From assembly GCF_032854445.1 (NCBI RefSeq), contig NC_088296.1, forward strand, positions 1,118,001-1,182,000: a DNA stretch of 64,000 nucleotides, read 5' to 3'. The position numbers and the translations under genes were made by a program. Below, piece by piece: positions 1 to 64,000 of the stretch (its first letter is position 1; every line of letters starts with the position of its first letter). Origin of the DNA: Liolophura sinensis. Taxonomy: Eukaryota; Mollusca; Polyplacophora; Chitonida; Chitonidae. Under the pieces are notes generated by a model that ran no database searches, was not told where the DNA came from, and was given only the letters and a program-made list of their open reading frames with translations.

Positions 1-120
1 GCTAATGCTAATTGTAAACAACTACTTTTCCACCAAGAAGACTGTGAAAATCTGTGCTTCCAATGTGAAAAAATTCCTCAGTTACTTGCCAAAGCTTGGT
101 GGTTTGTTTTGTGCTTTGTT

Positions 121-230
121 TACTGCCACCCGTATATCGGAACGTCATATTCTATCAAACAAATTGTTGAGTATGGCATGAAATAACTATCAAATAAATA
201 ATAAACAGTCAAATAAATAAATAAATCAGT
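121..230 (+). repeat. SINE 3' tail fragment
   Basis: The stretch reads like the 3' end of the common SINE of this window: a degenerate 'gttgagtatggcatgaaa' followed by CAAATAAATAAATA-type A-rich repeats. Head and body are missing or unrecognisable, so this is a truncated copy. Confidence 0.45.
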
Positions 231-374
231 ACCACTGTGAACCAGTCAGTGATCTCAGCAGCATTTTCTCACTCCTAGAACATTTTCAGTGGGCTTCTGT
301 CTTTCCACTTTCATATCTGAGCTCCCTATCTGGTAAGGGTCTAGACTTGTGGAAATGGTGACAATGTTAGTGGG

Positions 375-470
375 GCTTTAGTGGCCAAGTGGTTTAAGGT
401 GCATGCCTTTCAGTCACACAAGATGAAGGTTCCATGAAGGTATTGGGTATGGAAATTCTCTTGATTCCAT
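375..470 (+). repeat. tRNA-like SINE head (possible)
   Basis: The string 'tagtggccaagtggtttaa' followed by 'ggtgcatgcctttcagtcac' resembles the A-box half of a tRNA(Ser/Leu)-derived SINE head. No complete cloverleaf or CCA-ready 3' end is visible, so a functional tRNA gene is not supported. Confidence 0.3.
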
Positions 471-484
471 TCATTTAATTGTTC

Positions 485-3300
485 TCAGGGTCCCAGTGGG
501 TGTTAGTGGCCCACAGTGCTATCATTCATTCCTTGTTCTCAGGATGACAGTGGCTGTTAGTGGTCCACATTGCTATCATGCATTCCTTGTTTTCAGGGTG
601 ACAGTGGCTGTTAGTGGTCCACAGGGCCATCATTCATTCATTGTTCTCAGGGTGCCAGTGGCTGTTAGTCGTCCACAGTGCAATCATTCATTCATTGTTC
701 TCAGGGTGCCAGTGGTTTGTTAGTAGTCCACAGTGCTATCATTCATTCATAGTTCTGAGGGTGCCAGTGGCTGTTAGTGGTCCCCAGTGCCATCATTCAT
801 TCATTGTTCTCAGGGTGCCAGTGGTTGTTAGTAGTCCACAGTGCCATCATTCATTCATTGCTCTGAGGGTGCCAGTGGCTGTTAGTGGTCCACAGTGCCA
901 TCATTCATTCCTTGTTCTCAGGGTGCCAGTGGTTGTTAGTAGTCCTCAGTGCTATCATTCATTCATTGTTCTGAGGGTGCCAGTGGCTGTTAGTGGTCCC
1001 CAGTGCCATCATTCATTCATTGTTCTGAGGGTGCCAGTGGCTGTTAGTGGTCCCCAGTGCCATCATTCATTCCTTGTTTTCCAGGGTGACAGTGGCTGTT
1101 AGTGGTCCACAGTGCTATCACCCATTAATTGTTCTGAGGGAGCCAGTGGCTGTTAGTGGTACCCAGTGCCATCATTCAATCATTGTTCTCAGTTTGCCAG
1201 TGGTTGTTAGTGGTCCATTTTGCCATCATTCATTCATTGTTCTCAGGGTGCCAGTGGCTGTTAGTGGTCCATAGTGCTATCATCCATTCATTTTTCTCAG
1301 GGTGCCAGTGGCTGTTAGTGGTCCACAGTGCCATCATTCATTCGTTGTTCTGAGGGTGCCAGTGGCTGTTAGTCGTCCACAGTGCCATCATTCATTCATT
1401 GTTCTGAGGGTGCCAGTGGCTGTTAGTGGTCCACAGTGCTATCACCCATTAATTGTTCTGAGGGAGCCAGTGGCTGTTAGTGGTACCCAGTGCCATCATT
1501 CATTCATTGTTCTCAGTTTGCCAGTGGTTGTTAGTGGTCCATTTTGCCATCATTCATTCATTGTTCTCAGGGTGCCAGTGGCTGTTAGTGGTCCATAGTG
1601 CTATCATCCATTCATTGTTCTCAGGGCGCCAGTGGCTGTTAGTGGTCCACAGTGCCATCATTCATTCATTGTTCTGAGGGTGAGAGTGGGCATTAGTGGC
1701 CCACAGTGCCATCATTCATTCATTGTTCTGAGGGTGCTAGTGGTTGTTAGTGGTCCACAGTGCTATCATTCATTCATTGTTCTCAGGGTGTCAGTGGTTG
1801 TTAGTGGTCCACAGTGCCATCATTCATTCCTTGTTCTGAGGGTGCCAGTGGCTGTTAGGGGTCCACGGTGCCATCATTCATTCATTGTTCTGAGGGTGCC
1901 AGTAGCTGTTAGTGGTCCACAGTGCTATCATTCATTCCTTGTCTCAGGGTGCCAGTGGCTGTTAGTGGTCCACAGTGGCATCATTCATTCATTGTTCTGA
2001 GGGTGCCAGTGGCTGTTAGTGGTCCACAGTGCCATCATTCATTTATTGTTCTGAGGGTGCCAGTGGTTGTTAGTAGTCCACAGTGCTATCATTCATTCAT
2101 TGTTCTGAGGGTGCCAGTGGTTGTTAGTGGTCACAGTGCCATCATTCCTTCCTTGTTCTGAGGGTGCCAGTGGCTGTTAGTGGTCCATAGTGCTATCATT
2201 CATATCATTGTTCTGAGGGTGCCAGTGGCTTTTAGTGGTCCACAGTGCCATCATTCATTCATTGTTCTCAGGGTGACAGTGGTTGTTAGTGGTCCACAGT
2301 GCCATCATTCCTTCCTTGTTCTGAGGGTGCCAGTGGCTGTTAGTGGTCCATAGTGCTATCATTCATTCATTGTTCTGAGGGTGCCAGTGGCTTTTAGTGG
2401 TCCACAGTGCCATCATTCATTCATGTTCTCAGGGTGACAGTGGCTGTTAGTGGTCCACAGTGCCATCATTCATTCATTGTTCTAAGGGTGCCAGTGGCTG
2501 TTAGTGGTCCACAGTGCCATCATTCATTCATTGTTCTGAGGGAGCCAGTGGCTGTTAGTGGTCCACAGTGCAATCATTCATTCATTGTTCTGAGGGTGCC
2601 AGTGGCTGTTAGTGGTCCACAGTGCTATCACCCATTAATTGTTCTGAGGGAGCCAGTGGCTGTTAGTGGTACCCAGTGCCATCATTCATTCATTGTTCTC
2701 AGTTTGCCAGTGGTTTGTTAGTGGTCCATTTTGCATCATTCATTCATTGTTCTCAGGGTGCCAGTGGCTGTTAGTGGTCCATAGTGCTATCATCCATTCA
2801 TTTTTCTTGCCATCATTCATTCATTGTTCTCAGTTTGCCAGTGGTTGTTAGTGGTCCATTTTGCCATCATTCATTCATTGTTCTCAGGGTGCCAGTGGCT
2901 GTTAGTGGTCCATAGTGCTATCATCCATTCATTTTTCTTAGGGTGCCAGTGGGCTGTTAGTGGTCCACAGTGCCATCATTCATTCATTGTTCTGAGGGTA
3001 AGAGTGGGCATTAGTGGCCCACAGTGCCATCATTCATTCATTGTTCTCAGGGTGCCAGTGGTTGTTAGTGGTCAACAGTGCTATCATTCATTCATTGTTC
3101 TGAGGGTAAGAGTGGGCATTAGTGGCCCACAGTGCCATCATTCATTCATTGTTCTCAGGGTGCCAGTGGTTGTTAGTGGTCCACAGTGCCATCATTCATT
3201 CATTGTTCTGAGGTAAGAGTGGGCATTAGTGGCCCACAGTGCCATCATTCATTCCTTGTTTTCAGGGTGCCAGTGGTTGTAGTGGTCCACAGTGTGATCT
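485..3300. repeat. 57-bp minisatellite, about 49 copies
   Basis: Tandem copies of a 57-bp unit centred on 'gtgccagtggctgttagtgg' and 'tccacagtgccatcattcat'. Copies differ by a few substitutions and small indels, and subfamilies alternate (for example 'gggagccagtggctgttagtggtacccag'-containing units recur about every 330 bp, and 'gtaagagtgggcattagtgg' units recur near the 3' end). The period is 19 codons, so several reading frames stay open for 60-160 codons; these are not genes. The array lies upstream of the first visible TTC23 exon, presumably within an intron. Confidence 0.95.
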
Positions 3301-3495
3301 CGCATAGCCTTACATGAAGTTGAGGGCACTGTATTTGCCTCTTATTCATGTGACATTTCATCACGTCTTTGAGAGTTCTCCTGTTTCTTCCACAGATAAA
3401 AGTGACCTTATATAAGTATGAAATCTTCAGTATGGCATTCAAATGACAACAGTCAAATGAATATTGAAAACAAATTGCCTTGGTTACTTTGACAG

Positions 3496-3582
3496 TTACA
3501 AGGAGGGAAGTTTGGAACTGGCAGGACACGGCTCTTGCTGTCGCTAAGGCATACGCATCAACAGGCAAAGAGGAGGCAGAAG
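3496..3582 (+). CDS. TTC23: TTC23-like gene, internal exon (first visible)
   Basis: An 87-nt exon bounded by acceptor 'ggttactttgacag' and donor GAAG|gtgagc. The frame opens after two bases and gives 28 residues beginning TRREVWNWQDTALAVAKAYA and ending in GKEEAE; one G is left to complete the next codon. Joined to the exon at 5091, the split codon becomes Ala. The pattern matches the TPR helices of the C-terminal half of TTC23, where an alignable AAxxxAHIVAHAAVASG-type segment occurs in the vertebrate protein as I recall it. TTC23 is a ciliary protein of the Ellis-van Creveld zone involved in Hedgehog signalling; that role is family knowledge, not visible here. The acceptor is the least certain boundary. 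Earlier exons lie outside the window or were not recognised. Confidence 0.75.
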
Positions 3583-3929
3583 GTGAGCACTGAGGCAATA
3601 AGCCGTATGATAAGCCGTACATGAAATTCTTGCAAGAGTCACAGTATTTTGCAGGAAAGTTGGGCAAACAGATTTAGGGAAGGGCCTTGTCACCTTAAAC
3701 CAGACTTGTGTGCAAGACATTTGGCCGTTTTGTAATTTGACGCAATAAATTTCATTATCAAATTGCATCTGATACTTTGTGAACAAAAATTGCGATATCA
3801 GTGACAACAGTTGAGAGAAATGTGCAGTAGAAGTGATGAGCCTTCCTGCTTGATACCAGTCAGTGGAAGTCGGAGGATGGAACCATGGTCGGGTCATAAC
3901 AAAGACTTTAAAAGTGGCACTTTCTGCGG

Positions 3930-4205
3930 CCTCGCTTGGTGCTCAGCTCTGAGAGGTTAGAGCAAGCAAGCATGACGGGTTGGGCCTGTGTCAGTATAAT
4001 AACTGGGTGGAGTGTCATGTCTGGTGTCTTCGGCATGATACTGCAGTCAGCCAGAGGCAGCAGCACTTTGGCAGCATGGACTCTCCTTTCCACAAGAAGA
4101 TACGGTCTATGTACACACACCTAATGAGTCCTCGTCATCATGTGACAAAAATTGTTAATTTTGATGTTAAACCCCAAGCACACATACATACATACATACA
4201 TACTC
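3930..4205 (+). repeat. SINE-like element with 'gttaaaccccaagcac' 3' end
   Basis: The head 'cttggtgctcagctctgaga' and the tail 'gatgttaaaccccaagcaca' followed by (cata)n match, at lower identity, the better preserved element at 46179-46425 read on its own sense strand. Shared internal marks are 'tcagtataat' and 'cctaatgagtcctcgtc'. It is an old copy in the sense orientation of the host gene. Confidence 0.65.
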
Positions 4206-4762
4206 TTGTCTCTGAAAAGATAAGAGACCTAAAGTTCATCTCTGTTATCTCCAGGTCTCACTGTCTGGTGTAGCCTCGATGATAAGTGGTCGACTACACA
4301 CATTTGTCTAATTTAACCCACTATAAAACAAGACACATATCAGTATGTCACCTGTGGGGAAGCTGGTCGGGACGGTGTTTGTACCCGTGACCCCGGTTTC
4401 CTCCACCTATAATACTGACGGGCATCCTACACAAAAGAAAGAGTGAATGATGATGGCTTAATACCACATTGTTATTAAACAGTGCAGGCATTGTGGCGAG
4501 AAGCCGTCAGCAAGCATTTCTTGAATCTGATGTTAAACAACAATCAGAAAGCTTAAAGGTGCAGAGAGATGAGTGCATGATCATACTATGTGAATTAAGG
4601 TTCGGTCTCTGATCTCCATGTCATTCCCTTACCCCCTCCCCCTAGCCTCCGTGGTGAGTATTGACAATTCCCATGTGGTTCTCACAGTTTGCCACCAATA
4701 TGGTAAACATCATATCAGGGAAAGATCAGTGACTTACCACAGACACTCTCGGGTAAAGTTCC

Positions 4763-4845
4763 TCCAGACATAAAACGGGCTGTCATCATAGAGGTGAAAA
4801 AACTGTTGAGTATGGGGTTAGACAGCAACCAAATATTAAGAGCCA
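4763..4845 (+). repeat. Diverged SINE tail
   Basis: Contains 'gaggtgaaaaaactgttgag' and 'tatggggttagacagcaacc', a degraded version of the recurrent SINE 3' domain (gtgaaatattcttgagtacg + gcgtaaaacaccaa). Truncated at its 5' end. Confidence 0.4.
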
Positions 4846-5090
4846 TCATAAATAAAAATATGTTGGTTGGGGGTAGCTGGACTAAAAAGTTTTTTTTGTT
4901 TTTTTTTATAATTTTCTCTCAGTGATAATTTCTTTAAAATGCCTAATCATTTTATTAGCCAGAATAAAAAAAAGAGTTTCCGTACCAACTGACAATATTT
5001 TTTCCTGATAGGGCTGCATTGCCCGCAACAAATAGATAAATATCTGTAAGTTCTGCCCTTGATCCTTTTGTCCCTCTTCCCCTCCCGCAG

Positions 5091-5218
5091 CCTCCGCGGA
5101 GAGTTACCTGATCGAATGCTTGGCTGTCTGCACCACAGGCTTTGGCCCTGGACATCCCAAGACTTTACAGGTGCAGGACGAGCTAGCCAGGCTGTATGGA
5201 CGGACGGACAGACAGGAG
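5091..5218 (+). CDS. TTC23: TTC23-like gene, internal exon
   Basis: A 128-nt exon after the pyrimidine-rich acceptor 'cttcccctcccgcag' and before a near-perfect donor GGAG|gtaagt. Two bases complete the codon begun in the previous exon; 42 codons follow, starting SAESYLIECLAVCTTGFGPG and ending ELARLYGRTDRQE, with phase 0 at the donor. The segment contains a TPR helix pair with the conserved 'FGPxHPKTL' turn between helices, which also appears in TTC23 relatives. The next exon continues directly with EALSIL, reproducing the 'QxxRAxSILR' motif of TTC23. Confidence 0.88.
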
Positions 5219-7550
5219 GTAAGTGACATCTCTTAGGTTGTATCTTCAGTTAGCCCTTCCTTCAGAGGGAAGGGCTAACTGCTGGGTTGTCACGGGAGAA
5301 ATACTGGCCCGCTTGTTACCGCTTTTCCAGAATTGGGCGAGGGCGTCTTAGCTTTAAACTTTTGCAACCCCCTGTTTTTCCATTCCTTTGGAAATGCTCT
5401 GTATCTTCAATCAGCATGTAGTTAACAGCCCAGCAGGACTTGATCTAGTTTGAATGTTTGGGTACCCTTTTCAATTCAATACTTCTCTGTTTCACCATTT
5501 TTATATGCCAATACTACAAACTGTGCAAATTTTGTCATATAAGATCACAAACTCTATATCATGTGATATTGGCTTTTGGGTGACAATAGACACCCAACAG
5601 TGCTTGTGGGAATGTTGTGGGAAAGTTGTGGGAACGTTTCTGCTCATTGAAGACCACTTGTCTTATCCCAGTATCTGTGTATAAAGTCTGTGTGTCACAT
5701 ATTTTCAGTAAGTACTGTAGTTTGGTGGTTTACCCTGGGAGATTCCTCCTCTAAGGTCAGTTCTGTAGTTGGGTGGTTTACCCTGGGAGATTCCTCCTCT
5801 AAGTTCGGTACGGTAGTTGGGTGGTTTACCCTGGGAGATTCCTCCTCTAAGTTCAGTACCGTAGTTTGGTGGTTTACCCTGGGAGATTCCTCCCCCAAGT
5901 TCAGTGCCGTAGTTGGGTGGTTTACCCTGGGAGATTCCTCCTCTCAGTTCAGTACCGTAGTTTGGTGGTTTACCCTGGGAGATTCCTCCTCTAAGTTCAG
6001 TTCTGTAGTTTGGTGGTTTACCCTGGGAGATTCCTCCTCTAAGTTCAGTACCGTAGTTTGGTGGTTTACCCTGGGAGATTCCTCCCCCAAGTTCAGTGCC
6101 GTAGTTGGGTGGTTTACCCCTGGGAGATTCTTCCCCCAAGTTCAGTTCTGTAGTTAGGTGGTTTACCCTGGGAGATTCCCCCTCTAAGTTCAGTACTGTA
6201 GTTTGGTGGTTTACCCTGGGAGATTCCTCCCCCAAGTTCAGTGCCGTAGTTGGGTGGTTTACCCTGGGAGATTCCTCCTCTAAGTTCAGTTCTGTAGTTT
6301 GGTGGTTTACCCTGGGAGATTCCTCCTTTAAGTTCAGTTCTGTAGTTAGGTGGTTTACCCTGGGAGATTCCTCCTCTAAGTTCAGTACTGTAGTTTGGTG
6401 GTTTACCCTGGGAGATTCCTCCCCCAAGTTCAGTGCCGTAGTTGGGTGGTTTACCCTGGGGAGATTCCTCCTCTAAGTTCAGTTCTGTAGTTTGGGTGGT
6501 TTACCCTGGGAGATTCCTCCTTTAAGTTCAGTTCTGTAGTTAGGTGGTTTACCCTGGGAGATTCCTCCTCTAAGTTCAGTGCCGTAGTTTGGTGGTTTAC
6601 CCTGGGAGATTCCTCCCCCAAGTTCAGTGCCGTAGTTGGGTGGTTTACCCTGGGAGATTCCTCCTCTAAGTTCAGTTCTGTAGTTTGGTGGTTTACCCTG
6701 GGAGATTCCTCCTTTAAGTTCAGTTCTGTAGTTAGGTGGTTTACCCTGGGAGATTCCTCCTCTAAGTTCAGTGCCGTAGTTTGGTGGTTTACCCTGGGAG
6801 ATTCCTCCCCCAAGTTCAGTGCCGTAGTTGGGTGGTTTACCCTGGGAGATTCCTCCTCTAAGTTCAGTTCTGTAGTTTGGTGGTTTACCCTGGGAGATTC
6901 CTCCTTTAAGTTCAGTGCCGTAGTTGGGTGGTTTACCCTGGGAGATTCCTCCTCTAAGTTCAGTTCTGTAGTTGGGTGGTTTACCCTGGGAGATTCCTCC
7001 TCTAAGTTCAGTACTGTAGTTTGGTGGTTTACCCTGGGAGATTCCTCCCCCAAGTTCAGTGCCGTAGTTGGGTTGTTTACCCTGGGAGATTCCCCCTCTA
7101 AGTTCAGTTCTGTAGTTTGGTGGTTTACCCTGGGAGATTCCTCCTTTAAGTTCAGTACTGTAGTTAGATGGTTTACCCTGGGAGATTCCTCCTCTAAGTT
7201 CAGTTCTGTAGTTTGGTGGTTTACCCTGGGAGATTCCTCCTTTAAGCTAAACAACAGTCTGTTTTTTTTTTTCATTTTACTAGTGTTGACGATGTACTCG
7301 AGATTTCTTCCCTTAATACAGGACAGGTCTGTAAGCGGCGGAAAACGGGTCACCCAGAGTAAATCTGGTCCAACAATCTCTGTCAGGCACCTTTACACTC
7401 CTCCAGTTGACCTACTAGAAGTCCGAGTTAAAGCAACATGCCTCAGACATGCTACATTATCAATCAATGGGTTGAACCTTTTGAGTCATTAAACATTATT
7501 CAAATGAAACATTGAATATGTATTGTGTTCCACTCTCCTTTCCAACACAG
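5219..7550 (+). other. Intron of the TTC23-like gene carrying a 48-bp array
   Basis: Runs from donor gtaagt to acceptor 'cactctcctttccaacacag'. Two thirds of it is the 48-bp array at 5705-7250; the rest is unique AT-rich sequence. No extra exon is apparent. Confidence 0.75.
5705..7250. repeat. 48-bp minisatellite, about 32 copies
   Basis: Unit 'gtagtttggtggtttaccct' + 'gggagattcctcctctaagt' + 'tcagttct'. Variants at the 3' end of the unit (ctctaag, cccaag, tttaag) and at 'gtagttggg/gtagttagg' recur in blocks, showing duplication of multi-unit segments. Because 48 bp is 16 codons, both strands are open for long distances: plus strand VVWWFTLGDSSSKFS-type peptides, minus strand EEESPRVNHQTTELNL-type peptides (up to 300 codons). 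The array is inside an intron of a + strand gene, so these frames are probably not translated. Confidence 0.95.
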
Positions 7551-7700
7551 GAGGCGCTTTCAATTCTCCGCTCCACCTTACCCCACAAGTGTGAGGCGTT
7601 TGGGGATTACTCAGAGCAGGTGTCTGACACACACAAGCTGATGGCCTCTATCCACCTCTCCCAGGGAAACATTGAGCGTGCTCTCCGTTTTTACAAAAAG
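7551..7700 (+). CDS. TTC23: TTC23-like gene, TPR exon (parent of the exon array)
   Basis: A 150-nt, phase 0/0 exon: 50 codons between acceptor 'cctttccaacacag' and donor AAAG|gtgagt. It begins EALSILRSTLPHKCEAFGDY and continues with SEQVSDTHKL, IHLSQGNIERAL and RFYKK. The last 34 codons, from FGDYSEQ to YKK, are exactly one TPR motif: helix A with the L..IHL positions and helix B with GNIERALRFYKK. The best remembered match is the TTC23 segment 'SILRESLEAKVEAFGDFSPE' and the following 'VAETYRLLGG' and 'DLAQGN'. Its 3' part, with the donor, is the source of the tandem array that follows immediately. Confidence 0.93.
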
Positions 7701-10065
7701 GTGAGTCTGATTTGGGCATTATTCAGGTGTCTACATGTTGATCGCCTGTCTCCACCTCTCCCATGGGAACATTGAGCACGCCCTTCGTCTACAAAAAGGT
7801 GAGTCTGGTTTGGGGATCACTCAGATGTCTGACACACAAGCTGATCGTCTTTATCCACCTCTCCCAGGGGAACATTGAGCACGCCCTTCGTCTACAAAAA
7901 GGTGAGTATGGTTTGGGGATCACTCAAATGTCTGACACACAAGCTGATCGTCTTTATCCACCTCTCCCAGGGGAACATTGAGCACACCCTTCGTCTACAA
8001 AAACGTGAGTCTGATTTGGGGATCACTCAAATGTCTGACACACAAGCTGATTGTCTCTATCCACCTCTCCCAGGGAAACATTGAGCGTGCTCTCCGTTTT
8101 TACAAAAAGGTGAGTCTGATTTGGGGATTATTCAGGTGTCTACATGTTGATCGCCTGTCTCCACCTCTCCATGGGAACATTGGGCATGCTGTTGCTGTGT
8201 TTACAAGAAGGTGAGTCTGGCATTCTGATTACTCAAGTGTCTGACACACACCAGTTGATTGCCTCTTTCCACCTCTCCCAGGGGAACATTGAGCACACCC
8301 TTCCTCTACAAAAACATGAGTCTGATTAAGGGATCACTCAGTTGTCTGACACACAAGCTGATTGTCTCTATCCACCTCTCCCAGGGAAACATTGAGCGTG
8401 CTCTCCGTTTTTACAAAAAGGTGAGTCTGATTTGGGGATTATTCAGGTGTCTACATGTTGATCGCCTGTCTCCACCTCTCCATGGGAACATTGGGCATGC
8501 TGTTGCTGTGTTTACAAGAAGGTGAGTCTGGCATTCTGATTACTCAAGTGTCTGACACACACCAGTTGATTGCCTCTTTCCACCTCTCCCAGGGGAACAT
8601 TGAGCACACCCTTCGTCTACAAAAACGTGAGTCTGATTAAGGGATCACTCAGTTGTCTGACACACAAGCTGATTGTCTCTATCCACCTCTCCCATGGGAA
8701 TATTGAGCGTGGTTTGCGTGTGTACAAAAGGGTGAGTCTGATTAAGGGATCACTCAGATGTCTGACACACAAGCTGATTGTCCTCTATCCATCTCTACCA
8801 AATGGGAATATTGAGTGTGGCTTGCGTGTGTACAAAAGGTGAGTCTGGTTTGGGGGTTACTCAGGTGTCTGACACACAAGCTGATTGTCTCTATCCACCT
8901 CTCCCATGGGAATATTGAGCGTGGTTTGCGTGTGTACAAAAGGGTGAGTCTGATTAAGGGGATCACTCAGATGTCCTGACACACAAGCTGATTGTCTCTA
9001 TCCACCTCTCCCATGGGAATATTGAGCGTGGTTTGCGTGTGTACAAAAAGGTGGGTCTGGTTTGGGGATCACTCAGGTGTCACACACACAGGCTGATCGT
9101 TTCTATCCATCCTCACCCATGGGAATATTGAGCGGGTTTGCGTGTGTACAAAAGGGTGAGTCTGATTAGGATCACTCAGATGTCTGACACACAAGCTGAT
9201 TGTCTCTATCCACCTCTCCCATGGGGAATATTGAGCGTGGTTTGCGTGTGTACAAAGAGGTGAGTCTGGTTTGGGGATCACTCAGGTGTCACACACACAA
9301 GCTAATCATCTCTATCCACCTCACCCATGGGAATATTGAGCGTGGTTTGCGTGTGTACAAAAGGTGGGTCTGGTTTTGGGATCACTCAGGTGTCACACAC
9401 ACAAGCTAATCATCTCTACCACCTCTCCCATGAGAATATTGAGCGTGGTTTGCGTGTGTACAAAGAGGTGAGTCTGGTTTGGGGATCACTCAGGTGTCAC
9501 ACACACAAGCTGATCGTCTCTATCCACCTCACCCATGAGAATATTGAGCGTGGTTTGCGTGTGTAGAAAGAGGTGAGTCTGGTTTGGGGATCACTCAGGT
9601 GTCACACACACAAGCTAATCATCTCTATCCACCTCACCCATGAGAATATTGAGCGTGGTTTGCGTGTGTAGAAAGAGGTGAGTCTGGTTTGGGGATCACT
9701 CAGGTGTCACACACACACAGCTAATCATCTCTATCCACCTCTCCCATGAGAATATTGAGCGTGGTTTGCGTGTGTACAAAGAGGTGAGTCTGGTTTGGGG
9801 GTTACTCAGGTGTCACACACACAAGCTAATCATCTCTATCCACCTCTCCCATGAGAATATTGAGCGTGGTTTGCGTGTGTAGAAAGAGGTGAGTCTGGTT
9901 TGGGGATCACTCAGGTGTCACACACACAAGCTAATCATCTCTATCCACCTCTCCCATGAGAATATTGAGCGTGGTTTGCGTGTGTAGAAAGAGGTGAGTC
10001 TGGTTTGGGGATCACTCAGGTGTCACACACACAAGCTAATCATCTCTATCCACCTCTCCCATAGG
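7701..10065 (+). repeat. Tandem array of partial TPR exon + splice donor (~105-bp unit, about 22-23 copies)
   Basis: Each unit repeats the sequence from 'tttggggatcactcag' through the TPR coding segment (IHLSQGNIERALRFYKK or its variants, later HGNIERGLRVYKR) to 'aaaaaggtgagtctg'. The unit is therefore about 95 nt of exon followed by 9-10 nt of intron beginning with gtgagt. Most units retain the gtgagt donor. 5' units are close to the parent exon; 3' units share 'gagcgtggtttgcgtgtgta' and some carry an in-frame TAG ('gtgtgtagaaag'). A 311-bp three-unit block at 8040-8345 is duplicated at 8351-8656. The junction looks like unequal exchange between the exon's TTTGGGGATTACTCAG and a similar intron stretch. 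Confidence 0.92.
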
Positions 10066-10157
10066 GAGGAACCTGTATGAATGGAACAATGAATGAATGA
10101 TTGTGGTTTAATGCTACATCAGCAATATTTTAAGCCATGAATGGAAGAGCCTGTATG

Positions 10158-10645
10158 AAGAAAGAACCCTTTATATGCAGAACACAACAACATCCTATGC
10201 AGAACACAACAACATCCTATGCAGTACACAACAACATCCTATGCAGAACACTACAACATCCTAAGCAGAACACCACAACATCCTGTGCAGAACACAACAA
10301 TGTCTGATGCAGAACACAACCACATCCTATGTAGAACACAACTATATCCGATGCAGAACACAACAACATTCTAAGCAGACACCGAAACAGCCTATGCAGA
10401 ACAGAACAACATCCTATGCAGAACACCACAACATCCTATGCAGAACACAACACCACCTTAAGCAGAACACAACAACATCCTGTGTAGAACACAACTACAT
10501 CCGATGCAGAACACAACAACATTATATGCAGACACCGAGACAGCCTATGCAGAACAGAACAACATCCCAAGCAGAACACAACATCATCCTAAGCAGAACA
10601 CAACAACATCCTATGCAGAACACAACACCCGATGCAGAACACAGT
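10158..10645. repeat. 21-bp minisatellite, about 23 copies
   Basis: Imperfect copies of 'aacaacatcctatgcagaac' plus 'ac', with variants such as 'cctaagcagaac', 'ccgatgcagaac' and 'gacaccgaaacagc'. Located in the intron between TTC23-like exons at 7551 and 10745. Open frames across it are a consequence of the period divisible by three. Confidence 0.9.
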
Positions 10646-10744
10646 TTTCAGCTCTTTAGTAACATGCACTTCTTTTCATCTTCAAACTCTTCATTAGTCT
10701 TGTGAGGTAAAGTCAGCCAAAGTTAATCCACATATCTCTTGCAG

Positions 10745-10827
10745 TGTCACAATGTGGAGAGTTTGGTGTTGGGGACGAATCATAGGAAAACCAAAGACAC
10801 GCAGCGCACAATGGACATTTTGATGGC
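10745..10827 (+). CDS. TTC23: TTC23-like gene, penultimate exon
   Basis: An 83-nt exon after acceptor 'cacatatctcttgcag' and before donor TGGC|gtgagt. Twenty-seven codons read CHNVESLVLGTNHRKTKDTQ then RTMDILM, leaving GC to complete an Ala codon with the next exon. This reproduces the TTC23 arrangement in which the last TPR helix (KKCLQIQTLLYG-type) is followed by a 'KRTLATQQAMGML'-type helix. Phase 0 entry matches the phase 0 exit of the exon at 7551-7700. Confidence 0.9.
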
Positions 10828-11156
10828 GTGAGTATATTTGTCCCCAAGAAGTCCTGTTTTCTTCTTATCATCAGAGAAATGAATCTTCATTTTGAACAGA
10901 AAAATGGCCTTATTTCTCAGTAGTTTGAAATGCTTTACTAAAGTCAGACTTTGTCTTAACTTCAAACTAGTTGACGTCTCTAAAATTGTCACTTATCTCA
11001 GGAATTTTTGTTTTAATGCTCAGTATTGTCTCCAGTGTAATGAAGATAGCTTTGTGAGATGGCGCAGGGACGGATCTGGAAATTCTTACGTGTAAATTTT
11101 GACCTGTAATTTCTGACTTTGGAAAATTGCTCAAACACTATAATTACATGTGACGT

Positions 11157-11614
11157 GTGAAAACATTCCCCATAAGGTTGTCCTGAGTGCTGATTTCATG
11201 TTTGTTCTCCTTTTCACAAGTCCAAACATTTCCCACAAGTTTGTCCCGAGTGTTGACTTCATGTTCGTTCTCCTTTTCACAAGTCCAAACATTTGCCACA
11301 AGTTTGTCCCGAGTGTTGACTTCATGTTCGTTCTCCTTTTCACAAGTCCAACATTTCCCACAAGTTTGTCCTGAGTGTTGACATATGTTCTCTCTCTCAT
11401 TGTCCGTTTCAGAAGACCAAACATTTCCCAAAAGTTTGACTTCCATGTTGACATGTGTTCTCTCTCTCTCTCTGTTTCTGGAGCCCAAACATTTCCCACA
11501 AGTTTCACTTCTGTGTTGACAGATATTCTCTCTTGCGCTGTCTGTTTTAGGAGCCCAGACATATTTAACAAGTTTTGTGTGTTGACATATGTTATCTTTC
11601 TCTTCCTGTTTCAG
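11157..11614 (+). repeat. Tandem array of terminal-exon start + splice acceptor (~63-bp unit, 7 copies)
   Basis: Seven degenerate units each combine the first ~30 nt of the terminal exon ('cccaaacatttcccacaagt' + 'ttgtcc') with a linker 'gagtgttgacttcatgttc' and a pyrimidine tract ending in AG ('tctccttttcacaag', 'attgtccgtttcag', 'gctgtctgttttag', 'tcttcctgtttcag'). The last AG is the acceptor used for the exon at 11615. Several upstream AGs are plausible alternative acceptors. Confidence 0.9.
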
Positions 11615-11729
11615 AAGCCCAAACATTTCCCATAAGTTTGTGTTGTCCAAACAAGACGAGCTTGATAAACGGCCAAGATTCAACGCAGTTGTCAACAGAA
11701 GCAGTCCCGTGGTTGGAACAAAATCTTAA
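11615..11729 (+). CDS. TTC23: TTC23-like gene, terminal exon with stop
   Basis: Starts after 'tcttcctgtttcag'. One A completes Ala, then 37 residues follow: SPNISHKFVLSKQDELDKRP and RFNAVVNRSSPVVGTKS, then TAA at 11727-11729. A short, Lys/Ser-rich, non-TPR tail after the last helix is also how TTC23 ends. Total coding sequence visible in the window is about 187 codons, roughly the C-terminal 40% of a ~450-residue family member. The exon's first 30 nt are repeated upstream in the acceptor array. Confidence 0.88.
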
Positions 11730-11968
11730 AATGTATTTTTTCTAAACTGGACTATGTGAAATTGATATATTTATAAACATATTTATTTACATCACTTTAG
11801 ATATACTTCTTACATTCCCATCCTGAAGTTAACATTTTGAGTTTCAACTTAGTGAAGTAAAATTTTACCATCTGTAGTTAGTTTAAAAACCATTTTCATG
11901 GGCTATAAAAGTAGTGGTACAACAGGAGAAGCAACACAACATGTGGTTAACCAAAACTTGGTTTCGTG

Positions 11969-11974
11969 ATTAAA
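11969..11974 (+). terminator. Possible poly(A) signal ATTAAA for the TTC23-like gene
   Basis: ATTAAA lies 240 nt after the stop codon. It is the first canonical-like signal downstream; a full AATAAA appears only at 14088-14093, beyond the 86-bp array. Which is used cannot be told from sequence. Confidence 0.35.
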
Positions 11975-12119
11975 TATGTGTAGTTGGCAGAGTTTTGGCA
12001 CAGCACCATTTTCTGTTCATACATCAGAGGGTTATTTTTACAGCGAGCATAATAACAAATGTTATTGCATTACCTGATGATTTTTAGAGCATTTTAATCT
12101 GAAATTCGCCTGGCAACGC

Positions 12120-13365
12120 ATCCACACATTTTACCGTGTTACAGTTGAGACTTGTAATAAGATTTTCTGGTGATTTTGGTATGTCTTAATCTGACATTCC
12201 TGACATGTTGTATGTTTTACCGTATTACCAGTGAGACTTGTAACAGGCTTTGTTGGTGATTTTGGTATCTCTTAATCTGACATTCCTGACATGTTATATG
12301 TTTTACCGTATTACCAGTGAGACTTGTAACAGGCTTTGTTGGTGATTTTGGTATCTCTTAATCTGACATTCCTGACATGTTATATGTTTTACCGTATTAC
12401 CAGTGAGACTTGTAACAGGCTGTGTTGGTGATTTTGGTATCTCTTAATCTGACATTCCTGACATGTTGTATGTTTTACCGTATTGCTATTAAGACTTGCA
12501 ACAAGCTTTGTTGATGATTTTGGTTTCTCTTTAATCTGACATTCCTGATATCTTGTATGTTTTACCGTATTGCCAGTGAGACTTGTAACAGGCTTTGTTG
12601 GTGATTTTGGTATCTCTTTAATCTGACATTCCTGACATGTTGTATGTTTTACCGTATTACCAGTGAGACTTGTAACAGGCTTTGTTGGTGATTTTGGTAT
12701 CTCTTAATCTGACATTCCTGACATGTTGTATGTTTTACCGTATTACCAGTGAGACTTGTAACAGGCTTTGTTGATGATTTTGGTATCTCTTTAATCTGAC
12801 ATTCCTGACATGTTGTATGTTTTACCGTATTACCAGTGAGACTTGTAACAGGCTTTGTTGGTGATTTTGGTATCTCTTAATCTGACATTCCTGACATGTT
12901 GTATGTTTTACCGTATTACCAGTGAGACTTGTAACAGGCTTTGTTGGTGATTTTGGTATCTCTTAATCTGACATTCCTGATATCTTGTATGTTTTACCGT
13001 ATTATCAGTGAGACATGTAACAGGCTTTGTTGATGATTTTGGTATCTCTTAATCTGACATTCCTGACATGTTGTATGTTTTACCGTTTTGCTATTAAGAC
13101 TTGCAACAAGCGTTGTTGATGATTTTGGTATCTCTTTAATCTGACATTCCTGATATCTTGTATGTTTTACCGTATTACCAGTGAGACTTGTAACAGACTT
13201 TGTTGGTGATTTTGGTATCTCTTAATCTGACATTCCTGACATGTTGTATGTTTTACCGTATTACCAGTGAGACTTGTAACAGGCTTTGTTGGTGATTTTG
13301 GTATCTCTTAATCTGACATTCCTGATATCTTGTATGTTTTACCGTATTACCAGTGAGAGATACAC
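12120..13365. repeat. 86-bp minisatellite, about 14 copies
   Basis: Unit 'gtatgttttaccgtattacc' + 'agtgagacttgtaacaggct' + 'ttgttggtgattttggtatc' + 'tcttaatctgacattcctga' + 'catgtt'. Some units carry 'gatatcttg' or 'attgctattaagacttgcaa' variants. Degenerate half-units continue to about 13600. It lies 0.4 kb after the TTC23-like stop, so it could fall in the 3' UTR if the signal at 14088 is used. Confidence 0.93.
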
Positions 13366-13773
13366 TTTTGATGTGCTGGCTCCTGATTTTGGAACATATA
13401 CATGCATTTCTTCCATTTCTGGAACCTGTCTACCATTTCGAATAACATACCACTTCGTTAGCTGTGTTCCCAATGGGATATACATTGTTTTAACAGTGTA
13501 CCTTAATTTTTTTTTCATTTAATCTTCCATTACTGATATTCTATCCGTGTTACATTTTTAACAATGAGACGTGTGACATTAGGCTGCTATTCCGGAAAAA
13601 CTCTATAGTGTTACCTACGAGATGTATTGAAAGTTTTATCGTCTGACTTCTTGTCCTTTTTAACCTCTGTACCCACCATTCCAGATCGCGTACCCGTTTA
13701 TCTGTGTTCCCATGTTTACACGTTTAACAAGATTTGTGTACCACCTTGAGGTTTTAGAACCGTTTAAACAATA

Positions 13774-13972
13774 CGGTCGCTATGAGCCCCAAGTTCATTT
13801 CATGCTGGCATGCTCTCCGGTCATACGTGGGAAGCTCTACCTGCAACCTGCGGATGGTCTTCGGTTTCTCCGGGACTAGGCCATGTTTGCTCGCGCTACA
13901 AGGCTTGCCTCTGTCATATAACTGAAATATTCTTGAGTATGGCGTAAATTTCCCATGAATTAAATAAATCAT
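13774..13972 (+). repeat. SINE copy, 3' two thirds
   Basis: Sense-strand copy: 'cggtcgctatgagccccaag', 'catgctggcatgctctccgg', 'cctgcggatggtcttcggtt', then the 3' domain 'ctgaaatattcttgagtatg' and an AAATAAAT tail. The tRNA-like head seen in the 27828-28100 copy is absent. Confidence 0.8.
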
Positions 13973-14087
13973 ATTCTTGCTTTGACCTTTTGTGTGATTT
14001 TGAATGCTAGTTGTTATCCGAGCATGTAGCTCATAACATTTTATAATGTTTATATCGACCTATGTAACAGTAACAGTTTTGAACGTC

Positions 14088-14093
14088 AATAAA
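14088..14093 (+). terminator. AATAAA poly(A) signal candidate
   Basis: Perfect AATAAA in 'gtcaataaagctta', 2.36 kb after the TTC23-like stop. It could end a long 3' UTR containing the 86-bp array or serve no gene. Confidence 0.25.
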
Positions 14094-14747
14094 GCTTAGT
14101 TTTTGAACTTATGTAGCCATGAAGCAGTTTTAACTTGCATGTTATTTAGACAATGTTTTTACTTCCGTTTCTTTGCGAGTAAAGTCTGTAGGCGCGCGTA
14201 AAGCGGTAAGTTCCCCTGTGTCCGCGGTCTAATACCAGCAGGTTTATGTCAAGCGCGTTTTTAAGGTTGGTTGTTTTCTTTCAGATCCGCCAAGTTTCCA
14301 CCTCCAAATTGAAGCTTTCTTCAATGTAACGTTAAACCGAAGTAAAATAACAAAATAATTCTGGATATTTCATTGTTATGTACTCGTGTAAATCATTCCT
14401 GGACCGACCTTGTATAAGTGAAACATTGTCGTAAGCAAAACGTGTAATAAATACTGAATCAATCATTCCTGGAAGTTTGTGCTTACTGTGTTTCCTATGG
14501 TATCTTTGGGTATTTGTAAATCCGGTAAACAGCTTTTTCAATAACGATGATGAACAGTTAAGCGCAAAGGTAGGATTGGAATCCAGCATGTGTTGAGCAG
14601 TGAACTTGGAACTGGACGGTTATCTTCCCATTGCTCCAGTGTATTTATGTGACTAACACTTGTGTCTATGATTCCGCTAACACTGGGCTGGGGGATCTAC
14701 ATGTATATGCATCGTGATGGTTGCAATCGCCACGTTGGATGTATGTT

Positions 14748-14908
14748 TATTTATTTATTTTATTTGATTGGTGTTTTACACCGTACTCAAGAATATTTCA
14801 CTTATACGACGACGGCCATGATTATGGTAGGAAGAAACCGGGCAGAGCTCGGGGGAAACCCACGACCATCCACAGGCTGCTGCAAGACCTTCCTACTTAC
14901 CGTTGCAT
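14748..14908 (-). repeat. SINE copy, inverted
   Basis: Reads TTTATTTGATTGGTGTTTTA, 'gtactcaagaatatttcact', 'gaagaaaccgggcagagctc' and 'aacccacgaccatccacagg' on the + strand, the reverse complement of the SINE body. Truncated before the tRNA-like head. Confidence 0.85.
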
Positions 14909-14909
14909 G

Positions 14910-16440
14910 TATGGACAGCGAAACCAAACTACATACTTGAGCTTGACGCGATCTCCTTGACTAGCCTATACTGATTACTTACACGCCCCTATACATTTTC
15001 TGAATTCGCAATAGCGTTTTACCGCCACCAATGAAAACTGTTGACTACTCAATACTTTTTATTTTAAAAGAATTGATCCTATAATTTCTTACTCGGCTCT
15101 TCGAGGTTTGGATTGAACATTGTCTTGACAATTTTTGAAATGTCCTTTATGCATGGTTGAGAATTTGTACTTGAATATACACCAAGCATAGATTTGAAAG
15201 ACACATTCACATTGTTCAGGGTACTACGGGAGCTAGTAGATCAAACCTAAGAACGTTTTCATCGCTTTTCTTCAGAGACATGACCAATTTAATCATGACT
15301 CACCGAATTTTCAACATTCTCCTCCTCACCCTTTTCTCAAAACCTTGTTGGCAAGAACGTCTAGTGCGGAATCAGGTACAAGCTCATCTCGAGTTTTCTC
15401 TGACCCAGATACAACGTACTGTCGACGCCGTATCTAAGGATTTTTAAATCTGGCAGCTATCCCCTTCCCATCCTTTCCTCAAAACCATTCATCTTTTTTT
15501 AATTATCTTGTCAGCCGTAAGACATGGAGGACTCTGGAGTTTTTATGTGACACATTTTTTTTTAAGGTGAACCTCAATTTTATCGTCCTCCCCGTTCCCC
15601 TATGCGGTTTTCACTGCAACAAAAACTGGTTCAGGAATGTAGAATATCCTGACGGAATCCGGCAATTCCATCCCTTGAGATTTGGATCCGCTTTATCTGC
15701 TGACCACGTTTTGCTTAATTTACTTTTCTGTACTGTTCTCCATTTGTAGGTGGCACTAGGCCCATCTAGGCGGAAATAACCTTCGCTGACCTTTGTAGTC
15801 GTGATGACATCACTTCCGCTGTCCGGTGTTTCTGTATAGTATAGGTACATAACCCAACCAGGTGTTAATCCTGCACACACCACGGACACTCTAATCCGAT
15901 TATATCTTTGTAAGAACTTGTGAAGTTGCTCAGTTTCCCGGAATCTGAACACCCAGCTGGTAGGATTAACAGCAGATTGAATGATTTCCTTTTATTACGA
16001 CCGTTTCTGATCCAAGCTTTGCGCAGTAATTTTGTTTAACAGTATTTTAACAGCGAACTAGGTCGTGAAAGCCGACCACACGGATTTAATTTTCTATATA
16101 TATATTCCTATTGTAGTTTTTCTCAGGATGATGGCTAGGAGTTGGAAGCTTGTGCTACTAAGATATGTTCTAACAATATATGACCTGTATGATGTGCAGT
16201 ATGATAACATTAGGTGACGGACTTTCCCACTCACGACACACAGGTTTTCATTCCAAACCGGTAAAAAGTTAAACGGAAGAAAATAATATCTGATCAGTTA
16301 TTGGTATACTTTTACTGCTCATATAAACACATCGGTGCATGGTTTTTCAACTGCGCCATGTTTATACAGCCTCATGTCCCGGCGGAAGCGGAATTAGATA
16401 GATACTGCGGCGCATAGTGCCGGCGATCTTCGACGCTACA
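14910..16440. other. Unique AT-rich intergenic DNA
   Basis: No repeats or splice-consistent exons were recognised. A 113-codon minus-strand open frame at 15611-15952 has no family I recognise and no supporting signals, so it is not called. Confidence 0.5.
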
Positions 16441-16451
16441 AGCATTGATTA

Positions 16452-16859
16452 ATGATTAGTATGTTTGGCAAATTTAAGAACTTGGAATGGAGGCGCTTGA
16501 TACAAGAGACTAGATTTATGAGTTTACAAACAGCAATGTTTGATGACGTAGATTGTAAGCGCGATTTTAGTCAATTCGCATGTAGACGAGATCTATATAC
16601 ACCACATGCAGGGCTTTTCGTGGCTGTGCTATCCATTACTGGATTGTCATCGAAGTTAAATCCATCTCTGTTCTCACGCAATCGGCGCGAGAGGAAGTAT
16701 TGGTGGTACTTGCAACATGCACATCCCGATAAGATGTGGCATGTACGGAATCAGCAGTCTCCGTTTATTCTAGAGATCTGGGATATGTTAGCTTCATTGT
16801 CCTTTATAAGTGATTATATGCCGCCAGGAGGCCGTCTATATAACGTTTCGTCAATGTAA
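16452..16859 (+). CDS. Hypothetical single-exon ORF, 135 aa
   Basis: An intact frame from ATG (two codons after an in-frame TGA) to TAA, in sequence free of tandem repeats. The protein begins MISMFGKFKNLEWRRLIQET and is mixed in composition with aromatic clusters (RKYWWYLQHAHPDKMW, FILEIWDMLASLSF). It has no signal peptide, no clear transmembrane segment and no family I recognise. An AATAAA follows the stop by 43 nt, which is the main support for a real transcript. No TATA box or clear upstream acceptor is obvious. It may be a small gene, the last exon of a larger gene, or a remnant of a mobile element. Confidence 0.35.
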   Translation: MISMFGKFKNLEWRRLIQETRFMSLQTAMFDDVDCKRDFSQFACRRDLYTPHAGLFVAVLSITGLSSKLNPSLFSRNRRERKYWWYLQHAHPDKMWHVRNQQSPFILEIWDMLASLSFISDYMPPGGRLYNVSSM

Positions 16860-16902
16860 ACGAGCAGATTCTAGGAAGTTGAATGTGTTTTTTTCATCTG
16901 TG

Positions 16903-16908
16903 AATAAA
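16903..16908 (+). terminator. AATAAA poly(A) signal candidate
   Basis: AATAAA in 'ctgtgaataaatacagg', 44 nt after the stop of the 135-codon ORF. Confidence 0.4.
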
Positions 16909-16909
16909 T

Positions 16910-18980
16910 ACAGGTGTGCTAATTGGTGAACGCAGCCCCCATTGTGATACCTGCTCAGCGCAGAGCCCTGCCCATTTTCAAGTACGTCATTAGTAAAAAA
17001 AATTGAATTATTCTATGAACCTTGTAACATCCCCAAAATGGTAACATGATTAGGGTTTCGAACAAAAAAGAATGTCTTGTATGCTCTGGTATTTAAGGAA
17101 TGGTCACCCCTACTATTCTGTACTACATAGCGTATGTTAGACCGTGCAAACGACAACACGAGCATCCTCCAGACCGCTTGATTTCCTCTGTTACAGTTTG
17201 ATCCGATGTCTTTGTCCAGGATCAGAACAGACTGTTCGTATGTGTCCTGACATAGAGGTTATTCACAAAACTGGTGGTGGTGTTGTTGGTTATAACTGAC
17301 TACATTTATAACCAATATACCAAATTCAGCGCAAGACTGAGGGAACGTGAATATTGCACATGCGCACATGTGCCCACGATCTTCACATTCCACGCATATC
17401 AAACATGTTTTTGGATGTTCCAACTGCAGACTTCATGCTTATTCTAAAGAAAGCTTGAAAAAAATATGTTTTCGTCAAAAAGAGCAAATAATCCTCATCA
17501 TCTGTAACATTTTTTTTGACGTCAGTGACGACCTTGACTATCGTCTGGATTGGGGTCACGAACCGTCCTTCCTAAAGGTCGTTTGATGAGGAAAAAGAAC
17601 AACAGAAGTTTGCCGCACCACTGCAAAACAAACAACCTAACAAGGACCGCAGCAAACAGCACAAGAACCACAGCAATGCGTCATGTGGAGACTAAATATA
17701 TCTGAATGCGTCTGATACTGAACATGAAACGATGGCCAAAAAATGACCGAAGTTTTCTTCAAGACACCACCAGGAAATATATGCGATGCATGGAGAAGAA
17801 GACAAAACCTGGGAGACGTACCGTTGAATTCGTACATGTGTCCAACAGCCTATTACTAAGCAACATATGTACATAATATATGTTTCTCTACTTAAAATAG
17901 ACTTTGAAATATGCCCCCCCACCTCCCTGCGCCCTAAACCGTTGACAATATCGGTAGTTTTAGTAGATTAATACTTAGAAGCATGTTTTGATCATCAACA
18001 ATTATAAAATGGCATGAGAACCGATATGTTAACTATTTTTGATGAACTCATTCAATACCGCTTTTTATCCAACGTTTTGATCTGTATATAAATTTATCAT
18101 TTAGTTATATATGTATCTGTTTTAATTGCTTTATAATTAAGCAGTAGGCTCAATAATACGTCGAGTTTTTCAGTCAAGTGAAGCAGTGAGTTGCTGCTAA
18201 TGACTATCCAGGTTTATGCATGTATATACTTAGTTATATGCACATAAATTTCGTTAAAATATTTATATGTTTTTGTTTTTCCAGAGATATGATGGCATTA
18301 ATATCCATTTGTGTTTTTTCACTATTTTTAGCCTCTGATATGATTGATAAATGTGCATTGTGACAATTTCGTTTCTTTTCTTTTTCTGCACGTGCAGTCT
18401 TTTTTATGTTAAATTCCAGAAATAAGGCCACCTAACTTTAGATAATAAACATGCAATGCTTTGTAAAGTACATCCAAGCAGCGTGAATGACATAACTTCA
18501 ACAGAGAAGACAAGATGGATCATCTTCCAGTTCAATTAAGGAACTTTTTCTGTCGTCAAGCTCTAGTTAATATGTTCCTTTTAGTCGTTTCAGAATGAAT
18601 AAAACTCCTTAAAACGTGGTAATTTTGTGAAATTTCATTGAATTAAATTAAGCCGTTAATTGCGGTGTCTGTGGTCAATAAGCCAGGTATGTGGTATTTA
18701 CCGCGAGCAGCGCGCCACTGCATCTCAGCATCAACACTCGGATAACATGCTTCAAATAACACCCATCTTTTAAATCCCTTCTCCCCACTGAGCCATCGTG
18801 CCGTGTTAACTCTTCCGCCTGCCCATACCGGACTTCGTCGATACCCACCCTCCTTAGCTGGGCAGACAGCACGACAAATGCACTAAAAATACCTCAGCGC
18901 ACGAAATCTTTTGCGGGGAAATTTTTAACTTTGTTTTCCATGCACGTCGTAGGTGTATACGTAACACGGAACGCTGTGAA
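16910..18980. other. Unique intergenic DNA upstream of the secreted-protein gene
   Basis: AT-rich with scattered short open frames and no recognisable exon. The last 300 bases (18660-18960) are markedly more GC-rich and contain 'cccactgagccatcgtgcc', which may be a degraded tRNA-like SINE head or promoter-proximal sequence. Confidence 0.45.
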
Positions 18981-18988
18981 ATCGTCTC

Positions 18989-19027
18989 TATATAAAACCG
19001 GGACATCCATCCGTCCCTTCAGTTTTC
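18989..19027 (+). promoter_or_regulatory. TATA box and initiator of the secreted-protein gene
   Basis: TATATAAAA at 18989-18997, and 'ttcagttttc' with the initiator A at 19021, match TCAGTY. The spacing from TATA start to the A is 32 nt, the canonical distance. The first coding ATG is 158 nt downstream at 19179; upstream out-of-frame ATGs exist, so a short 5' UTR intron cannot be excluded. Confidence 0.7.
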
Positions 19028-19178
19028 GTCTTGAAGCACAATTATAGCTAAAAGCACATGCGCACATGAGTCACACTGTACGTACACCATATCTGGTATA
19101 GTTCATGTATGATATATACAGCCGTGTTATTCAACATTGACAGACCTACCTACCTCCTCACCTGTGTGACCGGACACA

Positions 19179-19224
19179 ATGGCCAGGTGGGCTAACCTGT
19201 TGACGTTCTGGGGGCTCGTGACAG
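19179..19224 (+). CDS. Secreted Met-His/Trp-rich protein, exon 1 (signal peptide)
   Basis: ATG in 'ggacacaatggcc' opens 15 codons, MARWANLLTFWGLVT, then one G before donor ACAG|gtaagt. Joining this G to the exon at 24865 gives the continuous N-terminus ...WGLVT then VICLLVTVETSSS. This is a classical signal peptide: Arg3, a hydrophobic core of about 17 residues, and a polar Thr/Ser/Glu boundary near residues 22-26. The frame match across a 5.6 kb intron, the signal-peptide logic and the well-spaced TATA/initiator together argue that this is the true first coding exon. Confidence 0.75.
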
Positions 19225-20224
19225 GTAAGTCATTTGCATAAACATCCTTCATTTTTATTTAAATAATTTTCTTTGGACCATCCGTAAAATTACTTTTTAA
19301 AATTCACACTGAAAAGAACAGAAATGATCGCAGACCATTTTTCTCACCAGTCTAAACCAGTCTAAATTTTCTCTAATTAAGGTTGAAGGGATGTTTCGCA
19401 TCTAGGCATTAAATTCGACACGTCTATATACCACTCGTCAATCTTGCAAGAGGTCTGCATTTCCAAACCAACGTACAACACCAGTTCCCAAAGGAGTACG
19501 TAAAGATAATGTATGATTAGCAAATAAAGCTGGTAACATGCTATGGTACCGATATTCTTTCTTGCCCTTTCTCCTGGAATACAGTATTTTCCTTGTACTT
19601 TAACAACCGGCAGTGTACACATCGCTGCAGATTTGTTTAATTCGAGGAGTCAATACCCCAAAAACGTGCTAAAAATACCAAGAGATATTTTGTCTGAATG
19701 ATGGTAGAATGTAATCACTTATCGCATCTAGTTATTCTGTTATGATAACTCACTATTCTGTCATGATAGCATATTATTCTGGTAAATGTAGTATAAATGT
19801 TTCATTAAAAATGCATTAGACTGTAATAACAGGATAGTATCTTGAACTCATAAACTAGCATGGTAAACGATTTGAATACCGGTACTAATTTCTTTAATTT
19901 GCCTATGACATTTCTTGCGTCTTTCCATCACCATTGAAAAGTGCTTCTCTTTGCCACAAGCCGTATTGTTTTTATATACTTTCTTAGTTCTTGGGTGCTT
20001 TGTGTTGGACGTTGTTTCGGGTATTGGCCTTGCTGTTACTGGTAACCCGCTGGTATAGGCTTACGAATGTCTGCTTCTACTGCTAGATTCCTGTTAATAT
20101 ACCGCTACTTCAGTTAGGTGTTTTTTTTTCCTAACTGCTCATGTAAATGAATAAACAGTAGCAATGTATAGGCTCTCTCCCACTAGCACCATGGGTTAGG
20201 CAGAATTTGTTTTTAAAAAATGCG

Positions 20225-20345
20225 TTGAAATTAAGATAATAAAAGACTGCAGTTTGGAGGGTGCAATCCGCACATCGACGGCAGTGTGATGGTTGGCGAA
20301 ATGGTAATGCGATGAAATACAGCCTTTAAGATTCGGACCGTATCT
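20225..20345 (-). repeat. Diverged inverted copy of the dispersed element
   Basis: Read on the minus strand it contains 'tgtatttcatcgcattacca', 'ccaaccatcacactgccgtc', matching the core 'gtatttcaccg...gtgaccatttgccagctatcacactgtcgtc' of the element at 22095. About 70% similar by eye. Confidence 0.5.
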
Positions 20346-20436
20346 TTCCTAAAACAATGTAGACCTGTCGGGCTGAGTGTTTCTGTCGTATATGTTACCA
20401 GAAAGATTTTGTGTCTTATTAAATATTTTATATATA

Positions 20437-20542
<106 letters not shown>

Positions 20543-21124
20543 TAAATACGTCCTTTGTACACATAATAGCATGCATAAAACAAAAACGGAACATCAATAC
20601 ATAAATTTAGCACGCAAGGAATTTTAAAATGCACGCTTATCTTCAAAATGAGTGACATAATCTATCGTCAGCAATATATGACTCACCCGGAAAAGCTTAT
20701 AACAAAATCATGAACACCGAAAGACTTGCACCAACATCACAAGGTAAGCACGATCTGCGCACCATGGTCACCAGGGGGCGCTGTCTGACATCATGGCGGT
20801 GTGGGTACATGCAGTTGTAGGCATGAGAACACGTGTAAATGGCATAGAGATACATGCAAACAGAGCTTAGGGACAGTGGGTTACAGTATTTTACAAATGT
20901 ATGAGGCCGAGCAAATTGGAATAGATCCTGGAACGGATTTTATTTTTAACTAAAGGGATAAAATCACAACACATTTGATCAAAGTAAGGAGGTAAATTTT
21001 ATTCCAGCTAATTATCGTTTTGATAACAACAGTTTTTCTGAAGAGACATAATTCCTGGATGCAAGATATGAGAATGACACGTGTAATCAGGAACAACCAA
21101 CGTTGACTGGATTTTGACTGATTT

Positions 21125-21260
21125 ATTCATTCACTGTTTTATTTATTTGATTTATATTCAACGCCGAACTCATTAATATTTCATTTACACGACGGCGATA
21201 AGTTTCATGTATGGAAAAAAAACCGATCAAAGTGTCCGGAGAAAACCACGGATTTTTGGC
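21125..21260 (-). repeat. Diverged SINE copy, inverted
   Basis: 'tttatttgatttatattcaa' and 'cgccgaactcattaatattt' followed by 'acacgacggcgataagtttc' form an old inverted copy of the SINE 3' domain. Confidence 0.65.
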
Positions 21261-21489
21261 AAATAACTATGAAGCTTTCTCTCGAGTGACGCGCAGATTT
21301 TTACCTTTATTCTTCTGTGTGCACAGTTGCCATATTGGCCGATGTCTGTCAGTCGCTTGGTGGCACTAAAACTTCGAGAAAGATGGGGATAAGGGAACAT
21401 GGCATATCCCATGAGGGTTGGGTTTATTTTTAGTATTCCTAAACCAGGGACGTCTAATAAATTGCAGTTAACATCCCTGTTTTTTTTTA

Positions 21490-21690
21490 CCTGATTCTGC
21501 TTAAACCATGGTGTTAGGGGGCGTGTAAATTGCTACTCTTTATGCATTTACATGAACACTTAGAATAAAACAATGAGTTAAACTGACAAGAGGCCGTATT
21601 TCACCGGTTACGTGTGACCATTTGTCAGCTATCTGTCGTAGCTGCTCTGGTGTTACTCTCTATCTTTAATTTTATTATAAACCTACACCG
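21490..21690 (+). repeat. Unexpanded copy of the dispersed element (seed of the 48-bp array)
   Basis: Shares 'ccatggtgttagggggcgtg', 'catttacatgaacacttaga', 'ccgtatttcaccggttacgt' and 'gtcgtagctgctctggtgtt' with the element at 22095, but carries only one copy of the 48-bp core before 'tttaattttattataa'. It shows the structure before tandem expansion. Confidence 0.75.
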
Positions 21691-21745
21691 GGCCTCCATG
21701 GCCGAGGTGGTTAGCGTGCCAGCGCGACGCAATAAACCAGAAGCC
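21690..21745 (+). repeat. tRNA-like SINE head fragment
   Basis: 'gggcctccatggccgaggtg' + 'gttagcgtgccagcgcgacg' corresponds to the head of the full SINE at 27828-28100 read in sense ('ggggcctccgtggctcagtc' + 'ggttagcgcgctagcgcagc'). It contains an A-box-like GGCCGAGGTGG but lacks a B box, so it is not a tRNA gene. Confidence 0.65.
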
Positions 21746-22094
21746 TTCCACGTAGATAAATACATATAAACCTGCACCACTCCTGTCTGAGCGTACTTCG
21801 GTCTTAATCCGGTTTTAACGAAAATGTTTTTTCAGCATTAGTGTCTTTTTTCCTTCAAGTTTTTGGAACTTCAGATGTATTAGTGTGGTTGTCATATGGC
21901 GAATGATACAGACTGAGATAACGCCAGGCTTTTCAGTTTAGGCCTAACATGTTTTTCCCCATATATGGCTGAAATCTTGTCATTTTTAATGAGATCAATG
22001 CATACAGTGTCTTGACACATCATTGCAATGCGTAAAAAGCGTGATCAATTCTGGAAGGCATGTATTGTTTTCTACTGTCGTATCACTACTGCAT

Positions 22095-23125
22095 TTTTAC
22101 CTACTGCTTACGCCATGGTCCTAGGGGGCGTGTAAGTTGCTAATATTGACATTTACATGAAGAGTTAGAATAAAACCCTGACTGAGGTAACCTGACAAGA
22201 AGCCGTATTTCACCGCTTACGCGTGACCATTTGCCAGCTATCACAATGTCGTCGCTGCTCTGGTCTTACTCTCTGAGATGTACGTCTATCACATTGTCGT
22301 CGCCGCTCTGGTTTTACTCCTTATTCTGTACGTCTGTCATACTGTCGTCGCTGCTCTGGTTTTACTCTCTGCGCTGTACGTCTATCACACTGTCGTCGCT
22401 GCTCTGGTTTTACTCTCTTTGCTGCACGGCTATCACACTGTCGTCGCTGCTCTGGTTTTACTCCCCATGCTGTACGTCTATCACACTGTCGTCGCTGCTC
22501 TGGTTTTACTCTCTGTGCTGTACGTCTATCAGAATTTCGTCGTTGCTCTGGTTTTTCTCTCTGTGCTGTACGTCTACCACACTGTGGTCGCTGCTCTGGT
22601 TTTACTCCCCATGCTGTACGTCTATCACACTGTCGTCGCTGCTCTGGTTTTACTCTCTGTGCTGTACGTCTATCACACTGTCGTCGCTGCTCTGGTTTTA
22701 CTCCCCATGCTGTACGTCTATCACACTGTCGTCGCTGCTCTGGTTTTACTCTCTGTGCTGTACGTCTATCAGAATTTCGTCGCTGCTCTGGTTTTACTCC
22801 CCATGCTGTACGTCTATCACACTGTCGTTGCTGCTCTGGTTTTACTCTCTGTGCTGTACGTCTACCACACTGTGGTCGCTGCTCTGGTTTTACTCCCCAT
22901 GCTGTACGTCTATCACACTGTCGTCGCTGCTCTGGTTTTACTCTCTGTGCTGTACGTCTATCACACTGTCGTCGCTGCTCTGGTTTTACTACCCATGCTG
23001 TACGTCTATCACACTGTGGTTGCTGCTCTGGTTTTACTCTCTGTGCTGTACGTCTATCACACTGCCTTCGCCGCTCTGGTTTTACTCATTATTTTGTACG
23101 TCTTTAATTATATTATAATATAGTC
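22095..23125 (+). repeat. Dispersed element expanded to a 48-bp minisatellite, about 18 copies
   Basis: Flanks match the single-core copy at 21490-21690. From about 22240 the core 'gtacgtctatcacactgtcg' + 'tcgctgctctggttttactc' + 'tctgtgct' repeats about 18 times, mostly alternating between 'ctctgtgct' and 'cccatgct' ends, a two-unit higher-order pattern. Two overlapping frames are open for 281 and 295 codons and would encode 16-residue hydrophobic repeats (YVYHTVVAALVLLSVL or LSSLLWFYSLCCTSIT). The location in an intron, and identity to a non-coding dispersed element, argue against a gene. Confidence 0.9.
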
Positions 23126-24125
23126 GTTTATATTCTATACATTCAGGTTTTCCCCAAACGTTTGTCTTAAAGTTGTTCTTTTTGTAGATTATTTCGAGTA
23201 TGATGTGATTTTTGCCTGTGCCGCCACTCCTTTTTTTTTTGTATTTCCTGAAAAGATTATTAAAAAGCTTTCATGATAATCTTTGCAGGACTTTAAAATC
23301 AGGTGTGAGAAAAGTTATGTCTGATGACTAACAAAGCTAACTTTTATAACAATATGACCATATACTGTGATTGTCACTAACCGGAAATGTTCCCCGCCAT
23401 GACAGCACACCACACACGTGCTCTCGCGCGAGCTTGACAACATCAACAGCACGTGCTGCCAATGAGGTTGAAATACATTCGTTGTAAATACTAGTAAGCC
23501 GTGTTTGTTATAACAATGAGCGGCGACATTTATCTTCAGACAAGGCTTATATATACTCGTTGGAAATTATAGATTTGATTTTATTAGCTGGTCAGTGATA
23601 TTTAACTCCATGTATCTTAACGATGCTTTAAAATTAGATTACACACAATATCAATAATACGCGAGTTGTACATATCGTATACACATATAAAATATATTTT
23701 TGACGTGACAATAAAAACAATAGGGTAGATTTAGAATCGAATTTTTTTGTTGCTGAAGGCAAAAAAAGTCCTATTCTGAAAACAATAATCTGTTGTCTGA
23801 GTGATGCTAGAATGTATTCTGTTATTCAAGCCGATTATTCGGTTAAATATAGCACACCTATTCTATTAATTCAACATAAAGTCTATATCAGACTAACAGG
23901 ATATTTTCTTGAATATGTCACATTGTTATGTTATAACAACGAAAAAACATATTCAAGCATCGCTCAGACAACAGACTTTCTGTTCATATCAACCGATTAT
24001 TTTTTTTTGAGTATGTAATGTTACCTTTGTCAAAAATTGTTGGGCAGCTTTTGCTGACATTAAATGACCTGTTAATTAGCCGTGTGGAATGTTAGTATGA
24101 ATGACATCAGCATAAGTTCCATCCT
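23126..24125. other. Unique intronic DNA
   Basis: AT-rich sequence without recognisable coding or mobile features apart from the short diverged repeat at 23790-23950 mentioned under the intron. Confidence 0.5.
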
Positions 24126-24129
24126 AACT

Positions 24130-24265
24130 CAGAATGGTAATATAACCTGAAACACACAGCATAGAGCTAGGGTAAAACTTGGGCAGCCACGACAGTGTGA
24201 TGATTGGCAAATGGTAACACGTAACCGGTGAAGTTCGTCCACCAGCCAAATTCCCGAAATCCAGA
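24130..24265 (-). repeat. Inverted copy of the dispersed element
   Basis: On the minus strand: 'aacttcaccggttacgtgtt', 'accatttgccaatcatcaca', 'ctgtcgtggctgcccaagtt', 'ttaccctagctctatgctgt', parallel to the start and first core unit of the 22095 element. It contains one core unit only. Confidence 0.65.
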
Positions 24266-24738
24266 CGCTAGCTTGACCCGTACAAGATGTGTACGAGACA
24301 AAATATAGCATGGCCTTAATGTTCACCAGGAATGACTTAAATGGCATGGAATAATGAGTTAAAAAGGAAAGGAGGTCGTATGTATGGGGGGGGGGGAACA
24401 CATTGGTGATATTTTCCTTCCTAACGAATCACATTTCTATCAGATCTTTAAAATAGTGTTAAATAGGTATTAGTGAATAAAAATGAAATGCGAATAGATG
24501 AAAAAAATCATTGAAAGAGGACGAAAATTATATCACTTCAAAATATAAAAGAAAAGAATAAAGACTGTTAAAAAAAAGGCTCAAGATTATAATCTAACAG
24601 AAACATCACTACTAGACAAATCTATGTCCGAGAACGGGAAGGTAGGGTGTGGCGGTTGTGGCTGATAAACTGGTCCCTTCTCCCCGCAAAATGAGCCCAC
24701 GAATGTCCAAACATGTTCAACCAATGACGAAAAAAATG

Positions 24739-24747
24739 TATAAAAGG
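24739..24747 (+). promoter_or_regulatory. TATAAAAGG motif inside the intron
   Basis: A consensus TATA box 118 nt upstream of the exon 2 acceptor. A transcript starting about 30 nt downstream would lack the exon 1 signal peptide, and the first in-frame ATG would be inside exon 2 near 24922. It may be chance or an alternative promoter. Confidence 0.3.
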
Positions 24748-24864
24748 AAAAATTTTTTTTTCATTTTTTGGCAAGAGTTATTTTTGGCATTACCCGTAGA
24801 ACCATAGTCTTCGTTTTAGCATATCTCTTCACGTGTCATATAACTTGCTTGCTTCTCTGCACAG

Positions 24865-26015
24865 TGATCTGCCTGCTGGTGACGGTCGAGACGTCCTCTT
24901 CCGAGAGCTGGGATGATGACGGGATGCACGAGTCCAGCGACGACACGCCTAGACCGTCCATGAGCAGCCGAGGGTCGAGGCGAGACGGCATGCACGGTCG
25001 CGACGGTATGCATCATGGCGACGACGGTATGCACCGAAGCGACGACGGCATGCATCATGGCGACGACGGAATGCACCGAAGCGACCGCGGCATGCACGGC
25101 CGCGATGACAGAATGCACGGCCGCCGCGGCAGCTCGCCGGACTACACGCCATGGTGGATCAGACGTCGCTCCTCGAGGCCTTTCCATCCGGGGATGTCCA
25201 GTCGCCCGTTCCATCCGTTCTTCCCTCGTTCTTGGGGCAGCTACCCGTCCATGCGTCGCTCATCTTCATTCCCCTGGGGCATGGGCTCGTGGGGCTCGCG
25301 TCGATCACCGTTCTTCCCTCATCACTCCGACAGCTCCCGCGAAGGCGGTTACTCTAGCCTCCTCAGCCTGCGAGCACCGGAGTCTCTAGACGACCAGGGT
25401 CGGAGGGACTCCCTCCTGAATTCTCGATCGGACTCTTCTTCCTGGGGCCGCGGATGGAGCGACAGAACCTGGGGAATCCCTTCTTGGCGCGACTCCTGGG
25501 GAATGGACTGGTCGTCGCGTGACCGCAGCTGGAATCGCCCGTTCTGGTGGGACGACTCAAACTTCTGGCGTGTCGGGACTCCCGGGTGGCGACGCTCCTC
25601 CGGCTGGCGCGACGACGACTCTTGGTCTCGCAGCCGTTCATTGTTCTTCCCGTGGCGGTCGTCGCGCGATCCTTGGAGCTCGGGTGGACGCTCCTGGAAC
25701 CGCTGGGACGATGACTTCGACGGCTTCTCTAGTCGCGAGAACGACGGTGATTCCGACGACTGGTGGTCCAGGTCAAGGTCCCGTGGGTGGGTCAGACCCA
25801 GCCCCTGGGGGAGATCTTGGGGATCTTCCTACCAGCATTACGACGACAGCGTCGAAGACCGGAACGCCTTTTACGATCCGTTCAGCTGGCTGTTCGGGCC
25901 TCAGCTAGTGAGCGGACCGGGTGTGAGCCCTCTCACGGCGCCCACTGTCACGCCTGTTACCCCGGGTCCTTCCCTTTCAAGCTCAGAGTCGCCCTCCATG
26001 GACGACCCCAAGTAA
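24865..26015 (+). CDS. Secreted Met-His/Trp-rich protein, exon 2 with stop
   Basis: 1151 nt from acceptor 'cttgcttctctgcacag' to TAA; with exon 1 the protein has 398 residues. After the signal peptide and an acidic Ser/Asp stretch, residues ~57-103 hold seven Met-His repeats of a G-M-H-(R/H)-(S/G)-D-D type, mostly exact heptads. Then come two RPFHP motifs, and from ~107 to ~370 a low-complexity body rich in Trp, Ser, Arg, Asp, Gly and Phe (WGSRRSPFF, SRDRSWNRPFWWDD, RSWNRWDDDFDG). The C-terminus is Pro/Thr/Ser-rich (PLTAPTVTPVTPGPSLSSSE). No cysteine remains in the mature protein by eye. The exon is much richer in G+C than its intron. Composition fits an extracellular matrix, shell-matrix or adhesive protein, and the Met-His cluster could bind metal; these are inferences, and no family is recognised. 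Confidence 0.82.
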
Positions 26016-26313
26016 CCTTCCGCACACACCCCCCCAAAATGTCGGTCATGTTTGAAACCTTTATGTTGGGACGGAGAATTACACGGGGGCTGCGTTATTC
26101 AGGCAGACGATTTTTGGATTGCTGTGGACGAAATACCGACGTATACTGCATGCTTTAGCGGCTTAGCCTGTTTGACGGAGGGAACGGTGTTGCTTAGCTT
26201 CTCTGAAGGAGTGTCTATCGCTGGTTAGCTTTTGTGAAGTAGGGTCCACCGCGTTTTAGCTTGGTTAATGGAGGATACAGAAACACATCTATCTATGCAA
26301 TGAACATACATAT

Positions 26314-26319
26314 AATAAA
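26314..26319 (+). terminator. AATAAA poly(A) signal of the secreted-protein gene
   Basis: AATAAA in 'catataataaaaacat', about 300 nt after the stop. It is the first perfect signal downstream. Confidence 0.55.
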
Positions 26320-26602
26320 AACATATAATCAATCAGAATGTGGGTAATGAAAACATCCGTGTAAAAATACTCTCCTTTAGCTATTATTCTGGGTTTGTAC
26401 AATAACACTCGATGACATAATCTGAAGCTTTTGTATACAGTACAATAATCACAAGAGATAAATAATCTACTTAATGCACTTAGCCCGCGATTTTGTATCC
26501 CGAATGTTTGTCTCTTCTATTTCGGTTTTAAGGGAGATAATTGTGTTGGGTAAAAACCTCTGACAAAGACCAAGGTACCAGTTGGGCAGAAAAAGTCTTA
26601 CC

Positions 26603-27106
26603 ATGACCATGAGTTAACTTCTAAACTGTTATCTGTTTGACCATTGTTGCTATGTTGAGCCAAGATGAAGAATGCCAGCTGTTTAAATTGATCACCCAGG
26701 AATACGCCGCTGTGTGTCTGCAGCGAAACCAGCAGGTTCTGGGTCATTTCCAGGTAGCGGAACTCTAAAGGCGGACTAAAATGGGAGATGACAGTGCCAG
26801 GAGAAAATGTGAGGACGAAGCGGAACTCTAGAGGCGAACGAACACGGGCGATGACAGTGTGAGGAGAAAATGTGAGGACGAAGCGGAGCTCTAAAGGCGG
26901 ACGAACACGGGAGATGACAGTGTGAGGAGAAAATATGAGGACGACGCGGGACTTCAGTCCAGTTTCAAAGAGTTTTGGTTGTAAACAAAAATCTCCAGGC
27001 TTGACCAAAACGCTACGGGTTATTGTAGAGAGAAATATATATGTAACGCTCATCCACATTAAGAAGGATGAGAGGTCCTGGCAGACGTGGTAGAGAGCTT
27101 GCATGA
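26603..27106 (-). CDS. Possible minus-strand exon with 21-residue repeats (hypothetical)
   Basis: A minus-strand frame opens at an ATG near 27104 (MQALYHVCQDLSSFLMWMSV) and stays open for about 168 codons. Its central part holds three 21-residue repeats of the type FVLTFSPHTVIARVRSPLEF, encoded by a 63-bp tandem at about 26755-26950. The frame's TAA lies inside a good donor-like ATG|gtaaga, so it may be an exon that continues downstream rather than a complete gene. No family is recognised, and the repeats may themselves explain the open frame. Confidence 0.28.
26755..26950. repeat. 63-bp tandem repeat, 3 copies
   Basis: Three copies of a unit containing 'gcggaactctaaaggcggac' and 'gatgacagtgtgaggagaaa' + 'atgtgaggacgaa'. 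The period of 21 codons underlies the peptide repeat noted on the minus strand. Confidence 0.85.
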
Positions 27107-27514
27107 CCAACTTTTGACAGCCATATTGTGGCCATGACCTTATAATAACGTCCCGCCTTTTCCTGTTAAGATATTTATGATTAATCAGGTTTAATAAATC
27201 TTTTTATTTTGGATAAAAATATGCTCTTTAGATCTTTGTTGTTCTTTTTCGCTCACATGAAAGTCTGATAACTTGACTTCAGAGTTATTTGACATGAACG
27301 AACCAGAAGGATGGCGTCACATTATCCTCCTGCCTATCGCAGAAAGTGCAGAGAAACGCGGCTTTCTAAGCTAATTCCCCCTCACATTATTTTATTTACG
27401 CCTACAGATACGCGTAATCTTCTGTATATTCTTTTGAAAGATGCAGTTTAAAAATGAGTGAACAGGCTCACGTGCGAAAAGCAATAACTCTATCACCGGC
27501 CTCCTGCCGCGACG

Positions 27515-27780
27515 TTCCGACAAATCTGACGCGAGGTTCCATCAAAGCTGACGCGATGTTACACCAAACATGACGCAAGGTTACGCCAAAAATGACGCGG
27601 GGCTCCCCCAAAGATGACGCGAGGTTACGCCAAGATGACGCAAGATTACGCCAAAGATGAGGTAACGTTACCCCAAAAATAACACGACGCCCCCCCCCCC
27701 CAAAGATCACGCGATATTGCACGAAATATGACGCGAGGCTACGCCAAATATGACGCCAGGTTACGCCAAGGATTACGCTA
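27515..27780. repeat. Short-period repeat 'gacgcgaggttacgccaaa'
   Basis: About ten degenerate copies, 22-27 bp apart, of 'atgacgcgaggttacgccaa', interrupted by a 12-base C run near 27690. Unit length varies because of indels. Confidence 0.8.
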
Positions 27781-27827
27781 CACGCACCTAGATGGCGAGT
27801 AATATCGACGTACTGACTGGTGTTTAA

Positions 27828-28100
27828 TTATTTATTTATTTATTTATTTGATTGGTGTTTTACGCCGTACTCAAGAATATTTCACTTATACGACGGCGGC
27901 CAGCATTATGGTGGGTGGAAACCGGGCACAGCCCGGGGGAAACCCACGACCATCCGCAGGTTGCTGGCAGACCTTCCCACTTACAGCCGGAGAGGAAGCC
28001 AGCATGAGCTGGGCTTGAACTCACAGCGACCGCATTGGTGAGAGGCTCCTGGGTCATTACGCTGCGCTAGCGCGCTAACCGACTGAGCCACGGAGGCCCC
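27828..28100 (-). repeat. Full-length tRNA-headed SINE, inverted
   Basis: Read on the minus strand: tRNA-like head 'ggggcctccgtggctcagtc' + 'ggttagcgcgctagcgcagc' (A box), then 'gtgagttcaagcccagctca' (B-box-like GTTCAAGCC), body 'ctgcggatggtcgtgggttt' and 'gccgccgtcgtataagtgaa', 3' end 'atattcttgagtacggcgta' and an (AAAT)n tail. This is the reference copy for the truncated elements elsewhere in the window. Confidence 0.92.
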
Positions 28101-28215
28101 TTCAATTATTTAAGCCGTATTCAAGAATATTTCACGATGGCGATCAGTTTTCCCGGGTGGAGAAACCCGAAGTGCTCGCGGAGAATATATACTCTACGAC
28201 CGCTATTTGCCAATT
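28101..28215 (-). repeat. Diverged partial SINE, inverted
   Basis: Directly adjoins the previous copy: 'ttaagccgtattcaagaata' + 'tttcacgatggcgatcagtt' + 'ttcccgggtggagaaacccg'. An older copy next to, or beneath, the full-length insertion. Confidence 0.7.
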
Positions 28216-28740
28216 AACTGGGGAACTTTTCCCGCATATTCGCAGGACCAGCCGCTGCCTCGTTTGGCACCTCGCACTGAAATGTTATACAGGATTGGTT
28301 GGCCCGGGGTCAGTTTAATGTGACTGGTAATCTCTGATGTCTTCGGCATGATGCTTCAGTGGCGTGGGTATGTTCGACTAAATAAAAAGGTGGATTTTTT
28401 ATTCGATATATTTTCCATTTTTTTAAATTTTTTTGAATCAGTGTCCTGTGGCACCAAAAAAAAACAAAAAAAAAAACAAAAAAACTCAAGTTGCCTTACC
28501 GCGTAGTTTCTTTGAAATAATTGGACGGACATATGAACCCGAGTCTACCTAATATAAATTGGCCATTGACAAATTCTTCAGGGAATCTTTCCATGGCTTT
28601 GCACCCTAACAATTAGCATCTTATAATGCATCGATCTCAAAATATCTTCTGGCCAAAAATCCTCCTGGTACTTGACATGACCGATAAACAAGTAAATTTC
28701 GGTTTAAAACATCATTACGCCTTACATGAATTACATGTCG
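28216..28740. other. AT-rich DNA without genes
   Basis: Includes 'gtctgatgtcttcggcatga'-like remnant of the other SINE family near 28310-28360 and A-rich runs near 28455-28485. No coding features are supported. Confidence 0.45.
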
Positions 28741-28744
28741 CTTA

Positions 28745-28898
28745 TCGCCACGAAGGCCACACATGGGAAGGTCTGTCACCGATCTTCGGACGGTCGCGCG
28801 TTTTCCTGGGGTTCTGAAAGGTTTCCTGGCCGCCGTCGTATAAGTGAACTATTCTTGAGTTCGGCGTAAAACACCAATCAAATAAATAAATAGATAAA
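28745..28898 (+). repeat. SINE copy, sense
   Basis: 'cacacatgggaaggtctgtc', 'cggccgtcgtataagtgaac'-like 3' domain ('gccgccgtcgtataagtgaa') and 'ggcgtaaaacaccaatcaaa' followed by TAAATAAATAG. Head missing. Confidence 0.85.
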
Positions 28899-29035
28899 TC
28901 AAGAAGCAATGCAGCGAAAAAAACAGAAAAAAAGAATCATTGCTGTTAATAGCGATATATATTCCGATGATTATAGATCCGATCACAATGTGTAAGGGCA
29001 CTTTACGTATCAGAAGACGGGGAGCAGATATTACA

Positions 29036-29088
29036 TGAGAACAGCAGATATTACATGAGAACAGCAGATATTACATGAGAACAGCACG
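29036..29088. repeat. 20-bp tandem repeat, nearly 3 copies
   Basis: 'agcagatattacatgagaac' repeated without change, ending in 'agcacgagg'. Confidence 0.85.
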
Positions 29089-29714
29089 AGGTCTAGAACA
29101 TCGTATACAAGTCGTTCAACTCCCAAACCGTTTACAGTGTCCACTCCTACAGGAAAGCAAAGCAAACACTAAAATGAAGAATGTATCAGATTTGAAGACC
29201 ATCAAACACTGTCCCCAAAATAATCATATATATTTGTTTTAGAACGTTTCCAACACAGCAAGATGTCTTTCTACTCAGCAGGCATCAGTGATACCTTAAT
29301 CCATATTCACATTTTGCGCTTCATATAATTCGTTTCAAGGTCCCATCTGAGAATGCATTCATAGCTTTCTAGGTCTATACATATTTCATACAGAAATCTA
29401 GCAGCCTGTGTTGGTGTTCTAAATAGCAAAACGTGATGTCACTGGTGACCATATGGTCAGAAAGTGCCACCATACAAGCCACAGTGTTACATGCACTTTA
29501 CTTAGTAGCAAAAAAACAAGAAAAACAACAAGCAAACAAAATTTATCTGTTTTCATGGACAGTATTAAATATTCCTTCATCTGACAAATACCTAATGTTT
29601 TTGTTCTCTTTTTTTTGCCTTAAGATTTCATTCTCGTATATGTAAATATGTAGACTTTCACACATAGTTCCACATAAAACAATTTAAAGCAAAACATAGG
29701 GCCCCAGAGTTTTG

Positions 29715-30010
29715 GTTGTAAACAAGAGTTTCACAAAGTTTCACAAAGAACTCAAGATGTTCATACAAAACCCAAGAGTTTCACACAGAACCAAAGACTT
29801 TTGCAGAGAACCCAAGAGTTTCACACAGGACGCTAGAAATTCACACAGAACCTCTGAATTCCACACAGGCCCATACAGTTTCACACAGGACCCAAAGTAT
29901 CACACAGAACCCAGAGAGTCAAGCAAAACTCCACGGTTTCACGAAGAAATCCAGAATTTCACAGTTTCACATAGAGCCTCAGAGTTTCACATAGTACACT
30001 AGCATTGCAC
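29715..30010. repeat. ~25-bp degenerate minisatellite
   Basis: About eleven copies of a 'cacacagaacccaagagttt' motif with spacing variation. The plus-strand frame through it is repeat-driven. Confidence 0.8.
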
Positions 30011-30056
30011 ATATAAGGCAGGCTATTGTGAATTGGTATTTCACTGCCGTCTTGGT

Positions 30057-30278
30057 GGCTTACAGGGCTTTGAAACACTCAGTAGAAACCATATTCACTT
30101 TGACCTTCATGATTTACAGGGCTTGGAGACACTCAGTAGAAACCATATTCACTTTGAACTTCATGATTTACAGTGCTTTGAAACACTCAGTAGAAACCAT
30201 ATTCACTTTGACTATCATGATTTACAGTGCTTTGAAACACTCAGTAGAAACCATATTCACTTTGACCTTCATATATAT
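30057..30278. repeat. 54-bp minisatellite, 4 copies
   Basis: 'acagggctttgaaacactca' + 'gtagaaaccatattcacttt' + 'gaccttcatgattt' four times. The period of 18 codons leaves two plus-strand frames open for 91 codons. Confidence 0.92.
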
Positions 30279-30334
30279 AGTGTACACAAATCCTCAAACG
30301 TGATATGATGTGCAGGGTTGCAAGGTAAATCATA

Positions 30335-30718
30335 ACGTGTGGAAATGTACAACTCATCACACATGGAAATGTACACATCATCACATGTGGAAATGTACAA
30401 ATCATCACACGTGGGAATGTACAAATCACCATGCGTGGGAATGTACAAATCATCACACGTGGGAATGTATAAATCACCATGTGTGGGAATGTACAAATCA
30501 TCACACGTGAGAATGTACAAATCATCACATGTGGAAATGTACAAATCATCACACGTGGGAATGTACAAATCATCACATGTGTGAGTGTACAAATCATCAT
30601 GTGGGAATGTACAAATCATCACATGTGGAAATGTACAAAACATCACACGTGTGAGTGTGCAAATCATCACGTGGGAATGTAAACCATCACATGTGGAAAT
30701 GTACAAAACATCACATGC
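30335..30718. repeat. 24-bp minisatellite with E-box-like core, about 16 copies
   Basis: 'atcatcacacgtgggaatgt' + 'acaa' alternating with 'cacatgtggaaatg'. Most units contain CACGTG or CATGTG, so the array is a cluster of CANNTG E-box sequences. Open frames on both strands are repeat artefacts. Confidence 0.92.
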
Positions 30719-30809
30719 CGGACTACTTCTAAATCATCATGGGTAACACGTACACTGTATGTGTATCATCACAGATTGGCCTACACCAAAGCCGAGCATG
30801 TTATTATGA

Positions 30810-33800
30810 AGACGATGAGAGCATAGGCAGGTACACGGGAATCTAACCACATACATGTCTGTATTTATTTACCTGGCTTAAATTTGTTACTGCACTCACT
30901 GTTATCTAAGACGATGAGAGCATAGGTAGGTACGCATGTGAATCTAAACACATATATGTCTGTATTTATTTACCTGGCTTATATTTGTTACTGCACTCAC
31001 TGTTATCCAAGACGATGAGAGCATAGGCAGGTACACGTGAACCTAACCACATACATGTCTGTATTTGTTTACCTGGCTTATATTTGTTATTGCACTCACT
31101 GTTATCTAAGACGATGAGAGCATAGGCAGGTACACGTGAACCTAACCACATACATGTCTGTATTTGTTTACCTGGCTTATATTTCTTACTGCACTCAATG
31201 TTATCTAAGATGATGAGAGCATAGGCAGGTACACGTGAATCTAACCACATACATGTCCGCATTTATTTACCTGGCTTATATTTCTTACTGCACTCAATGT
31301 TATCTAAGATGATGAGAGCATAGGTAGGTATGCATGTGAATCTAAACACATATATGTCTGTATTTATTTACCTGGCTTATATTTCTTACTGCACTCACTG
31401 TTATCTAAGATGATGAGAGCATAGGTAGGTACGCATGTGAATCTAATCACATATATGTCTGTATTTATTTACCTGGCTTATATTTCTTACTGCACTCACT
31501 GTTATCTAAGACGATGAGAGCATAGGTAGGTATGCATGTGAATCTAAACACATATATGTCTGTATTTATTTACCTGGCTTATATTTGTTACTGCACTCAC
31601 TGTTATCTAAGACGATGAGAGCATAGGTAGGTACGCACATGAATCTAACCACATACATGTCTGTATTTATTTACCTGGCTTATATTTGTTATTGCACTCA
31701 CTGTTATCTAAGATGATGAGAGCATAGGTAGGTACGCACATGAATCTAACCACATACATGTCTGTATTTATTTACCTGGCTTATATTTGTTACTGCACTC
31801 ACTGTTATCTAAGATGATGAGAGCATAGGCAGGTACACGTGAATCTAACCACATACATGTCTGTATTTATTTACCTGGCTTATATTTGTTACTGCACTCA
31901 CTGTTATCTAAGATGATGAGAGCATAGGTAGGTACGCACATGAATCTAAACACATATATGTCTGTATTTATTTACCTGGCTTATATTTGTTACTGCACTC
32001 AATGTTATCTAAGACGATGAGAGCATAGGTAGGTACGCACATGAACCTAACCACATACATGTCTGTATTTATTTACCTGGCTTATATTTGTTACTGCACT
32101 CACTGTTATCTAAGATGATGAGAGCATAGGTAGGTACGCACATGAATCTAACCACATACATGTCTGTATTTATTTACCTGGCTTATATTTGTTACTGCAC
32201 TCAATGTTATCTAAGATGATGAGAGCATAGGTAGGTACACATGAATCTAAACACATATATGTCTGTATTTATTTACCTGGCTTATATTTGTTACTGCACT
32301 CACTGTTATCTAAGACGATGAGAGCATAGGTAGGTACGCACATGAATCTAACCACATACATGTCTGTATTTATTTACCTGGCTTATATTTGTTACTGCAC
32401 TCAATGTTATCTAAGATGATGAGAGCATAGGTAGGTACGCACATGAATCTAACCACATACATGTCTGTATTTATTTACCTGGCTTATATTTGTTACTGCA
32501 CTCAATGTTATCTAAGATGATGAGAGCATAGGTAGGTACGCACATGAATCTAACCACATACATGTCTGCATTTATTTACCTGGCTTATATTTGTTATTGC
32601 ACTCACTGTTATCTAAGACGATGAGAGCATAGGTAGGTACGAACGTGAACCTAACCACATACATGTCTGTATTTATTTACCTGGCTTATATTTGTTACTG
32701 CACTCAATGTTATCTAAGATGATGAGAGCATAGGTAGGTACACATGAATCTAACCACATACATGTCTGTATTTATTTACCTGGCTTATATTTGTTACTGC
32801 ACTCACTGTTATCTAAGATGATGAGAGCATAGGTAGGTACGCACATGAATCTAACCACATACATGTCTGTATTTATTTACCTGGCTTATATTTGTTACTG
32901 CACTCACTGTTATCTAAGACGATGAGAGCATAGGTAGGTACGCACATGAATCTAACCACATACATGTCTGTATTTATTTACCTGGCTTATATTTGTTACT
33001 GCACTCACTGTTATCTAAGATGATGAGAGCATAGGCAGGTACACGTGAATCTAACCACATACGTGTCTGTATTTGTTTACCTGGCTTATATTTGTTACTG
33101 CACTCAATGTTATCTAAGATGATGAGAGCATAGGTAGGTACGCACATGAATCTAACCACATACATGTCTGTATTTATTTACCTGGCTTATATTTCTTACT
33201 GCACTCACTGTTATCTAAGACGATGAGAGCATAGGTAGGTACACGTGAATCTAACCACATACATGTCTGTATTTATTTACCTGGCTTATATTTGTTACTG
33301 CACTCACTGTTATCTAAGACGATGAGAGCATAGGTAGGTACGAACGTGAACCTAACCACATATATGTCTGTATTTATTTACCTGGCTTATATTTGTTACT
33401 TCACTCACTGTTATCTAAGACGATGAGAGCATAGGCAGGTACACGTGAATCTAACCACATATATGTCTGTATTTATTTACCTGGCTTATATTTGTTACTG
33501 CACTCACTGTTATCTAAGACGATGAGAGCATAGGTAGGTACACGTGAATCTAACCACATATATGTCTGTATTTATTTACCTGGCTTATATTTGTTACTGC
33601 ACTCACTGTTACCTAAGATGATGAGAGCATAGGTAGGTACACGTGAATCTAACCACATATATGTCTGTATTTATTTACCTGGCTTATATTTGTTACTGCA
33701 CTCACTGTTATCTAAGACGATGAGAGCATAGGCAGGTACACGTGAATCTAACCACATATATGTCTGTATTTATTTACCTGGCTTATATTTCTTACTGCAC

Positions 33801-36800
33801 TCACTGTTATCTAAGACGATGAGAGCATAGGCAGGTACACGTGAATCTAACCACATATATGTCTGTATTTATTTACCTGGCTTATATTTGTTACTGCACT
33901 CACTGTTATCTAAGACGATGAGAGCATAGGTAGGTACGCATGTGAATCTAATCACATATATGTCTGTATTTATTTACCTGGCTTATATTTCTTACTGCAC
34001 TCACTGTTATCTAAGATGATGAGAGCATAGGCAGGTACACGTGAATCTAATCACATACATGTCTGTATTTATTTACCTGGCTTATATTTGTTACTGCACT
34101 CACTGTTATCTAAGATGATGAGAGCATAGGTAGGTACGCATGTGAATCTAATCACATATATGTCTGTATTTATTTACCTGGCTTATATTTCTTACTGCAC
34201 TCACTGTTATCTAAGACGATGAGAGCATAGGCAGGTACACGTGAATCTAACCACATACATGTCTGTATTTATTTACCTGGCTTATATTTCTTACTGCACT
34301 CACTGTTATCTAAGATGATGAGAGCATAGGCAGGTACACGTGAATCTAACCACATATATGTCTGTATTTATTTACCTGGCTTATATTTGTTACTGCACTC
34401 AATGTTATCTAAGACGATGAGAGCATAGGCAGGTATGCATGTGAATCTAACCACATACATGTCTGTATTTATTTACCTGGCTTATATTTGTTACTGCACT
34501 CAATGTTATCTAAGACGATGAGAGCATAGGCAGGCACACGTGAATCTAACCACATACATGTCTGTATTTATTTACCTGGCTTATATTTGTTACTGCACTC
34601 AATGTTATCTAAGACGATGAGAGCATAGGCAGGTATGCATGTGAATCTAACCACATACATGTCTGTATTTATTTACCTGGCTTATATTTGTTACTGCACT
34701 CAATGTTATCTAAGACGATGAGAGCATAGGCAGGTATGCATGTGAATCTAACCACATACATGTCTGTATTTATTTACCTGGCTTATATTTGTTACTGCAC
34801 TCACTGTTATCTAAGACGATGAGAGCATAGGCAGGTACACGTGAATCTAACCACATACATGTCTGTATTTATTTACCTGGCTTATATTTCTTACTGCACT
34901 CAATGTTATCTAAGATGATGAGAGCATAGGTAGGTATGCATGTGAATCTAAACACATATATGTCTGTATTTATTTACCTGGCTTATATTTCTTACTGCAC
35001 TCACTGTTATCTAAGATGATGAGAGCATAGGTAGGTACGCATGTGAATCTAATCACATATATGTCTGTATTTATTTACCTGGCTTATATTTCTTACTGCA
35101 CTCACTGTTATCTAAGACGATGAGAGCATAGGTAGGTATGCATGTGAATCTAAACACATATATGTCTGTATTTATTTACCTGGCTTATATTTGTTACTGC
35201 ACTCACTGTTATCTAAGACGATGAGAGCATAGGTAGGTACGCACATGAATCTAACCACATACATGTCTGTATTTATTTACCTGGCTTATATTTGTTATTG
35301 CACTCACTGTTATCTAAGATGATGAGAGCATAGGTAGGTACGCACATGAATCTAACCACATACATGTCTGTATTTATTTACCTGGCTTATATTTGTTACT
35401 GCACTCACTGTTATCTAAGATGATGAGAGCATAGGCAGGTACACGTGAATCTAACCACATACATGTCTGTATTTATTTACCTGGCTTATATTTGTTACTG
35501 CACTCACTGTTATCTAAGATGATGAGAGCATAGGTAGGTACGCACATGAATCTAAACACATATATGTCTGTATTTATTTACCTGGCTTATATTTGTTACT
35601 GCACTCAATGTTATCTAAGACGATGAGAGCATAGGTAGGTACGCACATGAACCTAACCACATACATGTCTGTATTTATTTACCTGGCTTATATTTGTTAC
35701 TGCACTCACTGTTATCTAAGATGATGAGAGCATAGGTAGGTACGCACATGAATCTAACCACATACATGTCTGTATTTATTTACCTGGCTTATATTTGTTA
35801 CTGCACTCAATGTTATCTAAGATGATGAGAGCATAGGTAGGTACACATGAATCTAAACACATATATGTCTGTATTTATTTACCTGGCTTATATTTGTTAC
35901 TGCACTCACTGTTATCTAAGACGATGAGAGCATAGGTAGGTACGCACATGAATCTAACCACATACATGTCTGTATTTATTTACCTGGCTTATATTTGTTA
36001 CTGCACTCAATGTTATCTAAGATGATGAGAGCATAGGTAGGTACGCACATGAATCTAACCACATACATGTCTGTATTTATTTACCTGGCCTATATTTGTT
36101 ACTGCACTCAATGTTATCTAAGATGATGAGAGCATAGGTAGGTACGCACATGAATCTAACCACATACATGTCTGTATTTATTTACCTGGCTTATATTTGT
36201 TATTGCACTCACTGTTATCTAAGACGATGAGAGCATAGGTAGGTACGAACGTGAACCTAACCACATACATGTCTGTATTTATTTACCTGGCTTATATTTG
36301 TTACTGCACTCAATGTTATCTAAGATGATGAGAGCATAGGTAGGTACACATGAATCTAACCACATACATGTCTGTATTTATTTACCTGGCTTATATTTGT
36401 TACTGCACTCACTGTTATCTAAGATGATGAGAGCATAGGTAGGTACGCACATGAATCTAACCACATACATGTCTGTATTTATTTACCTGGCTTATATTTG
36501 TTACTGCACTCACTGTTATCTAAGACGATGAGAGCATAGGTAGGTACGCACATGAATCTAACCACATACATGTCTGTATTTATTTACCTGGCTTATATTT
36601 GTTACTGCACTCACTGTTATCTAAGATGATGAGAGCATAGGCAGGTACACGTGAATCTAACCACATACGTGTCTGTATTTGTTTACCTGGCTTATATTTG
36701 TTACTGCACTCAATGTTATCTAAGATGATGAGAGCATAGGTAGGTACGCACATGAATCTAACCACATACATGTCTGTATTTATTTACCTGGCTTATATTT

Positions 36801-39800
36801 CTTACTGCACTCACTGTTATCTAAGACGATGAGAGCATAGGTAGGTACACGTCAATCTAACCACATACATGTCTGTATTTATTTACCTGGCTTATATTTG
36901 TTACTGCACTCACTGTTATCTAAGACGATGAGAGCATAGGTAGGTACGAACGTGAACCTAACCACATATATGTCTGTATTTATTTACCTGGCTTATATTT
37001 GTTACTTCACTCACTGTTATCTAAGACGATGAGAGCATAGGCAGGTACACGTGAATCTAACCACATATATGTCTGTATTTATTTACCTGGCTTATATTTG
37101 TTACTGCACTCACTGTTATCTAAGACGATGAGAGCATAGGTAGGTACACGTGAATCTAACCACATATATGTCTGTATTTATTTACCTGGCTTATATTTGT
37201 TACTGCACTCACTGTTACCTAAGATGATGAGAGCATAGGTAGGTACACGTGAATCTAACCACATATATGTCTGTATTTATTTACCTGGCTTATATTTGTT
37301 ACTGCACTCACTGTTATCTAAGACGATGAGAGCATAGGCAGGTACACGTGAATCTAACCACATATATGTCTGTATTTATTTACCTGGCTTATATTTCTTA
37401 CTGCACTCACTGTTATCTAAGATGATGAGAGCATAGGCAGGTACACGTGAATCTAACCACATATATGTCTGTATTTATTTACCTGGCTTATATTTGTTAC
37501 TGCACTCACTGTTATCTAAGACGATGAGAGCATAGGTAGGTACGCATGTGAATCTAATCACATATATGTCTGTATTTATTTACCTGGCTTATATTTCTTA
37601 CTGCACTCACTGTTATCTAAGATGATGAGAGCATAGGCAGGTACACGTGAATCTAATCACATACATGTCTGTATTTATTTACCTGGCTTATATTTGTTAC
37701 TGCACTCACTGTTATCTAAGATGATGAGAGCATAGGTAGGTACGCATGTGAATCTAATCACATATATGTCTGTATTTATTTACCTGGCTTATATTTCTTA
37801 CTGCACTCACTGTTATCTAAGACGATGAGAGCATAGGCAGGTACACGTGAATCTAACCACATACATGTCTGTATTTATTTACCTGGCTTATATTTCTTAC
37901 TGCACTCACTGTTATCTAAGATGATGAGAGCATAGGCAGGTACACGTGAATCTAACCACATATATGTCTGTATTTATTTACCTGGCTTATATTTGTTACT
38001 GCACTCAATGTTATCTAAGACGATGAGAGCATAGGCAGGTATGCATGTGAATCTAACCACATACATGTCTGTATTTATTTACCTGGCTTATATTTGTTAC
38101 TGCACTCAATGTTATCTAAGACGATGAGAGCATAGGCAGGCACACGTGAATCTAACCACATACATGTCTGTATTTATTTACCTGGCTTATATTTGTTACT
38201 GCACTCAATGTTATCTAAGACGATGAGAGCATAGGCAGGTATGCATGTGAATCTAACCACATACATGTCTGTATTTATTTACCTGGCTTATATTTGTTAC
38301 TGCACTCAATGTTATCTAAGACGATGAGAGCATAGGCAGGTATGCATGTGAATCTAACCACATACATGTCTGTATTTATTTACCTGGCTTATATTTGTTA
38401 CTGCACTCACTGTTATCTAAGACGATGAGAGCATAGGTAGGTACGAACGTGAACCTAACCACATATATGTCTGTATTTATTTACCTGGCTTATATTTGTT
38501 ACTGCACTCACTGTTATCTAAGACGATGAGAGCATAGGCAGGTACACGTGAATCTAACCACATATATGTCTGTATTTATTTACCTGGCTTATATTTGTTA
38601 CTGCACTCAATGTTATCTAAGACGATGAGAGCATAGGCAGGTACACGTGAATCTAACCACATACATGTCTGTATTTATTTACCTGGCTTATATTTCTTAC
38701 TGCACTCACTGTTATCTAAGATGATGAGAGTATAGGCAGGTACACGTGAATCTAACCACATATATGTCTGTATTTATTTACCTGGCTTATATTTCTTACT
38801 GCACTCACTGTTATCTAAGATGATGAGAGTATAGGCAGGTACACGTGAACCTAACCACATACATGTCTGTATTTATTTACCTGGCTTATATTTGTTACTG
38901 CACTCACTGTTATCTAAGACGATGAGAGCATAGGCAGGTACACGTGAATCTAACCACATATATGTCTGTATTTATTTACCTGGCTTATATTTGTTACTGC
39001 ACTCACTGTTACCTAAGACGATGAGAGCATAGGTAGGTACACGTGAATCTAACCACATATATGTCTGTATTTATTTACCTGGCTTATATTTCTTACTGCA
39101 CTCAATGTTATCTAAGATGATGAGAGCATAGGCAGGTACACGTGAATCTAACCACATATATGTCTGTATTTATTTACCTGGCTTATATTTGTTACTGCAC
39201 TCACTGTTATCTAAGACGATGAGAGCATAGGCAGGTACGCATGTGAATCTAACCACATACATGTCTGTATTTATTTACCTGGCTTATATTTCTTACTGCA
39301 CTCAATGTTATCTAAGACGATGAGAGCATAGGTAGGTACACGTGAATCTAACCACATATATGTCTGTATTTATTTACCTGGCTTATATTTGTTATTGCAC
39401 TCACTGTTACCTAAGACGATGAGAGCATAGGTAGGTACACGTGAATCTAACCACATACATGTCTGTATTTATTTACCTGGCTTATATTTGTTACTGCACT
39501 CACTGTTATCTAAGATGATGAGAGCATAGGCAGGTACGCATGTGAATCTAACCACATACATGTCTGTATTTCTTTACCTGGCTTATATTTGTTACTGCAC
39601 TCACTGTTATCTAAGATGATGAGAGCATAGGCAGGTACACGTGAATCTAACCACATATATGTCTGTATTTATTTACCTGGCTTATATTTGTTACTGCACT
39701 CACTGTTATCTAAGATGATGAGAGCATAGGTAGGTACGCATGTGAATCTAACCACATACATGTCTGTATTTATTTACCTGGCTTATATTTCTTACTGCAC

Positions 39801-42288
39801 TCACTGTTATCTAAGACGATGAGAGCATAGGTAGGTACACGTGAATCTAATCACATACATGTCTGTATTTATTTACCTGGCTTATATTTGTTACTGCACT
39901 CAATGTTATCTAAGACGATGAGAGCATAGGTAGGTACGCATGTGAATCTAACCACATCCATGTCTGTATTTGTTTACCTGGCTTATATTTCTTACTGCAC
40001 TCAATGTTATCTAAGATGATGAGAGCATAGGCAGGTACACGTGAATCTAACCACATACATGTCTGTATTTATTTACCTGGCTTATATTTGTTATTGCACT
40101 CACTGTTACCTAAGACGATGAGAGCATAGGTAGGTACACGTGAATCTAACCACATACATGTCTGTATTTATTTACCTGGCTTATATTTCTTACTGCACTC
40201 AATGTTATCTAAGACGATGAGAGCATAGGTAGGTATGCATGTGAATCTAAACACATATATGTCTGTATTTATTTACCTGGCTTATATTTGTTACTGCACT
40301 CACTGTTATCTAAGATGATGAGAGCATAGGCAGGTACACGTGAACCTAACCACATACATGTCTGTATTTATTTACCTGGCTTATATTTGTTACTGCACTC
40401 ACTGTTACCTAAGACGATGAGAGCATAGGTAGGTACACGTGAATCTAACCACATATATGTCTGTATTTATTTACCTGGCTTATATTTGTTACTGCACTCA
40501 ATGTTATCTAAGACGATGAGAGCATAGGCAGGTACACGTGAATCTAACCACATACATGTCCGCATTTATTTACCTGGCTTATATTTGTTACTGCACTCAA
40601 TGTTATCTAAGACGATGAGAGCATAGGCAGGTACACGTGAATCTAACCACATACATGTCCGTATTTATTTACCTGGCTTATATTTGTTACTGCACTCAAT
40701 GTTATCTAAGACGATGAGAGCATAGGTAGGTACACGTGAACCTAACCACATACATGTCTGTATTTATTTACCTGGCTTATATTTGTTACTGCACTCAATG
40801 TTATCTAAGACGATGAGAGCATAGGCAGGTACACGTGAATCTAACCACATACATGTCCGTATTTATTTACCTGGCTTATATTTGTTACTGCACTCAATGT
40901 TATCTAAGACGATGAGAGCATAGGTAGGTACACGTGAACCTAACCACATACATGTCTGTATTTATTTACCTGGCTTATATTTGTTACTGCACTCACTGTT
41001 ATCTAAGACGATGAGAGCATAGGCAGGTACACGTGAATCTAACCACATATATGTCTGTATTTATTTACCTGGCTTATATTTGTTACTGCACTCACTGTTA
41101 TCTAAGACGATGAGAGCATAGGCAGGTACACGTGAATCTAACCACATATATGTCTGTATTTATTTACCTGGCTTATATTTGTTACTGCACTCAATGTTAT
41201 CTAAGACGATGAGAGCATAGGCAGGTACACGTGAATCTAACCACATACATGTCTGTATTTATTTACCTGGCTTATATTTGTTACTGCACTCACTGTTATC
41301 TAAGACGATGAGAGCATAGGCAGGTATGCATGTGAATCTAACCACATATATGTCTGTATTTATTTACCTGGCTTATATTTGTTACTGCACTCACTGTTAC
41401 CTAAGATGATGAGAGCATAGGCAGGTACACGTGAACCTAACCACATACATGTCTGTATTTATTTACCTGGCTTATATTTGTTACTGCACTCACTGTTACC
41501 TAAGACGATGAGAGCATAGGTAGGTACACGTGAATCTAACCACATATATGTCTGTATTTATTTACCTGGCTTATATTTGTTACTGCACTCAATGTTATCT
41601 AAGACGATGAGAGCATAGGTAGGTACACGTGAATCTAACCACATATATGTCTGTATTTATTTACCTGGCTTATATTTCTTACTGCACTCACTGTTATCTA
41701 AGACGATGAGAGCATAGGTAGGTACACGTGAATCTAAACACATATATGTCTGTATTTATTTACCTGGCTTATATTTGTTACTGCACTCACTGTTATCTAA
41801 GATGATGAGAGCATAGGTAGGTACACGTGAATCTAACCACATACATGTCCGTATTTATTTACCTGGCTTATATTTGTTACTGCACTCACTGTTATCTAAG
41901 ACGATGAGAGCATAGGTAGGTACACGTGAATCTAATCACATACATGTCTGTATTTATTTACCTGGCTTATATTTGTTACTGCACTCACTGTTATCTAAGA
42001 TGATGAGAGCATAGGTAGGTACGCGTGAATCTAATCACATACATGTCTGTATTTATTTACCTGGCTTAAATTTGTTACTGCACTCACTGTTATCTAAGAC
42101 GATGAGAGCATAGGTAGGTACACGTGAATCTAATCACATACATGTCTGTATTTCTTTACCTGGCTTATATTTGTTACTGCACTCAATGTTATCTAAGACG
42201 ATGAGAGCATAGGTAGGTACACATGAATCTAACCACATACATGTCTGTATTTCTTTACCTGGCTTATATTTGTTACTGCACTCGCTGC
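30810..42288. repeat. 11.5-kb satellite array, ~99/101-bp unit, about 115 copies
   Basis: Unit 'acgatgagagcataggtagg' + 'tacgcacatgaatctaacca' + 'catacatgtctgtatttatt' + 'tacctggcttatatttgtta' + 'ctgcactcactgttatctaa' + 'g'. Units differ mainly at a few diagnostic sites: gacg/gatg, caggtacacg / taggtacgcacat / taggtatgcatg, catacatg / catatatg, ttgttac / ttcttac, cactg / caatg. Variant order repeats over long distances, including a 3606-bp duplication. No coding role; short minus-strand frames recur only because units recur. Confidence 0.97.
31260..38442. repeat. 3.6-kb head-to-tail duplication inside the satellite
   Basis: 31260-34836 and 34866-38442 carry the same order of ~36 unit variants at a constant offset of 3606 bases. 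By eye only a few differences appear (for example gaatc/caatc near 33245 against 36850, gacg/gatg near 33812 against 37420, ggctt/ggcct near 32480 against 36087). Identity this high means a recent duplication. Confidence 0.88.
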
Positions 42289-43260
42289 TATATATTTTTA
42301 CAAAAATTATTTAGGGGCCCACCCACAATATTAGATATATAAGTATTGATAACCTGGATAAGTTACAAAATCTAGAAGCAAATAACAGCCAGGTACAATG
42401 TGTTTTCAAAACAGAGATATCAGTATGTTAGAAACATCAAATTTCTGCACTGAATGAAATAAATCACAACCCATTTTTAAAACAGTCCAAATTCACTGGT
42501 CAAATTCATATATTGATAGTTTTCTTCAAAAAACATCTTAATCATAAGTCACTAGGCGAGAACACTAACTTCAACCAACTCTTAATCAAACAGGAGACGT
42601 GTTCAGAACACAGTACTGTACAATCTTTACCCAATGTGTTTACACAAAGTCAAAGACTACACAGAACTATCTTGGAACAATTGTTGTACATTTAGAAAAG
42701 CAAAACGAACAATAAACCAATACCCAAGTCAGTAAATGTACACATGATGTAAGGAAATTTACACATAAGACAAAAACTGTTCCCGATTAACATCTACAGG
42801 CCGCGGAAGCGAGGGGGCTGGGGGCAGAACACCCCACCCCCCACCCATTAAAGCGAGACAGCTAAGCTAAGTGCTGACCTGCAGAATAATTGCCTCTGAT
42901 CACAGTAAACATGATTAACATAACAAAACCATAACAAAACAAGAGTAAACATTAGTGACAAGTAATTTTGCCATTCCTAAAGCCAAAATTCTTAGAAAAC
43001 AATGTTATCATAGGAATGAAACATCACAGATGTGAAATTGCACGTCAGCAAATCAAATTCTACAGACATGACTTAGCTGGTTTAAAGATGGTATGCAAGC
43101 TTTTTTTTTGCTAGTCAATGTACAAAGGCAAACACTCAGAAATTTGTTAGATTGTTCCACTGTGTTTAGTTCAATTACAATATTGTAAATCCACACATTA
43201 CACTGGTTTGAGCTCACTTTAATATCTGGATGTCAACAATGTCTCACAAACTGTCACATT
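42289..43260. other. Unique AT-rich DNA right of the satellite
   Basis: No recognisable gene; a C/G-rich patch near 42800-42850 ('ggggctgggggcagaacacc') stands out. A 60-codon frame at 42513 has no support. Confidence 0.45.
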
Positions 43261-43262
43261 TT

Positions 43263-43388
43263 ATATTTATTAATTTGACTGATGTTTTACGCTGTACTTA
43301 AGACTATTTCACATACATGACATGGGCCAGCATTATGGAAGGAGGAACCCATGACCATCCACAGGTTGCTGGCAGAACTTCTCAAGTA
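43263..43388 (-). repeat. SINE copy, inverted, diverged
   Basis: 'ttgactgatgttttacgctg' + 'tacttaagactatttcacat' and 'cccatgaccatccacaggtt' + 'gctggcagaactt' match the inverted SINE body with an internal deletion. Confidence 0.8.
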
Positions 43389-43735
43389 TGTCACATTTAT
43401 AAAACATGGAGAACACTGACCATTTCAGCATCAGAGCATTTAGCGCTAAGTTTTACATACAATATTACATATCACCAAATGCTGACATTTCAACACACAG
43501 AAGAAACATTATAAGATGACAATGTATTTTCCAAACTGCAGCTGTGACAGCCATTATAGCTGTGGAATAGAAGAAGCCTGTAGACCACAAGGGCCGATTC
43601 CATAAAACCTTTTCTGATTTCATGAAACCCAAAAACTTGAAACTGGGTTATGATATCCAGTGTAAATATGATCCAAGGTGTTCAACTTTGGATATAATAG
43701 TCTGAACATAAACATTCACACTTCTAAATAATATC

Positions 43736-43866
43736 ATCTGAATACAAGCATTTAAATCATACTGTCCAAATATAAGCATTTAAATCATACTGTCCAAATA
43801 TAAGCATTTAAATCATACTGTCCAAATGCAAGCATTTAAACGACATCGTCCAAATACAAGCATTTA
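43736..43866. repeat. 28-bp tandem repeat, 4-5 copies
   Basis: 'aaatcatactgtccaaatat' + 'aagcattt', later units 'aaacgacatcgtccaaatac'. Confidence 0.85.
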
Positions 43867-43869
43867 TCA

Positions 43870-44370
43870 TCATGTTTGAAATTCTGACTCTGGTCAAACC
43901 TGATTAACATAATTCATTCTGAAATGCCCATTGATCCCCTCCCACGTTTATCATTGTCAAGTGGATATCAAATTGTCATCTATGTTATCAATAACATAAA
44001 TTAAACACTTATTTCCCAATGACCTCAGATCAAACAAGACAAAACAAAAGGCAAAAAAACAACTGAAACCACTGAAAGTCAACGGGTGCTATGACAAAAA
44101 ACAGCCACAGGCAAAGACAAAACAAAACACACATGGCAAGCAGTAAAAAATATTCACAGAGCTTCCTTAGACACAACAATAAATCACACAACTGTTCTGA
44201 GTGCACTTTATTGCAAATCTGGCAAACATCTAACAAAAATTGAGAAGGTTAAACGATTCATGACAAAACAATTTATGGAAATAATCTGAAATCCCAGTCC
44301 TGCATCACAGTTTCGATTGGAGTACAAGACGATAGCTAGCTTGTTCCAAGATAATGAATATGCGCAAAAA
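43870..44370. other. AT-rich DNA without recognised genes
   Basis: A minus-strand AATAAA (+ strand 'ctttattgc' near 44208) is present, which could end a minus-strand transcript, but no minus exon lies close upstream. Confidence 0.35.
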
Positions 44371-44371
44371 T

Positions 44372-44556
44372 CTGTTCAGTGAATGTTGTGTTTTGTGTGA
44401 AATCTGCACAGTGAATGTTGTGTTTTGTGTGAAATCTGTTCAGTGAATGTTGTGTTTTGTGTGAAATCTGTTCAGTGAATGTTGTGTTTTATGTAAAATC
44501 GGCTCAGTGAATGTTGTGTTTTGCGTGAAACCTGCACAGTGAATTTGTGTTTCGTG
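44372..44556. repeat. 32-bp minisatellite, about 6 copies
   Basis: 'ctgttcagtgaatgttgtgt' + 'tttgtgtgaaat' with minor variation (ctgcacagtg, cggctcagtg). Confidence 0.88.
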
Positions 44557-44559
44557 TAC

Positions 44560-46160
44560 ACAAATGATGATAATGACACCACCAATACACTGGGGTTAAA
44601 CTGGATGTAAAAACAAGCTTACAAAGCGGATGCACAGACATACGAATGGACCTTAATTGTTATATAATACCCCTTCTGCCAACAGCGTTGGACAGGAGAC
44701 AATAACCTTCATCAAACAAATTCATTTACCACGAACTTATCAGTTCACAACTGATTTGTCAATCATACAAGTACTGCTCTTACACAGAATACATATAATT
44801 ATACACACACAAACAAAACAGCAGCAAAAAAGTAACAAATTTAAATTTAAAAGTTGCAAAGTTGCACTAGCAATAGGTTAAAAACAAATCAAGCGGTGAC
44901 CATATATACAAACCATGGCGAAATATATAAACACATGGTGACCGTATATACAAACCTTGGAAAAATATAAAAACAAATACTATGTATTTGAAGGTATGAA
45001 ACCTTAAAAAATCTTAAAGAAGGATATGGAATGTTTTGCAAGAGTCTCCGCGACAACTCTCTATAAATATTGTGATGTTTAAAAGTTCATGCACAGATCC
45101 TATAAAAAGATTTATAAAGGGGAAGCAACTGTGCTCTAGAGGGGCAGATAACTCTTGCTATAACAATTATCTGCAGTGTGCTTACCCAGCTTAAATATGA
45201 AGTTCAACATAATTCACAAATATTTATTTTTATTAAATTATTGCAACATGGAAACCTAGAATTTGAAGTTTGATTGGCTCTACCAATGTGCGCCCCCTCG
45301 TTCTGACTTGCAAACACATGAGCTGCTGAAAGTTGGACTAAGCAGCTAGACAAGACAACCAACCATCAGAAGTATCAAACAGCCAGTCACATTGCAATCT
45401 TATCATTTTGAAAATAGCCAAATCTAACATTGCCAGGACATACCAAGCCAACACCTGTCAAACTGTTTGTGTTACTTCATTGTAAGAAAACAGAGGAAAA
45501 CATACAACACAGGTCAATGAGCAGTTCATAAAACTGCATAAGTCATGTGATATGCTCAAATATTGACCTCTAACCCGAAGAAGAATGACTGACGCTGTCA
45601 AACACAGATATTATTCTACAATTAGACAGTACTAAGGTCTTGCTATTTAATCAACAAGATTGACCAAAATTATTATACGGTCACAACTATGACTTTTTGT
45701 CACATACGTAAGGATTGCAGAGCACTGACTTTGTACGTTACAGACTTGTAAATCCATGCTGTGGTACAAGACACTGAGGAGAGTTTGTGCACATCTTTAC
45801 CGCAGAGGTCTTTGATATGCAAATCAAAAACTGCTGCTGGCAACTCATGTACATGTACTATGGTTGGCCACTTGTGAAAAGCTGAAGAAATGTTGAGCTG
45901 TGACATGAAATAACTTCACTGGTCTTTGATATACAAATTGCAACCGACGACTTGCTATATCTGCACTATGGGTGGCCACTGTAACTGATTGGCCAATAAC
46001 TTCAATCAAACTGGTGCCTATATACATGTGAAATGGGAATGCCCAAAACATCCAGCTGTGTTTTTTCACATTAGTCTGTTCAGGTACAGATAGCTGAAAA
46101 TTTTACAAACTGAGGAGGCTGGATCGCCACACGATTGGTGTCACTTTACTAGCACAGGGG
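44560..46160. other. Unique AT-rich DNA
   Basis: No exons, tRNAs or mobile elements recognised. Two related segments at 45755-45860 and 45905-45990 share 'gtctttgatatgcaaat' / 'gtctttgatatacaaat' and 'ggttggccacttgtgaa' / 'gggtggccactgtaact', a diverged ~150-bp duplication. Confidence 0.5.
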
Positions 46161-46162
46161 TT

Positions 46163-46441
46163 GCAAAGGAGTTGTGAGTGAGTGAGCGCTTGGGGTTTAA
46201 CGTCGTACTCAACAATTTTTCAGTCATATGACGACGAAGGAATCATTAGGGTGCATGTATGTGTGATGTGCCTCCTTGTTGCAGGACGGATTTCCACCGC
46301 TCTTTTATTTAGTGCTGCTTCACTGAGACGACTTACCGAAGGCAAGTAAGCCGCCTCGTCAGAGCCATTATACTGATACGGGTCAACCAGTCGTTGCACT
46401 ATCCCCTTCATGCTGAACGCCAAGCGCAAAGGAGTTGTGAG
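46163..46441 (-). mobile_element. SINE insertion with 16-bp target-site duplication
   Basis: GCAAAGGAGTTGTGAG occurs at 46163-46178 and again at 46426-46441, flanking a 247-bp element. Read on the minus strand the element starts 'cgcttggcgttcagcatgaa', continues 'gactggttgacccgtatcag' and 'taagtcgtctcagtgaagca', and ends 'gttgagtacgacgttaaacc' + 'ccaagcgctcactca' with a (CTCA) tail. The target-site duplication and simple 3' tail indicate LINE-mediated retroposition. Related old copies lie at 3930-4205 and near 51195. Confidence 0.88.
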
Positions 46442-46623
46442 ACAACACAAACAACAGGTCACTGTGGCCTATTAATGAACCCAAAATGTTTGGGGATCAC
46501 GCAATTGCATCAAATATTGGATGACCTTCGAGATTATTGTCCCAAACCCCACTTTTAATACCTGGACAAGACCAGGTACTTCATTCAGTAGCTACATGTA
46601 CATAGGGGTATAATGGGTACATC

Positions 46624-46862
46624 TGCTGAGTGGTCCTCGTGTTGACATTTTAATGGAACTGAGTGGTCCTCGTGTTGACATTTTAGTGGAACTAAGTGGT
46701 CCGAGTGTTGACATTTTAATGGAACTGAGTGGTCCGAGTGTTGACATTTTAATGGAACTGAGTGGTCCAAGTGTTGACATTTTAATGGAACTGAGTGGTC
46801 CGAGTGTTGACATTTTAATGGAACTGAGTGGTCCGAGTGTTGACATTTTAATGGAACTGAAT
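46624..46862. repeat. 33-bp minisatellite, 7 copies
   Basis: 'gaactgagtggtccgagtgt' + 'tgacattttaatg'. Eleven codons long, so MELSGPSVDIL repeats on the + strand and similar peptides on the - strand are artefacts. Confidence 0.93.
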
Positions 46863-46864
46863 CA

Positions 46865-47210
46865 AAGCAGTAATCATCACATTATCACTGAACTGTCAAC
46901 AAGTGACCTGATGTAAACAGTAGATTTTAGTTTTGAACTGATTGGGGTGCAAAGCAGCTCTTCATAAAGAGACAAAATGGTTCATTCCGAAGTGCACATC
47001 TGCTAAAAACGACTGTAAACTTATGTGCATGAAAAATGCTATCATTGCAAAATGCTGTATTTTATAAGAGGTTTAAAACCATAGTAATCCCCAGTCATTT
47101 CTCCTCAATGCAAAGTGACAAGAACGTTTTTTTTTTTAGATGTTTTTTAATTTGCTGGAACATAAAAAGTACCATAATTTAAGATCTATATGTTTTTCCT
47201 CTTAGATTTC
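46865..47210. other. AT-rich DNA without recognised features
   Basis: Unique sequence with homopolymer T runs and no exon-like structure. Confidence 0.4.
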
Positions 47211-47213
47211 CAG

Positions 47214-47281
47214 TCATTTTTTGTCACAATTTTTGTCACAATTTTTGTCACAATTTTTGTCACAATTTTTGTCACAATTTA
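47214..47281. repeat. 12-bp repeat, about 6 copies
   Basis: 'ttttgtcacaat' in near-perfect tandem. Confidence 0.93.
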
Positions 47282-47779
47282 CAAGAAAATTTATTTGGTG
47301 CTTCTTTTGTTTGCTCTCAAATAAAAAATATTATCACAACAATCAGACATTATTTAATTTTTCATTTTATCACAGTAACTTTAATAGGTGGCAGATAAAA
47401 TCATTTCTGACAAACTTTTTTTTCATCAAAACGTGAAACATTTGAGAGATGTTCACTGCCACCGCTATCACATGCATGTTGCACTATTTCAAGTTCCGGT
47501 GCACCCAATAACCCCAGTCTCGGCTGATACACCTGAGTACACGGTCTTCATGTCATTTTCATCCCATTGCTTTTAGCCTTGGTTTTGAAAGGACTGCTGA
47601 AGCTGTGTGACTGTTTATGTATTCATTTTCCCCAGGTACATTTTTTTCTTGCCATCCCCTGTCTACCTTCATACCTGGTGTAGTATACACATTGTTATGG
47701 ATATTTTGATATGGTGACCATCTACTGTAATAACTGGTGCGTCCCGCAGGAGTTCATGAGTTTTAACAAGGCTGAAGTG

Positions 47780-48310
47780 TTCGTTTTGTTGAAAATGAAT
47801 TGTTAGTGTTGTCACCATCTACCTTCATACCTGGAGCAGTAGATGTTGTTGTTGACTTCGAGTTAGACTGATCATTTTATTGTGGATACATTGTTGTCAC
47901 CATCCACCTTCAACCCTCAGGCTGCGCAGTGGTGACGTGGTGGTTGTAGCAGTAGTGATGTGGTGGTTGTAGCAATGGTGATGTGGTTGTTGTAGCAGTG
48001 GTGTTGTGGTGGTTGTAGCAGTGGTGACGTGGTGGTTGTAGCAGTGGTGACGTGGTGGTTGTAGCAGGAATGAAAGAGTTCATTTGTTGAGGAAACATTG
48101 TTGTTGTTGTCACCATCTACCTTCATACCTGGAACAGGCGCACAGGTGACATTGTTGTTGACTTCAAGTTACACTGATCATTTTATTGTGGATACACTGT
48201 TGTTATCTAACCCTCACGCTGCACAGTGGTGACGATGGTTGTTGTAGCAAGAATAAAGAAGTCCATTTGTTGAGGACATGTTGTTGTTGTTACCATCACG
48301 TTTCAAACCG
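47780..48310. repeat. Composite repeat: duplicated 'caccatctaccttcatacctgg' blocks and a 24-bp array
   Basis: Blocks containing 'gttgtcaccatctaccttca' and 'cactgatcattttattgtgg' recur three to four times. Between 47928 and 48068 'gtggtgacgtggtggttgta' + 'gcaa/gcag' repeats about six times. If the minus-strand membrane-protein gene uses the AATAAA at 48182-48187, part of this lies beyond its 3' end. Confidence 0.8.
48182..48187 (-). terminator. AATAAA poly(A) signal candidate for the minus-strand membrane protein
   Basis: TTTATT on the + strand, 148 nt beyond the stop of the terminal exon at 48335. A second identical context recurs near 47876. Confidence 0.4.
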
Positions 48311-48334
48311 TAAACCGGTAGTGGTGTCGTTGCA

Positions 48335-48422
48335 TCACGCCCTCAGAGCCTGAATCCTGTACATAGCCGGGGGGTAGTCATCCATGGCCAGATCCTGGGC
48401 GTTCCTCAGTAAACGTTCAGCC
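48335..48422 (-). CDS. N-glycan-rich membrane protein, terminal exon
   Basis: After acceptor 'cctgctgttgacag' one G completes the Arg codon left by the previous exon, then AERLLRNAQDLAMDDYPPAM and YRIQALRA followed by TGA. It supplies the end of the cytoplasmic tail: helix-forming, with basic residues and an acidic/tyrosine patch (MDDYPPAMY) that could be a sorting or adaptor site. The phase agrees exactly with the exon at 50717-50924, giving KKARRAERLLRN across the junction. The 88-nt size is normal for a last coding exon. Confidence 0.72.
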
Positions 48423-48582
48423 CTGTCAACAGCAGGAAAACACAGAACACACGTAGTCAACGATGCCACCATGATGAAGTTTACAATCCTGTGATCATCC
48501 ATGTGATAAGGCATCCTAAATGCAAATGTGCTGGTACATAAACAGACAGACGGACAGGCAGACAAATGGAAAAGTGGACAGG

Positions 48583-48848
48583 GGGTCGATTCCATTGGTT
48601 TCCCAATGGCCACTGAAGGAGGTAGTGGTCACTGGGGGCGGTAGTGGCCACTAATGTGTCATTCCATTGGCCACTTGTGGAGACCAGTGACACCGGTCTG
48701 ACGTTAGTGGAGACAGTGGCATGTAGTGTAGCGTCTAAACTCACGCAACTGGACGCGACTTCCAGAACAGTGGGATGTCACGCTGTGTCCTCTGGTGGCC
48801 ACTGAATCTGCCACCAGTGGAGGTCAGATCAACAAATGGAATGCACCC
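48583..48848. mobile_element. MITE-like element with imperfect terminal inverted repeats
   Basis: Ends are 'gggtcgattccattggttt' and the reverse complement of 'gggtgcattccatttgttg' (15 of 19 matching). The interior is rich in 'ccactgg/ccagtgg' motifs and has no coding capacity. It lies in the last intron of the membrane-protein gene. No clear target-site duplication is visible. Confidence 0.6.
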
Positions 48849-48887
48849 AATGACTGAGAGATAAACTGTCAGCCTGACAGATAGATT

Positions 48888-50100
48888 GAAAGGGATCTTT
48901 GGATTGACACACAAACGAAACAGAGAGACATACAGCCTGACAGACAAATAGATGGTCTGACAGATAGACTTACAAAGAGACAGACATACAGCCTGACAGA
49001 CAAATAGATGGTCTGACAGATAGACTAACAAAGAGACAGACATACAGCCTGACAGACAAATAGATGGTCTGACAGATAGACTATCAAAGAGACAGACATA
49101 CAGCCTGACAGACAAATAGATGGTCTGACAGATAGACTAACAAAGAGACAGACATACAGCCTGACAGACAAATAGATGGTCTGACAGACAGACTAACAAA
49201 GAGACAGACATACAGCCTGACAGACAAAAAGATGGTCTGACAGACAGAATAACAAAGAGACAGACATACAGCCCTGACAGACAAATAGATGGTCTGACAG
49301 ACAGACTAACAAAGAGACAGACATACAGGCCTGACAGACAAATAGATGGTCTGACAGACAGACTAACAAAGAGACAGACATACAGGCCTGACAGACAAAT
49401 AGATGGTCTGACAGATAGACTAACAAAGAGACAGACATACAGCCTGACAGACAAATAGATGGTCTGACAGACAAACAAAGAAACAGACATACAGACCCGA
49501 CAGACAAATAGATGGTCTGACAGATAGACTAACAAAGAGACAGACATACAGGCCTGACAGACATATAGATGGTCTGACAGATAGACTAACAAAGAGACAG
49601 ACATACAGCCTGACAGACAAATAGATGGTCTGACAGATAGACTAACAAAGAGACAGACATACAGGCCTACAGACAAATAGATGGTCTGACAGATAGACTA
49701 ACAAAGAGACAGACATACAGCCTACCAGACAAATAGATGGTCTGACAGATAGACTAACAAAGAGACAGACATACAGGCCTGACAGACAAATAGATGGTCT
49801 GACAGATAGACTAACAAAGAGACAGACATACAGGCCTGACAGACAAATAGATGGTCTGACAGATAGACTAACAAAGAGACAGACATACAGGCCTGACAGA
49901 CAAATAGATGGTCTGACAGATAGACTAACAAAGAGACAGACATACAGGCCTGACAGACATATAGATGGTCTGACAGATAGACTAACAAAGAGACAGACAT
50001 ACAGCCTGACAGACAAATAGATGGTCTGACAGATAGACTAACAAAGAGACAGACATACGGGCCAACAATAGATGTTCTGACAGATTGACTAACAGACAGA
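48888..50100. repeat. 57-bp minisatellite, about 21 copies
   Basis: 'agatagactaacaaagagac' + 'agacatacaggcctgacaga' + 'caaatagatggtctgac'. One-base indels (acaggcctg / acagcctg / acagccctg) shift frames, producing many overlapping minus-strand open frames of the LSVRPSICLSGLYVCLFVS type. The array fills most of the last intron of the minus-strand membrane protein. Confidence 0.95.
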
Positions 50101-50716
50101 CAAAAAGACATTTAATGGCCCAAGAATTAAAATTTGTATATATTTGTCTAAAACTAACACTTCATAGGTGTTTCAAACTATGGTCGAAAGATAAGTGTTC
50201 AAAACACCATTTTCAAAATTTGACTGGAGTCAAATCAGGATTTAGGCTTCCCACTTGTGAACGACATCACTTTTAAGGACCTAATTTTATATTCCGTGTT
50301 ATTTTTTCACTTTCCAGGGTTCTATAATTTAAGTACAAATCTTCATGTGGAGATTAAAGAATGCTACAAATTTGGGAGCTGATTTATCGATACATTTCAA
50401 ACATGATTCAACACCAGAGTGATATTTAACACTAAAAAATCAAGAATTTTCACAAACTTATTAAAAAATAAACTTTTCTCTAGGACTTCCCCAATCTGTA
50501 AAACCTTTCAACAAAATCTGGGTGCACTGGAAGACTTCAAGGATAACAAGGAACCTGGAGCTTTGAAGAACCAATCTATGAACACATCATACTTCGAAGC
50601 TTCACTACTTGGACAGAGAAGCAATTAAAGCAGAAAATTCTCTGTCCAGGTGATAAGTAACATCACATGTAAGAATACAAAGAAGTCAACAAAGCTGAGC
50701 TGGTCAGAGGACAGAC
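50101..50716 (-). other. Intron sequence upstream of the 57-bp array
   Basis: Unique AT-rich sequence between the 57-bp array and the exon ending at 50717. The donor is AG|gtctgt, a weaker but acceptable GT site. No other exon is apparent. Confidence 0.5.
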
Positions 50717-50924
50717 CTGCGTGCTTTCTTCTCCCTCCTCTTGCGGACGCAGACGACAGCAAAGATAGCGATGAAAAGGATGGGGATGAGGACAGCCATG
50801 AGAACCAGTGTGAGGAACAGCGTCTCATCCTTCCCGCTTAGGTGGTGGAAAAAATCCTGCCCATCTGGCACAAACGGGGAAAGAGTGTGGTTATACACAA
50901 ATGTCTGGTTGGCAGTTGTGCTGG
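50717..50924 (-). CDS. N-glycan-rich membrane protein, transmembrane exon
   Basis: A 208-nt exon after 'ttgtatgatttcag'. Two bases complete a Thr codon, giving NDTSTT across the junction, then ANQTFVYNHTLSPFVPDGQD, a short stalk, and the membrane span TLFLTLVLMAVLIPILFIAI followed by FAVVCV. A strong basic stop-transfer signal follows (RKRREKKAR), fixing type I topology with the tail in the cytoplasm. Sequons NDT, NQT and NHT lie just outside the membrane. If the weak donor is not used, the frame ends a few codons later (RRSVL then TGA). I recognise no family; the architecture is that of a short mucin-like or adhesion-type single-pass protein. Confidence 0.78.
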
Positions 50925-51194
50925 CTGAAATCATACAACACAAATGTCTGGTTAGTGTTATTGTGCTCTACATGTGTACAAACCCTAATCTCAATACCTG
51001 CAGTACTTTTTAAGATACCACCCCTAACATTTTGTTTAACACTGCTTTCACTGTTACTGGATGCCGATGCTCACGGTATGGACATATGACATAAAGTGCA
51101 GGCAAGCTAAAAGTGGTATATGTCGCTGTCTCCCTCCACTGAGAGGTCAATCAGCAAAGAAATAGGATTCAAGAAGACAACACAAAAGTACACA

Positions 51195-51275
51195 CGCATA
51201 ATGATTCCTCGTCACCATATAAGTGAAAGATTGTTAAGTATGACATATAGCCCCTAGCACACATAAATGTACATG
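51195..51275 (+). repeat. Old fragment of the 'gttaaaccccaagcac' SINE family
   Basis: 'acgcataatgattcctcgtc' + 'accatataagtgaaagattg' + 'ttaagtatgacatatagccc' + 'ctagcacac' is a degraded 3' end of the family represented at 46179. It sits in the intron just beyond the donor of exon 51285-51486. Confidence 0.6.
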
Positions 51276-51284
51276 CAAACTTAC

Positions 51285-51486
51285 TGTCATTGAGATTTTC
51301 CATAACTTCCTGGGTAATGGTCGTTACAGTAGTCCATGGAGTTGTGTGCTCTTGAGTATAGGTCGCATTCTCACTTGTTGCCATCAGATCGGTGAGGTTT
51401 GTTGTTGACACTGTGATCGTGGCATTATCAGAAAAGAATTCCGTGAGGTTGACCCCTGGAGAGGTCATGTTGGTGGCGACACCCAA
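51285..51486 (-). CDS. N-glycan-rich membrane protein, ectodomain exon
   Basis: A 202-nt exon between acceptor 'cctcccttaggtag' and donor GACA|gtaagt, phase 0 in and phase 1 out. It encodes LGVATNMTSPGVNLTEFFSD, then NATITVSTTNLTDLMATSEN and ATYTQEHTTPWTTVTTITQE, ending VMENLND. Five NxT sequons and a Thr/Ser content near 35% mark a heavily glycosylated, mucin-like extracellular segment. An in-frame TAG immediately precedes the chosen acceptor, so the exon cannot extend further upstream. It has no start with a signal peptide; an upstream signal-peptide exon is expected but was not found. Confidence 0.72.
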
Positions 51487-51530
51487 CTACCTAAGGGAGG
51501 GTTCTGACAAGTTGGGAAATCTGCAATTGA

Positions 51531-51706
51531 TTTATTTATTTATTTGTTTATTTGATTGGTGTTTTACGCCGTACTCAAGAATATTTCACTTATACGACGG
51601 CGGTCGGCATTATGGTGGGTGGAAACTGGGCAGAGCCTGGGGGAAACCCTTGACCACCTGCAGGCTGGTGGCTGACCTTCCCACATATGGCCGATCTGGA
51701 ATTGAG
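51531..51706 (-). repeat. SINE copy, inverted
   Basis: 'tttgattggtgttttacgcc' + 'gtactcaagaatatttcact' + 'tatacgacggcggtcggcat' + 'tatggtgggtggaaactggg'; lacks the tRNA-like head. Lies just upstream of the membrane-protein ectodomain exon. Confidence 0.9.
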
Positions 51707-53030
51707 CACATACATGACTTGTTTTATCTTCCAATAATAAATACTCAGAAACTCTCCAATAAAATGAAAACAAAAACAGTGGCTGCCATTACCAGCAGAC
51801 ATATTTCTAAATTTAAACACATTCTTCATGCTACAATCATATCTGTGACATGCACATAACTTTATCGTGATATGTTCGCACCAATTGTGCAATAAATATC
51901 ATTGCAGTTATGTATTGGCCCTATTAAGGCCTACATAACACTTGACTCCTTGAATCCCTTCACCACCTGCATTTCATTTCACCCTGTCAACACCTTGTAC
52001 AGACACAACAGCGCTGAAGGTACAACTACAGTATGTACGACACCTGTCTAATGGAACAGTCAGTTCACCCTTGGAGTCTTATCATCTGGTTTACACTCAA
52101 GATGTCTTAGGGAAGGTGATGTAGTTAGATTCACCCCACTGTTGTCGCTGTCACCATGAAGACGAAGATCAATTCCCTTGTCCCATTTTGTCTGTCAGCG
52201 ACTGTCAGCTGACACATCAAAATAACATCTAAACTGCATCGTACACTTACTCTTGTACTTTCGTTAAAATTTCGTTCGCAACGCTTCCTTCTTCACATAG
52301 AATGTCTCCTTTCTTTTTAAATCACTGTGACACGTTCAAAATGAGAAATATTACACTAAATTCAGATCAAATTCCGCCAAATTTGTGATATCTCGCTAGA
52401 AATCGATAATGCAAGTGTGTACCTCCAAAAAGTGAAGAAGTAGTAAACTAAGGGAGACAACTTACACCGGAATCCACCTAATCTAATGACGGATAACACA
52501 GCAAGTAACGTACCGGTAGCTTGAAGTTCTAGTCCAGCGAAATCACATGTCTACAAAACGTAAAAGTTTGGTGTGTGTGTGTGTTTTTTTTTAAGTCAGT
52601 AGGTTAAAAACTTCAGTTCTTTTTTTAATGTTTACAAATTTAATGTTTTCTTTTAGTGTTTTGAGTCAACTTTGGGATTTGCCTCCAAACCAGTTGGCAC
52701 GCGGTAATTGCGTCGCCTTGGACTTTAAAATGCCGTATACATTATCAAAACAACTCATATTCGTATTAATTTTACATTCTTGGTACGAACATGTGCAGTT
52801 ATGATCCATATTAGAAAATTTGTCATAATGGCGTTATCACTGAACTAGCACTTTAGATAACTGAACAAAACCTGGGATTACGATAGTGTCTATCTTAATC
52901 TCAGACAAAACCAACCGAAGAACCAACACACCAAGTATTTTGTATCAATATGCGGGAATCGCATTGGCTTAGTGCATTAGTAAATACAGAATAAAATAAT
53001 ACTTTTCCACACAAAATTTCAGGTTCTCTT
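51707..53030. other. Unique DNA, possible 5' region of the minus-strand gene
   Basis: Contains two minus-strand donor-like sites, 'caagagtaagtg' near 52250 and 'ccggtgtaagtt' near 52462, but the sequence before each has no useful open frame; they could bound non-coding 5' exons. Nothing else is recognised. Confidence 0.35.
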
Positions 53031-53228
53031 GATTTATTTATTTATCTATTTATTTGATTGGTGTTTCATGCCGTACTCAAGAATATTTCACTTATACGAC
53101 GGCGGCCAGCAACCCACCACCATGTATCCGTAGGCTGCTGAAAAACCTGGCCACGTACGTCTGGAGAGGAAGCCAGCATGAGCTGGACTTACAGCGACCG
53201 CATTGATGAGAGGCTCCTGAGTCACTGA
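53031..53228 (-). repeat. SINE copy, inverted, internally deleted
   Basis: 'gattggtgtttcatgccgta' + 'ctcaagaatatttcacttat' then 'ccaccaccatgtatccgtag', 'gaggaagccagcatgagctg' and 'cgaccgcattgatgagaggc'. It lacks the pyrimidine-side central segment and most of the tRNA-like head. Confidence 0.87.
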
Positions 53229-53354
53229 TGAGACGGACTGAGACTTTGCTGTAGGTTCAGTTATCAAAGGTTCGATCTGGTGTTGCAGACAAAGAATGGC
53301 GGTAGTAGGCCACAGTCCACAATTATCTTTGATTATCCTGATTATCTTTGTTCC

Positions 53355-53591
53355 CACACAAGAATCACTTGTGTTGAAATCTAACACAAGCATTCGTGTT
53401 GTTTCATTCAACACTTAAATATGTTACCCCAAATATGTGTTAAATAAATGTAAAGTACGTATGTTTGTGATGCAAAGTAAGACAAAAAAGGGACAAACAA
53501 GACCTTGTGTTATTTCAACATGTTCAAATGTAACACAAAACTTTTGTTGAGAAGAACACTTTGTGTTCACAACACACGTGTTTTTTGTGTG
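53355..53591. mobile_element. MITE-like foldback element
   Basis: Left end 'cacacaagaatcacttgtgt' + 'tg' and the reverse complement of the right end 'cacacaaaaaacacgtgtgt' + 'tg' match at 19 of 22 positions. The AT-rich interior repeats 'taacacaa' / 'ttgtgtta' in both orientations. It is non-coding and about 237 bp. Confidence 0.55.
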
Positions 53592-53599
53592 CCCTCAGA

Positions 53600-54220
53600 C
53601 AAATGCAGCCAAATTCCTTATGGGAATCGAACGATGACATTTGTCACTAAATTGAAATAGAAGCTGATTTAACAGAACTTTTCACTACTTTTGCCTAGTG
53701 TGCCTCCGCCTCCATTTACTTAAAAAGCACCCAATGTACACCACAGAGAGATAAATGAAAAGGGCATCCCAAAGGAGCAAAAGAAAACATATCTAAGAAA
53801 TAGCAAAGGATTATATTCGTTTCAATTGTGGTGGTAGCCAGTTATCAAAAGCTCGACTGGGCTAAATCACGGCTGCAAAGTATTCATAGTTCACTAATCG
53901 TATCGTTCTCACAATGGAACTTATATCAAAGAAAATATATACAATGGGCTGAGGCCGATATTTTGTTATTACACATAAAGCTGTATAAGTGCGGCCTTCA
54001 GCAAAGCGCCTTGTCTCACTCCACCGAGGACTTTCACCAGCACATCTGTCCACAGCGGGATTGATATATAACGAGAGGTCAGGGGTGTTGACAGAATCGG
54101 TGGTTCAAAGCCGGCTTTGGACAGAGAATTTGCAGGTTCCTCCCCAATCAATGTGAGGCCTTTGTGAAAATACACAATCGATGGAGAGGTTTTTGCAGCC
54201 TAGCGCCAAGGCCATTTGTC
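53600..54220. other. Unique DNA without recognised genes
   Basis: Open frames of 60-80 codons on both strands have no supporting start, splice or family signal. Confidence 0.4.
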
Positions 54221-54221
54221 C

Positions 54222-54236
54222 CTCTTTAATATGGCC

Positions 54237-54335
<99 letters not shown>

Positions 54336-54353
54336 GCAGACCATACTAAAGAG
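54222..54353. repeat. 132-bp palindrome with (TA)n centre
   Basis: Arms 'ctctttaatatggcctgca' (54222-54240) and 'tgcagaccatactaaagag' (54335-54353) are inverted copies matching at 17 of 19 positions. The 94 bp between them are almost pure alternating TA, interrupted by one 'tatg'. A further TA run follows the right arm. Confidence 0.9.
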
Positions 54354-54659
54354 ATATATATATATATATTCCCTTAGCTAAAGATCGATTTGGAAAGTTA
54401 TTCAACAAAAGCACAAGATTATCCAGTCCATCGCAATGATGTAGTCACGAGTAAAAATCAATTATCTGATGTCCCATTTCCACTTCAAATAATAGTATAG
54501 ACATGGGAGTCAGTATCAGTTTAAAGCACCGCGAAGATTTTAAACTAAAAAATAAACAACAAGAACAAAAAACAACAAAACAAAACAGATAAGCTGGTTT
54601 TAAAGTGTAATTAGTTCACCAGTTTCATTTGGCGCCCGGCTGTTATATTAAAAATACTA

Positions 54660-54768
54660 AAAAAGTCATGGGTTTTCTCCCAGGCTCTGCCAAATATCCT
54701 CCCATCGTAATGCTGACATCATTCGTAAAAGTGAAATATTCTTGAGTACGGCCTAAAACATCATTAAA
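54660..54768 (+). repeat. Diverged SINE copy, sense
   Basis: 'catgggttttctcccaggct' + 'ctgcc' ... 'gtaaaagtgaaatattcttg' + 'agtacggcctaaaacatcat' is the body and 3' end of the SINE without the head. Confidence 0.75.
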
Positions 54769-54769
54769 G

Positions 54770-55795
54770 TAGAATCAATACATAGCTATTTAAAATCAAA
54801 TTGTCAAAATGCAAAATAATTGGCGACCTTAAAGTGATCCCAATCTTGGATAGCATACACATGTAAATGATGACCTGAAGTTTAATACAGAAATCGTGCA
54901 GAACAAACACATCTGCCCAGGGGCCCTAGAGTTAGAACACAACAAGACCGAAGTAAAATATCTCATATCTGCCTGGTTTAGAGAGAGCTGTAATTAATAA
55001 GCCAGATTTGGTCAAAGAGAGTCCAATAAAAGGAAAAGAAAAGGGGAGGTATCAACAGCTACAGAATCTCCGTTGCCGTTTCGGACATTGTACATTTATT
55101 GTTGAACGTGGTATTATCGTTTAACAAAACGCCGTTGTTACGTCGCCATTGTTATCATGGCGGTATTGTCCTTCTGTGCTGGAGGGTGTTGAACAGGGGG
55201 AGGGATGTGATTGTTAAGCTTTGTGGCCTGTGTATTATTAGCCGTGAACTGTGAGTTATGGTCGTGCGGACGGTGTAATATTTGTCGGGTTTAGGGCTCA
55301 CCTCCTAGGGTAGGGGCACTATAACGCACGAGGGTCGTTTTGGATGACCGTAACGACGACCCGATAAAGACGATGGCGAAAGTTCAGTCTGTCGCCAGCG
55401 CCTTTGTATGGCCATTTACGTGTGACACCGAGAGTATCCATACCTGAAGCTGGCCGGGTACAATGGGCCCCTACACACCTCACAAAGGCCACTGTCCCAC
55501 GGGCGGTGTTGTACCTCGCATTAATGATGTTGAATGTACTTGACGGAATTATGAAGAGCTACAATTACATGTGAATGGCTCATTTGTTCCGGAGTGGCGC
55601 GCAAAAATAACCGATAAACAGTGATTACCAGAGTTATTCGACACCTTGCCCATTCACTGTGCGAACTGATGTGTTCATAAGTTTAAATAACATCGAATTT
55701 ATGATCTAATGGTATCCATCACTTATATTAATATTGTGAATTTGATGTTATATATGCTTTTACACCTAGGGTACGCATAAATATGCAAATTGTAT
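54770..55795. other. Unique DNA, GC-richer block at 55060-55500
   Basis: The 55060-55500 block is noticeably richer in CG and contains an unclaimed minus-strand 41-codon frame beginning MDTLGVTRKWPYKG near 55437, followed by TAG and a donor-like GGAG|gtgagc near 55303. This is too weak to call a gene. Confidence 0.35.
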
Positions 55796-55797
55796 TA

Positions 55798-55935
55798 ATT
55801 TCTGTTGTTTTCTAGTTTTTATTCTACTCTTACTCTTCTATTCTATATTTTGTTCAACAGTCTATTCTATATTTTGTTCAATAGCCTATTCTGTACTCTG
55901 TTCTATATTTTGTTCTATATATTCTGTTCAATGTT
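55798..55935. repeat. Short 'ttctatattttgttcaata' repeat
   Basis: Five to six degenerate copies of 'tattctatattttgttcaat' spaced 20-25 bp. Confidence 0.75.
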
Positions 55936-55957
55936 TCTAGTTGCAATTAGTTGTCAA

Positions 55958-56275
55958 TATATCTGCAATGCGTAGTTGCTTGAGTCGTCAATGCATCTGC
56001 AATGCGTATACTTCCTTGAGCTGTTAATGCATCTGCAATGCGTATACTTCCTTGAGCTGTTAATGAATCTGCAATGCGTATATTTCTTTGAGCTGTTAAT
56101 GAATCTGCAGTGCGTATATTTCCTTGAGCTGTTAATGAATCTGCAATGCGTATATTTCCTTGAGCTGTTAATGAATCTGCAATGCGTATATTTCCTTGAG
56201 CTGTTAATGAATCTGCAATGCGTATATTTCCTTGAGCTGTTAATGAATCTGCAATGCGTATATTTCCTCGAATTG
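55958..56275. repeat. 36-bp minisatellite, about 8-9 copies
   Basis: 'cttgagctgttaatgaatct' + 'gcaatgcgtatatttc'. Twelve codons per unit; the minus-strand frame (GNIRIADSLTAQ repeated) and plus-strand frame (LQCVYFLELLMN) remain open for this reason. Confidence 0.93.
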
Positions 56276-56408
56276 TATAGGATATCGACGATGTAGGTTT
56301 ATATGTCGAAGATAATAAATGTCTGTCCTTAAGACACAAGGAATGATTCCACAGTTTTGACAAGGCAGAACGTAGTACTTCGATATACAATGCGTAATTC
56401 AAGGCTCC

Positions 56409-56427
56409 GGGGGGGGGGGGGGGGGGA
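56409..56427. repeat. Poly(G) run
   Basis: Nineteen or so consecutive G bases after 'aaggctcc'. Such runs are length-unstable and can form quadruplexes. Confidence 0.9.
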
Positions 56428-56429
56428 TT

Positions 56430-58220
56430 CTAATTGTTATAGACTTGACTACAAAAAACATTAGGCAGGTCTTCATAATTTTATCCCGTAAAAAGGAAAG
56501 CCTTTAATTTAAGTTTGAAAACCTGGCGTGGAATGAATAGGCTCCTGGCGGTTCAAGGGGCGTATTATAAACAGAGAAGGAGCGATGCAAGAAATTTAAA
56601 ATCCGTGTGATTTTTTTTATGGATTATGCTTTAAAGTGAAAACATTGTCACTGTTGTGATTATATATCTTCCTTAAGACTACGGTACTGGGGGCCCTCCG
56701 GTTTCCCCCACCCACAAACCTATCATATTCAGGATATATGTAAATCTAAAGACGCTTTCCGCGTATAGGCTATGTAAAAAGCTCCCGGATTTATCTCCTA
56801 TAGATAGTCAGCTTTTAAATTTAGGTTTAAATTTTGGCTGAACTGTAAGTCTAAATTAAAGTGCTTCTGACAATTCGAGAGACTTTCTGGAGACGGAGCG
56901 CAGGATGAAACTACAAATGAGTTCAATTTTTCTCTTTCTCGATTTTATAGCGATAAAAATTGCCATTGATTAAGTCGTCCGTCCGGATTATTTCGGTTCC
57001 TCCACGCATAAAAATTGAACCCCGTTGTATAAATACAAACAATACATCAGCCATTGGTGTGTATATGGCATTAACAAATAAACAAATAAACAACTGTGTT
57101 AATTTGGATATTTTATTTCAAACTAATGTCTCCAAAAGAAGAATCTAATAGCTTAGAATATGTATTTATCTATAGTTGTTTTACACCGATTTCAATAACT
57201 CAGCTACGAAATAACAGAGAAAATCTAAATCGAACGCGGAGGAAACCACCTGGTTTATAAGAATATTATACAGTATAATTTGTGAAATTCTCCAAAATTA
57301 GACAATTTCATTTTCCATTGAAAAGGTGCAATAAACCCAGATGAAGTCGACAACCTTCGGAATGGCGCAATCTCCAACGGCTACTCTTGACACCCGCCTG
57401 CCCGTAAAGAGCAAACAGGCTTTCTCTTCAGGTGGCCCTAGACTACCCTCATTAGTCTTCCTCTAACCTCCCACCCTCCCTGCTACTCTTGAGACGGACA
57501 CAGGCCTGCAAAGAGACCTTGGTCAGACGGCGCGTGCAGCTGGCGAGTTCTCAAGACCGGTATTGTAGCCATCATTCAGGTCATTTGCCAAGCACGTGCC
57601 CAACAATGGCCTCTTCAGCGTTAACAATGTCGACTTTGATCCAAATCGTTTTTGTCGTCGCTGTCGTCGTGTTTTTTCACACATACGTCTTTAATAACGT
57701 AGAATTAGCTGCGTAATTTTCGAAAGCCAACAAAAGATTCCCAGCGCGTGAAACCGTAAAGTAATATCTTGCCCTCTTACCCCCGCCATCTTCCTAGACT
57801 GTTTTCCTTGGAAGGTATACTCTTTCTCCAACCCAGGCTTGCCGGTTTCTTTATTTTGTGGACATGATTATTGCATATTCATTTCCTTGCACGAAAATCT
57901 GTATGCAAATTACATGCGCGAAGTGGCTATGCCACCCGTGGGAATATTCGCCCATAATATAATGTTTGTCGTCGTATTAAAGAAAAAAAAACAAACAAAA
58001 GGAAATCGTAATAAAACCAGGCGGAGTCACAACCAAGTTATGGTAAGAAATGGGTATAGTTTTAACACAAAAACAAATTTTGAGCAGGAATATTTTTGTG
58101 CTCAGAATGACTGTATATGATTTCTCCACTATTTACAAATGTGAATTGCCAAAAAACAGACCGAACGTTCTTAAAAATATCAGTGGATTCCGACATGATG
58201 AACTGGTGTTGTTATATAAG
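56430..58220. other. Unique DNA without confirmed genes
   Basis: Contains a small + strand frame at 57606-57716 (36 residues, one hydrophobic segment, discussed as a finding) and a ~40-bp diverged direct repeat ('ctactcttgacacccgcctg' at about 57382, 'ctactcttgagacggacaca' at about 57483). No splice-consistent exon was found. Confidence 0.4.
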
Positions 58221-58224
58221 ATCA

Positions 58225-58483
58225 GGCCCCAGGGTCACGAAGCTGTCTTAGACTTAGTCCTAAATGGTCAGTAAAAGTCTTAACTTCAAAACAGTGAACT
58301 GCGCTTAAATTGTTACTCCTGGTAAGGTTTAGTACTTTAACACTAGGGGGTGTCTTAGGTTTTATTGACAAAAAATGGAAATAAGAGTGTACAGTACGTT
58401 CAAATCTAAGTTCAGATACAATATCACAATTTGTAAATAAGTCTCACTTTAATTGTCTTAGACAGGTTCATGAGACTGGGGCC
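58225..58483. mobile_element. MITE-like element, 259 bp, with 29-bp terminal inverted repeats
   Basis: The left end starts 'ggccccagggtcacgaagct' and the reverse complement of the right end starts 'ggccccagtctcatgaacct'; 24 of 29 terminal positions agree, both reaching 'gtct.agac'. The interior has no coding capacity. No unambiguous target-site duplication is seen. Confidence 0.75.
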
Positions 58484-59725
58484 AGAAGTACAGAAATAAG
58501 AAAGAATAACTTTATATGATCCCCGATCAACGTACTCCAATGTACACTGAATGGTTTACACAGTCAGGGAAGCTTTTGATCTCCCTGCTCAAATCCATGC
58601 CTAGAAATTAATGTAGCGAGTGAGTCGGTGTGTCATTGGTTAGCCCTACACTGAGACGCGCCCTACTACCACACGAACGAAATAAATATAAATATAAATA
58701 TTACACTAAAATGTATAAACAAGAAGAAAACTTCGTGTAGTCTGGAAGGGAAGAGCTTTAATGTCTTCTATGGCATAATTATACACACATTGTACAAAAT
58801 ATATGTACGTATTTCAACATGAGTCAGCAAAAATGATGAAGAATGAGAAAACCAAAGGGTGATCACGTGAACAGGAAGCCACGATGGATGCAAGCGTCAG
58901 AAGGGAAAGGGAGTGACCTGACTTACGCATGGTATATCTACAATATATTAGATATTCGCAAACAGAAATTCTCACAATGGATAGATATGGATGAAGCGAT
59001 CTAGGTGAAGTATATGTACTGGAAAAAGAAACTATGTACTTGTAGTACACAAAAGGACAAGGCACATGTTTTTATTGCCATGTATCCATATATAAGTCAC
59101 ATGAAAATATCTGCCGGAGGAAATTTTAAAAATATCCCTCATATTTAAAGTTGACCTATATTAATGCAGCCAAAAAAATGATCAACATAAGGTGCTAAAA
59201 TGTGGCGAACCAACAAAAATGAGCCTCCAATTAAAACTAGAAAATGTAAACGAAGAAAATGTTGTTATAAAGTTGTCTCTCTTTGACCAACAAGTGAAAG
59301 AGAACCAAGAAGAAAGCGTGCAGAAATGTGAAGATGTTCACGGAAATAAATAGAAATGTATAGAAATAAGTAGACATGTGTAGAGTTATTTTGTGATGAG
59401 AAAGGCACATTATAGAATAAGGTGTTAAATAAATAACATCATAGAAACACATCAGCGAAATTATTTGTACATAATCATAGGTAAAACTGAAACAAAGGGG
59501 AATAACCATGTACTGACCAGAGGAAAAAAGAACATATATCTGTTATAATACTAGAATATGGCAAATACAGCATACATGGAATCGAGCGAAAATAGGAAAC
59601 TAAATATGAAAACAACAAACGTAAAAACCAAGTGTAAATACTTTTGAACATCTCAACTTGGCACGAAAATTGATGAGACACATTACCATAAACTATTACC
59701 TTCAGTATATCAACATGAAGAACAG
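58484..59725. other. Unique AT-rich DNA
   Basis: No genes or repeats recognised. Short open frames are unsupported. Confidence 0.45.
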
Positions 59726-59726
59726 T

Positions 59727-60009
59727 ATCCGTTCAACTCGTGAACGGCCAGATTGCAGCTATTTGTCCAGTGCACTGTAGTAGATGAAGTACAACCCTGA
59801 TACACGTTTATGGGTATTTTTTCCGTTCAACTCGTGAACGGCCAAATTGCAGCTATTTGTCCAGTGCACTGTAGTAGATGAAGTACGACCCTGATACACG
59901 TTTATGGGTATTTTTTCCGTTCAACTCGTGAACGGCCAAATTGCAGCTATTTGTCCAGTGCACTGTAGTAGATGAAGTACGACCCTGATACACGTTTATG
60001 GGTATTTTT
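59727..60009. repeat. 95-bp tandem repeat, 3 copies
   Basis: Three nearly identical units starting 'tccgttcaactcgtgaacgg', passing 'gtccagtgcactgtagtaga' and ending 'acgtttatgggtattttt'. Each unit contains the inverted repeat CGTTCAACTCGTGAACG and GTGCAC palindromes. Confidence 0.95.
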
Positions 60010-60229
60010 GACAAACATGCCCATGTCCAAGGACATAGTCATGTGACGAGGTGATGATGAGAAAATAAACTTAACATCGGTCGGGTAAAACACACAATAC
60101 TGGATCGTTGTTAGCCTGGGACGGGTGAAGAATTACACACCCTTCTAATATACATGGAACAAAAACTTACATAAACAGAACAAAATTTCCTACTTTAAAA
60201 CTCGGGCACATAATGAAATTATATACCTT

Positions 60230-60492
60230 CAAAATTTTCACCATTCTCATCTTTATTTCACACCTTTCACATTTCTTTTCTCGTCTTCGTTTACCTCATC
60301 ATATATTATTCTCATCTTTATTTCACACCTTTCACATTTCTTTTCTCGTCTTCGTTTACCTAATCATACTTTATTTCACATCTTTCACATTTCTTTTCGC
60401 GTCTTCGTTTACCTCATCAAACTTTTCACCATTCTCATCTTTATTTCACACCTTTCACATTTCTTTTCTCGTCTTCGTTTACCTGATCATAT
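60230..60492. repeat. ~60-70-bp tandem repeat, 4 copies
   Basis: 'tcatctttatttcacacctt' + 'tcacatttcttttctcgtct' + 'tcgtttacctcatca' with or without 'aacttttcaccattc'. The 159-codon plus-strand frame across it is repeat-driven. Confidence 0.9.
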
Positions 60493-60494
60493 TT

Positions 60495-61100
60495 TTGCTC
60501 TCAGAATACTCGTATTTTTTCTCACAATATCTCTCAATTTCTCACATAACTTCTAACGTTTGTTCTCACATTTATCATACATCCTCACAATTTTTGCCGC
60601 ACGGTAACACATATCATCCGCTCATTCTCACATTTATTCTCAATAATTTAGTATTGTTCTCAAACATTGTTAACTGCTATCGTACCTCCTGAAATTTATA
60701 TTCAAAATTTCAGTATCTAGAAATGAACCAATTATGGTCACTACATTTTGGCAAGCAACTCAAACAGGATACTTTGGCATACTCAACATGGAAATCTGGA
60801 AGACTCGAACAAACAAACTAATCGTGGCACAATGGACAAAAATATTCCAACATATAAACTAACAGATCATTGAAACACACAAATAGGCACGTATAATAAG
60901 CAAATAAACCATTGGTAAATATTTAAATCATTAGCAAATACAACAATATCTTAATAAATACAATGATGTCAATGAAAATACAATGTTATTATGACAAAGA
61001 AATATCAATAAAATACTGGTGGTTATCATTGGAAGAGCCACCAATGTGATCATTGGTGTGATCATCATGTGATCACGCAATAACTTATGTGACATTCATA
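60495..61100. other. AT-rich DNA without recognised genes
   Basis: Includes poorly ordered 'tctcaca' and 'attagcaaatacaa' motifs; nothing gene-like is seen. Confidence 0.4.
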
Positions 61101-61104
61101 ATTA

Positions 61105-61300
61105 AACAGGTAAACATACAAAGTGCAACACACTTGTAGGAATCGTAGGAAGACGGTGAAAATACGAAGAGCAACAAACTTGTGCGAATCGAAGGAAGAA
61201 TGTAAAAATACAATGTGCAACAAAGTTTTAGGAATTGAAGGAAGACGGTGAAAATACAATGTGCAACAAACTTGTAGGAATTGAAGGAAGACTGTAGCAT
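61105..61300. repeat. 46-bp minisatellite, about 4 copies
   Basis: 'aggaagacggtgaaaataca' + 'atgtgcaacaaacttgtagg' + 'aattga' with variants. Confidence 0.9.
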
Positions 61301-61304
61301 TCAC

Positions 61305-62095
61305 AAATGAAAACATTTTATCAGTGGAAGAACAAGTGGTCATTTGTGCGAACATCATCCGAGGTGGGTACTTACATATATATACAGAGAGAGACAGTAA
61401 CAAGCATAGGCCTCCAAGAGAAGGTGGAATAACGTACGGTCATTAATGCAAACTTAGACCGGGCATTGTGGAATTCTAATTAATCTGTAGACGACAACCC
61501 ATTCGCAATGTGCTTAACACAAATAATCTCTATTACATGAACGGAAGATTCCCGCTAAACTAATGGAATGTGTAACCAGCGAATTCATGGTCAGCAAGGA
61601 AGCAGTTTAAATACGTCGTCATCGTGACCCGTGTACTGCATAGAGACAATGCCGGGATGTGACCCAAAACAGTACCACTTCAGCTGTGAACATTGAACAT
61701 TGACATGTTGATATAGTTTGAACGTGGCTTTGATATTGAAGGAACGACTGTATAAGGCGCAGAGCTCTTCCTCCGCACTCCTGAAATTTCTTGTTTGAAC
61801 AGACATGATGGAATAGCTAACCCTTTCCGTCTACAGTAATTCAGGTCCATGTTGTTTAGTCTGCTGAACATCCCTGCCTTTACGCTGGCGGTTTGTGTGC
61901 TAACTGGTGAGCAGACGTAGTACTCATTGTATTACAAGACAACAATTGTGAGTCCAGCTTGGACCCAGTGTCGTAATTCAAACATTTCCATTGCTTGTTC
62001 ACCCGTTTATGTGAACAGAGTCAGCGGTTCTGATTGTACTATTAAACCATTGTTACACGAATCATCACCGTTAAGACCCCTTTGAAACAAACTAC
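61305..62095. other. Unique DNA without recognised genes
   Basis: Minus-strand frames of 60-70 codons near 61600-61870 have no family match or signals. Confidence 0.4.
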
Positions 62096-62104
62096 ATATA
62101 CAAT

Positions 62105-62285
62105 GGACTACCAGTAACTGTGATGACACGAATCACCCAATGGCAGGAGTTGTGGACACTCGAGTCCCCACTGTGTTGTTGTGACACGAATCTCCATGGC
62201 TGAGGATTGTGGTGACACGAATCCCCAAAGACAGGAGTTGTGGAGGCAGCAATTCCCAATGTTGGAAACTGTAACGGCACTAATA
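62105..62285. repeat. ~36-bp degenerate repeat
   Basis: Four to five imperfect copies of a unit like 'tgacacgaatccccaa' + 'ggcaggagttgtgg'. Confidence 0.7.
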
Positions 62286-62536
62286 CGGATTGTCTAGAAT
62301 ATCTCCATAGTCCAGAAACGAAAAGACGCGTGTCTTTGGTATTCGTTTCACAACCATGGCAACAACCATGGGATCTGACTGTTGTTTGGAACATAGAGGC
62401 ACTTGCATGTAGTATGCGCTGTTAGCATTCACTGTCATCGCCACTGATATTACTCCTGGCATCAGTGCTCTAGTGATTCCCTTTATCCTTGTCTGATTCA
62501 TTTCACTGACCCCTCCAAAGGCCAGTCCGATGCGTT

Positions 62537-62708
62537 CAGCTGTGGCTCTGCTCGCTCAGATGTACAGATGTTGTTCTGCTCACTCAGATGTACAGCTGTG
62601 GTTCTCATCGCTCTGATGTACAGCTGTGGTTCTCATCGCTCAGATGTACAGCTGTGGTTCTCATCGCTCTGATGTACAGCTGTGGTTCTCATTGCTCAGA
62701 TGTACAGT
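62537..62708. repeat. 30-bp minisatellite, about 6 copies
   Basis: 'ctctgatgtacagctgtggt' + 'tctcatcg' with ctcaga/ctctga alternation. Confidence 0.92.
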
Positions 62709-62709
62709 G

Positions 62710-63160
62710 ATTGTAACCTAAAACACAATACAAATAACTTGATACACAGATAATTAGAATACACAGAGAACGTTATAGTTACGACGGAAAGGTACGGTGC
62801 GTTTAAGCCAAAGCTTGTAGCATTAATTAAGAACTTTTACTGCAGCTTGACATAATTTAAGCAGAGCCGTAACACAAAGGTTCTGCTGTTGCTCAATTTT
62901 GAACTATCGCTCTTTTAACTTGGGCCGGCACGATATGGCAGCAATAATTCCGAAGTGGCGTTAAACCATAATTATTCATTCATTTAATTCTGGTACAGCT
63001 GAAAAAACAAATCGATTTCTGTGATCTAGCTGTCACCGAATCAAAAAACATTGCTTGATATCTACGCGCGTGCGACGAATGAATCTGAATCCTTTTCGAA
63101 TAATAATGACTATTCCGGACGGCAGTTCTCTGATCCTGTTTGTCAAAGAATGTAGCTGAA
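62710..63160. other. Probable 3' flank of the proline-rich gene
   Basis: Unique AT-rich sequence downstream (minus sense) of the stop at 63166. An ATTAAA on the minus strand (+ strand TTTAAT at 62983-62988) lies about 180 nt past the stop and could be its poly(A) signal. Confidence 0.4.
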
Positions 63161-63165
63161 TGAAG

Positions 63166-63808
63166 TCACGTGACTAACCTTTCTGGCTGTCGTCTGCCAG
63201 TGGTGTTTCTCTGTGGCCTAAGACAGTTGGGGAAGTCATAATCCGGATACGGTGTGTACGGCGGCGGAGGATCCAGGATGTCCGTTACCGGAACTGCGTT
63301 ATGCGCAGGCGCCAGACGCCGAGGCTGGGAGTTTATCCGGCTTTGGCGCCCCTGGATTCTGTTCGGGTTGGCGGAAGTTGGGGCGGTTCTCGGTGCGGTC
63401 GTAGCTGGGCGTGACGATGGTGCCGACGATGGTTGAGTCGACGTGTTATCATGTGGTCTGACTGCACGCGGCGGCTCTGGCAAATGTCGTCTGCTCTCAG
63501 TCATGGGCTGCGTGTGACGTCCCGAGTCATGTGGCTCAGCCCGGGTGACGTCTGGCCGCGGTCGCGGAAGGGAGTTGATGTGTTCTAGCGCTGCAGAAGC
63601 TGAAGGCCCAGTGCGATCGGCGTTCGTGTTGGCGGAGCTCCGCCTGGGCGGACTGCCCGGGTAAGGAGGGGGAGCAATGGGGTAAGTGACCGTGCTACAC
63701 CCGTCCCCTCCCGTGATGATACAGTGCTGATTCATCTGGTCCAGGATGGAGACGAAGCCTGGGTTCTGCAGACCGATCGTGGACACGGGCCTCTGACCGC
63801 GAGACGAT
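63166..63808 (-). CDS. Proline-rich PPxY protein, last visible exon
   Basis: A 643-nt minus-strand exon after acceptor 'gcttttttctttacttcag'. One A completes an Arg codon, then about 213 residues: SSRGQRPVSTIGLQNPGFVS, MNQHCIITGGDG, CSTVTYPIAPPPYPGSPPRR, a long Ser/Thr/Arg/Pro disordered stretch, then DPPPPYTPYPDYDFPNCLRP and a basic end, stopping at TGA. APPPYPG and PPPPYTP are PPxY motifs, the ligands of WW domains such as those of NEDD4-type ubiquitin ligases. Composition and motifs suit the cytoplasmic tail of a membrane or adaptor protein, but the preceding exons are off the right edge. A donor-like GAAAG|gttagt just before the stop leaves open that the gene continues. Confidence 0.7.
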
Positions 63809-64000
63809 CTGAAGTAAAGAAAAAAGCAACACAGTGAAATAAAATGTTCAAGGGTCAAACCAAATAAAAGTTTGGATCTGAGGGACAAACAAATGGTGAA
63901 TCTTCTAACACTTGGACTTTCTGTAGACAACAAACAAGCAACTGCGTTTAATGAACTATCTACTGGAATGTCTAAGGACCGGTTATGTGCGTATACAGTG

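What the first reader, a model, noticed from the sequence alone, without database searches (positions are those of the whole stretch)
7551..10065. A single TPR motif plus its splice donor has been amplified about 22 times inside the next intron of a TTC23-like gene
The last 34 codons of exon 7551-7700 (FGDYSEQ to YKK) are exactly one TPR, and the ~105-bp unit that follows is that coding segment plus 9-10 nt of intron starting gtgagt. The intron is thus a row of decoy exon ends, most keeping a consensus donor. It could compete for U1 snRNP, generate alternative 3' ends of the exon, or be a reservoir for adding TPR repeats. Later copies carry in-frame TAGs, so most are not under coding selection. 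I know of no description of this structure.
Basis: partly seen in the sequence, partly recalled or inferred. Interest (0 to 1): 0.78.

Follow-up and report, generated by a model that had tools for sequence, protein, structure and literature searches.

The report
Exon-end repeats filling neighbouring introns
In this animal gene the end of one coding exon, together with the signal that marks where splicing starts, is repeated 22 more times in a row in the next intron, and similar copying is seen at six other exon edges nearby, so the cell must pick the right splice signal among many look-alikes.

Summary
Exon 7551-7700 of a TPR gene (TTC23-like; name recalled) ends at donor 7701. Its last ~100 nt plus 10 nt of intron recur 22 times to about 10064, 78% of the intron. 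GT survives in 21 of 22 copies; 19 score as strong donors.

Corrections: the unit is not exactly one TPR; every copy carries a 5-nt deletion; the kind is already described: human ABCA7 intron 18 has a 25-bp VNTR that includes the exon-18 donor (PMC5954066, passages).

It is not alone. The same gene has a mirror-image array (acceptor plus start of the last exon, 11161-11640), and in 264 kb of this genome I found seven such junction arrays in four genes, including 88 copies of one exon end plus donor in a SKIC8/WDR61 gene.

Best explanation: minisatellite amplification seeded across exon-intron junctions, tolerated because the exon-facing site is still used. The donor is no better conserved than the rest of the unit, so I find no sign of selected decoy function. 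No RNA was available. A 40-kb control stretch gave 0 of 6 arrays, so genome-wide generality is unproven.

The parts
7551..7700 (+). Parent coding exon (phase 0/0, 50 codons) of a TTC23-like TPR gene
   Evidence: Continuous five-exon frame and splice-site scores; Pfam TPR_12 E 4.4e-10 for exons 3+4
7599..7710 (+). Segment that became the unit: last 102 nt of the exon plus about 10 nt of intron
   Evidence: Alignment A1; BLASTN starts at 7598-7599
7701..7706 (+). Real donor AAG|GTGAGT, 12.3 bits of a possible 12.6
7665..7700 (+). Cryptic acceptor inside the exon (CTCTCCCAG|GG, 8.4 bits) and the 36 nt after it; copied into the array
7701..10064 (+). Donor-junction array: 22 units of 98-107 nt plus a partial unit
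8055..8125 (+). Exact 71-nt copy of the exon-intron junction (end of unit 4, start of unit 5)
8366..8436 (+). Second exact 71-nt junction copy (unit 7/8), made by the 311-bp block duplication 8110-8420 to 8421-8731
8074..8109 (+). Potential 36-nt micro-exon, in frame (GNIERALRFYKK), acceptor 8.4 bits and consensus donor; same again at 8385-8420
3496..3582 (+). Coding exon of the same gene
5091..5218 (+). Coding exon of the same gene
10745..10827 (+). Next coding exon of the same gene
11615..11729 (+). Last coding exon with stop codon
11161..11640 (+). Acceptor-junction array: 63-70-bp copies of intron end plus first ~25 nt of the last exon, upstream of the real acceptor at 11614
   Evidence: BLASTN of the exon with 60 nt upstream: 6 places, E down to 6e-17; alignment A2; AG kept at the homologous place in 2 of 6

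Best explanation
The array is a minisatellite that began as a tandem duplication spanning an exon-intron junction and then grew on the intron side by slippage or unequal exchange. Because the unit contains the real donor, each round adds another near-perfect donor. The mRNA is expected to be unchanged because the spliceosome pairs acceptor 7550 with the nearest donor (7701), so extra copies fall into the intron; this step is inferred. Exon sequence was exported at least twice: once as the founder (all copies share the 5-nt deletion) and once later as the exact 71-nt junction copy in units 4 and 7. The same process acted at the acceptor of the last exon and at junctions of three other genes nearby. 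Rare use of decoys would mostly give transcripts with premature stops. Shown: anatomy, homology, history of copies, recurrence in 264 kb. Inferred: splicing outcome, near-neutrality.
For: Homology of units to the exon across the junction. Shared deletion and later 71-nt export plus 311-bp block duplication. Donor no more conserved than the rest of the unit, no codon-position pattern. Read-through stops at 7773. Mirror-image acceptor array. Six further junction arrays counting that one: SKIC8/WDR61 exon ending SIAY, 88 copies, 80 with GT; SKIC8 exon ending HTLE, 21 of 21 GT; CTDSP-like exon, 6 of 8 GT; NHP2-like acceptor, 0 of 16 AG; SKIC8 exon starting SSDK, four decoy acceptors at 8.6-8.8 bits against 8.8 for the real one. 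The region is rich in minisatellites: 99 arrays cover 31% of 264 kb.
Against: No RNA, so silence of the decoys is not shown. Preference for junctions as seeds is weak: consensus donors of at least 9 bits in 7 of 99 units against 3.0 (sd 1.6) expected, but at 10 bits 2 against 1.5 and for acceptors at 8 bits 11 against 10.8; the exon-edge filter passes 17 against 8.5 (sd 3.4) for random edges. In a separate 40-kb stretch 0 of 6 arrays passed that filter. GT kept in 21 of 22 copies could also fit selection on the donor.
Confidence: 0.78

Rival explanations
1. Selected decoy array: the row of strong donors is kept because it tunes the gene, by sequestering U1, by decay-linked alternative donor use, or by slowing removal of the intron.
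For: 19 of 22 copies score at least 9 bits. In human ABCA7 a donor-containing VNTR changes splicing with its length, including retention of one unit (PMC5954066, passages).
Against: Donor hexamer not exceptional in conservation (24 of 100 windows as low or lower). One copy lost GT and two lost the G before it. Same-kind arrays sit in unrelated genes, and in the NHP2-like gene all 16 copies have lost the AG, which fits tolerance better than use.
Confidence: 0.12
2. Exon or domain reservoir: copies are raw material for new TPR coding sequence, by micro-exon use of units.
For: Units 4 and 7 form a 36-nt in-frame candidate micro-exon with acceptor 8.4 bits and a consensus donor; adding it keeps the whole frame open.
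Against: The added peptide is 12 residues, not a TPR. The other acceptor-bearing units at the same place (7868, 7971, 8282, 8593) give 34-nt pieces out of frame. Shifted frame in all units.
Confidence: 0.06
3. Assembly artefact or collapsed/expanded repeat.
For: Tandem arrays are error-prone in assembly (general knowledge).
Against: Units 70-98% identical between neighbours, only one identical pair of 22; ordered subfamilies; C2 is a 28.4-Mb contig. Exact copy number could still be off.
Confidence: 0.02
4. Reverse origin: an older intronic satellite supplied the end of the exon.
For: Exact 71-nt identity of exon end with units 4 and 7 has no direction by itself.
Against: The exon is in frame and fits TPR profiles, and carries the 5 nt that all copies lack. 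A non-coding array would not have kept a coding TPR end.
Confidence: 0.02

Closest known systems
ABCA7 intron 18 VNTR in human (PMC5954066; passages seen)
   Same: Tandem array immediately after an exon, including that exon's donor, so every unit starts with a donor-like GT; about 24 units in the reference; a cryptic acceptor lies in the exon.
   Different: Unit 25 bp, described as intronic, against 105 bp that is mostly coding exon here. No matching acceptor array is mentioned in the passages seen. Here no splicing data.
[quoted passage not shown] title only, seen in reference lists; that it is the 6-16/G1P3/IFI6 gene is from the citing paper's topic and recall)
   Same: Repeat units each carry a donor.
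   Different: Paper not held, so details were not compared.
Internal tandem repeats at exon-intron boundaries of human duplicated genes (De Grassi and Ciccarelli 2009, PMC2812944; passages)
   Same: Minisatellites at exon-intron boundaries that can change splicing.
   Different: Average 30-bp units, 4 copies; treated as making new introns from exonic repeats, whereas here exon copies fill an existing intron.
Tandem dual-specific splice sites of polyubiquitin UBC (PMC10809524; abstract and one section)
   Same: Tandem units delimited by AG|GT sites.
   Different: UBC units are coding and in frame and sites act both ways. Here the junctions score -11.4 to 2.6 bits as acceptors, so dual use is not predicted.

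Membership tests
Donor-containing VNTR (ABCA7 intron 18 type) | Array adjoins an exon and includes its donor | tested here: met
Donor-containing VNTR (ABCA7 intron 18 type) | Most units keep a usable donor | tested here: met
   21 of 22 GT, 19 of 22 at least 9 bits (predicted strength only)
Donor-containing VNTR (ABCA7 intron 18 type) | Copy number varies among individuals | not testable with these tools
   One assembly only
Donor-containing VNTR (ABCA7 intron 18 type) | Array length changes splicing | not testable with these tools
   No RNA data
Tandem dual-specific splice sites (UBC type) | AG|GT junctions work as both donor and acceptor | tested here: not met
   Acceptor scores at 23 junctions -11.4 to 2.6; background 95th percentile 6.0 (prediction only)
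Tandem dual-specific splice sites (UBC type) | Units in frame and coding | tested here: not met
   5-nt deletion in all units; stop at 7773
Tandem exon duplication (whole exons with their introns) | Unit contains a whole exon with acceptor and donor | tested here: not met
   Unit starts inside the exon at 7599, without the exon's own acceptor
TTC23 gene family | Similarity to TTC23 proteins along the length | tested here: inconclusive
   TPR_12 E 1.6e-16; the TTC23 name rests on a recalled human sequence, not on a database hit

The most novel reading that the evidence does not exclude
In this genome exon edges are a recurrent seed for minisatellites, so that introns of conserved genes grow by piling up copies of their own splice junctions, tens per intron (up to 88), on both the donor and the acceptor side. 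That would make the species a natural experiment on how the spliceosome picks one site among identical ones, with coding exon ends taking part in copying exchange with intronic arrays.
Probability: 0.5. Interest if true: 0.78.

Novelty: new variant of a known kind. Interest (0 to 1): 0.6.

Why it matters
A donor repeated in an intron is known from single human cases. Here large units made mostly of coding exon, arrays of both polarities in one gene, and seven junction arrays in four conserved genes within 264 kb suggest a repeatable route by which introns lengthen without changing the protein. Since several decoys match the real site base for base (for example AAG|GTGAGT at 7799, 7902, 8110, 8211, 8421, 8522 and 8839), splice-site strength alone cannot explain the choice; position must. 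One long-read RNA dataset would test proximity rules at many such introns at once.

Tried and rejected
Rejected: TPR reservoir; dual-specific splice sites; conserved donor as a sign of selection; assembly error. A first idea that donor copies persist while acceptor copies are disarmed (0 of 16 and 2 of 6 AG kept) was dropped when the SKIC8 acceptor array showed four intact decoys. The 55-bp array in another SKIC8 intron (L010/L011) passed the filter but shows no exon similarity by eye and is not counted. Thus of the 17 groups passing I count five as junction arrays (TTC23 donor, two SKIC8 donors, CTDSP-like, NHP2-like); the TTC23 acceptor was known and the SKIC8 acceptor came from tblastn. Of the other 12 groups, four sequences (one of them not) plus one from the list were scanned with Pfam and gave no family (proteins 6-10); the rest were not scanned. 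A U1/polyadenylation idea was only glanced at: no AATAAA or ATTAAA in intron 7701-10744, which decides nothing. A viral-contig scan with the gene's protein found no relative; orthologues from other animals were not available. Telescoped null for seeds: expected 0.0152 arrays per junction, about 20 junctions of TTC23 and SKIC8 not used to find the genes (counted by hand), expected 0.30, seen 3, of which 2 are in the list the expectation uses (P of 2 or more 0.038). The genes were found through their arrays, so this remains biased.

Full report
What is there. The window lies in a 609-Mb assembly of 632 contigs, at C2:1118001-1182000. On the + strand five exons join into one open frame of 186 residues ending in a stop codon: 3496-3582, 5091-5218, 7551-7700, 10745-10827, 11615-11729. 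Pfam gives TPR families (TPR_12 E 1.6e-16). The name TTC23 rests on my recall of the human protein; no search here returned it.

The array. Exon 7551-7700 ends AAG|GTGAGT at 7701. From there 22 units of 98-107 nt, each starting at a donor-like site, run to 9993, with a partial unit to about 10064. Each unit is intron start (about 10 nt) plus a copy of the last ~102 nt of the exon, less small deletions. Of the 22 downstream donors, 21 keep GT; 19 score 9 bits or more, and the seven with AAG|GTGAGT equal the real one (read with recalled human-like frequencies). An ungapped search reads GT in 19 of 22 because indels shift it.

History. All 23 units, the partial one included, lack the same 5 nt of the exon, pointing to one founder. 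Units 4 and 7 match the exon junction exactly over 71 nt, and beyond it the first intronic unit at 55 of 56 positions, while overall most units are 79-86% identical to the exon. So the junction was exported a second time, and a 311-bp block was then duplicated (300 of 311 identical). The distal units (17-22) are the most alike (93-98% between neighbours), so growth is most recent away from the exon.

Selection. On a tree of units the donor hexamer has 3 substitutions; 24 of 100 six-column windows have as few or fewer. Substitutions by parent codon position are 35, 24 and 33. Neither suggests selection on donor or coding. Read-through from the exon hits a stop at 7773, so longer exons ending at any decoy carry a premature stop. 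Acceptor-like sites copied from inside the exon (CTCTCCCAG|GG at 7665) make small candidate exons; units 4 and 7 give 36 nt in frame, four others 34 nt out of frame.

The mirror image. The array 11161-11640 upstream of the last exon consists of 63-70-bp copies of the intron end plus the first ~25 nt of that exon. BLASTN with the exon and 60 nt upstream finds 6 places, E down to 6e-17. AG is at the homologous place in 2 of 6 copies, and the real acceptor scores best of its set (10.9 against at most 7.6 for homologous copies). Each of the seven alternative acceptors tested gives a different, shorter-lived C-terminus with an early stop.

It recurs nearby. In the contiguous 264 kb C2:918001-1182000, 99 arrays (unit at least 20 bp, at least 3 copies) cover 31%. 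Besides the two above, I found: SKIC8/WDR61 (best PDB match 9eh1_W, E 1.4e-59), minus strand: exon L011 8219-8367 followed by 88 copies of a 46-bp unit holding the exon end and donor, 80 with GT; exon L011 3877-3970 followed by 21 copies of a 64-bp unit, 21 with GT; and exon L012 4437-4515 preceded by four copies of acceptor plus exon start, spaced 135-213 bp, scoring 8.6-8.8 against 8.8. A CTD-phosphatase-like exon (Pfam NIF E 4.2e-14, PDB 2hhl E 7.9e-12), L013 3737-3863, has 8 downstream junction copies, 6 with GT. An NHP2-like exon (Pfam Ribosomal_L7Ae E 1.7e-8; best PDB matches are H/ACA subunit 2), L017 1893-1998, is preceded by 16 copies of a 70-bp unit in which AG is AC each time; similarity there is weaker (mean 7.2 mismatches of 28). 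The anchor threshold also gives 29-204 matches elsewhere per strand of 264 kb, so single copies are not significant on their own; the regular tandem spacing is what carries the evidence. Seven junction arrays, four genes; six are in the list of 99.

How strong is the recurrence. Random seeding predicts 0.0152 arrays per junction; for about 20 junctions not used to find the genes 0.30 are expected and 3 seen, 2 of them in the list used (P 0.038). The exon-edge filter passes 17 against 8.5 (sd 3.4) at random edges. Consensus donors of 9 bits: 7 of 99 against 3.0 (sd 1.6), but no excess at 10 bits (2 against 1.5) nor for acceptors (11 against 10.8). A 40-kb stretch elsewhere on C2 has 6 arrays covering 37% and none passed. 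I therefore claim recurrence in this region, not a proven preference or a genome-wide rule.

Mechanism. Most likely a duplication across a junction, then slippage or unequal exchange on the intron side. Duplicates are harmless as long as the exon-facing site is used, so they can accumulate (inferred from exon definition and proximity of splice sites, general knowledge). Decoy use would give mostly early stops.

Known context. ABCA7 intron 18 carries a 25-bp VNTR that includes the exon-18 donor, with a cryptic exon acceptor, retention of one unit and exon 19 skipping (PMC5954066, passages). Minisatellites at exon-intron boundaries altering splicing are reported for human duplicated genes (PMC2812944, passages). 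UBC has tandem dual-specific sites (PMC10809524, abstract and section). Turri 1995 and Zhuo 2007 were seen as titles in reference lists only. My ten counted literature searches showed no account of arrays of both polarities in one gene or of many junction arrays in one region; I read listings and passages only, and the library is open-licence papers.

Noticed in passing
30809-42291: An 11.5-kb array of a 99-bp unit, about 115 copies, 95% matches; no gene connection examined.
   Followed up: no
468-3294: 54-bp array (17 copies of a 162-bp higher unit) in the intron upstream of exon 3496 with 22 acceptor-like sites of at least 8 bits; no similarity to the exons tested.
   Followed up: partly
24744-26015: Open frame of 423 codons rich in D, G, M, H, R, S and W with an internal 21/42-bp coding repeat; only a weak Pfam match (GRP E 0.0097).
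   Followed up: partly
50704-50967 (- strand): Open frame with a membrane-spanning stretch, weak match to dystroglycan DAG1 (E 0.0027, below the Pfam cut-off).
   Followed up: partly
14750-14960, 27817-28041, 51500-51750; also L031/L032 region of C2:14.0 Mb: A dispersed element whose frames read like FDWCFTPYSRIFHLYDGG...GKPTTIRRLL; several copies in the window and one in the 40-kb control.
   Followed up: no
L011 4153-8217: 88-copy 46-bp array, 4.1 kb, of exon end plus donor in a SKIC8/WDR61 intron: the largest junction array seen.
   Followed up: yes
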